Source: Siminovitchia terrae (GTDB lineage: Bacteria > Bacillota > Bacilli > Bacillales > Bacillaceae_C). Taken from it: a DNA stretch of 37,093 nt. Both the position numbers and the translations under genes were made by a program. Under the pieces are notes generated by a model, which worked only from the letters and a program-made list of their open reading frames with translations, was not told the DNA's origin and did no database searches. The DNA is taken from positions 1-37,093 of the forward strand of contig NZ_QYTW02000041.1 in NCBI RefSeq assembly GCF_003605405.2, given 5' to 3'. Shown here one piece after another: positions 1-37,093 of the stretch. Numbering within the stretch: the stretch's first letter is position 1; every line of letters begins with the position of its first letter.

Positions 1-50
1 TATCGTGCGAATTTACTTTTTATTGTGCGAAAAACAAGATTATCGTGCGA
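1..50. repeat. 20-bp-period TATYGTGCGA motif array (window edge)
   Basis: The motif TATCGTGCGA or TATTGTGCGA starts at exactly 1, 21 and 41. That gives three copies with a 20-bp period and unrelated 10-bp spacers. The array may continue beyond the left edge of the window. No coding frame or palindrome explains the periodicity, and the function is unknown. Confidence 0.6.
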
Positions 51-87
51 ACGCTGTTTTTCAGCTCTCCATCTGAGAATATTCCCT

Positions 88-132
88 CCAAAAAAAGGAC
101 AGAAAAGGGCGTTGTTCCCTCTCTATCCTAGT
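88..132 (-). terminator. Intrinsic terminator after sdaAA
   Basis: On the minus strand an imperfect hairpin (AGGATAGAGAGGG pairing with CCCTTTTCTGTCCT around a short loop) is followed by seven T residues, about 50 nt after the sdaAA stop. It would end the glyA-sdaAB-sdaAA transcript. The 5' arm lies in a CTCAGGTAC-N-AGGATAGAG segment that resembles the 3' end of a glycine aptamer. Confidence 0.6.
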
Positions 133-180
133 ACCTGAGTCTTCAACATCTGCACCCGTTGTTCCTTTCTGTGAAGACGA

Positions 181-1074
181 TCAAGCCCTCTTCAGACATG
201 GTTTTCCCATGATTTTCTCCTTCATCCTTTCCCCTGTCGGCGTTACCGCAAGTCCCCCAAGGGCAGTCTCTTTTAACGTGCGTGGCATGTTCTTTCCAAT
301 GTCGTACATAGCTCCAATGACTTCATCAAAGGGAATTCGACTTTTCAATCCAGCAAGAGCCATATCAGCGGATGAAAAGGCAATCGAAGTGCCAATCACA
401 TTCCGCTTTATACAAGGTACCTCCACGAGTCCCGCCACTGGATCGCACACTAGCCCTAGTAGTGACTTGAGAGCCATGGCTCCTGCATGTGCAGCTTGTT
501 CTGGTGTTCCTCCCCTCATTTCCACAATTGCCGCTGAAGCCATAGCTGTCGCAGATCCGACCTCAGCCTGGCAACCTCCAGCAGCTCCAGAAATAAACGC
601 ACGATTGGCGATCACATACCCTACAGCGCTGGCTGTGAACAATCCCATCACAAGTTGGTCAAAAGGAATATCGGTATTTTCCTCCAAGGCAAAAATACAG
701 CCTGGCAGTACTCCGGCCGACCCTGCGGTAGGTGTAGCGACAATAACCCCCATCCTTGCATTCGTTTCAGAGGTGGCAAATGCGTATTTCATTGCATCGA
801 TCATCAGGCTACCCGTCATGTAATTCCCTTTTTCTTTATACTTTTGCATTAAATATGCATCTCCACCTGAAATGCCGCTCGGAGACAGTGATGGATCTGC
901 GATTCCACTTTCAATCGCTTCTTTCATTTTAAAGAGGCGCTCTTTCATCATATCGAAAATTTCATCACTGCTTTTTCCTGTCTTTTCTTTTTCAGACTCA
1001 ATCATCAGCTTGCCTATTGTCATTTCTTTTTCCCGGCATAATTGAAGCAATTCTTCAATGTTATGAAATGTCAT
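181..1074 (-). CDS. sdaAA: L-serine dehydratase, iron-sulfur-dependent, alpha subunit
   Basis: Cytoplasmic 297-residue alpha subunit of the oxygen-sensitive [4Fe-4S] L-serine deaminase, which converts L-serine to pyruvate and ammonia. The length matches Bacillus SdaAA (about 300). The glycine-rich core (TAGSAGVLPGC, GAAGGCQAEVGSA) is present. Cysteines in the contexts LPGC, LVCDP and VEVPC fit the three cluster ligands of the family. The gene starts 6 nt after the sdaAB stop, with GGAG upstream, and is the last gene of the glycine-riboswitch operon glyA-sdaAB-sdaAA. Its role here is probably to drain serine made by GlyA from excess glycine. The subunit assignment is certain; the physiological role is inferred from the operon. 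Confidence 0.95.
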   Translation of the reverse strand: MTFHNIEELLQLCREKEMTIGKLMIESEKEKTGKSSDEIFDMMKERLFKMKEAIESGIADPSLSPSGISGGDAYLMQKYKEKGNYMTGSLMIDAMKYAFATSETNARMGVIVATPTAGSAGVLPGCIFALEENTDIPFDQLVMGLFTASAVGYVIANRAFISGAAGGCQAEVGSATAMASAAIVEMRGGTPEQAAHAGAMALKSLLGLVCDPVAGLVEVPCIKRNVIGTSIAFSSADMALAGLKSRIPFDEVIGAMYDIGKNMPRTLKETALGGLAVTPTGERMKEKIMGKPCLKRA

Positions 1075-1080
1075 CCTTAT

Positions 1081-1575
1081 TCATCTCCAATCCTGAAGAT
1101 ACCTCTGTCTTACGGACTCAATATCCACCTTGGAATTTAAAAATATGTCTGCCATCAGTCCATTAATCAGGAAAATTTTCGAGACCCCTCCGCCAAGGGA
1201 AACGCCTCCAATTTCAATCGAATTGAACCTGTTTTTCATTTTTACTAATAGTGTGTTGGGATGTTCATAATACGGACAGTTTTCTTCCAATTGGAAGGAA
1301 ACCTCCATTTTTTCCTGCTTTGCAAGTTCAAAAGCATGCTTGATTCCAGGATTATCCGTTCCAAGCCCCAATAAGCCGCCCAAGATGGCCTTATTTGTTC
1401 CGTGGCCCTGGTATGTTTCCGAAAATGAATCGAAAAAAGTGATTTTCACAGATTCCGGGATCTCTCCAAATAAGTCATGCCCAAATTTCCCGATTGACAC
1501 AACCCCTGCTGTATGGGAGCTGGACGGTCCAACCATAATAGGTCCGATTATATCGAAGCAACTGTTAAAAACCAT
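1081..1575 (-). CDS. sdaAB: L-serine dehydratase beta subunit lacking the ACT domain
   Basis: Beta subunit (164 residues) that pairs with SdaAA. The N-terminal FDIIGPIMVGPSSSHTAG signature is typical of the serine-dehydratase beta domain, and the GGVSLGGGVSKI segment closes that domain near residue 130. The protein ends soon afterwards. B. subtilis SdaAB is about 220 residues and has a C-terminal ACT regulatory domain that is missing here. There is no disrupted ACT remnant, because sdaAA begins 6 nt after the stop. The enzyme may thus resemble two-subunit dehydratases without ACT, known from anaerobic Firmicutes. The glyA stop lies 16 nt upstream, so the genes are cotranscribed. Confidence 0.92.
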   Translation of the reverse strand: MVFNSCFDIIGPIMVGPSSSHTAGVVSIGKFGHDLFGEIPESVKITFFDSFSETYQGHGTNKAILGGLLGLGTDNPGIKHAFELAKQEKMEVSFQLEENCPYYEHPNTLLVKMKNRFNSIEIGGVSLGGGVSKIFLINGLMADIFLNSKVDIESVRQRYLQDWR

Positions 1576-1591
1576 CTAAACGCCTCCACAT

Positions 1592-2842
1592 CTATCTGAC
1601 CAATGATTTTTGATAAAGAGGATATGAATCACATAGTTTCCTAATACTCTTCCGAACTTTCTCCTTGACTGCGGAATTACCTTTGTTTTCTAAAATATCA
1701 GCAATATTGGCAGCGATAACATCCATGTCGCTTTCTTTCATTCCACGAGCGGTGAGCGCAGCCGTTCCAATTCGAATGCCACTTGTGACAAAAGGACTTT
1801 CAGGGTCATAGGGTATCGTGTTTTTATTAACAGTCATGCCGGCTTCTTCCAATAAATGCTCTGCTTCCTTTCCAGTTAGCCCCCATGGCCTTACATCCAC
1901 CAATAGAAGATGGTTATCTGTTCCACCGGAAACAATGGCTGCCCCCGCTTTCTTTAAAGATTCTGCAAGTCGAGATGCATTCCTCACAACTTGGGATGCA
2001 TATGAAACAAAACTTGGGTTAAGGGCCTCCTTAAAGGCTACAGCCTTCGCTGCAATCACGTGCATGAGCGGTCCTCCTTGGATACCGGGAAAAATGGCTT
2101 TATTGACACCCTTAATGATTTCTTCGCTGTTAGTTAAAACAATTCCGCCTCGCGGCCCTCGCAACGTCTTATGAGTCGTACTTGTCACGACATCCGCATA
2201 CGGAACAGGAGAAGGATGAAGACCAGCAGCGACGAGACCGGCAATATGTGCCATATCAACTAGAAAAAAAGCACCGATTTTATCAGCAATCTCTTTGAAT
2301 CTAGGAAAATCAATGGTCCGTGGATAAGCGCTTGCCCCTGCGATAATCAAGTGGGGACGTTCCCGAAGAGCTGTTTCTTCCACTTCGTCATAATCGATCA
2401 AATGAGTATCTTCTCTCACTCCATAGGAAACCACTTCAAACCATTTCCCAGACATGTTGACTGGGCTGCCGTGGGTCAAATGGCCGCCGTGTGACAAGTT
2501 CATTCCCATGATCTTATCTCCGGGGTTTAGCAATGAGAAAAAGACAGCCATATTTGCCTGAGCTCCAGAATGCGGCTGAACATTCGCATATTTGGCACCG
2601 AACAACTCTTTCAAACGATCAATGGCCAAATTTTCCACAACATCCACATACTCGCATCCGCCATAATAACGTCTGCCAGGATATCCTTCGGCATACTTGT
2701 TCGTTAAAACAGAGCCCATAGCCTCCATCACATCTTCACTGACAAAGTTTTCAGATGCAATCAACTCAAGTGATTGATCCTGTCTTTTCCGTTCTTTTTC
2801 AATTGCCTGAAAAATCTCAACGTCTACATTAGACAAACTCAT
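1592..2842 (-). CDS. glyA: Serine hydroxymethyltransferase (riboswitch-controlled copy)
   Basis: PLP enzyme interconverting glycine plus 5,10-methylene-THF with serine plus THF. The 416-residue length is normal for the family. The N-terminal [12 protein letters not shown] segment, the [16 protein letters not shown] motif, and the active-site lysine in [14 protein letters not shown] are intact. It is the first gene after the tandem glycine riboswitch and its terminator and is followed closely by sdaAB and sdaAA. This suggests a catabolic role in the glycine-to-serine direction. In Bacillus the housekeeping glyA usually lies next to upp, so this may be a second, inducible paralogue; that cannot be confirmed within the window. 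Confidence 0.96.
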
Positions 2843-2893
2843 TGATTCTTCCTCCTTTTTTCCTATCTAGCCCCCCTGTCTTTTAAAGAACAA

Positions 2894-2943
2894 CAAAAAA
2901 GGACAGGGGAAAGATAGATATACATCTACCTTCCTCTGTCCTG
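2894..2943 (-). terminator. Riboswitch expression-platform terminator before glyA
   Basis: On the minus strand AGGACAGAGGAAGGTAGA pairs with TCTATCTTTCCCCTGTCCT across a short loop and is followed by TTTTTT. The 5' arm (GGACAGAG) is also the 3' P1 strand of the second glycine aptamer. Glycine binding and termination would therefore be mutually exclusive, which is the usual ON arrangement. Confidence 0.85.
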
Positions 2944-3114
2944 TTACCTGAGAGTTTAACTTCAATCACGAAGTATTCCCCTTGGGTGGCCTTGAAAAGG
3001 CTCTCTCCAGAGACGCGTCCAAACGCGGTACTTTTACCTGAGAGATTGGATCCCATGGTTTTTTTGGGACTTGCTCCTTCGGTGCTAAACAAATAGTTTA
3101 GTCTCTCCCGCATT
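2934..3114 (-). promoter_or_regulatory. Tandem glycine riboswitch
   Basis: Two consecutive glycine aptamers read on the minus strand. Aptamer 1 has GCGGGAGAGACT, then CACCGAAGGAGCAAG, then TCTCAGGTAAAAG. Aptamer 2 has CTCTGGAGAGAGCC, then CACCCAAGGGGAA, then CTCTCAGGTAACAGGACAGAG. The linker is short, as in cooperative tandem glycine riboswitches. The terminator follows directly and glyA starts about 90 nt downstream. Glycine is expected to turn on glyA-sdaAB-sdaAA. Confidence 0.93.
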
Positions 3115-3142
3115 CGTCATTCGCAAGTATTTCATTTTTTAT

Positions 3143-3171
3143 AATATATCTTGTTTTTTCGAAATTGTCAA
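3143..3171 (-). promoter_or_regulatory. SigA-type promoter of the glycine riboswitch operon
   Basis: On the minus strand TTGACA (3166-3171) and TATATT (3143-3148) are separated by exactly 17 nt. The expected start site lies just upstream of the first aptamer. Confidence 0.8.
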
Positions 3172-3243
3172 TAAGTATAATAAAGGCAAAGTGGTTCTAT
3201 TCCGCTTCAAAATCAGTATCTGTTTCATTGGCTACAACAAACT

Positions 3244-3864
3244 CTAGCCAGTGTGACCTTCGTCATTCACTAAGTACTTCAGTCCATCCCGAGCAGTTTG
3301 AGAAACCGTGTTATTCCCATCGCCATCAGGATTGGTCAAACCCAGATCTTTCATTAATTCATCTATATTTTCTGTCGTTAATTCCGGATTTGAGGATTGC
3401 ATGATAGCTCTGATCAAATCAAATGCAGTTTGGCGAGTAGAATCGCCTCCCTTTACTTCCAGCAGAACAGCCTTCAATTCCTCATTACCCGTATTAGCCA
3501 TCCCCGTAATTACGTAATCTTCACCAAACTCAAATCCCGCCGTACTGATACCATCATCTTTCTTGTCCCAGTTATAATCCCCCATTTGGAAATCGATCTG
3601 ATCATCAGAAGGTACTTTTTCATTGTAACGGGTTTTAAACTCATCCATCGTCATCCCAATTTGTTCTTCCTTTAGCTCAGTCTTAGCTGTTTGTTCCTTC
3701 TGTCCTTCATCCTTTTTATCATTATTGTCATTATTGTCATTCGTCTTTTCCGCACTATTTTCTGCTGTAACCGGTGTTTTATTGTCTGACTCATTATTCC
3801 CACATGCTGCAAGTCCAAATACAAAAAACAGGCTTAGCAGGAGTACTGCCATTCTCTTTTTCAT
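3244..3864 (-). CDS. Hypothetical lipoprotein, acidic
   Basis: A 206-residue secreted lipoprotein. It has a positively charged MKKR start, a hydrophobic stretch and a lipobox (LAAC, Cys about residue 21). An Asn/Asp/Lys-rich linker of about 40 residues is followed by a globular domain starting near EEQIGMTMDEFKTRYNE. I do not recognise the family. After the stop, another frame continues for 17 residues (WLEFVVANETDTDFEAE, stop at 3197-3199), so the 3' end may carry a recent frameshift that trimmed the C-terminus. It is monocistronic with its own promoter candidate at 3903-3931, and start and lipobox agree. Confidence 0.8.
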   Translation of the reverse strand: MKKRMAVLLLSLFFVFGLAACGNNESDNKTPVTAENSAEKTNDNNDNNDKKDEGQKEQTAKTELKEEQIGMTMDEFKTRYNEKVPSDDQIDFQMGDYNWDKKDDGISTAGFEFGEDYVITGMANTGNEELKAVLLEVKGGDSTRQTAFDLIRAIMQSSNPELTTENIDELMKDLGLTNPDGDGNNTVSQTARDGLKYLVNDEGHTG

Positions 3865-3902
3865 TCAAACCCTCTCCAATCCTTCTACTTTACAACATTC
3901 CA

Positions 3903-3931
3903 ATCGTACGAAAAGAAGGTTTTAATTTCAA
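3903..3931 (-). promoter_or_regulatory. Promoter candidate for the lipoprotein gene
   Basis: TTGAAA (3926-3931) and TACGAT (3903-3908) on the minus strand with a 17-nt spacer, about 40 nt upstream of the start codon. Confidence 0.45.
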
Positions 3932-4249
3932 TAATGAATTTCCGCATTTTCAAAAACAAGTATTTTATACTATGCCTTATTTCTTATCAGTGTCAGGTAT
4001 TTATTTAAGTGGTCAGACGAAATGTTTCACTATAAAACTGCTAAGTATTATACTTTCTATAATTGGAGAAGCATTGCCAGGATTAGAACTTCTATGGATG
4101 AGATTCGGATGCTACTTTTTATTTATAAATGGTCCTATCGCTAGGTTTAGGAGTATTCGAATGATCGTATATTTGCAACACTTTTGTTTGCTGAACAGCT
4201 GGCTTCATTTGATATACTCATGACATACATCAAATAAGGGGCGAGGATA
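3932..4249. other. Intergenic stretch without a convincing gene
   Basis: Between the divergently oriented lipoprotein gene and the next plus-strand gene. A plus-strand frame is open through most of it, but it begins inside the lipoprotein gene, lacks a ribosome binding site and has no recognisable protein character. I see no RNA motif or repeat. It may hold the promoter of the downstream gene. Confidence 0.5.
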
Positions 4250-4783
4250 TTGAAACTATATCAATTCAAAGATGTTTTATACATGAAAAAAGGAAGAGCT
4301 CTCACAGTGGAAAATGAAGAAAAGGAGCGTATCGGTATCATCGAACAGGCAGATATTTCTGGCTGTGAGAAAGGGCATGTTTTTTCATTTACCGTTGATG
4401 GCGGATCCTCTGTTATGCTTGGAATAAAAAAACGCAGTATCAAAAACTTTCTTGTTGCTACATATGTTATAAAAACAGAAGAGAAAACCTATACCCTCAA
4501 AGATAAAGTGGGTAATAGCCTACTCTATTTTTGTATTGAGGGTAACATCGAGAGACAAATTATACGAATTGAAGAAAATTGGAGCAAGGATCTTGAAATA
4601 AAAATAGATCAAACACATATCGCTACTATTAAGGCGAATGACTTTACGTTTAAAACAACGATATTCATCGAAGATGGCATCAGTGAGTCGTCCACCTTTT
4701 TTGCTATCACTGTGTTGATGTACTTTATGTATAAAATTTATAATAATGAGTCTGAGTTTATTGAAAATATTTTGTTTGATTAG
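4250..4783 (+). CDS. Uncharacterised protein, possibly tubby/LURP-one-like beta-rich fold
   Basis: A 177-residue protein. The TTG start is preceded by GGGGCGAGG. The body alternates short beta-like strands (GIIEQADISGCEKGHVFSF; VATYVIKTEEKTYTLKDKVG) and ends in a more hydrophobic helix-like segment (STFFAITVLMYFMYKIY). The pattern of short strands with a C-terminal hydrophobic helix recalls tubby/LURP-one-like bacterial proteins, but this is a weak impression without a diagnostic motif. It stands alone between a divergent lipoprotein gene and a convergent operon end. A+T content is higher than in its neighbours. Function unknown. Confidence 0.65.
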   Translation: MKLYQFKDVLYMKKGRALTVENEEKERIGIIEQADISGCEKGHVFSFTVDGGSSVMLGIKKRSIKNFLVATYVIKTEEKTYTLKDKVGNSLLYFCIEGNIERQIIRIEENWSKDLEIKIDQTHIATIKANDFTFKTTIFIEDGISESSTFFAITVLMYFMYKIYNNESEFIENILFD

Positions 4784-5000
4784 CAAGATGCGAATAGGTT
4801 GATTCACCGCAACTCAGTCACAAATTTTCTTACACGATAATCCGAATGCTTCATAAAAAAGCTCTGCTGTTAATCCTTCATCCGAAATCCTCGTCTGGTC
4901 TCTCCTTTATCCAAAAAGAGAGGGGGAAGGCGATTCATCAAACCACCATCGAGTGGGTGACTTCTCGCCTATAAGGCATGAGTTATCTTCTATCTTTCTT
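4784..5000. other. Convergent intergenic region with a structured transposon-like end
   Basis: No gene. Positions about 4929-4974 contain AGGCGA...TCGCCT enclosing a CCAC-CATCGA-GTGG hairpin followed by GTGACTTCTCG. The hairpin-GGG-GACTTCT arrangement matches the 3' part of the 192-bp repeats elsewhere in the window (CCACTT-ACAG-AAGTGGGAGACTTCT). It may be a diverged relative of the same element. Confidence 0.35.
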
Positions 5001-6341
5001 TCACATTTCTACAATCTTAGGAATCCGCTTGATCAGACGTTTGATTGACTTATTCGATTCACGGAGTACAAGATCTTGATCAACAGTTTGGACAATTCCT
5101 TTTTCCAATACGATTTTTCCATTAATGATCGTTGAATCCACATCCGCCCTTGTCGCAGAATAGACGATTCTGGAAACCGGATCAACTTCGGCAGACGGGA
5201 ACGTATGGAATTTGTTCAAATCAAGAATGGCGACATCCGCTTTCTTTCCGACTTCAATGCTGCCTATTTGATCTTCTAGCCCGACAGCCCTTGCACCGCC
5301 AATTGTTGCCATTCTGAATATCGTTCTGGCATCCATGATCGTTGGTCCATGAATCGGCTTTTGAATCAGTGAGGCCATTCTCATTTCATTGAACATATCG
5401 AGATTATTATTGCAGGGGGCACCATCCGCTCCCAGGCTGATATGAGCCTGCAGATCAAGCATGTCAGGCACATCTGCTATTCCCGAAGCAAGTTTCATGT
5501 TGGAGCTCGGGCAATGACTCACCTTAATGCCACGTTCCTTGATGATCCGCTTTTCTTCATCATCCAGCCAGACACAATGTGCCAAAATCAATTTTTCGTT
5601 TGCAAGACCGATATGATCAAGATAAACGATATTTCTCATTCCTCTTTGCTGTTCAACAATTTCGATTTCCTTCCTGTTTTCCGACGCATGTGTGTGCACT
5701 TTTACATCATAAAGGTTGGAAAGATCACGCACCTCTGTCAACAGTTCTTCAGTACAGGAAACAACAAATCTTGGGCAAAAAGCATATTGGATCCGTCCGC
5801 CATCATATTGATTCCATTTTTCCAACAGGTCGACGCTCTGCTGGATCGACTTTGTCGTATCCTCCAGCAAGAGATCAGGGACGTCGTCTCCCATATCCAT
5901 CATTACTTTTCCTGCCAAGCAGCGTATACCGCTTTCGGCCATCGCCTGGAATGCAGAATTAGTGTGGTTGACAGTTTCCATGTCAACAATAGTTGTTGTG
6001 CCGCTTGAAATCAATTCCCCCAAACCCAGCATGGCTGAATAGTAGCTTGACTCTTCGTCATGTGATGCTTCCAACGGCCAAATCCTTTTTTGAAGCCAGT
6101 CCATCAGTTCTAGATCATCGGCTTGCCCTCGGAACAATGTTTGGCAAAGATGAATATGCGTTTGGATAAAACCAGGGATAACAGTTTTATTTTTTGCGTC
6201 AATTACTCGGTCAGCCTGATTTCCCAGATCCTTGCCAATACGTTCGATTTTATCATCCACCAATAGCAAATCACCTTGGACAATCTCCTCCTGGGCGTTC
6301 ATCGTTATAATTTGCGCATTTTTAATCAGTATGCTGGACAT
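5001..6341 (-). CDS. TrzA/SsnA-type metal-dependent aminohydrolase (deaminase)
   Basis: A 446-residue amidohydrolase-superfamily enzyme of the group that includes 5'-deoxyadenosine/S-adenosylhomocysteine deaminase, guanine deaminase and triazine hydrolases. It would hydrolyse an exocyclic C-N bond of a heterocycle. Metal ligands are visible: HIH in QTHIHLCQTLFRG, His in VHTHASENR, His in LILAHCVW and Asp in LGADGAPCNN. The LMDWLQKRIWPLE segment is typical of the 5'-deoxyadenosine deaminase-like clade. It is the last gene of the BMC operon, separated from the M20 gene by one 192-bp repeat copy. The substrate cannot be decided; relation to the pathway is inferred from orientation and function. 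Confidence 0.88.
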   Translation of the reverse strand: MSSILIKNAQIITMNAQEEIVQGDLLLVDDKIERIGKDLGNQADRVIDAKNKTVIPGFIQTHIHLCQTLFRGQADDLELMDWLQKRIWPLEASHDEESSYYSAMLGLGELISSGTTTIVDMETVNHTNSAFQAMAESGIRCLAGKVMMDMGDDVPDLLLEDTTKSIQQSVDLLEKWNQYDGGRIQYAFCPRFVVSCTEELLTEVRDLSNLYDVKVHTHASENRKEIEIVEQQRGMRNIVYLDHIGLANEKLILAHCVWLDDEEKRIIKERGIKVSHCPSSNMKLASGIADVPDMLDLQAHISLGADGAPCNNNLDMFNEMRMASLIQKPIHGPTIMDARTIFRMATIGGARAVGLEDQIGSIEVGKKADVAILDLNKFHTFPSAEVDPVSRIVYSATRADVDSTIINGKIVLEKGIVQTVDQDLVLRESNKSIKRLIKRIPKIVEM

Positions 6342-6368
6342 GCGTTTTACCTCTCTCTCTTTATATAA

Positions 6369-6560
6369 TCAAATGCGCCTTGGCGTATTTGCGCCCAGAT
6401 TTTATCGAGCTCCTCTCGATAAATTCCCTCTGAAAATCTGTGGCATCCGCCGGAGGCTTTAACTTAGTTCGGCCGGGGTTTGCCCCTCACTGAATGGAAT
6501 ACGAATATGTTTTCTTCTCACCACTTACAGAAGTGGGAGACTTCTGCTGAATGAAGTTAA
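6369..6560 (+). repeat. 192-bp structured repeat, copy 1
   Basis: First of five related copies, all in the same orientation. From left to right it contains a CAAATGCG-CCTTGG-CGTATTTG hairpin, then CAGATTTT...AAAATCTG around TTTATCGAG...CTCGATAAA. A terminal pair, TTAACTT...CAG and CTGAATGAAGTTAA, frames a CCACTT-ACAG-AAGTGG hairpin. This copy is the most diverged (TTAGTTCGG in place of TTATTCAG, and one mismatch in the second stem). Its right end supplies the stop codon of the M20 gene. No target duplication is visible at the borders. Confidence 0.85.
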
Positions 6561-7696
6561 AAAGCCTTGGTTCCCTCTTTTGAAAATTTCACCGCCAACT
6601 CTTTATAAAAGTCAAAAGACCTTAAATATGCCCGAATATCAACGTATTCATTCGGCTGATGGGCGAGGCTTTCATCGCCAGGCCCGTAAATGAGAGTTGG
6701 TATCCGGCTGTCAGGATTCAATACAGCTGCATCCGTATAATAGGAAACTCCGTGCAAGGAATTCTGTTTATTTAAGTCCATTGCTAGGCGTATCACCTTG
6801 TCCGATTCATTCGTTAAAATAGCTGGCCGGTCCAATTGTAGATGGACAGAAAAGTCCGGTGACCGATCTGCTGAAAACAGTTCATTTAAATTGTTTTTGA
6901 TTTCTGTGAGTAATTGTTGGTGGGATTGAGGAGGAACAGATCTAATATCCACAGACATGCTGCAGCGGTCAGGAATGACATTCGTTTGGACTCCTCCATT
7001 TATTTTTGTTACTGCTAAACTGCTTTCGCCAAGTGGCTCCGTGGATACTTTCCACTTTTTATTTAAACTATCCAGCATATGAATAACTTTGCTCATCCAT
7101 TCTACTGCATTGACCCCCTTATCCGGCATGGAGCCGTGCGCTGTTTTTCCTAGCGTGACAATTTCTATCCACAAGGCGCCTTTATGCCCAATAACGACTT
7201 TTTCATTAGTTGGTTCGCCGATTACTAGAGCCTCCACATTTTCCATCGTCTGTCCTTCCAAATATGTCCGGGCTCCGCAGCTGTCAACTTCTTCGCCTGC
7301 AGTTGCCAGGAAAACAATTTCCTTTGAAAGCTTTCTTCCTTCCTTAAACAAAGATTCAATAGCCAAGTACATGGCCGCAAGACCGCTTTTCATATCGGAT
7401 GCACCACGTCCATATAGCTTTTCTCCCACTATTTCACCGGAAAAAGGAGAGTACATCCATGGTTGCTCCCCTGGTAATACCGTATCCATATGCCCGCAAA
7501 AGACCAATTTCTCATCGCCTTCACCCTTTAAGCGGATTTCAAAATTGCTTCTCCCCGAATCAATTTGGGTTATCTTGTAGGGGATGCCGGCTGTTTTGCA
7601 TCTTTCAGCCAGCATTTCCGATACTCTATCTTCATTTCCAGGTGGGTTGGAGCTGTCAATTTGAATCATTTGCTGCAAAAAACGGACCGCATCCAT
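6557..7696 (-). CDS. M20-family metallohydrolase (ArgE/DapE-like)
   Basis: A 379-residue zinc-dependent amide hydrolase. Metal-site motifs are present: CGHMDTV, GRGASDMKSG, TAGEEVDSCGA (catalytic Glu and ligand), IGEPTNEKV, and a late His in SLAHQPNEY. The family includes deacylases such as ArgE/DapE as well as N-carbamoyl-amino-acid hydrolases and allantoate amidohydrolases, so cleavage of a carbamoyl or acyl amide in the BMC pathway is plausible but unproven. The start codon abuts the DUF1989 stop (TGA-ATG), implying translational coupling. The TAA stop lies inside the edge of repeat copy 1, so the native C-terminus may have been altered by that insertion. Confidence 0.88.
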   Translation of the reverse strand: MDAVRFLQQMIQIDSSNPPGNEDRVSEMLAERCKTAGIPYKITQIDSGRSNFEIRLKGEGDEKLVFCGHMDTVLPGEQPWMYSPFSGEIVGEKLYGRGASDMKSGLAAMYLAIESLFKEGRKLSKEIVFLATAGEEVDSCGARTYLEGQTMENVEALVIGEPTNEKVVIGHKGALWIEIVTLGKTAHGSMPDKGVNAVEWMSKVIHMLDSLNKKWKVSTEPLGESSLAVTKINGGVQTNVIPDRCSMSVDIRSVPPQSHQQLLTEIKNNLNELFSADRSPDFSVHLQLDRPAILTNESDKVIRLAMDLNKQNSLHGVSYYTDAAVLNPDSRIPTLIYGPGDESLAHQPNEYVDIRAYLRSFDFYKELAVKFSKEGTKAF

Positions 7697-8320
7697 TCAA
7701 TTCGCCTCCACAATTTGCATTTTAAGAGACGTAACTTTAAACCCGTTTACGGGAGCCATATCCTGAGAGCAGGTTGAGCAGGCAATGACAACCTCTTCAA
7801 GCGCCCTTAGACGGACATAGTCGCCGGGCTTGGATAACGGTTCATGGATTTCATAATCCCCTTGATCATCCAATACATTATTCATAAATAAGTTGATTGG
7901 ATCAGGAACCGATTCATTGCCTAAACCGAACTCCCTTAGTGCTTTATTCAAGTTATCATGGCAATTAGGATGGTCTTCCATGCCAAAGTCATTTTTATAG
8001 CGGTAATAGTCACATGCAGGGAAAAAGAAATCATGTTTTCCGACTGTATCTTCAACAAACGTCATTAGCGGGCGGCGTCTGTTACTGTATAAAGCATCCC
8101 CTGGCTTCAAGCGAATACTGCTGAGGGAAGCCCTCATATGAACAGGTGAGACAAATTCCTTTGGGTCATTTCTGTTGAAACAAACAAAGTCACCGACCTG
8201 CTTTCCTTCCATATCGATGATAATCAGTTCTTCCCCTGGTTTTAACAGTGCTCCCCTGCCTTCATACGGAGGAATAATTATTTCTTCCCTGATTCGTTCC
8301 TGCGCTGAATTCACCACCAA
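7697..8320 (-). CDS. DUF1989 / urea carboxylase-associated family protein
   Basis: A 207-residue protein of the DUF1989 family. Members in guanidine-degradation operons form the carboxyguanidine deiminase (CgdAB); others accompany urea carboxylase. Family hallmarks visible here: VSPVHMRAS, CDYYRYK, HPNCHDNLNKAL, DPINLFMN, KPGDYVRLRA and the Cys-rich CSTCSQDMAPVNG. Only one paralogue is present, whereas CgdA and CgdB normally occur as a pair, and no urea/guanidine carboxylase is nearby. The start is TTG at 8320 or the next GTGs (8317, 8314); a GAGGTG lies upstream. It is coupled to the downstream M20 gene. It probably hydrolyses a C-N bond in the BMC pathway. Confidence 0.85.
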   Translation of the reverse strand: MVVNSAQERIREEIIIPPYEGRGALLKPGEELIIIDMEGKQVGDFVCFNRNDPKEFVSPVHMRASLSSIRLKPGDALYSNRRRPLMTFVEDTVGKHDFFFPACDYYRYKNDFGMEDHPNCHDNLNKALREFGLGNESVPDPINLFMNNVLDDQGDYEIHEPLSKPGDYVRLRALEEVVIACSTCSQDMAPVNGFKVTSLKMQIVEAN

Positions 8321-8342
8321 AAAACACCTCTTCCCTGGTTGT

Positions 8343-9026
8343 TTAATCGATAAATAAAGCTACAGCTCTGATTGGCGATCCTGTCCCTTCCCTGATCTTG
8401 AGCGGCAAACCGAAATATAGGAAACGCATTCCGGCAACCTGATCTAAGTTGATAAGGTTTTCCGTATTGGATATTCCGTACTCCCGGCAGACTAAATGGC
8501 CTGAATACCGTTCATCCTTCGGATTGTCAACAGAAGGAGAATCAATGCCAATATTGACTACACCTCTCTCAGCAAGCCATTTAGCCCCTTCGTAATTAAG
8601 GCCTGTATAGCGCGTTAGCCACTCATCTGTTCCAAACTTTCGGTTATAATGACCTGTATACAAAAGGACAATGTCTCCTTTTTCAAGAACTTGCTGTGAT
8701 TTTTGTAGTGCAGACTCCAGATCACTGGGCGTGATATAGCCATCCGGAGATACATGCGACACATCCAGACAGACAGCAGGACCATAATAATATTCAAGAG
8801 GCATATCGTTTATATATTTGCCGTTTGGATCGAATTCGTACGTAGCGTCGGTATGTGTGCCGCCATGCTCGTTAATTAAGATATTATTTGTGGCAAATTC
8901 GAAACCTATTTTTTTCAAACTTTCTTCATGAGAAATGTTCTGCCATATATGTGTGGGCTGATGCAGTGGAAATATCGGCATGCCCTGATAAATTTCCTGT
9001 GAAAGGTCAATCAGTCTGATACCCAT
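8343..9026 (-). CDS. Cyclase/kynurenine-formamidase-like metal-dependent hydrolase (PF04199)
   Basis: About 227 residues counted from the ATG at 9026 (MGIRLIDLSQEIYQGM), chosen because AAGGAGG lies 9 nt upstream. The longer frame would run back into the adenine deaminase gene. The family opens cyclic or formyl amides (KynB, isatin hydrolase and relatives) using a metal bound by an HxGTHxDxxxH motif. Here the motif reads HGGTHTDATYEF, so the last His appears replaced by Glu, which is unusual. The later segments GDIVLLYTGHY and NIGIDSPSVDNP fit the family. It sits 16 nt after the adenine deaminase stop. It probably acts on an intermediate of the BMC pathway; substrate unknown. Confidence 0.87.
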   Translation of the reverse strand: MGIRLIDLSQEIYQGMPIFPLHQPTHIWQNISHEESLKKIGFEFATNNILINEHGGTHTDATYEFDPNGKYINDMPLEYYYGPAVCLDVSHVSPDGYITPSDLESALQKSQQVLEKGDIVLLYTGHYNRKFGTDEWLTRYTGLNYEGAKWLAERGVVNIGIDSPSVDNPKDERYSGHLVCREYGISNTENLINLDQVAGMRFLYFGLPLKIREGTGSPIRAVALFID

Positions 9027-9042
9027 TTCAGCTGCCTCCTTC

Positions 9043-10854
9043 CTATTCCACAACCGGGGAAAGTACTTCAAATTTATTTACATCGATTAACCCCATGTCC
9101 GTAATCTTCCATTCCGGGCTGGTGACAAGTGACCAGAAGGACAAATGCATGAATGGTACAGGTATCCCGCATCCCAGCTCGGATTCCGCTAGTCTTGTCA
9201 GTTCTGTGATTTTTTCACTCACTTCTTGTCCGCTCAATTCATCCGTAATTAAGCCCCCAACTCTCAACGGAAGGTCTCCGACTACTTTGCCGTCTTTAAT
9301 CATCGCGATTCCTCCATCCATCGAGATGACCCTGTTTACGGCCGTCACCATGTCTTCATAATTGGTGCCTGTAACAATAATATTGTGTGTATCATGAGCC
9401 ACACTTTCCGCGATTGCCCCACTTTGAAGCTTAAAGCCATTCAAAAATGCTTTTCCAATATTTCCAGTCCTTCCATGTCTTTCAACAACAATGAGTGGGA
9501 GAACATCCTGTTGAAGGCACGGTTGAACAACACCGTTGGAAACGTTCAGATTGAATTCCTGCGCACTTGTCAGGTTTTGGAACGGAATAGCAACTATTGA
9601 GCGGACGCGAGCACGGCTTCCATTCGCTTTAATGTGAAGGTCTTCCACCTTGACATGTCCTCTTTTAACAGACTTCTTAACACTTTCAGGATAAGTATAT
9701 GAACCAAAGTCAATCGTCAATTCTCCTCTTTCCGCTGCCAGATTTCCGCTGAGATAAACCTGGTCAATGATCATTTCATTCAAGTTGCTGATAATCGCAA
9801 TATTAGCACGCTTGCCCGGAGCCAAGATTCCGACATCTTTAAATCCAAAGTGAGTTGCCGGATTGATTGTCCCCATTTGGATCGCTTCGACCGGGTCTAC
9901 TCCTTGGGCGATTGTACGTCTAATAATGTCATTCATATGACCGTCCTTCAGCAAATCCTCCGGAACCATGTCATCCGAGACAAGGATCGCACGTCTTGAA
10001 TCCATTCCTTCTTCAGTGATAGCCCGGATACATTCGGCCATATTTCTTTGGGAAGAGCCTTCCCTCATAAACACACTGACTCCGTAGCGAAGCTTTTCCA
10101 TCATTTCTTCTTTTGTTGTTGTTTCGTGGCATGATACATGCCCGCCTCCGCTGATGATATGCGCAGCGAGCTCTTTTCCGAATAAAGCTGGAGCATTTCC
10201 TTCAACCGTTTTGCCGATACTTTCAGCATAGGATACTGCCGCAACGAGATCATCGATCAGTTCAGGTGCATTCTCATAAACTGGTCCGATATTACTAAAG
10301 CTTTGAATCTCTCCGATTCCCTGAACATAAGGATCATTTAGTAGCTCTTCCATGTGGGAGGAATTCACATCAAAGCCGGCGGTTTCAAGCCCGGGAGCAT
10401 CCGGTACAGCACAAGGTACGGTAAAATAAATCTGATTTGGCAAGGTCTTGGCTTCCTTAATCATTTCCTGCATACCGTGAACTCCCAAAACGTTCCCAAT
10501 TTCATGCGGGTCAGCTACGATAGTAGTGGTACCTGTAGGTATGGATAAACGAGAAAATTCCGTACAAGTTAACATCGCGCTCTCAAAGTGCATGTGTGAA
10601 TCAATAAAACCGGGCGATATAAACTTTCCTTTAACAGTTTCAACTTTCGTCCTGCTGCCGATCAAAGCGCTAGCGTCTCCAACCATCAGTATGTACTCGC
10701 CTTTTATTGCCACATCCGCTTCATATATTTCCCTTGTAACCGTATTGATCACATAACCGTCCTTTAGTACAATATCCGCATACTGATTGGAATCTAGGAG
10801 GACATCGATCAGCTTTCGATACTGAACGGCCTTCTTTATATTTTCAGCCTTCAT
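9043..10854 (-). CDS. adeC: Adenine deaminase
   Basis: A 603-residue member of the adenine deaminase family (adenine to hypoxanthine plus ammonia), slightly longer than B. subtilis AdeC (about 577). Motifs: FIDSHMHFESAML, TTTIVADPHEIGNVLG, GGGHVSCHETTTKEEM, SVFMREGSS, and the C-terminal HDTHNIIVTGTN and DGGIAMIKDGKVVGDLPLRVGG. The N-terminus has an extra amphipathic stretch (ENIKKAVQYRKLIDVLLDS), which could be an encapsulation helix, although AdeC proteins often begin with a helix. It follows the BMC-P gene by 26 nt. Its presence among shell genes argues for a purine-related or similar amino-heterocycle substrate. Confidence 0.92.
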   Translation of the reverse strand: MKAENIKKAVQYRKLIDVLLDSNQYADIVLKDGYVINTVTREIYEADVAIKGEYILMVGDASALIGSRTKVETVKGKFISPGFIDSHMHFESAMLTCTEFSRLSIPTGTTTIVADPHEIGNVLGVHGMQEMIKEAKTLPNQIYFTVPCAVPDAPGLETAGFDVNSSHMEELLNDPYVQGIGEIQSFSNIGPVYENAPELIDDLVAAVSYAESIGKTVEGNAPALFGKELAAHIISGGGHVSCHETTTKEEMMEKLRYGVSVFMREGSSQRNMAECIRAITEEGMDSRRAILVSDDMVPEDLLKDGHMNDIIRRTIAQGVDPVEAIQMGTINPATHFGFKDVGILAPGKRANIAIISNLNEMIIDQVYLSGNLAAERGELTIDFGSYTYPESVKKSVKRGHVKVEDLHIKANGSRARVRSIVAIPFQNLTSAQEFNLNVSNGVVQPCLQQDVLPLIVVERHGRTGNIGKAFLNGFKLQSGAIAESVAHDTHNIIVTGTNYEDMVTAVNRVISMDGGIAMIKDGKVVGDLPLRVGGLITDELSGQEVSEKITELTRLAESELGCGIPVPFMHLSFWSLVTSPEWKITDMGLIDVNKFEVLSPVVE

Positions 10855-10880
10855 ATTTCACTCTCCACCCTTCTCCTCTC

Positions 10881-11144
10881 TCATTCCAAACTATCTATAA
10901 TTCCTACTATCGCTGCATCCACAGGAGCTTCCTTGTTCTGAATGGCTCTTGATGCCATACTTCCCTTGACAAAGATGACTTTTTCGCCGATTCCTGCGCC
11001 GACTGTATCAACGGTAATAATGGGCTGAGAATCCAATGGGATGCCATCTAGGCCGATTGGCTGTGTAACCAGTAACTTTGTCCCTACTAACCTCTCATCT
11101 TTTCTAGTTGCTGTGACTCTCCCAACTACGATTCCCATTTCCAT
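10881..11144 (-). CDS. BMC-P vertex pentamer shell protein (EutN/CcmL family)
   Basis: About 87 residues from the ATG at 11144 (MEMGIVVGRV), which has GGGAG 7 nt upstream. EutN/CcmL proteins form the pentamers that cap the vertices of microcompartment shells. Signatures: the start MGIVVGRVTATRKDERLVGTK, the central VDTVGAGIGEKVIFVKGS, and the end VDAAIVGIIDSLE. The gene starts inside the 3' end of the flavoprotein-like gene (41-nt overlap), so the two are probably translationally coupled. It is the only pentamer gene in the locus. Together with three BMC-H genes, it shows that a closed shell can be built. Confidence 0.95.
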   Translation of the reverse strand: MEMGIVVGRVTATRKDERLVGTKLLVTQPIGLDGIPLDSQPIITVDTVGAGIGEKVIFVKGSMASRAIQNKEAPVDAAIVGIIDSLE

Positions 11145-11913
11145 AGAGTTCTCCCGCCCTTTCTTCGCAGATTTCAATTCGATATTCCTGCGCAGCATCT
11201 CGTGCCAACGGTGTGATGATTATTCCCTGTCCTACCTGAATGAACCGTTCTCCTGCTTCTGCATGTCGTTTAATCATTTCAGCAGTTATGACCTGTTTGT
11301 CTTTTTTCAAAGAGGCTGGTTTAAAATATGTTTGAAGTTGTTCAGCGTTTTTGATCAACTGAAGCCCGAAGCCTCCCAGCTGCTGAAGTCGTTTTTTCAT
11401 TTCATGTTTTAAAAAAGGGGAACCTTGGTTCAAACCCGCCTCCTTCCAAATGAAATGGTAAGGATCTGCCCCGGCAGAGTTTGCACTAACTTTCTTTCCA
11501 CTCATCAATGCCCATAATAAGAGTCTGATAGGAGTCTGTTTATCATTGAAATTTAATAAGTCCGATACTGTAGAAAAAGGCAAGACCGGGATGTAAAAAT
11601 AGTCCACTTTCTCTTTCCGCCTTTCTGCCTCCTCCAATGAGATCCAATCATCGACTCCTGCTTTGCAGGCAAGGGCTGAAAGATTTAGATGATGATCAAG
11701 AACCCGCTGATCGGGGCATACCTGAATTCTTAAATGTCTGCCGTAACTCTCCTTTAATTCTTTTAAACCTTTTAAGCCTTCATCCATCCCATTCATATGA
11801 TAGAAAAGGAGAGCAAGCACTGTTTTGGGGCGTGCCTCAATGCTGCTCATATTTCTGTAAAACAGCTCATGCAAAGTCGACTCTGCCAAAGCGCTTTGCC
11901 GGTTTACTAGCAC
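11104..11913 (-). CDS. BMC-associated flavoprotein-like protein (HFCD-type, divergent)
   Basis: A 269-residue protein with a GTG start preceded by AAGG. The middle (YFYIPVLPFSTVSDLLNF and LLLWALMSGKKVSA) resembles the P-x-S-x-x-T...ALxxGKxV layout of flavin-binding Cys-decarboxylase-like (PF02441) proteins that accompany several BMC types. The C-terminal GIIITPLARDAAQEY matches the TPxARD-type tail of BMC-associated accessory proteins. Typical flavin-contact residues are poorly conserved, so it may be a degenerate or structural member. The gene lies between a BMC-H gene (2-nt gap) and the BMC-P gene (overlap). The family call is an inference; UbiX is encoded separately nearby. Confidence 0.65.
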   Translation of the reverse strand: MLVNRQSALAESTLHELFYRNMSSIEARPKTVLALLFYHMNGMDEGLKGLKELKESYGRHLRIQVCPDQRVLDHHLNLSALACKAGVDDWISLEEAERRKEKVDYFYIPVLPFSTVSDLLNFNDKQTPIRLLLWALMSGKKVSANSAGADPYHFIWKEAGLNQGSPFLKHEMKKRLQQLGGFGLQLIKNAEQLQTYFKPASLKKDKQVITAEMIKRHAEAGERFIQVGQGIIITPLARDAAQEYRIEICEERAGELYGNGNRSWESHSN

Positions 11914-11915
11914 CC

Positions 11916-12197
11916 TTATTCACCTTTTGAAAGAAGCGCACGCTCAACCTCACTGTGCGGTCTTGGAATAACATGGACACTAACGAGCTCCCCTACACGG
12001 CTTGCTGCGTCCGCACCTGCATCCGTCGCAGCTTTGACCGCACCTACATCTCCTCGTACCATAACTGTTACGAGTCCAAATCCTACTTTTTCATAACCGC
12101 AAATTTCTACGTTTGCTGCCTTTACCATCGCATCTGCCGCTTCAACCGCACCTACCAGCCCCTTTGTTTCCACCAATCCTAAAGCTTCTCCACCCAT
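11916..12197 (-). CDS. BMC-H hexameric shell protein
   Basis: A 93-residue single-BMC-domain protein, the facet tile of microcompartments. The start [20 protein letters not shown], the middle [20 protein letters not shown] and the end [10 protein letters not shown] are textbook PduA/EutM-type segments. The pore-loop region (YEKVGFGL) is glycine-containing, as in small-molecule-permeable tiles. It follows the tailed BMC-H gene and precedes the flavoprotein-like gene in the same transcript. Confidence in the family is very high; the transported metabolite is unknown. Confidence 0.97.
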
Positions 12198-12225
12198 ATG
12201 AAAACCCTCCTATATTTAAAATTAT

Positions 12226-12696
12226 TTATGCTTTCTTGTCTCCGTCCCCTTTTCTAGCTTCACCCTTTGTATCAGCTTCACTGACTGTATCTTTATCTTT
12301 TGACTGGACCTTCCTTGATTTTGAGCTCCCCGCAGACTTACTTATTTTCTTTTTCAATTCAGCAGGTGGCCGGGCTTCATCTTGAGATTTCTTTTCAGTG
12401 CTTTCTCTAATCAAGAATTTACTCAACAACTTTTGACTTACTTCTGAGTGAGCTCTTGGAATAACATCAGTTGAAATGATCTTTCCGATCAATTCTCCCT
12501 GCTTTCTGCCTGCGTCCACGGCTGACTTGACGGCTGCAACATCGCCGGAAAGATGTATGGTTACCCCAACATATCCGCCGACTCCTATCACCTTTTCCAT
12601 ACCAATAATCTCCACATCTGCCGCCTTCACCGCAGCGTCTGCCGCCGAAATTGCTGTCGTATAACCAACAGTCTCAATCAGTCCTAATGCAAACAA
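12226..12696 (-). CDS. BMC-H shell protein with a charged, disordered C-terminal tail
   Basis: A 156-residue protein. Residues 1-95 form a BMC domain (FALGLIETVGYTTAISAAD; GVGGYVGVTIHLSGDVAAVK; STDVIPRAHSEV). Residues about 100-156 form a Lys/Ser/Glu/Asp-rich, probably unstructured tail (for example KKKISKSAGSSKSRKVQSK). Such tails occur in PduK-like and some CcmK-like tiles and may bind cargo or sit on one face of the shell. TTG start, with AAAGGAGG 9 nt upstream. It sits between the 311-residue gene and a standard BMC-H gene. The composition of the tail differs from the rest of the operon. Confidence 0.94.
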   Translation of the reverse strand: MFALGLIETVGYTTAISAADAAVKAADVEIIGMEKVIGVGGYVGVTIHLSGDVAAVKSAVDAGRKQGELIGKIISTDVIPRAHSEVSQKLLSKFLIRESTEKKSQDEARPPAELKKKISKSAGSSKSRKVQSKDKDTVSEADTKGEARKGDGDKKA

Positions 12697-12744
12697 TCAC
12701 CCCATCCTCCTTTCCGGACTAAATTGTTATCTTGTCTGCGCTTT

Positions 12745-13680
12745 TCAGCTTATCAGCCTGCCTGCTTCTTTCTTCAGCTCCGTAACAAGCTCGGAAATGA
12801 CATGATAGTTTCCTTTCAATAACAGGTACTTTTCCTCAATTTCATAGTCTATTCCAGTATTCTCAAAGTTTTTCAGCAAGGAATCCATCAACACAATACT
12901 GGTGTAATACGGTACTCCTTCCAAGATGGCAATCGCATCGACCGATAGGCTGATATTGAGCTGTTTCGTCAACCATGGGCTTGGAGATATGATTGTATAT
13001 GATTCAAAATGTTTTAAAGCGCGCCTGTTAAGCTTTTGATAGATTTCATTCATGACCCTTTCAAGCCTGTCGACATCATCATCATAAAATTCAGCAGTAA
13101 AAGGTGCATCACCGCCCCTTTCCCATGATATGTAAAACTTGATGTCCTGGTTGTCACGAATGATTTCATTGACCACCAAAAGATAACTGGGCAGACATTC
13201 AGGCATTTTAACTGCACCTATCGCCGCTCTATTTAACGGCCGCTGGAAGCTTCCCATCAGTTTCTGTGAAAGAGTCGGGAAAAACCATACACAGCCGCCG
13301 TTTCTAGTATGCCCGATGATTTTGGCAGATTTCGTTTGCTTGTGATCGCCTCTTGCTGGTTCAGCGCTTTTTCTTGATACCTTCCCTTGTGCCATGGAAA
13401 TCGATCTGAGCCTTGATATGGACTCCTCATTGAAATGTTTATCCGATAATCCATTTGGTCGGCTTTGAACTGCAGCTTTTTTATTGCCAATAGATGACGG
13501 CCTTGATTCTTCCAGCACGGAAAGCCTTTGCTCTTGTTTTAACTGCTGGTAGTTTGGCCTTTTAATATCACTGAGAGATACGTTGGCAGGCGGCCTGTTC
13601 TTGTTATTCACGCTATTCGTCATGATCATTTTATTTCCTTGAAGGACCTCCTGCACTACCTGCTTCATCACATCTGACAA
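12745..13680 (-). CDS. Unrecognised BMC-locus protein: encapsulation-like N-helix, linker, possible divergent tandem BMC fold
   Basis: A 311-residue protein that I do not recognise by family. The TTG start has AAGGAGG upstream. The N-terminus (SDVMKQVVQEVLQG) has the amphipathic pattern of BMC encapsulation peptides. Residues about 20-125 are Ser/Arg/Lys/Gln-rich and probably disordered. The C-terminal half has two segments whose spacing suggests degenerate BMC domains: RAAIGAVKMPECLPSYLLVV...DDDVDRLERVMNEI and VDAIAILEGVPYYTSIVLMD...YHVISELVTELKKEAG. It could therefore be a divergent BMC-T-like tile or a scaffold that ties cargo to the shell. Both readings are inference. It is flanked by BMC-H genes, with repeat copy 2 directly upstream. 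Confidence 0.7.
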   Translation of the reverse strand: MSDVMKQVVQEVLQGNKMIMTNSVNNKNRPPANVSLSDIKRPNYQQLKQEQRLSVLEESRPSSIGNKKAAVQSRPNGLSDKHFNEESISRLRSISMAQGKVSRKSAEPARGDHKQTKSAKIIGHTRNGGCVWFFPTLSQKLMGSFQRPLNRAAIGAVKMPECLPSYLLVVNEIIRDNQDIKFYISWERGGDAPFTAEFYDDDVDRLERVMNEIYQKLNRRALKHFESYTIISPSPWLTKQLNISLSVDAIAILEGVPYYTSIVLMDSLLKNFENTGIDYEIEEKYLLLKGNYHVISELVTELKKEAGRLIS

Positions 13681-13696
13681 CTTTTACACCTCCTTA

Positions 13697-13889
13697 TCAA
13701 ATGCGCCTTGGCGTATTTGCGCCCAGATTTTATCGAGCTTCGCTCGATAAATTTCCTCTGAAAATCTGTGGCATCCGCCGGAGGCTTTAACTTTATTCAG
13801 CCGGAGTTTGAACCCCCACTGAATGGAATACCAATAGGCATTCATCTCACCACTTACTGAAGTCGGAGACTTCTGCTGAATGGAGTTAA
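13697..13889 (+). repeat. 192-bp structured repeat, copy 2
   Basis: Fills the gap between a BMC-H gene and the 311-residue gene. Same order of hairpins as copy 1, with the second stem loop reading GAGC-TTC-GCTC. Its right end (GGAGTTAA) contains the stop codon of the BMC-H gene; its left end lies just before the AAGGAGG of the next gene. Confidence 0.9.
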
Positions 13890-14149
13890 AGAATCTTTTT
13901 TAGCTCAGGATGTGGTCGTGGAATGACATTTGATGAAATCAGCTCTCCTCCGGCAATTTCATGGGCAAGCCGTCCAATTTCCACGGCGGATTTTACATCC
14001 GCAACATCTCCTTCTACAATGACAGTTACCAGGCCGGACCCGACCCTTTTCAAGTCAACCAATGAAATATTCGCTGCTTTTGCCATTGAATCCAGCGCCT
14101 CTATCGCTGCCGTCAGTCCCCTTGTTTCCACTAATCCTATTGCACTCAT
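13886..14149 (-). CDS. BMC-H hexameric shell protein
   Basis: An 87-residue single BMC-domain tile. Diagnostic segments: [40 protein letters not shown] and [14 protein letters not shown]. It is the first shell gene in transcription order and follows ubiD after a 180-nt gap that holds a large inverted repeat. Its TAA stop is provided by the edge of repeat copy 2, so the last residues may have been set by that insertion. Sequence differences from the other two BMC-H proteins suggest mixed hexamer types in one shell. Confidence 0.96.
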
Positions 14150-14187
14150 CCAGTCTCACCCGCCTTTGCCTCATGGCTTATAGTGCG

Positions 14188-14326
14188 TGTTCAAAAGTTG
14201 CCAAAAGCAATAAAGTTGAGGCGGCTTGTTTTATGCAGCGGATTGTATGCTTTTTGATACATGAATAGTACAGAAACAAGCCAACGAAGAAAGTTTGCCT
14301 CTTATTATTTGGTGACTTTTTGAACA
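14188..14326. repeat. Long imperfect inverted repeat between ubiD and a BMC-H gene
   Basis: Outer arms TGTTCAAAA (14188-14196) and TTTTGAACA (14318-14326) and inner arms GGCTTGTTT (14223-14231) and AAACAAGCC (14274-14282) are perfect. Partly matching sequence between them (GCCAAAAGCAATAA with TTATTATTTGGTG) extends the stem. It could be a small MITE-like element or an mRNA structure separating the enzyme and shell parts of the operon. Confidence 0.7.
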
Positions 14327-14331
14327 TCCTC

Positions 14332-15678
14332 TTATAAATAATCATTCAAATCAATATCAATAGGGACAGACGTTCTTCTGAACATCTCTTTTTCGGAGAG
14401 CGGGTATGTTGCATCTATCCCCATTTTGGCAGATACGCCTCGTAAATTATGTGATGATTCCAAGGGAGAGCCTTTTGCTCCAGGAATAATGAACACATCT
14501 TGATCGGCCTGGCAGCGAGTAGCAATCGCCCACTCGACATCCTGAGGATTAAAAATATCGACATCGTCATCAACAACAACGACATGTTTCAAATCTTTAT
14601 CACTTGCAAATGCGGCCATCGCAGTTTGTTTAGCATCGCCTTCCGTCCTCTTTTCGATTTGAATAATAGCATGCAGGCGTGCTGCAGCAGCCATCGTCAC
14701 ATGGACCGCTTTTACATTTTCTACTGTTTGTCTAACAGTGCTTAACAGCGTCATTTCACGAATAAGGCACATCGGTAGTCTTTCTTCCGAACTTGAGGGG
14801 AAAATGGTTTGGGAAATAGGATGATTCTGGTAGGTAATGGCCGTCATTTCAACAATAGGCTGAGGTTCGTTCCCGCCATAATAACCACCGAGCTCTCCGA
14901 AAGCTCCTTCCGGATCTCTTTCATACGGAAGTATTTTTCCTTCCAAAACGATTTCGGCCTCTGCAAGAACTTCAATATCCACAGTCTTGCATTGAACCAC
15001 ATCCAGTGGTTGTCCGAGAAGCGCTCCGGACACATCCAATTTATCCGCATGAAATAATTGTGTACTGACCTGTGATGCCAACACAACTGCTGGAACTACT
15101 CCAAACATAACAGCGATTTCCATTGGTTCTCCTCTTTCTTCAAAATACGCGAATTGCCGATTCAGCTCGGGAGAAGTTATAACGATATTCGTTCTGTTTC
15201 CACCTATAAACTTCATCCTCCGAATGGATGTATACCTTTTCTTTCCTTCCAGATCTTTTACAACCAGAACGCCTGAAACATAATAGGCTCCGCAGTCTTC
15301 TGCATGAAAAATCGGTATTGGAAAAAAATCGTCTAAATCGAACGGAGGCAAAACAACGTTTTCGTGAACAGGTCCTGTAGGAACGAGCCTTGTAGGAAGA
15401 GGATTAATGATGGCATCAACCATCTTTGGAAGCAATTCCGTCTTATCGACACCCATGCTGTCAGCCATAAACTTCCGACTTCCCCCTAAGCCTGCGACCA
15501 TGGGAACAGAATAGCCTTGAACATTCTCAAACAGAACAGGCTGCTCCCCTTTCATGGCTCTGACGACAGCCCCCAGTTCATATTCGGGGCTGACCTCTTT
15601 TTGGATACGGTGCAACAATCCACGCTTGTCCCAATCAGTAAGTAGCTCTCTCAAATTAAGGGGATTCATTTTTCTCAC
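14332..15678 (-). CDS. ubiD: UbiD-family prenylated-FMN-dependent decarboxylase
   Basis: A 448-residue UbiD-like (de)carboxylase, which removes CO2 from aromatic, heteroaromatic or alpha,beta-unsaturated acids using prenylated FMN. Visible features: N-terminal helix LNLRELLTDWDKRG, SIRRMKFIGGNRTNIVI carrying the cofactor-contacting Arg, and ERDPEGAFGELGGYYGG carrying the two catalytic glutamates of the E-R-E triad. The GTG start at 15678 (or ATG at 15669) overlaps the end of ubiX, so the two are coupled. The length fits single-chain UbiD enzymes, with no BsdD-like third subunit. The substrate is unknown; the neighbours suggest an N-heterocyclic carboxylate. Confidence 0.93.
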   Translation of the reverse strand: MRKMNPLNLRELLTDWDKRGLLHRIQKEVSPEYELGAVVRAMKGEQPVLFENVQGYSVPMVAGLGGSRKFMADSMGVDKTELLPKMVDAIINPLPTRLVPTGPVHENVVLPPFDLDDFFPIPIFHAEDCGAYYVSGVLVVKDLEGKKRYTSIRRMKFIGGNRTNIVITSPELNRQFAYFEERGEPMEIAVMFGVVPAVVLASQVSTQLFHADKLDVSGALLGQPLDVVQCKTVDIEVLAEAEIVLEGKILPYERDPEGAFGELGGYYGGNEPQPIVEMTAITYQNHPISQTIFPSSSEERLPMCLIREMTLLSTVRQTVENVKAVHVTMAAAARLHAIIQIEKRTEGDAKQTAMAAFASDKDLKHVVVVDDDVDIFNPQDVEWAIATRCQADQDVFIIPGAKGSPLESSHNLRGVSAKMGIDATYPLSEKEMFRRTSVPIDIDLNDYL

Positions 15679-16222
15679 CCCATCTCTCCATCAATTCATG
15701 TTCAATATCCAATTCATCCAGTATTCTGGCAACGATAAAATTCACCAATTCCCAAATTTCTGTTGGCCGGTGATAAAAACCTGGACTTGCTGGTAAAATC
15801 GAAACACCTGCTTCAGCCAAAGTTGTCATGTTCCGTAAATGGATCACATGAAAAGGAGCCTCCCTTGGCACAATGACAAGGTTTCGTCTTTCCTTCATAA
15901 CCACGCTCGCAGATCTGGTCAATAGAGTATCCCCCACTCCATTGGCAATTGCGCCTAATGAATTCATTGAGCAAGGAACAATGACCATCCCATCCGTCTT
16001 AAAGGAACCGCTCGCAATAGAAGCAAACAAATTCTGATTATGATGGATTACAGCATACTCTTTTAAATCTTCCATTTTTATGCCGCATTCGAATTGCAAT
16101 ACCTTTACTCCCGTTTCGGTAGCAACTACGTGGGTTTCAACTCCCAATTGATGAAGCGCACGGATCAATGTATACCCATACAATGATCCGCTTGCTCCCG
16201 TTATGCCGACGATGATTCTCAT
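15656..16222 (-). CDS. ubiX: UbiX-family flavin prenyltransferase
   Basis: About 188 residues from the ATG at 16222 (MRIIVGITGASG), where family homology begins and GGGAG lies upstream. UbiX transfers a dimethylallyl group to FMN to make the cofactor required by UbiD. Signatures: GITGASGSLYGYTLIRAL, VIVPCSMNSLGAIANGVGD, and the C-terminal LVIVPREAPFHVIHLRNM...LPASPGFYHRPTE. The ubiX-ubiD overlap supports a dedicated pair rather than the ubiquinone pathway, which Bacillaceae lack. Confidence 0.95.
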   Translation of the reverse strand: MRIIVGITGASGSLYGYTLIRALHQLGVETHVVATETGVKVLQFECGIKMEDLKEYAVIHHNQNLFASIASGSFKTDGMVIVPCSMNSLGAIANGVGDTLLTRSASVVMKERRNLVIVPREAPFHVIHLRNMTTLAEAGVSILPASPGFYHRPTEIWELVNFIVARILDELDIEHELMERWGEKNESP

Positions 16223-16244
16223 TTTCCAGCTCCCGTCGTCACGA

Positions 16245-16838
16245 CTAAACCGTCTGTGCGTTTTGGGAGAATTTCTTTTTAGCGGCATCCATATATTCAT
16301 CTGTCGTCATCACTTCACCGAAAATTCCAATATCTCGAAGACCTCCACGATGCATATCCTCATCCTGGGATGCAGTTGAGTCGGACAAAGCGATCACGTT
16401 ATATCCGTGATACAATGCATCTGAAGCCGTGCTTCTTACGCAAACATTTGTCCAAACTCCTGTAAGGACAACTGTATCAACTTTTTCTTCCCTCAAAAAC
16501 AAGTCGAAGTCTGTATAGCTGAACGCACTGTGGCGACGTTTTTGTACAACATAATCCCCTTTGTCCTCCTCGGGCTGAAGTTCCTCAATAAACTCCGATC
16601 CCCATGTACCCTTGATCGCATGGACCGGCCTTACCCTGAAATCCGCATCATTTTTACGATGAGCTTCTTGAACATGAACAACCTGAATTCCATAATTATG
16701 GCAAAAATCAATAGCCTCTCTAATTTTTGGAACAATTTTTTCTCCATTTTCACATCTCAATGCAGCCTTCTCACCAATAAAATCATTCAGCATGTCAATG
16801 ATGACCAATGCATGCTTTTCACCTTTCAGCTTTGTCAT
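16245..16838 (-). CDS. Isochorismatase-like cysteine hydrolase (amidase)
   Basis: About 197 residues. The ATG at 16838 is preferred over an upstream TTG. Family members cleave amides with an Asp-Lys-Cys triad: here Asp in ALVIIDMLNDF, Lys in VVQKRRHSAF and Cys in GVWTNVCVRSTASDAL. Relatives include nicotinamidase, ureidoacrylate amidohydrolase (RutB), maleamate amidohydrolase and N-carbamoylsarcosine amidohydrolase. Next to a hydantoinase-like gene, an N-carbamoyl amidase role (releasing CO2 and ammonia) is the attractive reading, but sequence alone does not decide it. It lies between the hydantoinase-like gene and ubiX in the same operon. Confidence 0.9.
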   Translation of the reverse strand: MTKLKGEKHALVIIDMLNDFIGEKAALRCENGEKIVPKIREAIDFCHNYGIQVVHVQEAHRKNDADFRVRPVHAIKGTWGSEFIEELQPEEDKGDYVVQKRRHSAFSYTDFDLFLREEKVDTVVLTGVWTNVCVRSTASDALYHGYNVIALSDSTASQDEDMHRGGLRDIGIFGEVMTTDEYMDAAKKKFSQNAQTV

Positions 16839-16855
16839 AAATATCAATTCCTTTC

Positions 16856-18349
16856 CTAGTTTGTAATCAAGTCTCTTCTCAAGGCTTTTTCTATGCGGGG
16901 GCTAGCTTCAGCCTCTTTCGCCCTTTCTTCATAAGTTTCATATTTTATGACGCGCTCAAGACTTTGGATGCTCTGCCTGTTGACAAATTGCCCGTATCCG
17001 GCAGCCCCGGTGATACCACCGTTATCCTCGTCGTAAACGACTTGGCCTCGGACAATTGTTTGAATCGGCTTTCCTTTAAGCTTCAAACCATGGAGCGGGT
17101 TATATTTTGCCATAGACTCCGTCTTTTGCTCATCAATGGTGTACTCGCGTTCCAAGTCGATGACTGTGAAGTCGGCGTCGCTCCCAATCTCCATGGCACC
17201 TTTTTTCGGATATATCCCGAAATGAATCGCTGCATTCCTACTTGTTACCTCAACAAATCGTGACAGTGAAAGACGGCCTTTATTCAGTCCTTCGCTGACA
17301 AGGATCGGAACCATTGTTTCCACTCCTGGGATTCCAGGGAAGCTGTTCCAAATCGTTGAATCCTGCGCGTCTTTTTCGGTTGGAATTTCATATGGAGCAT
17401 GGTCCGTTCCAACAAAGTCAATTGTTCCATCGGCTAGAGCCTGCCAGTGAACAATATTATCTTCCTTTTCCCGTAGTGGAGGAGCGATTTTAGCAAATGT
17501 TCCCCGTTCTGACATGGAGTCTTCCGCATTAAGCATCAAATAATGAGGACATGTTTCTGCAGTTACTTTCACCCCGCGCTTTTTGGCTTCCCTTACAAGT
17601 TCCACACCTTCTTTCGTACTCATGTGGACGACGTGTACGCGAGCTCCAGTTGCTTCTGCAAAGCTGATAATCAACTGGATTGCTGCTTTTTCCGCAAGAG
17701 CCATTCTAGCTTCCGCCCATGCTGGACCGTCAAGACGACCTTCTTTTTTCAGTTTTTCAGAGTAGAAAGTGCAAATATCATAATTTTCCGCGTGGACTCC
17801 GATCGGCATTCCTGTCGGAGCGATATGGCTGAAGATTTCAAGCATCTCTGCATCTGAAACTTTTGGGAAGGTAGGCACTGAAGGAGTCATGTATACCTTA
17901 AAAGCAACGACACCTTCATCTATTTGAGGCTGGATATTATCCAGCAGCCCTTCACGAACGTCTTCTCCGGTCATTCCGCCCCAGAAAGCAAAGTCTATGT
18001 ATGCCTGATCTTTGAGAGGAGCGAGCTTTTTATGGAAGCTTTCAGCATCACGTACGGAAGGTTTACTGCAGCATGGCATGTCTATATGAGTAGTCACTCC
18101 GCCCGCAGCGGCTGATCTCGTTCCCGTTGTGAATGTTTCACGATGCGTAAATCCGGGATCCATAAAATGTGTATGAGGGTCAATACATCCCGGGACCACC
18201 AGGTTCTCTTTCATATCAATGACCCTGTCAGCGGATAAACCATTTAAAGCTGAGATAAACCCGACAATCTTTCCATTATCAACCAGAATGTTTGTTTTTA
18301 CCTTACGATCCCCTTGAGGAATCAGCGCGTTTTTTAAAATTAAATCCAT
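16856..18349 (-). CDS. Cyclic amidohydrolase (dihydroorotase/allantoinase/hydantoinase-like)
   Basis: About 497 residues from the ATG at 18349 (MDLILKNALIPQG), preceded by GGGAGAG. This superfamily opens cyclic ureides (hydantoin, allantoin, dihydropyrimidines). Binuclear metal ligands are visible: HTH in DPHTHFMDPGF, the carboxylated Lys in AFKVYMTPS, His in GVHAENYD, His in VHVVHMST and Asp in GTDHAPYE. AAGGVTTHIDMP is allantoinase-like. It is the first gene of the BMC operon. Repeat copy 3 separates it from the upstream leader. With the amidase next to it, it forms a ring-opening plus carbamoyl-cleaving pair (inference). Confidence 0.9.
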   Translation of the reverse strand: MDLILKNALIPQGDRKVKTNILVDNGKIVGFISALNGLSADRVIDMKENLVVPGCIDPHTHFMDPGFTHRETFTTGTRSAAAGGVTTHIDMPCCSKPSVRDAESFHKKLAPLKDQAYIDFAFWGGMTGEDVREGLLDNIQPQIDEGVVAFKVYMTPSVPTFPKVSDAEMLEIFSHIAPTGMPIGVHAENYDICTFYSEKLKKEGRLDGPAWAEARMALAEKAAIQLIISFAEATGARVHVVHMSTKEGVELVREAKKRGVKVTAETCPHYLMLNAEDSMSERGTFAKIAPPLREKEDNIVHWQALADGTIDFVGTDHAPYEIPTEKDAQDSTIWNSFPGIPGVETMVPILVSEGLNKGRLSLSRFVEVTSRNAAIHFGIYPKKGAMEIGSDADFTVIDLEREYTIDEQKTESMAKYNPLHGLKLKGKPIQTIVRGQVVYDEDNGGITGAAGYGQFVNRQSIQSLERVIKYETYEERAKEAEASPRIEKALRRDLITN

Positions 18350-18414
18350 CTTTCTCTCTCCCTTCAAAATAATGAATATGCTAAAAACTAACTTCATAGA
18401 ATCATGGGCGGTTA

Positions 18415-18606
18415 TCAAATGCGCCTTGGCGTATTTGCGCCCAGATTTTATCGAGCTCCGCTCGATAAATTTCCTCTGAAAATCTGTGGCATCCGCCGGA
18501 GGCTTTAACTTTATTCAGCCGGGGTTTGACCCCCACTGAATGGAATACCAATAGGCATTCATCTCACCACTTACAGATGTGGGAGACTTCTGTTGAATGA
18601 AGTTAA
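18415..18606 (+). repeat. 192-bp structured repeat, copy 3
   Basis: Lies between the first gene of the BMC operon and an isolated ribosome-binding-site-like AAGGAGGTGA. Nearly identical to copies 2 and 4, with a perfect TTTATCGAGC/GCTCGATAAA stem and an AGATGTGG variant in the last hairpin. Confidence 0.92.
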
Positions 18607-18862
18607 GCTAAAATTCTTGATTCACCTCCTTGAAATAGTTTGAAAGGCCCTTATGGACGCAGTGTTTATCCATACCTTCTTTGGTAAATAAAAAACCGCA
18701 GATTCAAGATACTCCTTAAGAATTAAGGAATATACTGAATCTGCGGTTCAAATAATCTCCGTTCAACAGAGATCTATGTAACCGTTCCAAAACAGCCTTG
18801 AACAAAAACGAACCTGCGTTTTCATTCCAGAGTGCTCCAGATGTTTACTAAATAAATTACGA
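18607..18862 (-). promoter_or_regulatory. Structured leader/intergenic region upstream of the BMC operon
   Basis: No gene. On the minus strand it shows an ATCTCTGT-TGA-ACGGAGAT hairpin (18755-18773), then a 55-nt near-perfect hairpin with a T-tract (18686-18748). An ATGGA...TCCAT stem follows, and finally AAGGAGGTGA (18622-18631) with no start codon at the expected distance before repeat copy 3. It may be the DUF2294 terminator plus BMC operon promoter, or a regulatory leader; I recognise no known riboswitch class. Confidence 0.45.
18686..18748 (-). terminator. Strong hairpin with T-tract
   Basis: AACCGCAGATTCA...TGAATCTGCGGTT, with an inner TTCCTTAA/TTAAGGAG pairing, followed by TTTTTTATTT on the minus strand. 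It ends the DUF2294 transcript or attenuates the BMC operon. Confidence 0.75.
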
Positions 18863-19225
18863 TTATATGATTTTTTCGTCGAATATGACGACACAAACTG
18901 CATCTTCGGATTCTGGATCATAGTCTTTTAAAACAGATTTTACTTTCATTCCGGTTACGTCTTCGACTAACTTCTTAAGTGTAAGTTTAAATTCGACAAT
19001 TAGTGCCGCATCCGCATAGGTCGTAAGCTCCCAAAAATTTTTGCTCAATGCCTTAAAAGCGGTGACGCGTTTATGCTTTGCAAAGATTATAACCCTGTCA
19101 TCATAGACATCAACCCTTTGGCTTCGAACGCCTGTAGCATAAAACTCCTGATTTACTCGATTGTACACTTGGGCAATGTCTCTTTTTAATGTTCTTATCT
19201 CTATGTCTGATGAGGCTTCATTCAT
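18863..19225 (-). CDS. DUF2294 family protein
   Basis: A 120-residue cytoplasmic protein of the DUF2294 type found in Bacillus (YbcI-like). The TLKRDIAQVYNRVNQEFYATGV start and the DVYDDRVIIFAKHKRVTAF segment are typical. The function is not established. It has a consensus promoter (19250-19278) and an AAGGAGG site 6-8 nt before the ATG. It is monocistronic, ends before a hairpin terminator, and marks the upstream limit of the BMC locus. Confidence 0.82.
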   Translation of the reverse strand: MNEASSDIEIRTLKRDIAQVYNRVNQEFYATGVRSQRVDVYDDRVIIFAKHKRVTAFKALSKNFWELTTYADAALIVEFKLTLKKLVEDVTGMKVKSVLKDYDPESEDAVCVVIFDEKII

Positions 19226-19249
19226 TTTGATAACCTCCTTGCACTTATA

Positions 19250-19278
19250 ATGTTAATGAACCTACTCATAACTGTCAA
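19250..19278 (-). promoter_or_regulatory. SigA-type promoter of the DUF2294 gene
   Basis: TTGACA (19273-19278) and TAACAT (19250-19255) on the minus strand, with a 17-nt spacer, about 25 nt upstream of the start codon. Confidence 0.7.
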
Positions 19279-19347
19279 GTTATTTTTAGAAAATTTATTC
19301 TTGACTAAATAATATATATATTACTTTAGAAAATCTATTTAACGTTT

Positions 19348-20136
19348 TTAAGTTTCCACGTTTTTCATCCAGTCGCAAAGGTCATGAACAATCCTCCTAT
19401 TAAGAGCTGGTGGGAAATAATGATTGACGTGTTCAAAATACCATGTTTCCACCGGCTTCTGAAGCGCAATCAACCTTTTTTCAAGACGATAAGCATGTTC
19501 TATTGAAACATTTTCATCACGCAAACCATGGATGATCAAAACCGGTGGCCGCAGTTTGTCCAGCTCATATAAAGGAGTGCGATATTTAAATTTATCTGCA
19601 GCAGTTTTCGGAGAACCGCCGATCACCCGCTTCATCATTCTTCTCATATCCTTTCGCTCTATATAAGTCAGAACCATATCGGATACTCCTCCCCATGTAA
19701 CGACGGAGGCTGTGTCTTCATATTGAATACCGGTTATGAGAGCCATCACCCCACCTCTGGAAAATCCAAATACATGAACTCTGTTGTCTGGAACAGATGG
19801 GTGACTTCTTAACAATTCAAACGCGGTATAGGCATCTTCCCTATCCTCACCAGCAAAGTCCTCATTCCCTTCTCCACCTCTGTTCCCTCTATAAAATGGT
19901 GCAAATACAATGAATCCTTCAGAAGCGAACTGCCCGATTCTGGCTGGTCTTACCATTCCAACGCTTTTTATTCCTCCCCTTAAATATAGCATGCCCTCAT
20001 ATACGCCTGCCTGAACAGGTTCAGCCAAGAGCCCTTTTACTCTCAAGCCGGCGGATAAATAAGTAACAAGATACATGTTTACATTGGGGTTAGGTGAAGG
20101 AAAAGCGATTTTTTCCAAGATTTGCGTTTTTTCCAT
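19348..20136 (-). CDS. ytmA: Alpha/beta hydrolase, YtmA-like (prolyl oligopeptidase-type)
   Basis: A 262-residue alpha/beta hydrolase. The nucleophile elbow is GFSRGG (Ser), the acid is probably Asp in HGLRDENVS, and the His is in FEHVNHYF. The layout (GLLAEPVQAGVYEGMLYLRGG before the core, RGNRGGEGNEDFAGED in the middle) matches Bacillus YtmA, annotated as a putative peptidase or esterase. In B. subtilis ytmA also neighbours ytlABCD, which supports the name. The native substrate is unknown. Repeat copy 4 lies in its 5' region, between it and the divergent ABC operon. Confidence 0.85.
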   Translation of the reverse strand: MEKTQILEKIAFPSPNPNVNMYLVTYLSAGLRVKGLLAEPVQAGVYEGMLYLRGGIKSVGMVRPARIGQFASEGFIVFAPFYRGNRGGEGNEDFAGEDREDAYTAFELLRSHPSVPDNRVHVFGFSRGGVMALITGIQYEDTASVVTWGGVSDMVLTYIERKDMRRMMKRVIGGSPKTAADKFKYRTPLYELDKLRPPVLIIHGLRDENVSIEHAYRLEKRLIALQKPVETWYFEHVNHYFPPALNRRIVHDLCDWMKNVET

Positions 20137-20161
20137 ATGCTTTTGCTCCCTTGCTAATAAA

Positions 20162-20353
20162 TCAAATACGCCTTGACGTATTTGCGCCCAGATTTTATCG
20201 AGCTCCGCTCGATAAATTTCCTATGAAAATCTGTGGCATCCGCCGGAGGCTTTAACTTTATTCAACCGGGGTTTGAACCCCCACTGAATGGAATACCAAT
20301 ATGCATTCATCTCACCACTTGCAAAAGTCGGAGACTTCTGCTGAATGAAGTTA
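20162..20353 (+). repeat. 192-bp structured repeat, copy 4
   Basis: Located between divergent ytmA and ytlA. Its first hairpin reads CAAATACG-CCTTGA-CGTATTTG. The G-to-A change turns the G-T wobble of the other copies into an A-T pair, so pairing is kept. The right end is GAAGTTAT rather than GAAGTTAA. Confidence 0.92.
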
Positions 20354-20433
20354 TTCACACATTTTTAGGCCCATCATACGATATGTTAGCCCAATTTACT
20401 AAAGTCCTGCAAGACTTGACAGGAGGTTCATGA

Positions 20434-21432
20434 ATGAAAGCATGTTTAAAAATCGGATTGTCAGCTGTTGCGGCTTTCCTGCTGATTTTTGCTGCTGCCT
20501 GCTCACCAAAAGAAGAAGTGAAAAAAGTGAAGCTGGCAGAAGTAACTCGCTCTGTTTTCTATACTCCCCAATATGTTGCCCTTGCCAAAGGATATTTTAA
20601 AGACGAGGGGCTGGACGTCGAATTAAAAACGACATGGGGCGGCGATAAAACGATGACAGCCCTTTTGTCAGACGCTGCCGATATAGCTCTTGTCGGGTCG
20701 GAAACATCCATTTATGTTTACGCCCAAGGCGCAAGCGACCCTATTATTAACTTTGCTCAATTAACCCAGACTGATGGAACATTCCTTGTGTCCCGTGAGA
20801 AAAAAGAGCAATTTGAGTGGAATCAACTGAAAGGCTCCACTTTCCTAGGGCAACGGAAAGGCGGCATGCCGCAAATGGTTGGCGAGTTTGTTTTGAAAAA
20901 ACATGAGATCGAACCGCATAAAGATCTTGAGTTGATTCAAAACATCGACTTCGCAAACATCGCCAATTCTTTTGCTTCCGGAACAGGAGACTATGTTCAA
21001 TTGTTTGAGCCCACAGCCTCCGTGTTTGAAAAAGAAGGAAAAGGATACATCGTCGCTTCATTCGGTGAAGAATCCGGTCAGGTACCTTATACCACTTTCA
21101 TGGCAAAAGAAAGCTATATAAAGAAAAACGAAGAGACGGTGGAAAAATTTGTCCGCGCTCTCTATAAAGCACAGCAATGGGTGGAAAAGAACAGCGGAGA
21201 AGAAATTGCCAAAGTCGTTCAACCGTATTTTGAAGACTCTGATTTGGAAACATTGGCTATCGTCATCGAACGCTATAAAAACCAGGGCTCATTTGCAGAG
21301 AAAATGACTTTGACTAAAGATGGCTGGGAAAACCTCCAAAACATCATGGAGGAAGCGGGCGAACTTCCAGAAAAAGTGGATTACGCCAAGCTGGTCAATA
21401 CCGAAATTGTTGAGAGAGTGATGAAGGAGTAA
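20434..21432 (+). CDS. ytlA: ABC transporter substrate-binding lipoprotein (NMT1/THI5-like)
   Basis: A 332-residue lipoprotein. The signal peptide ends in a lipobox (FAAAC, Cys about residue 23). The mature part is an NMT1/SsuA-type solute-binding protein ([44 protein letters not shown]). Such proteins bind thiamine pyrimidine precursors, sulfonates or similar small organics. Synteny with ytmA-like and ytkD supports YtlA. AGGAGG is well placed before the ATG. The ATPase and permease genes follow, with repeat copy 5 inserted between genes 1 and 2. A link to the BMC substrate is possible but speculative, because Bacillus strains without a BMC also have this transporter. Confidence 0.9.
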
Positions 21433-21452
21433 ATAAAGGGGCCAGCGCCCGA

Positions 21453-21632
21453 TCAAATGCGCCTTGGCGTACTTGCGCCCAGATTTTATCGAGCTCCGCT
21501 CGATAAAATCTGTTGCATCCGCCGGAGGCTTTAACTTTATTCAGCCAGGGTTTGACCCCCAATTAATGGAATACCAATAGGCATTCATCTCACCACTTAC
21601 AGAAGTGGGAGACTTTTGCTGAATGAAGTTAA
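21453..21632 (+). repeat. 192-bp structured repeat, copy 5 (180 bp, internal deletion)
   Basis: Lies inside the ytl operon between the substrate-binding and ATPase genes. It lacks about 13 bp after the TTTATCGAGC/GCTCGATAAA stem (the TTTCCTCTGAAAA part). Orientation is the same as the other four copies, although here the operon runs on the plus strand. Its right end includes an ATGAAG that opens a frame into the ATPase gene. Confidence 0.9.
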
Positions 21633-21667
21633 TAAAATACGATCAAGAAAAGGAGGCCGGAAACATT

Positions 21668-22441
21668 GTGAGCTTTATTACAACTGAAAATATTGAACAC
21701 CACTACTTCACTCCGTCTTCCATAAAGACTGCTTTAAAAGATGTTTCATTTTCAATCGAGGAAGGGGAATTTGTGTCCCTGATCGGTCCATCCGGATGCG
21801 GTAAAACAACGTTGCTATCCATTTTGTCAGGACTATTGATACCAACAGACGGACTGGTAAAAATTGACGGCCAGCCTCCGGATTTGCAGAAAAACATCAT
21901 TGGCTACATGCTTCAGCAGGATTATCTTTTTCCCTGGAAAACGATTGAGGAAAATGTTTTGATAGGACTGAAATTGAATCACCAGCTGAAAGAAAAAACT
22001 AAGGAAAATGCACTGCAGTTCCTGCAAAAAATCGGACTAGAAGGCGTGGAAAAACAATTTCCCCGCCAGCTATCAGGTGGGATGCGCCAACGTGCAGCAT
22101 TGGCCCGCACAATGGCCGTCAATCCAAAGCTGCTTTTATTGGATGAACCGTTTTCCGCTCTCGATTATCAAACAAAACTGAAGCTTGAAGACCTTGTATT
22201 TAACATATTAAAAGCCTATAAGAAAACTGCTGTCCTCGTTACACATGATCTGGGAGAAGCCATATCGATGAGCGACAGAGTCCTGCTTTTTGCATCTGAT
22301 CCTGGAAGGCTCTATAAAGTATTTGACGTTCCTGAAGAACTGCGAAATTTGAGTCCTTTTGAAGTTCGAAGCAAAGATGCCTATTCCGATTTATTCCGGA
22401 TTATCTGGAAGGAGCTGGAGACTCTTGAAGAAAACAAATGA
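21668..22441 (+). CDS. ytlC: ABC transporter ATP-binding protein
   Basis: About 257 residues from the GTG at 21668, preceded by AAAAGGAGG. The longer in-frame start at 21623 lies within the repeat and lacks a ribosome binding site. Walker [11 protein letters not shown]-loop [10 protein letters not shown], signature [15 protein letters not shown], Walker [13 protein letters not shown] and the H-loop VTHDLGEA are all intact. It belongs to the SsuB/TauB/ThiZ group and powers the importer with YtlA and YtlD. The 3' end overlaps the permease start. Confidence 0.93.
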
Positions 22442-23234
22442 CCCCATCCAGCTTCATTCGCTTTATATACAGAAGCTGGCCTCAGAAAAGCGCTGGATAC
22501 TATTCTATCAGGTGCTAATTGTGACACTATTTTTCATATTGTGGGAGGCTGCAAGCCGCAGCAAATGGATCGATCCACTCATCTTTAGCTCCCCTACCAA
22601 AGTATGGACCTTACTCGTAGAAAAGATTTCAGATGGAACATTATTCGCACACCTCAGCGTAACTGTATTTGAAACAGTAATGGGCTTCATTCTCGGTACG
22701 CTCCTTGGAACAATTTTTGCAGCGATTCTCTGGTGGTCCCCTTTTCTCTCAAAAGTACTCGATCCATACCTTGTCATTCTAAATGCCATGCCAAAAGTCG
22801 CTCTCGGCCCCATTTTAATTGTCGGCCTTGGTCCGGGATTCACCTCAATTATAGCCATGGGAGCGATCATCTCTATCATCATCACAACGATCGTCGTCTA
22901 TTCGGCTTTTCGGGATGTGGATGATAATTATGTAAAAGTGCTTCGCACATTCGGTGCGACAAAGCGGCAGGCTTTCCAGGATGCCATTTTGCCAGCTTCT
23001 TTTCCCACTATCATATCCACCTTAAAAGTGAATGTTGGATTATCATGGGTCGGCGTTATCGTCGGTGAATTTCTTGTATCGGCAAAAGGCCTCGGATATA
23101 TGATCATTTATGGATTTCAAGTATTCAATTTCACCTTGGTCATGCTGGCCCTTTTCCTTATCGTTATATTTGCGACAATCATGTACCAGCTCGTTGAATG
23201 GCTTGAAAAGAAAATGATTAAAGATCAGGATTGA
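22425..23234 (+). CDS. ytlD: ABC transporter permease (SsuC/TauC-like)
   Basis: About 269 residues from a TTG at 22425 with GGAG 4 nt upstream, overlapping the ATPase gene by 17 nt. A single N-terminal hydrophobic segment ([14 protein letters not shown]) is followed by five more membrane spans of the BPD_transp_1 type. The EAA-like loop reads [30 protein letters not shown]. It completes the ytlA-ytlC-ytlD importer. The start is less certain than the rest, since an in-frame ATG exists further upstream inside the ATPase gene. Confidence 0.9.
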
Positions 23235-23262
23235 TGCTGCTCTGTTGAAGGGCAGCTTTTTT
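23235..23262 (+). terminator. Terminator after ytlD
   Basis: GCTGCTCT-GTTGA-AGGGCAGC followed by TTTTTT, immediately after the ytlD stop and touching the convergent ytkD stop. Confidence 0.8.
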
Positions 23263-23734
23263 AATCGTGTCTCTTTTCCCTCACTTTATTTAAAGCTGCC
23301 TTTACAACCTCATCTTGCATGATAAAACTGAACCCATCTTCATTGAGCCTGGAAACAAGATCTCCTTCTACCAGCACTGGCCCATCTGTTTCGAAATAAT
23401 GATCCTTTTTCTCCAAATGATAAACTTCGGCAACGAGAACCGCTTTAACAAAAACTCCTTTCGGATCATGAACTTTATATTCCCCGAGATAATCCTTGAT
23501 GACTGCGTTCCCGCCTGTTTCCTCTAAAACCTCTCTTATTCCCGCCTCCTCCACTGTTTCTCCTTTTTCAACCTTGCCTCCCGGAAACTCCAGGCCCCTA
23601 GTGGAATGCTTTGTTAGTAGCCATTCATCATTATATCTGCAAATAACAAGAACATGTGCCGGCTTGATTGAGAAAGCGTTGATGGAAAAAGCCAAATGGA
23701 CTTCGTTTTGGTTTTTATCTATAAACTTAAGCAT
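23261..23734 (-). CDS. ytkD: Nudix hydrolase, YtkD/RppH-type
   Basis: A 157-residue Nudix enzyme. The Nudix box is intact as GGKVEKGETVEEAGIREVLE plus ETGG. In B. subtilis YtkD was described as a nucleotide diphosphatase and as an RNA pyrophosphohydrolase activity (RppH of Bacillus). Synteny (ytlD upstream, dps downstream) supports orthology. It is convergent with ytlD. The start is ATG MLKFIDKNQNEV. Confidence 0.9.
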   Translation of the reverse strand: MLKFIDKNQNEVHLAFSINAFSIKPAHVLVICRYNDEWLLTKHSTRGLEFPGGKVEKGETVEEAGIREVLEETGGNAVIKDYLGEYKVHDPKGVFVKAVLVAEVYHLEKKDHYFETDGPVLVEGDLVSRLNEDGFSFIMQDEVVKAALNKVREKRHD

Positions 23735-23770
23735 TTTTGCGTGTCTTCCTTTATTTTTAATAGTAAAATG

Positions 23771-23799
23771 AAAAACGTTGGAAACAATTCCAACGCTTT
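23771..23799 (-). terminator. Terminator of the 109-residue protein gene
   Basis: CGTTGGAA-TTGT-TTCCAACG followed by TTTTTC on the minus strand, 20 nt after the stop at 23820. Confidence 0.7.
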
Positions 23800-23819
23800 A
23801 ACTATACTATAAAATCAGT

Positions 23820-24149
23820 TCATTCGCTTTTAAAACCATCGAGGATTCCCATGCTTTCTATCTGCTGTTTGGCTTCTTGGTCCCCGAGCTCATAAATCAT
23901 GCTGTAAATTCTGAACAAATTTTGATCGTACTGATCATTTGTAGGGTCATGGGAATATTCCACGAAGGGAACGTGTGCCCGCAGGAAATCATCTATACTG
24001 TTGTCCTGGCTCGAATCGAATATTTCCCGAAGCCTTGTGATTTCATCATCGTTAGCTTCAATTTTAAACTCCCAAGGCGATGCATTGGGGACAGATAAAA
24101 TCTCCCCTGCCCCGACTGAAATGTAATAGGTTTTCCTTTGTTGATCCAA
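23820..24149 (-). CDS. Conserved hypothetical protein, Bacillus type
   Basis: A 109-residue soluble, acidic protein (TYYISVGAGEILSVPNASPW at the start, then helical segments). I recognise it only as a small conserved Bacillaceae protein from the ytkD-dps neighbourhood, with no catalytic motif or membrane segment. It has its own terminator and diverges from the next plus-strand gene. Function unknown. Confidence 0.75.
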   Translation of the reverse strand: MDQQRKTYYISVGAGEILSVPNASPWEFKIEANDDEITRLREIFDSSQDNSIDDFLRAHVPFVEYSHDPTNDQYDQNLFRIYSMIYELGDQEAKQQIESMGILDGFKSE

Positions 24150-24312
24150 GACGGTCGGCTCCTTTAATAATTTATAAGCATATTTTGCATTGAAGGAGTC
24201 TATTTTATTCTTAATAGACGAATTGTCAATTATATTTGATTGTTCGTACCATTTAAGGGTATATATATAATAAGGACATAAAAAACATATTTATTGAAAG
24301 GAGGTTATCCAC

Positions 24313-24567
24313 ATGAAACTTATAGACGAATTATTTGAAATGTACCGTGATAAACTAACTGGTGATGAAGAGGACTTGGATATGATTACCTTTGCAGTGC
24401 TTGAAGGGTATAACCATGATGACCTAATAGAAATCGTAAAAGAAATGAATGAATACGAACTTCAATATTTCATCAGATTGTATATGATGGAGACTTTAAA
24501 AGGGAAATTCGCCCAAATTGAAGGAAGAAAGGAAGACGGGGCTTCGTACTTCAGACATTTGCACTAA
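24313..24567 (+). CDS. Small conserved Bacillus protein (DUF6154-like)
   Basis: An 84-residue acidic protein (MKLIDELFEMYRDKLTGDEE), probably all-helical. It resembles small Bacillus proteins grouped as DUF6154. An exceptionally complementary ribosome binding site (AAAGGAGGTTATCC) precedes the ATG, and a strong terminator follows 12 nt after the stop. TATATATATAATAAGG about 40 nt upstream is the likely -10 region. Function unknown. Confidence 0.75.
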   Translation: MKLIDELFEMYRDKLTGDEEDLDMITFAVLEGYNHDDLIEIVKEMNEYELQYFIRLYMMETLKGKFAQIEGRKEDGASYFRHLH

Positions 24568-24576
24568 TTACATAAA

Positions 24577-24611
24577 GAAAAATGCCTGGGATTTGCGCCA
24601 GGCATTTTTTG
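24577..24611 (+). terminator. Intrinsic terminator
   Basis: AAAAATGCCTGG-GATTTGCG-CCAGGCATTTTTT directly after the DUF6154-like gene. Confidence 0.92.
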
Positions 24612-24639
24612 TCCAGCTTTCACACTATAAATTTCCCAG

Positions 24640-24880
24640 CCCCCGATTATTCAGCAACTCTCCACTAGTCTAGCTGGAGGCCCAAGGAAACCGAGGTCGC
24701 TTAGTCTATCACCACTGGATAGCTCCTCAACATCCAGGAAGTTTTATGCCAATAAAACGTCGCCGATCTGAGCCTATCGACGTACAGGAAGAACTAGTGC
24801 AAGCGAAGCAAAAGGAGTTGCGACTTGAGCCTGCCATCCCCGGATCAATCTGTACGTCACCCTAAACAGAAAATTTCGTT
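24640..24880. repeat. Non-coding spacer with repeat-like sequence A
   Basis: No gene. CTAGTGCAAGCGAAGC at about 24797 and a later CGTCACC at about 24857 recur in diverged form in the menB-menE spacer (about 27832 and 27874). A short AGTTTTAT-GCCA-ATAAAAC hairpin lies at about 24740-24758. It is probably a diverged dispersed intergenic repeat of this genome. Confidence 0.4.
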
Positions 24881-24888
24881 TTGCTTAC

Positions 24889-25347
24889 TTATTGTACTTT
24901 TTCACCCAAAAAAGCATTTAGCATCCATAAATGTTTTTCAAGGCTCTGATGGATGGAAAGCAACATATCTCCAGTTGTCTCATCTCCTGACTGATCAGCC
25001 AGTTCAATTCCTTTTTTCAATTCAAGCGTCAAGATTTCAAAATCTTCCACTATGGTCTGAACCATCTGCTCCGCTGTCTGTCCATTTCCGGCTTCATTTA
25101 CACTTGCAAGTTCAAGCGACTCCCTAAGAGTAGCCACTGGTTCTCCACCCAAGGCTAAAAGCCTTTCTGCCAGTTCGTCCACATGCAGAGCTGCCTCATT
25201 GTACAGTTCTTCAAATTTGGCGTGAAGCGTAAAGAAGTTTGGTCCTTTTACATACCAATGGAAATTATGTAGTTTTGTGTAAAGCACTGTCCAGTTAGCC
25301 ACCTGTTTGTTTACCAATTCGATTAATTGTTGACTTTCAGTTGACAT
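24889..25347 (-). CDS. dps: Dps family ferritin-like DNA-protection protein
   Basis: A 152-residue Dps protein, a dodecameric ferroxidase that stores iron and protects DNA in stress or stationary phase. The intersubunit ferroxidase residues are visible: His and Asp in [13 protein letters not shown] and [19 protein letters not shown]. The length and position match B. subtilis ytkB/dps. A SigB-type promoter candidate is seen at 25375-25399. GGAGGAG precedes the start. Confidence 0.95.
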
Positions 25348-25374
25348 TTTATCACTCCTCCTACTTCTTTTATT

Positions 25375-25399
25375 CTACCCTATTATTCATAGGTCAAAC
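25375..25399 (-). promoter_or_regulatory. SigB-type promoter candidate for dps
   Basis: On the minus strand GTTTGA (25394-25399) and GGGTAG (25375-25380) with a 13-nt spacer match the SigB pattern GTTT-N(13-15)-GGGTAT. B. subtilis dps is known to be SigB-dependent. Confidence 0.6.
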
Positions 25400-25468
25400 A
25401 TTTATATGCTCGGCTTTTACAGAGAAATCTATGCTACAATAGGCTCAAAGAAGAAGGGAGAAAAAGTT

Positions 25469-25624
25469 ATGAAGCTTGTCATGATTATATCCATTATCAT
25501 CTGTATTGTTGTCGTTCTTGTAACTGCTTTGGTCACCTCAAAAGCATATTCAGTCAGCCACACAGTCGATCCAATGCCAACAGATGACAATCATAACCAA
25601 TCCGAAGAAAATAAAATATCCTAA
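25469..25624 (+). CDS. ytzI: YtzI-like single-pass membrane protein
   Basis: About 51 residues from the ATG at 25469 (MKLVMIISIIICIVVVLV), with AAGGGAG upstream. One N-terminal transmembrane helix is followed by a short polar tail (SHTVDPMPTDDNHNQSEEN). Matches Bacillus YtzI in size, composition and position (dps to yidD). Function unknown. Confidence 0.75.
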   Translation: MKLVMIISIIICIVVVLVTALVTSKAYSVSHTVDPMPTDDNHNQSEENKIS

Positions 25625-25648
25625 TTAAATGAAGGAAGCGATCTTTCA

Positions 25649-25867
25649 TTGAAACAACTCTTTATTCTTATCATCCGTTTTTACCAAAAATTCATTTCAC
25701 CTCTAAAACCGCCAACCTGCAGATTTTATCCAACCTGTTCCAACTATGGACTCGAAGCGATTAGGAGGTTTGGAGCGGTACGCGGAGGATGGTTGACGTT
25801 TAAACGGATCATAAAATGCCATCCGTTTCATCCTGGGGGTATCGATCATGTTCCTGAAAAAAAATAG
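25649..25867 (+). CDS. yidD: YidD membrane protein insertion efficiency factor
   Basis: A 72-residue YidD protein (B. subtilis ytjA), a small inner-membrane-associated factor that assists YidC-dependent insertion. Signature: [20 protein letters not shown] followed by CSNYGLEAI and [13 protein letters not shown], with all three conserved cysteines. TTG start after GAAGGAAGCG. It follows ytzI by 24 nt. Confidence 0.93.
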
Positions 25868-25965
25868 GGCTGGGCTTTTCCTTGTTTGACATATTTTCCC
25901 TCACATAGCAGCTTCTTTTGCGCTAACACTATTCATGTATCAACTTAAAGGGAGTGTGATACCGA

Positions 25966-26121
25966 ATGGCAGAAGATGTTCTTTGTGAAGTGGAGAATTG
26001 TCATTTTTGGAAAAAAGGAAACCAGTGTGCGGCCGACCGTATCTATATCGTGAGCCATACGGGGAATGTAGCTGAAACTGAAAGAGAGACCGATTGTCAA
26101 ACCTTTGCTCAAAAATCATAA
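25966..26121 (+). CDS. DUF1540 small Cys-rich protein
   Basis: A 51-residue protein that starts MAEDVLCEVENCHFWKKGNQ and ends ETDCQTFAQKS. Four cysteines in the spacing C-x4-C-x8-C-x22-C suggest metal binding, as in DUF1540 proteins of Firmicutes. AAGGGAGTGTG lies upstream of the ATG and a bidirectional terminator follows. It occupies the place between yidD and menE. Function unknown. Confidence 0.8.
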   Translation: MAEDVLCEVENCHFWKKGNQCAADRIYIVSHTGNVAETERETDCQTFAQKS

Positions 26122-26152
26122 AAGCGAGGTGCCCCTCATAGGCACCTCGTTT
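26122..26152. terminator. Bidirectional terminator (DUF1540 / menE)
   Basis: GCGAGGTGCC-CCTCATA-GGCACCTCG with T-rich flanks on both strands, between convergent gene ends. Confidence 0.88.
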
Positions 26153-27629
26153 ACTTTTCATTTTCTATCAACTGACTCAATAGTCTTCGCATCAGCTTAT
26201 TTGCGCCATTGCGTGGGAGCTGGTCCACTTGAATAATCCTCTTAGGCACTTTATATGAGGCAAGTCTTTCGCGACAAAATGCAAAGATCTCCTCTTCGTT
26301 GATGGGTTTTCCCGCAACGACAAAGCCATAGGGGACATGCCCCCATTTTTTATCCGGAATCCCCGTCACTCCCGCATCTGTGACCTCATCATGGCTTAAC
26401 AATATTTCTTCGATTTCAGCCGGATAAATATTTTCTCCTCCAGAAATGATTAAATCCGAGCGGCGATCAAGAATATACACAAAACCTTCCTCATCTTTAA
26501 AACCCAGATCTCCAGTGGAAAACCATCCATCTTTAAACGAAGCAGCATTAACTTCATCCCTATTTAAGTAGCCTTTGGTTATATTCGGGCCCTTTACAAA
26601 GATTTCACCTTCTTGCATAGGTTTTGCTTCTTCTTGTTCAACCATTATTTTTAATTGAGAGGGAAATAACGGTTTACCTGCGGAACCAAGCTTTCTTAGG
26701 CTGTCTTCTGGGGACAGTGTGGCAATTTGCGATGATGTTTCCGTCATCCCGTATGTTTGGAAAACAGGAATATTTCTTTCCTTACAAACTTCCAAAAGGG
26801 GTTTGGGAACGGGACCACCACCAGCCAACAAGCATCGGAACGCCGGATGGTAGGAAGGATTCTCCTGTTCAGAAAGCATCCTATTGATCATAGCTGTCAC
26901 AGCTGACATGATGGTCACTTCTCCTGATGACAACAGGCTGTTCACCAATTTTCCATCGAATTTTTCCACTAAAATGACAGGAATGCCATAAATGATGCTT
27001 CGTATTAAAATGGATAATCCACTTATATGAAATATTGGAACGGCACACAGCCACGAATCATTTTCCTGCAAACCAATGTTCAAAACAGATCCTGTCGCGC
27101 TCCACCAATGATTTCCGAAAGTTTGAAGAACACCTTTTGGTTTTCCGGTCGTTCCTGATGTGTACATAATCGAGCAAACGTCATCAATTCGGTATTCTTC
27201 TCTAATGGCTATCTCAAAGGTCGGTCGTTCTGCCAAATCTGTGACAGAGATAATGGGAATATCAGTCAACGCTTCGCTTAATTCATTTGCTCTATTTTTC
27301 AGTAAACGATCATAAATGATCAGCTCGGTTTCGCTATCTATAAGTTGAAATGCCAACTCACTTGCTGTCAATTTGGAGTTTAAAAAAACCGTTTCAATTC
27401 CTAGCTGCTGAAGCCCATAGATCACCCATACAGCTTCAGGTGTATTATTCATAAGTATGGCAACCCGACTGCTGTTCCTCGGAAGCAAACCGACTATTTT
27501 ACCTGCTGTCTTTTTAGCTATTTTAAAAATTTCTTCAAATGTCCAGGATTGATCGTTAAAAATCAGAGCCGTGCGTTCCGGTGACAAATCTGCCCTTTTT
27601 TGCAGCCAGTTGGGAGTGATTGTTTCCAT
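26151..27629 (-). CDS. menE: o-Succinylbenzoate-CoA ligase
   Basis: About 492 residues from the ATG at 27629 (METITPNWLQKRA), with AAGGAG 8 nt upstream. Acyl-CoA synthetase of menaquinone synthesis: OSB plus CoA plus ATP gives OSB-CoA. Motifs: MYTSGTTGKPKGV (P-loop), QTYGMTETSS, and GWFSTGDLGFKDEEGFVYI, with the C-terminal lysine region YKVPKRI...NGANKLMRR. It is separated from menB by 370 bp with a terminator-like hairpin, and menC does not follow as it does in B. subtilis. Confidence 0.95.
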   Translation of the reverse strand: METITPNWLQKRADLSPERTALIFNDQSWTFEEIFKIAKKTAGKIVGLLPRNSSRVAILMNNTPEAVWVIYGLQQLGIETVFLNSKLTASELAFQLIDSETELIIYDRLLKNRANELSEALTDIPIISVTDLAERPTFEIAIREEYRIDDVCSIMYTSGTTGKPKGVLQTFGNHWWSATGSVLNIGLQENDSWLCAVPIFHISGLSILIRSIIYGIPVILVEKFDGKLVNSLLSSGEVTIMSAVTAMINRMLSEQENPSYHPAFRCLLAGGGPVPKPLLEVCKERNIPVFQTYGMTETSSQIATLSPEDSLRKLGSAGKPLFPSQLKIMVEQEEAKPMQEGEIFVKGPNITKGYLNRDEVNAASFKDGWFSTGDLGFKDEEGFVYILDRRSDLIISGGENIYPAEIEEILLSHDEVTDAGVTGIPDKKWGHVPYGFVVAGKPINEEEIFAFCRERLASYKVPKRIIQVDQLPRNGANKLMRRLLSQLIENEK

Positions 27630-27998
27630 GAGTAAAACTCCTTGCTTTTGAGTGGTCAAAAAGGACCCGATGGATAACCACCAGGCCCTTTCATAAAATG
27701 ATACTGTCCAGCCACAGTATCCTGCAACAACCTTTTTCGAAAAAGCTCACCTTTTCCGCGTGGTTGCTTCAAAGATGCTGATTCAGCGCACTGCGACAAA
27801 ACAACATCAACTCCAAACAAATAGGCGGCCTAGTACAAGCGAAGCTATATAAGCGTGACATGAAGCTGCCTGCGTCACCTTTTGTTTGGCTGTGAGTATA
27901 TGTAGAGAGCGCCTTTTTTGGTGTTTGTCCAGCTTAGCACGCAAAACACTTTCTTCCCCTTAGTTTTTATATCACTAAACCAGTGCTGTCATTTTTCT
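27630..27998. other. Structured menB-menE spacer with repeat-like sequence B
   Basis: No gene. It holds a hairpin with T-tract next to menE (27658-27691), a perfect ATACTGT-CCAGCC-ACAGTAT hairpin (27701-27720) and a CTTTTTCGAAAAAG palindrome (27732-27745). A CTAGTACAAGCGAAGC segment is shared in diverged form with the 24640-24880 spacer. Men genes are usually closely packed, so the insertion of about 370 bp is unusual. Confidence 0.6.
27658..27691 (-). terminator. Terminator-like hairpin before menE
   Basis: AAAGGGCCTGGTGG pairs with CCATCGGGTCCTTT (14 bp, three wobbles, TTAT loop), followed by TTTTT on the minus strand. It would separate menE from menFDHB transcription. Confidence 0.65.
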
Positions 27999-28817
27999 TT
28001 AAGGGAAGCGTGGAAACTGCCCGAAGTCAGGCTTGCGCTTTTCTTTGAAAGCGTCCCGTCCTTCTTTTGCTTCGTCAGTCGTATAATAAAGCAATGTGGC
28101 GTCTCCTGCTAGCTGTTGAAGGCCGGCAAGGCCATCTGTATCAGCATTGAAAGCCGCTTTCAGGAATCTGAGGGCAGTTGGGCTCTTTTCAAGCATTTCT
28201 TCACACCATTTCACCGTTTCCTCTTCAAGCTGATCAAGTGGCACCACTGTATTGACCAAGCCCATATCAAGAGCTTCTTGTGCATTATACTGACGGCAAA
28301 GGAACCAAATTTCTTTTGCTTTTTTATGTCCGATAATACGCGCAAGATATCCGGCACCGTAACCAGCATCAAAGCTTCCGACTTTAGGTCCGGTTTGTCC
28401 AAATACTGCGTTATCTGCCGCAATTGTCAAGTCACAGACCACATGAAGCACATGGCCGCCTCCAATCGCATAGCCTGCTACCATCGCAACAACCGGCTTC
28501 GGAATGACACGAATAAGCCTTTGCAGGTCCAAGACGTTCAAACGCGGGATGTTATCTTCACCGACATATCCTCCGTGACCTCTTACTGACTGGTCCCCCC
28601 CTGAACAGAAAGCTCTGCCGCCTGCACCTGTAAGAACGATAACTCCGACCTGCTCATCGTCTCTTGCATAAGCAAAAGCATCGATTAATTCCATAACAGT
28701 TTTGGGTCTGAATGCATTATGTACTTCAGGCCGATTGATTGTTATTTTTGCGATCCCATTATACGTTTCATATAAAATATCTTCGTATTCTCTTTCTTTC
28801 GTCCAATTGATTGCCAT
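27999..28817 (-). CDS. menB: 1,4-Dihydroxy-2-naphthoyl-CoA synthase
   Basis: A 272-residue crotonase-fold enzyme that cyclises OSB-CoA to DHNA-CoA. Signatures: [40 protein letters not shown] (oxyanion hole), [20 protein letters not shown] and [19 protein letters not shown]. The length equals B. subtilis MenB. It follows menH on the minus strand after 20 nt, with GGAGGGGATCC upstream of the start. Confidence 0.97.
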
Positions 28818-28837
28818 TGAGGATCCCCTCCTAATAA

Positions 28838-29656
28838 TTAGTCCTGTTCAATCAGAAACTTCTTCACTATTGTATCAAATTTATCCGGTTCTTCCACGTG
28901 TATAGCATGTCCCGCTTCTTTAATTTCTACCGTCTTTGATTTTGGAAAAAGCCGATTCATTTCATCTGCAATTTTACAAAACTTTTCATCCAGCTCCCCG
29001 GACATGAGCAAAACAGGAACATCAAGCTCCTGAAGCTTATGCCACCAAGATGGCTGCCTCCCTGTTCCAAACCCTTTGAGACTGTTTGCAAGCCCATTGG
29101 GATCGTTTTGCAGCCTCTGAGACCGAATTTGATTCTGGATATCTGTTGGAAGTCTTTTTTGAGTTTGAAACAGAGGTATGTTTTCCCAATAATTTACAAA
29201 ATTTTCGATTCCTTGTTCTAAAATTCTAACTGCCAAGGATTCATCACTTTGCATTCTTGATACCTTTTCCTGCTCCGTTTTTAAACCTGGAGACGCACTT
29301 TCGAGAATCAGCGTCTTAATTCTTTTCGGGTACAGCATGGCTGTTCCCAAAGCAAGCCTGCCCCCCATTGAATATCCGAGTAAATGGGCACTGTCAATTT
29401 GCAAAAGATCCATTAAATGAATGATATCCTTTGCTGCATTTTCCATTTTATATCGATCGAGCCAATCTGGAGAGTCTGTTTTACCATGGCCAAGAAGATC
29501 GATAGCAACCACTTGAAAGGAAGCCTTTAACGTATTGCTTAAGTTTTTCCAAGTGGTATGATCTCCGGTGAAGCCATGTAAAAGAATAATCGCAGGGTTC
29601 CCTTTTTTTCCGGTTATTTCTACATTGTACCTTACTTTATCAAGCAGAATCAGCAT
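28838..29656 (-). CDS. menH: SHCHC synthase
   Basis: A 272-residue alpha/beta hydrolase, 2-succinyl-6-hydroxy-2,4-cyclohexadiene-1-carboxylate synthase of menaquinone synthesis. Nucleophile elbow [11 protein letters not shown] (Ser), acid in [11 protein letters not shown] (Asp), base in [12 protein letters not shown] (His). It overlaps the menD stop by 7 nt, so the genes are translationally coupled. It corresponds to B. subtilis menH (ytxM). Confidence 0.93.
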
Positions 29657-31404
29657 GTTTCGTCACTTTGCAGATAATTATTTATTTCCCGGGAAACCTG
29701 TTCCCATAATTCTCGATGAACCTGCACATTCCTTTCCCTGTCTGTCGGAACCTCAATAATATTCAAGCCTTCATTGGAGGTTGCCTCTCCCACAGAAACA
29801 CTCAAATCCTCCAAGTCCAACACTTTTGTATACTGACCGTTATACATCATGGCGGTATGTTCAAAGTTCAATCCCGTCGGCGTTCCAAAAATCAATTCAA
29901 AGTTTTTTCCTTCCTCTGCCTGAGGAAGATGGGAGAAGATGCCTCCTCCATCATTGTTCAGAAGAATAATATTAATATTGATTTTATAAAGCTTAGCGGC
30001 CAGCAAGCCATTCATATCATGAAAAAAAGAAAGGTCGCCAATCAAAAGAAAGAGCGGACGGCAATGTACTGCGGCACCAAGCGCACTGGACACAACTCCA
30101 TCTATTCCGTTTGCACCGCGATTAGCTATCAGCCGAATATTTTTTTTGTTGGTGTGAAAGTAAGTATCCATATCCCTGATCGGCATACTGTTTCCTATAT
30201 ATACTGTGCTGTCAGGAGGCAATAGACCGCAAAGTTTTGAAACAGTCTTACCTTCCTCCATGTCAGATATTGACTGAATATAGGATTGAATGATATTTTT
30301 TGTCCGTTGATTCAGATCAATCCACATTTTTTTCCAGGAGGTCCCTTTTTTCTTTTCCAGTAATGGTTCCATTTGCTGACAAAAGGCGATTTCGTCACAC
30401 TGGATCATATGAGTGCTCGCGCGGTTTGGATCTCGCCAGCCTCCGCCTCCATCTATAATCAACTGTTCCGATGATTCTCTCAATCCCTTTAAAAATAATG
30501 AAAGTGGCTTTGAAACAGGCTGACCGCCGAACTGGATGACAAGCTCAGGCTTTAGCTTTTCTTTAACCCTGTCTGATTTTAAAAATGCATCGTAACATTC
30601 AATAACCATCTCTTTTTCAAAGCTTCCGCTTCTCAACTGAGAAAGGGGATCTGCCAGTATCGGAAATCCGAGCGAATTTGCCAGTGCTAGAACTGCCTCT
30701 GGAAAACCAGGCTTATCTATATTTCCACAAACAATCAGACCCTTTTCAACCCCTGAACACTGGTCTGCAATTTCTTTATACGTCTCAAATGGGATGGTCA
30801 AATGTCCTTCTGTTACATAAGGAAGTGCTGTATGTGAAGCATAATGAAATGGTTGCTCCATCTTGGGAACAAGAGGCTCCCTTAAAGGAAAGTTGACATG
30901 AACTGGACCTGGCAGCACTCCTTTGGCCATGGAAGCAGCACGGATCGCTGATGTCTTGGCGTATTTTAACATTTCTTTCCCAGATTCCGGCAATGCCATG
31001 TCAGCAAACCATCTTACATACTTTCCAAATAAATGAAGTTGGTCGATTGCCTGTGGTGCACCTATATCTCTCAACTCATGGGGCCTGTCAGCAGTCAAAA
31101 CAATCAACGGAACCCTGGAAAGACTCGCTTCAATCACTGCAGGAAAATAATTAGCTGCGGCCGTTCCCGATGTACATAACAGAGCAACGGGGCGATCTGA
31201 TGCCTTGGCAAGCCCCAGTGCAAAAAATGATGCAGAGCGTTCATCTATATTCATATATACCTGTATGTCCTGATGTTCAACAAACAACATGGCCAGAGGA
31301 GTAGACCTGGAACCAGGACTGATGACAACCTCTTTGACACCTGAGTGAACAAGTCCCTCTATGAAGCTTGCCGCATATTCCGTTAATGTTTCTTGCCAAC
31401 TCAT
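29650..31404 (-). CDS. menD: SEPHCHC synthase
   Basis: A 584-residue ThDP enzyme that joins isochorismate and 2-oxoglutarate. Motifs: VKEVVISPGSRSTPLAM at the start, TSGTAAANYFPAVIEA, and the C-terminal ThDP-binding LLIGDLSFFHDMNGL...NNDGGGIFSHLP. It overlaps menF by 4 nt and menH by 7 nt. Full length with no sign of damage. Confidence 0.97.
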   Translation of the reverse strand: MSWQETLTEYAASFIEGLVHSGVKEVVISPGSRSTPLAMLFVEHQDIQVYMNIDERSASFFALGLAKASDRPVALLCTSGTAAANYFPAVIEASLSRVPLIVLTADRPHELRDIGAPQAIDQLHLFGKYVRWFADMALPESGKEMLKYAKTSAIRAASMAKGVLPGPVHVNFPLREPLVPKMEQPFHYASHTALPYVTEGHLTIPFETYKEIADQCSGVEKGLIVCGNIDKPGFPEAVLALANSLGFPILADPLSQLRSGSFEKEMVIECYDAFLKSDRVKEKLKPELVIQFGGQPVSKPLSLFLKGLRESSEQLIIDGGGGWRDPNRASTHMIQCDEIAFCQQMEPLLEKKKGTSWKKMWIDLNQRTKNIIQSYIQSISDMEEGKTVSKLCGLLPPDSTVYIGNSMPIRDMDTYFHTNKKNIRLIANRGANGIDGVVSSALGAAVHCRPLFLLIGDLSFFHDMNGLLAAKLYKININIILLNNDGGGIFSHLPQAEEGKNFELIFGTPTGLNFEHTAMMYNGQYTKVLDLEDLSVSVGEATSNEGLNIIEVPTDRERNVQVHRELWEQVSREINNYLQSDETC

Positions 31405-32792
31405 TCACTTTTTCCTCCTATTGCCTGCAACATCGGTTGAAACTTAATGCCGGTTTCTTTTAATTCCTCTTTTGGATCGGAGTCAGCAACCAGCCCGCAG
31501 CCTGCATATAAAAAGGCTTGTTTACCTTTGAGCAATCCTGAACGAATCGCAACAATAAATTCTCCATTTCCATCAAAATCAGTCCAGCCAATTGGAGAAG
31601 CATAGAAACCTCTGTCCATCTTTTCTTCATCCCTAATTATTTTCATAGCCTGGCCAGTAGGAACACCACCTAAAGCAGGCGTTGGATGCAATTCTCCCAC
31701 AAGGTTGAAAATAGATGTCTCAGGTTTGGCAACGCCTGATACCGGCGTATACAGATGTTGTATATACGGCGTCCGCAAAAGAATAGGCTGATCGGGTACC
31801 TGGAGTTCATTACAATGAGGCTTCAACGCCTTTTTAATCATATCCACAACCAGACTATGTTCATACAGATTTTTCTCATCGTTTAACAGTATATTTCCGA
31901 GCTCCCTGTCTTCAACAGCATTTTCACTTCTACCGATCGATCCAGCCAGGCTTGTCGATAATACTTGATCGTCGATTTTTTTAACAAGTCTTTCAGGAGA
32001 TGCCCCTGCAAAACTGCCTTCAGGCGTTTCCAAAAGGAATATAAAACTGTCCTTCTGTTGGGTATGAAGCTGTTTTAATACATATTCTGATAATACAGGT
32101 TCTGAAAAATTCAACTGCATCTGCCTTGATAAAACGACCTTGTTTACTAGGTCTGATGACTTTAGTATATTTACGACTTCCGCAACAGAATCTAGCCATT
32201 GAGGGACAAAGAGTTCTTCTTTGCTTATTAGATACGACGCGGAAGCCTCGGAAAGTCCGGCATTTTTTATTATCAAGTCAAAATTTTTCACCTTATTTGA
32301 TTGATTGACTAACTCTTCGCTTTCAAAAAGATTTACTGTCAAGTAATACTCTTCGCCAATGACTGTCAGCATGTACTCAGGCAAATAAAATAAAGCATCA
32401 CCAAAAGGCTGCCACTTCTCTTCTTTCAGACTGTATGGATCAAAAGAAAAACCGCCAAACAAAAGCGGTCCCGTGCCAGGTAAGTGAAAGGGATTATCGA
32501 TTACAGCGGATGAAAGAATTTCCTTCCATTCTGTTTCAATCCGCCTAAAGCGGTCTTCTGCCCCACTGTTTGAAAATGAACGGAGTAGACCTACGCCCAC
32601 AATCGTCGTATCGTCATCCGGGCTTTTCCAAAAAAACCTCTTTCCATCATTTGCAGGCTTGCTTATTTGATAAAAGGTAAAGGGATCGATCTTATCCACT
32701 TTCTTTGTATAGCTTGCCAACACTTTATTGGATTGTGCTTTATGCTTTAAGGTATTTATATACTTTGTTTGGTATGGTGAATTAATCAACAT
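31401..32792 (-). CDS. menF: Isochorismate synthase
   Basis: A 463-residue chorismate-utilising enzyme that makes isochorismate, the first men step. The C-terminal catalytic block is recognisable: VVLSRQMQLNF, AGASPERLVKK, LSTSLAGSIGRS, HPTPALGGVPTGQA and GFYASPIGWTD with Glu/Lys sites. It is the first gene of the minus-strand men operon, divergent from menA across a 174-bp region. Confidence 0.95.
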   Translation of the reverse strand: MLINSPYQTKYINTLKHKAQSNKVLASYTKKVDKIDPFTFYQISKPANDGKRFFWKSPDDDTTIVGVGLLRSFSNSGAEDRFRRIETEWKEILSSAVIDNPFHLPGTGPLLFGGFSFDPYSLKEEKWQPFGDALFYLPEYMLTVIGEEYYLTVNLFESEELVNQSNKVKNFDLIIKNAGLSEASASYLISKEELFVPQWLDSVAEVVNILKSSDLVNKVVLSRQMQLNFSEPVLSEYVLKQLHTQQKDSFIFLLETPEGSFAGASPERLVKKIDDQVLSTSLAGSIGRSENAVEDRELGNILLNDEKNLYEHSLVVDMIKKALKPHCNELQVPDQPILLRTPYIQHLYTPVSGVAKPETSIFNLVGELHPTPALGGVPTGQAMKIIRDEEKMDRGFYASPIGWTDFDGNGEFIVAIRSGLLKGKQAFLYAGCGLVADSDPKEELKETGIKFQPMLQAIGGKSE

Positions 32793-32903
32793 AAATCTCT
32801 CCTAAAGCGACTGATCTTATATCTCTTTCCTTATTATATATGAAGCAAGACACTAAATGTAGTAAAACAGCTTTGGTAAAATCAAACTTTGCAGCTAAAG
32901 GGA

Positions 32904-32932
32904 TTGACACTTCATCTTACATTCTCTACACT
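32904..32932 (+). promoter_or_regulatory. SigA-type promoter of menA
   Basis: TTGACA (32904-32909) and TACACT (32927-32932) with a 17-nt spacer, about 35 nt upstream of the start codon. Confidence 0.75.
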
Positions 32933-32966
32933 TTATTAGGTGAATATGTTAAGGGAGAGGAATTTT

Positions 32967-33893
32967 ATGAATCTTCATGCTCAATCTGCCGTCCCAGCAG
33001 AAAAAGGCTGGCGGATTTGGTGGCGTCTAACTCGCCCGCATACATTGACGGCTGCGTTTGTGCCAGTGCTGTTGGGTACAGTTTTGGCTGCAAAATACTA
33101 CCCTATAGACAGCCTTCTTTTTGCAGCGATGCTTATAGCCAGTCTCCTTATACAGGCAGCTACCAATATGTTTAATGAATACTTTGATTTCGCAAGAGGC
33201 TTGGATACTAAGAATTCAGTCGGCATCGGCGGGGCTATCGTACGTAATGGGGTCAAACCTAGGATCGTCCTTGGATTGGGATTTGCCTTTCTAGGAGCAG
33301 CCCTGCTGCTTGGGATCTATATTTCCGCCAATACCAGCTGGTGGCTTGCGGTGATCGGCCTCGTTTGTATGGCAGCCGGGTATTTTTACACAGGGGGACC
33401 ATTTCCTATTGCCTATACTCCATTTGGAGAAATCACTTCCGGCTTTTTTATGGGTTTTGTTATTACGCAAATCGCTTATTTTATTCAAGCTGGAAAAATT
33501 GATTCCATCAGTATCCTTGTATCTATTCCCATTTCAATTTTGATTGGCTCCATATTATTAGCCAACAATATACGTGACTTGGATGGGGATAAGGAAAACG
33601 GAAGGAAAACAGTTGCCATACTCCTTGGCCGCGAAAAAGCTATTCAACTACTGGCAGCCATGTTTATTATTTCATATTTATTTATTTTAGTATTGATATT
33701 ATTCTTTTCTTTATCTCCATGGCTTCTTATCACATTTGCCAGTATTCCGAAAGCAGCCAGTGCGGTCAAAGGATTTATTGGAAAAACTGAGCCAATCCAG
33801 ATGATGCCCGCAATGAAAGCTACTGCACAGACAAATACAATTTTCGGATTTCTAATGGCCATCAGTTTTCTTATAAGCAACCTTTTGAAATAA
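32967..33893 (+). CDS. menA: DHNA polyprenyltransferase
   Basis: About 308 residues from the ATG at 32967 (MNLHAQSAVPAEKGW), with GGGAGAGGA upstream. UbiA-type membrane prenyltransferase that attaches the isoprenoid tail to DHNA. Aspartate motif 1 is NMFNEYFDFARGLD and motif 2 is NNIRDLDGDKENGRKT. About eight membrane spans are evident. It is divergent from menF and ends at a strong terminator. Confidence 0.95.
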   Translation: MNLHAQSAVPAEKGWRIWWRLTRPHTLTAAFVPVLLGTVLAAKYYPIDSLLFAAMLIASLLIQAATNMFNEYFDFARGLDTKNSVGIGGAIVRNGVKPRIVLGLGFAFLGAALLLGIYISANTSWWLAVIGLVCMAAGYFYTGGPFPIAYTPFGEITSGFFMGFVITQIAYFIQAGKIDSISILVSIPISILIGSILLANNIRDLDGDKENGRKTVAILLGREKAIQLLAAMFIISYLFILVLILFFSLSPWLLITFASIPKAASAVKGFIGKTEPIQMMPAMKATAQTNTIFGFLMAISFLISNLLK

Positions 33894-33895
33894 CC

Positions 33896-33927
33896 AACAT
33901 GCCCACTTTTTGGGGCATGTTTTTTTA
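33896..33927 (+). terminator. Terminator after menA
   Basis: ACATGCCC-ACTTTTT-GGGGCATGT followed by TTTTTT, 3 nt after the stop. Confidence 0.92.
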
Positions 33928-34025
33928 TTTCCGTCTAAAAATGAAATAAAGAAAAATAAATATAACAAGCCGGGATATTATTAGACCTAAAATCGCTCAT
34001 ACTAAAACATAAACACTAAAGGGAA

Positions 34026-34784
34026 GTGAACACCTTGCTAACAGAGCAACAATTAAATACATTAAAGAAGATACTATTGGAAGAGAAGCAAAATCTACAA
34101 GGAACCATAAATGCAAAAGACGGGATTTTGAATCATGAGAATGAGAAGGATAGTATGGAGCTCTCGTCATATGACAACCATCCTGCAGACTTGGGAACCG
34201 AACTATATGAGAGAGAAAAGGATATGGCGCTGTCTGTGCACGAAGAGGACCAATTAGGAAAAGTAGAAGCAGCGCTTTTCTCAATGGAAAAGGGTACTTA
34301 TGGAAAATGTGAAATATGCGAAAAGGAGATACCCTATGATCGCCTTGAAGTCATCCCATATGCAACAACATGTATCGAACATACTCCTGAGCGTTCGATA
34401 CCGAGTGATAGTCCGGCAGAACTGGATTATTTAAAGCCTGCCTATGATAACTCTTATGCCGGTCGGCATAAGGAAGAAGGTATTCGCGACTATCATGACA
34501 GCTTTCAGGAAGTGGCTAGATATGGTACATCTGAGACTCCTTCAGATTTTGAAGGCGACTTTGACAGTTATGAAGAGCTTTACCATGATAAGATTAGGGA
34601 TGGTTTTACTGAGGAATATGAGATGTTTACAGGAAACGATATGAAAACGAATGATGTAAAAGTATTCAAGACAGACGATGAACGGGAATATAAAGAAGAA
34701 TTAGATGACGAAGGGACAGACGCTCCCTTTGGAGATCTCCCCTATCATCAAACCGACGGCTATGTAGACAAAGATAAAGAATAG
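34026..34784 (+). CDS. yteA: TraR/DksA-type zinc finger protein YteA
   Basis: A 252-residue protein. A long N-terminal coiled coil (LLTEQQLNTLKKILLEEKQN) is followed by a C4-like zinc finger (GKCEICEKEIPYDRLEVIPY and ATTCIEH). An acidic C-terminal half of about 125 residues follows, typical of Bacillus YteA proteins. The start is GTG at 34026 or TTG at 34035; GGGAA lies upstream. It may modulate transcription or act as a sporulation-related factor, but the exact role is not established. Confidence 0.88.
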   Translation: MNTLLTEQQLNTLKKILLEEKQNLQGTINAKDGILNHENEKDSMELSSYDNHPADLGTELYEREKDMALSVHEEDQLGKVEAALFSMEKGTYGKCEICEKEIPYDRLEVIPYATTCIEHTPERSIPSDSPAELDYLKPAYDNSYAGRHKEEGIRDYHDSFQEVARYGTSETPSDFEGDFDSYEELYHDKIRDGFTEEYEMFTGNDMKTNDVKVFKTDDEREYKEELDDEGTDAPFGDLPYHQTDGYVDKDKE

Positions 34785-34823
34785 AAAAAAGAACCATTCC
34801 AACACTGGAATGGTTCTTTTTCT
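34785..34823. terminator. Bidirectional terminator (yteA / tRNA operon)
   Basis: AAAAAAGAACCATTCC-AACACT-GGAATGGTTCTTTTT between the convergent yteA gene and the last tRNA gene; T-tracts on both strands. Confidence 0.92.
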
Positions 34824-34827
34824 ATGA

Positions 34828-34899
34828 TGACCCCTACGGGATTCGAACCCGTGTTACCGCCGTGAAAGGGCGGTGTCTTAACCGCTTGACCAAGGGGCC
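34828..34899 (-). tRNA. tRNA-Glu (TTC)
   Basis: Cloverleaf with anticodon TTC in CCTTTCACGG. Acceptor GGCCCCT pairs with AGGGGTC. CCA is not encoded. Last gene of the minus-strand array. Confidence 0.96.
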
Positions 34900-34907
34900 A
34901 TACGATA

Positions 34908-34998
34908 TGGCGGAGAAGGAGGGATTTGAACCCTCGCGCCGCTTACGCGACCTACGCCCTTAGCAGGGGCGCCTCTTCAGCCTCTTGAGTACTTCCCC
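34908..34998 (-). tRNA. tRNA-Ser (GCT)
   Basis: Long variable arm. Anticodon GCT in CCTGCTAAGG, acceptor GGGGAAG/CTTCTCC, discriminator G, encoded CCA. Confidence 0.96.
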
Positions 34999-35053
34999 AC
35001 TATATTATTCATAAAAAACATTTATGTGAATAGTAAAAAAGGCGTAAAGAAAA

Positions 35054-35125
35054 CTCCGCAGGTAGGATTCGAACCTACGACCGATCGGTTAACAGCCGAT
35101 AGCTCTACCACTGAGCTACTGCGGA
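35054..35125 (-). tRNA. tRNA-Asn (GTT)
   Basis: Anticodon GTT in GCTGTTAACC. Acceptor TCCGCAG/CTGCGGA, discriminator G, CCA not encoded. Confidence 0.96.
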
Positions 35126-35126
35126 A

Positions 35127-35203
<77 letters not shown>

Positions 35204-35219
35204 TCACTTAAAATGAATT

Positions 35220-35293
35220 TGGAGCGGGTGATGGGAATCGAACCCACGACAACAGCTTGGAAGGCTGTAGTTTTACCACTAAACTACACCCGC
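35220..35293 (-). tRNA. tRNA-Gly (TCC), intact copy
   Basis: Anticodon TCC in CCTTCCAAGC. Acceptor GCGGGTG pairs fully with CACCCGC, discriminator T (usual for bacterial Gly), encoded CCA. This is the parental gene of the following chimeric copy. Confidence 0.96.
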
Positions 35294-35415
35294 ATGGTTT
35301 AAAATGGGGCGACTAATGGGAATCGAACCCACGACAACAGCTTGGAAGGCTGTAGTTTTACCACTAAACTACACCCGCATGGTTTAAAATGGGGCGACTA
35401 ATGGGAATCGAACCC
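35231..35415. repeat. 85-bp tandem duplication across tRNA-Gly/tRNA-His
   Basis: 35231-35315 is repeated exactly at 35316-35400, and the next 15-16 bp (ATGGGAATCGAACCCA, the T-arm shared by tRNA-Gly and tRNA-His) continue the match. The unit runs from the T-arm of Gly to the T-arm of His, as expected from unequal recombination at that short homology. Confidence 0.95.
35305..35378 (-). tRNA. Chimeric tRNA-Gly (TCC) with tRNA-His 3' end
   Basis: The 5' half, D-arm and anticodon arm (TCC) are identical to tRNA-Gly at 35220-35293. The 3' strand (TAGTCGC, discriminator C, CCA) is that of tRNA-His. The acceptor stem still pairs except for a G-G clash at 5:68, with wobbles at 4:69 and 7:66. The discriminator is C73 instead of the usual T/U for Gly. 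It may be non-functional, a poorly charged Gly tRNA or a misacylation risk. Confidence 0.85.
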
Positions 35416-35465
35416 ATGATGTCGGAGCCACAATCCGATGCGTTAACCACTTCGCCATAGCCGCC
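35390..35465 (-). tRNA. tRNA-His (GTG)
   Basis: Anticodon GTG in ATTGTGGC. Extra G-1 opposite C73 as required for His, acceptor otherwise fully paired, encoded CCA. Confidence 0.96.
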
Positions 35466-35494
35466 ATGCAGTGCCGTTGTATTGAACGTCTTAA

Positions 35495-35570
35495 TGGTGG
35501 CTCAGGACGGAATCGAACCGCCGACACAAGGATTTTCAGTCCTTTGCTCTACCGACTGAGCTACTGAGCC
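35495..35570 (-). tRNA. tRNA-Phe (GAA)
   Basis: Anticodon GAA in ACTGAAAATC. Acceptor GGCTCAG/CTGAGCC, encoded CCA. Confidence 0.97.
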
Positions 35571-35649
35571 ATATGTAATTAAGCTATGAGAAGTTTATAA
35601 CAGTCTCAGTAGCATAGAACTTCTATAAACTGCCTTATGCTTTTTAAAA

Positions 35650-35725
35650 TGGCGGTCCCGACGGGAATCGAACCCGCGATCTCCTGCGTGACAGGCAGGC
35701 ATGTTAACCGCTACACCACGGGACC
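35650..35725 (-). tRNA. tRNA-Asp (GTC)
   Basis: Anticodon GTC in CCTGTCACGC. Acceptor GGTCCCG/CGGGACC, discriminator G, encoded CCA. Confidence 0.97.
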
Positions 35726-35735
35726 TTTTATTAAA

Positions 35736-35809
<74 letters not shown>

Positions 35810-35824
35810 ACAATAGAATGAAAA

Positions 35825-35917
35825 TGGCGGAGGAAGAGGGATTCGAACCCCCGCGCGGTTTAACCCGCCTGTCGGTTTTCAAGACCGATCCCTTCAGCCA
35901 GACTTGGGTATTCCTCC
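35825..35917 (-). tRNA. tRNA-Ser (TGA)
   Basis: Long variable arm. Anticodon TGA in TCTTGAAAAC, acceptor GGAGGAA/TTCCTCC, discriminator G, encoded CCA. Confidence 0.96.
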
Positions 35918-35937
35918 AGTGAAAAAGAAAAGTAAAA

Positions 35938-36014
35938 TGGTGGACCTTGTAGGACTCGAACCTACGACCGGACGGTTATGAGCCGTCTGCTCTAACCAGC
36001 TGAGCTAAAGGTCC
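35938..36014 (-). tRNA. tRNA-Ile2 (CAT, lysidine type)
   Basis: Anticodon CAT. The body GGACCTTTAGCTCAG...AAGGTCC matches Bacillus tRNA-Ile2 rather than elongator Met. C34 is expected to become lysidine by TilS. Encoded CCA. Confidence 0.85.
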
Positions 36015-36020
36015 TACAAA

Positions 36021-36097
36021 TGGTAGCGGCGGAGGGGATCGAACCCACGACCTCACGGGTATGAACCGTACGCTCTAGCCAGCTGAGCTACGCCGCC
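36021..36097 (-). tRNA. Elongator tRNA-Met (CAT)
   Basis: Anticodon CAT in GGTTCATACC, body GGCGGCGTAGCTCAG as in Bacillus elongator Met. The T-stem has one T-T mismatch (50:64). Encoded CCA. Confidence 0.9.
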
Positions 36098-36120
36098 CAC
36101 ATAATACTATTTCATTTAAT

Positions 36121-36196
36121 TGGTGGAGCCTAGCGGGATCGAACCGCTGACCTCCTGCGTGCAAAGCAGGCGCTCTCCCAGCTGAGCTAAGGCCCC
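36121..36196 (-). tRNA. tRNA-Ala (TGC)
   Basis: Anticodon TGC in CTTTGCACG. Acceptor begins GGGGCCT with the G3-T70 identity wobble. Encoded CCA. Confidence 0.96.
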
Positions 36197-36212
36197 ATTG
36201 TATTTTATAAAG

Positions 36213-36289
36213 TGGTCGGGAAGACAGGATTTGAACCTGCGGCCCCTTGGTCCCAAACCAAGTGCTCTACCAAGCTGAGCTACTTCCCG
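36213..36289 (-). tRNA. tRNA-Pro (TGG)
   Basis: Anticodon TGG in GTTTGGGACC. Acceptor CGGGAAG/CTTCCCG, encoded CCA. Confidence 0.96.
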
Positions 36290-36304
36290 AGATAAAATAA
36301 GTAA

Positions 36305-36378
<74 letters not shown>

Positions 36379-36388
36379 AAAAGCCGAA

Positions 36389-36474
36389 TGCCGAGGACCG
36401 GAATCGAACCGGTACGGTAGTCACCTACCGCAGGATTTTAAGTCCTGTGCGTCTGCCAGTTCCGCCACCCCGGC
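36389..36474 (-). tRNA. tRNA-Leu (TAA)
   Basis: Long variable arm. Anticodon TAA in ACTTAAAATC, acceptor GCCGGGG/CCTCGGC with one wobble, CCA not encoded. Confidence 0.96.
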
Positions 36475-36483
36475 AAAATAAAG

Positions 36484-36555
36484 AGCGGAAGACGGGATTT
36501 GAACCCGCGACCCCCACCTTGGCAAGGTGGTGTTCTACCACTGAACTACTTCCGC
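36484..36555 (-). tRNA. tRNA-Gly (GCC)
   Basis: Anticodon GCC in CTTGCCAAGG. Acceptor GCGGAAG/CTTCCGC, discriminator T, CCA not encoded. Confidence 0.97.
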
Positions 36556-36561
36556 TTAATA

Positions 36562-36643
36562 TGCGGGTGAAGGGAGTCGAACCCCCACGCCTTACGGCAC
36601 TAGATCCTAAGTCTAGCGTGTCTGCCAATTCCACCACACCCGC
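36562..36643 (-). tRNA. tRNA-Leu (TAG)
   Basis: Long variable arm. Anticodon TAG in ACTTAGGATC, acceptor GCGGGTG/CACCCGC, CCA not encoded. Confidence 0.95.
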
Positions 36644-36647
36644 AAAA

Positions 36648-36723
36648 TGGTGAGCCATGCAGGATTCGAACCTGCGACCCTCTGATTAAAAGTCAGATGC
36701 TCTACCAACTGAGCTAATGGCTC
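36648..36723 (-). tRNA. tRNA-Lys (TTT)
   Basis: Anticodon TTT in ACTTTTAATC. Acceptor GAGCCAT/ATGGCTC, encoded CCA. Confidence 0.97.
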
Positions 36724-36776
36724 GTACTAAAATAGATCCCAGTCATTCGACATAATCGGACATAAAGAATTTACAA

Positions 36777-36852
<76 letters not shown>

Positions 36853-36858
36853 GTAATA

Positions 36859-36934
36859 TGGTGGAGGATGACGGGTTCGAACCGCCGACCCCCTGCTTGT
36901 AAGGCAGGTGCTCTCCCAGCTGAGCTAATCCTCC
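36859..36934 (-). tRNA. tRNA-Val (TAC)
   Basis: Anticodon TAC in CCTTACAAGC. Acceptor GGAGGAT/ATCCTCC, encoded CCA. First tRNA after the 5S gene. Confidence 0.97.
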
Positions 36935-37010
36935 GAAGTACAGGATGTACTAATGTATTCATTGCGACAGGACGTCGCGTTCTTAGCATGCCATCCTTAA
37001 TGTTGTCTGA

Positions 37011-37093
37011 TTGCCCGGCGACGTCCTGCTCTCACAAGGGGAAGCCCCTCACTACCATCGGCGCTGAAGAGCTTAACTTCCGTGTTCGGGATG
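37011..37093 (-). rRNA. rrf: 5S ribosomal RNA, 3' part (cut by the window)
   Basis: The complement of AACTTCCGTGTTCGG and CTACCATCGGCGCTGAAGAG is the conserved 5S core. The 3' end is near 37011 (CCGGGCA, helix I strand). Only about 83 nt lie in the window. The tRNA array follows it on the same strand, so an rrn operon must enter from the right. Confidence 0.92.

Follow-up and report, generated by a model that had tools for sequence, protein, structure and literature searches.

A BUF1/Xau microcompartment locus of Siminovitchia terrae as a probable site of the Barker–Rabinowitz xanthine pathway

What would a bacterial microcompartment without the usual aldehyde core be built around? The question is raised by a locus of Siminovitchia terrae, located in a stretch of 37,093 nucleotides (hereafter, the window), where enzyme and shell protein genes form one run on the minus strand, from 18349 down to 5001. 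Pfam and NCBIfam matches of the listed enzymes, three BMC-H proteins and one BMC-P protein bear out the original prediction that this is a microcompartment locus. In the order of the run, the genes are as follows.

16856..18349, minus strand: allantoinase/hydantoinase-like cyclic amidohydrolase, proposed xanthine amidohydrolase (xanthinase), step 1
16245..16847, minus strand: isochorismatase-family amidase (PF00857), proposed 4-ureido-5-imidazolecarboxylate amidohydrolase, step 2
15656..16300, minus strand: UbiX flavin prenyltransferase (NF004685, 230 bits, cut-off 188), prenylated FMN supply for UbiD; translation probably begins at residue 27 (MRIIVGITG)
14332..15678, minus strand: UbiD decarboxylase (TIGR00148, 316.3 bits, cut-off 244.85), proposed 4-amino-5-imidazolecarboxylate decarboxylase, step 3
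13886..14149, minus strand: BMC-H shell protein 3 (PF00936, 1e-26)
12745..13680, minus strand: BMC-T-like shell protein by predicted fold, 311 aa
12226..12696, minus strand: BMC-H shell protein 2, whose C-terminal tail is rich in Lys (PF00936, 9e-23)
11916..12197, minus strand: BMC-H shell protein 1 (PF00936, 1e-29)
11104..11913, minus strand: microcompartment-associated protein of flavoprotein fold, carrying the motif ITPLARD in its C-terminal part (AlphaFold2, Foldseek)
10881..11144, minus strand: BMC-P vertex protein (PF03319, 2.7e-27; the best-matching part begins at residue 19 of the longest ORF, where the protein likely starts)
9043..10854, minus strand: adenine-deaminase-family (AdeC-like) protein, proposed 4-aminoimidazole deaminase, step 4
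8343..9071, minus strand: PF04199 cyclase/amidohydrolase (4e-37), proposed 4-imidazolonase, step 5
7697..8320, minus strand: DUF1989 protein (PF09347, 6e-53), proposed formiminoglycine deiminase, step 6 of the Bacilli variant
6557..7696, minus strand: M20 deacylase (TIGR01910, 263.7 bits, cut-off 217.6), proposed N-formylglycine deformylase, step 7
5001..6341, minus strand: TRZ/SsnA-type aminohydrolase (NF005557, named 5'-deoxyadenosine deaminase, 722 bits, cut-off 522), proposed purine-entry deaminase

The locus is thus confirmed, and it is a member of the known BUF1 type (Axen 2014; Sutter 2021), alias Xau, predicted to be xanthine-degrading (Ravcheev 2019). The original prediction was right that purine/xanthine types had been proposed and left the type itself open. 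The window encodes the enzymes expected of BUF1/Xau, namely amidohydrolases, a deaminase, a UbiD carboxy-lyase and an isochorismatase, and the set analyzed by Ravcheev (2019) includes Bacillus fordii DSM 16014 (Siminovitchia fordii), a member of the same genus, whose locus agrees with that of the window in every gene. As for conservation in relatives, proposed earlier as a check, the gene order is the same in five out of six Siminovitchia genomes, including the one studied here and one (G003) where the locus is split across two contig ends; BMC-P is missing from the gene maps of G001 and G003, but was found in the former by a separate locus search (L116). Among 80 named loci where a related UbiD is encoded, 78 also have shell genes. 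Given the order kept within the genus and the shell genes of related loci, the arrangement is far from chance.

The claimed absence of an aldehyde core also held: none of the 20 proteins encoded in 5001-23234 matched aldehyde dehydrogenase, alcohol dehydrogenase, or phosphotransacylase in Pfam, and a single aldehyde dehydrogenase query had no match across the 80 related loci. The locus differs in its enzymes from the aldehyde metabolosomes (EUT, PDU, GRM), with which it shares the shell protein families and a partial match of the flavoprotein-fold protein to TIGR02536 (2.2e-5, far below the model cut-off). The compartment type itself is already in print; what we add is a better guess at the assignment of enzymes to steps.

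The old clostridial route of purine breakdown leads from xanthine via 4-ureido-5-imidazolecarboxylate, 4-amino-5-imidazolecarboxylate, 4-aminoimidazole, 4-imidazolone, and formiminoglycine to glycine. We consider it probable (roughly 85%) that the BUF1/Xau microcompartment runs this Barker–Rabinowitz pathway from xanthine to glycine, and the gene order indeed parallels the proposed chemistry: genes for opening the first ring, removing the ureido group, and decarboxylation come before the shell genes, and those for deamination, cleavage of the second ring, deimination, and deformylation come after them. Outside the shell, the TRZ/SsnA deaminase and a xanthine dehydrogenase, encoded at another site in the genome behind a riboswitch, would convert purines to xanthine. 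Next, the six-membered ring would be opened by the cyclic amidohydrolase and the ureido group removed by the isochorismatase; UbiD, using prenylated FMN made by UbiX, would decarboxylate aminoimidazolecarboxylate, the AdeC-like enzyme would deaminate 4-aminoimidazole, and the PF04199 enzyme would convert 4-imidazolone to formiminoglycine. In the Bacilli variant, DUF1989 may replace the folate formiminotransferase, yielding formylglycine, which M20 would split into formate and glycine. The earlier idea of nitrogen-heterocycle degradation with an unstable carboxylate was right, the carboxylate being probably decarboxylated. The same intermediates and kinds of reactions are expected as in the xanthinase pathway known from clostridia that ferment purines (Rabinowitz, Barker), which differs from the Bacilli variant in having a formiminotransferase.

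The likeness to the clostridial pathway, for which a gene cluster was reportedly described by Tong et al. in 2023, is one of expected reactions. It has been stated in print that a xanthinase gene cluster has been identified in Clostridia and Bacilli and that xanthinase is slow, with kcat of 0.1 per second. Most likely, the shell holds this slow first step together with unstable 4-aminoimidazole and imidazolone. It is not strictly needed, since two Thermosyntropha genomes retain UbiD, the isochorismatase, and the cyclic amidohydrolase with zero PF00936 genes. Gene content, conservation, the purine context, the predicted BMC-T fold, and Asn for His in AdeC are observations, while the step of each enzyme, its encapsulation, and the purpose of the latter are inferred.

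The similarity of individual proteins is compatible with steps 1-3. The cyclic amidohydrolase (start at the ATG at residue 24 of the longest ORF) passes the cut-off of the allantoinase model TIGR03178 (369.3 bits vs. 357.85), and its nearest solved structures are hydantoinase 1gkr and allantoinase 3hm7. Three Paenibacillus homologs, 65% identical to it, are preceded by xanthine-II-like riboswitches with both hallmarks of this class, G at position 51 and the J3-1 insertion. The best solved chain for the isochorismatase is 3hb7 (257.8 bits), with N-carbamoylsarcosine amidase, biuret hydrolase, and RutB chains ranked lower. In UbiD, whose best solved chains are 6h6v/6h6x, Arg153, Glu257, and Glu262 are invariant among seven aligned homologs.

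At step 4, the AdeC-like protein scores 465.8 bits with TIGR01178, narrowly below the cut-off for true adenine deaminases (472.5); the narrowness of this miss counts against the proposed role. Position 220 is Asn in all 76 locus AdeC proteins (the window and 75 out of 75 locus rows of at least 400 aa), vs. His in all 12 paralogs examined; since the locus proteins carry Asn where the paralogs carry His, they probably are aminoimidazole deaminases, as far as sequence comparison goes. The single shell-less Thermosyntropha genome examined for AdeC (G298) has only the His type. The PF04199 enzyme has kynurenine formamidase and isatin hydrolase among its nearest PDB neighbors, and in a shell-less Thermosyntropha genome its homolog is directly followed by formiminotransferase.

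The classical xanthine pathway requires formiminotransferase. This domain is present in five out of five clostridial locus-bearing genomes examined and in none of ten Bacilli genomes checked, and PF07837 has no match in the genome of S. terrae. In Bacilli loci its place is occupied by DUF1989, often with M20: DUF1989 is found in 60 out of 80 loci, none of which has formiminotransferase, and M20 in 43, all with DUF1989. As DUF1989 stands in the place of formiminotransferase, absent from the ten Bacilli genomes, the sequence data suggest that the Bacilli variant ends the pathway folate-independently; a point against this is that the alternation traces back to a single change on the UbiD tree. 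The missing formiminotransferase does not decide the BUF1/Xau membership, as two Xau members already lacked formiminotransferase in the cluster (Ravcheev 2019). The window differs from published BUF1/Xau descriptions in the lack of formiminotransferase from its genome, the presence of DUF1989 and M20, the absence of an adjoining xanthine dehydrogenase, and the step assignment proposed here.

A purine context is seen in related loci: in 56 out of 80 (single-query matches at E ≤1e-5, with Pfam on example loci), a xanthine dehydrogenase subunit, a xanthine/uracil-type permease, or a nucleoside hydrolase is encoded within ~10 kb. Purine riboswitches were found in 13 out of 26 scanned locus stretches, the window not counted, upstream of dehydrogenase sets, SsnA (L122 and L128), or the cyclic amidohydrolase; the scan found none in the window locus or that of S. 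fordii, which counts against the xanthine reading. The S. terrae genome has three MoCoBD_1 genes, all outside the window, and its xanthine dehydrogenase set, available to the pathway albeit unlinked to the locus, is 65-70% identical to a locus-linked Cytobacillus set and has a purine riboswitch upstream. The SsnA-like protein scores below the cut-off of the guanine deaminase model TIGR02967 (269.7 bits vs. 375.4) while passing that of the 5'-deoxyadenosine deaminase model, another point against; guanine as its substrate is a guess. Uricase is absent from 48 out of 50 locus-bearing genomes and, likewise, from 50 out of 55 locus-free genomes among 60 relatives, and its absence thus gives the pathway no support.

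Among the shell proteins, the 12745..13680 product has no Pfam or NCBIfam match. Its AlphaFold2 model (mean pLDDT 76.2, mostly >85 in blocks of residues 121-310) shows an N-terminal helix, an RPNYQ linear motif, and a tandem BMC fold from approximately residue 120; Arg41, Asn43, Tyr44, and Gln45 (RxNYQ) are invariant in 40 out of 40 aligned rows. All 39 Foldseek matches at E ≤0.001 are shell chains (EtuB, PduB, EutL, CsoS1D, etc.), the best one having E 1.5e-7 and TM of 0.42 when normalized to query length and 0.54 when normalized to target length; by predicted fold, the protein is a degenerate BMC-T. The model of the 11104..11913 protein (pLDDT 88.4) matches mostly UbiX, PPC decarboxylase, and DmrB (E 2e-5 and weaker), along with a few unrelated folds, and thus agrees with its earlier description as flavoprotein-like.

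These data allow us to weigh other readings. Cytosolic xanthine enzymes next to shell genes serving another purpose would explain why Thermosyntropha retains part of the pathway without BMC genes. We find this unlikely: UbiD and AdeC flank the shell genes in loci of Bacilli and Clostridia, as well as in an Acidaminococcales MAG and two Pseudomonadota records (L169, L170), the three BMC-H genes are the only PF00936 genes in the S. terrae genome (68 contigs), and the single aldehyde dehydrogenase query had no match in the 80 loci. A different substrate from among cyclic ureides and N-heteroaromatic acids (allantoin, hydantoin, pyrimidine, imidazolecarboxylate) could account for the allantoinase-level score and draws on the breadth of the UbiD and isochorismatase families, but is very improbable given the purine-type neighbors and riboswitches and the formiminotransferase of clostridial loci, which fits an imidazole-to-formiminoglycine route; hydantoin, creatinine, pyrimidine, and allantoin, listed earlier among compounds for transcriptomics, lack support as substrates from the neighbors in related loci.

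An alternative that keeps both compartment and substrate is the 2019 assignment, where the two ring openers are swapped, with PF04199 acting on xanthine and the cyclic amidohydrolase on imidazolone, an SsnA-like protein, not AdeC, deaminates aminoimidazole as the fifth step, and an unlinked enzyme handles formiminoglycine outside. Its roles were predicted by homology to proteins of Alkaliphilus, and the lack of formiminotransferase in the Bacillus fordii cluster was explained by a step taking place outside (Ravcheev 2019); that its locus tags denote these families is our deduction from the gene order of a related Alkaliphilus locus (L178). Such a scheme has little probability in our estimate, as SsnA occurs, within the stretches examined, in only 49 out of 76 AdeC-bearing loci (two out of 50 SsnA matches being weak), and it does not fit the Asn220 pattern of AdeC, the purine riboswitches before SsnA in two loci, the xanthine-II-like ones before the cyclic amidohydrolase in three, the PF04199 homolog adjoining formiminotransferase in a shell-less genome, or the lack of this domain in the ten Bacilli genomes.

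Returning to the Barker–Rabinowitz reading with our assignment, we tentatively propose a more specific version, whose parts are somewhat doubtful to hold all together: a folate-independent xanthine compartment of Bacilli, where DUF1989 would deiminate formiminoglycine and M20 would deformylate N-formylglycine, the shell would shield air-labile 4-aminoimidazole and imidazolone, allowing largely aerobic bacteria to use a pathway of strict anaerobes, AdeC would represent a new type of aminoimidazole deaminase with Asn for the metal-ligand His, and the RxNYQ-bearing BMC-T would anchor enzymes. It offers assayable functions for DUF1989, M20, and the adenine-deaminase paralog, and a motif testable for cargo loading. 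The locus also connects three bodies of published work, on BUF/Xau shells, on xanthine breakdown in clostridia, and on the xanthine-II riboswitch, which binds xanthine with KD of ~36.5 µM and was tested on 'allB' RNA of Paenibacillus sp. DMB5 (PMC9295807). Neither the Xau paper of 2019 nor the catalog of 2021 contains the word "riboswitch", and the riboswitch paper lacks "microcompartment"; other papers may draw the link.

Glycine may be further converted to pyruvate by the products of genes downstream of the locus.

2934..3120, minus strand: tandem glycine riboswitch before GlyA (RF00504, 67.7 and 49.4 bits)
1592..2842, minus strand: GlyA serine hydroxymethyltransferase (PF00464), possible outlet (glycine to serine)
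181..1575, minus strand: SdaAA and SdaAB L-serine dehydratase, labeled from translations, possible outlet (serine to pyruvate)

The presence of GlyA–SdaA and the glycine riboswitch in G004, which has no xanthine locus, counts against this role. GlyA also adjoins the locus in L153, and, according to BLAST, SdaAA/SdaAB adjoin GlyA in G001, G003, G004, G005, and L153.

The locus in the window is a well-supported further member of a published microcompartment type, to which we add a sharper, testable enzyme map. In the description of BUF loci by Axen (2014; PMC4207490), shell genes occur with no aldehyde core and are accompanied by amidohydrolases, a deaminase, a carboxy-lyase, an isochorismatase, and a formiminotransferase. 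Xanthine utilisation (Xau) was predicted by Ravcheev (2019; PMC6620236), who names Bacillus fordii DSM 16014, its cluster, as described in that account, being without a formiminotransferase. BUF1 is given as potential xanthine degradation in a 2021 survey, and a 2025 paper, citing Tong et al. (2023), mentions a xanthinase gene cluster recently identified in Clostridia and Bacilli. No literature joining microcompartments with formiminoglycine or with cyanuric acid hydrolase was found; for bacterial microcompartments and xanthine there were 16 papers, Ravcheev (2019) being one of them. The window, 37,093 bases, is one entire contig of a 5.3 Mb genome most closely related to Siminovitchia species and to Bacillus norwichensis, and contains the following features.

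From 18349, minus strand: first genes of the locus in order of transcription, cyclic amidohydrolase, isochorismatase, UbiX, UbiD, BMC-H3, 311-aa protein, BMC-H2, BMC-H1
To 5001, minus strand: remaining genes of the locus in order of transcription, 269-aa protein, BMC-P, AdeC-like, PF04199 cyclase, DUF1989, M20, TRZ/SsnA aminohydrolase
18863-19225: MpsC-like gene (PF10057), directly upstream of the locus
6368-6575, 13696-13903, 18414-18621, 20161-20368: four copies of an intergenic repeat of ~208 nt with palindromic parts
34828-37093: dense tRNA cluster (minus strand), with a Bacillaceae-1 RNA and a 5S rRNA truncated at the end of the contig

The locus is present in five out of six genomes of the genus, with identities of 94-99% for AdeC, the cyclase, UbiX, and BMC-H1, more variable values for other locus proteins (e.g., BMC-H2 77-92%, the 269-aa protein 74-90%), and 78-90% for MenE, encoded outside the locus. 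In the sixth genome (G004), which has no locus, the interval from GlyA to the S9 peptidase holds other ORFs, of 435 aa, 313 aa, and, for two of them, about 100 aa. A UbiD search of 398 genomes of the phylum matched 57 at E <=1e-60; the comparison set came also from one scan of named genomes, from which the best 80 of 471 loci were taken, 69 of these 80 being at least 21 kb long. Genes were counted within the examined stretch of each locus, using either HMMs built on these loci or one query sequence per gene. Among these best 80 loci, UbiD was found in 80, BMC-H in 78, UbiX in 77, AdeC and BMC-P in 76 each, the cyclase in 70, isochorismatase in 66 (including six loci with only a distant paralog, 256-265 bits), DUF1989 and the cyclic amidohydrolase in 60 each, SsnA in 49, M20 in 43, formiminotransferase in eight, and aldehyde dehydrogenase in none. 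The two of the best 80 loci without BMC genes both belong to Thermosyntropha (L184, L194); PF00936 was not found anywhere in either genome, and UbiD, isochorismatase, and the cyclic amidohydrolase are kept, making these loci a natural comparison without a shell.

Three records, named as Brenneria sp. 4F2 (L169), a Rhodospirillales MAG (L170), and an Acidaminococcales MAG (L175), carry the locus as well, and their clustering on the UbiD tree suggests cross-phylum transfer. Cytobacillus-type loci recorded under Pseudomonas sp. ISL-84 (L166) and Paenibacillus sp. FSL R5-0490 (L146) are placed among Cytobacillus on the tree, and their record names or assemblies may be wrong. Uricase was considered as a complement of the locus: among the six genomes of the genus, only G004, the sole one without the locus, has it, and it is absent from 48 out of 50 locus-bearing genomes; no association is claimed, since 50 out of 55 locus-less genomes among 60 relatives (the window's own genome counted in the 60) lack it too.

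At least one purine-type neighbour (dehydrogenase, permease, or nucleoside hydrolase) is present in 56 out of the best 80 of 471 loci, e.g., in Cytobacillus (L133) a permease of the xanthine/uracil type together with a divergent xanthine dehydrogenase set, and in Paenibacillus (L158) a nucleoside hydrolase; Carboxydothermus has dehydrogenase subunits, formiminotransferase, cyclodeaminase, and a permease. Purine riboswitches (Rfam) were found in 13 out of 26 locus stretches scanned, a count that excludes the window and omits L220, whose genome lacks the locus. They lie upstream of dehydrogenase sets in eight stretches, of SsnA in L122 and L128, of a 454-aa gene and SsnA in L150, and of the cyclic amidohydrolase in L157, L162, and L223 (which lies beyond L165 on one genome). 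In these last three riboswitches, position 51 is G and J3-1 carries an insertion, the marks of xanthine-II, for which the tested RNA is 'allB' of Paenibacillus sp. DMB5, according to the account of it in PMC9295807. This strain is among the compared loci (L160); since its cyclic amidohydrolase falls beyond the stretch examined, we only infer that 'allB' is that gene. The Rfam scan found no purine riboswitch in the window or in the S. fordii locus; elsewhere in the window's own genome, a dehydrogenase set 65-70% identical to the Cytobacillus one has a purine riboswitch in front.

The order of genes in the operon is that of the classical pathway steps, and mainly for this reason the cyclic amidohydrolase (16856-18349, putative xanthinase) would act first, and the PF04199 enzyme (8343-9071, putative 4-imidazolonase) after the deaminase. 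The riboswitches agree with this assignment, as does the neighbourhood in Thermosyntropha (G298:C8), where PF04199, formiminotransferase, and a cyclodeaminase-like ORF, recognised by eye, stand in a row. The AdeC-like gene (9043-10854, candidate 4-aminoimidazole deaminase) is present in 76 out of 76 loci with BMC-P among the best 80 of 471, and SsnA in 49 of the 76. Position 220, which we take to be a metal ligand, is Asn in 76 out of 76 AdeC rows taken from the window and 75 loci vs. His in 12 out of 12 paralogs from seven of ten genomes, and position 242 is Cys in all 76 rows vs. Asp or Glu in 11 out of 12 paralogs. AdeC sequences shorter than 400 aa were excluded, namely that of L173 and the truncated second copies in L181 and L193; the window's own genome has three additional Adenine_deam_C genes. 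We take R153, E257, and E262 of UbiD to be catalytic, and 6h6v/6h6x, its best-matching solved chains, to be furandicarboxylate decarboxylases. Guanine is only a guess for the substrate of the SsnA-like protein (5001-6341), because the protein scores as a 5'-deoxyadenosine deaminase.

The best 80 of 471 loci comprise 60 with DUF1989 only, eight with formiminotransferase only, 12 with neither, several of these being incomplete stretches, and none with both. M20 is always accompanied by DUF1989 (43 out of 43 loci), which stands without M20 in 17. Genome-wide, the formiminotransferase domain PF07837 is absent from ten out of ten Bacilli genomes, of which nine carry the locus and the tenth is G004; five out of five clostridial locus-bearing genomes and one of two Thermosyntropha have it. 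On the UbiD tree, built by FastTree, which warned of long branches, the alternation is one change; read from this tree, the pattern marks a difference between lineages rather than recurrent replacement, and since the change is single, the mutual exclusion was set aside as independent evidence. From the chemistry, we infer a formiminoglycine deiminase role for DUF1989 (7697-8320), a group that we take to include carboxyguanidine deiminases, and an N-formylglycine deformylase role for M20 (6557-7696). 4-Aminoimidazole and imidazolone are air-labile, and the locus-bearing Bacilli are largely aerobic.

The 311-aa protein (12745-13680) has no protein-family match; shell proteins account for 39 out of 39 Foldseek matches of its AlphaFold2 model with E <=0.001, EtuB and PduB on top, at moderate TM-scores (about 0.42 by query length, 0.54 by target length). 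Thus, judging by this model, the shell appears complete, with H, T, and P types all encoded. The N-terminal part is modelled as a short helix followed by a low-confidence stretch bearing RPNYQ, whose R, N, Y, and Q do not vary across 40 out of 40 aligned rows, which come from the window and from 39 of the 64 loci supplied. AlphaFold2 and Foldseek give the 269-aa protein (11104-11913) a flavoprotein fold like that of UbiX; its alignment has 42 rows, one from the window and the others from 41 out of 75 loci.

A homolog of the MpsC-like gene is present in 52 out of the best 80 of 471 loci. The ABC transporter at 20434-23234 was rejected as a purine importer tied to the locus, since G004 has the same transporter and no locus. 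GlyA-SdaA adjoins the locus in Thermoflavimicrobium daqui as well as within the genus; G004 carries it with its glycine riboswitch, yet without the locus, and it is retained only as a possible outlet for the pathway. The repeat copies are, in coordinate order, 63, 100, 67, and 92% identical to the reference copy, and at least the one between M20 and SsnA looks like an insertion, because this gap is 215 bases in the window vs. about 20 in S. fortis (L037).
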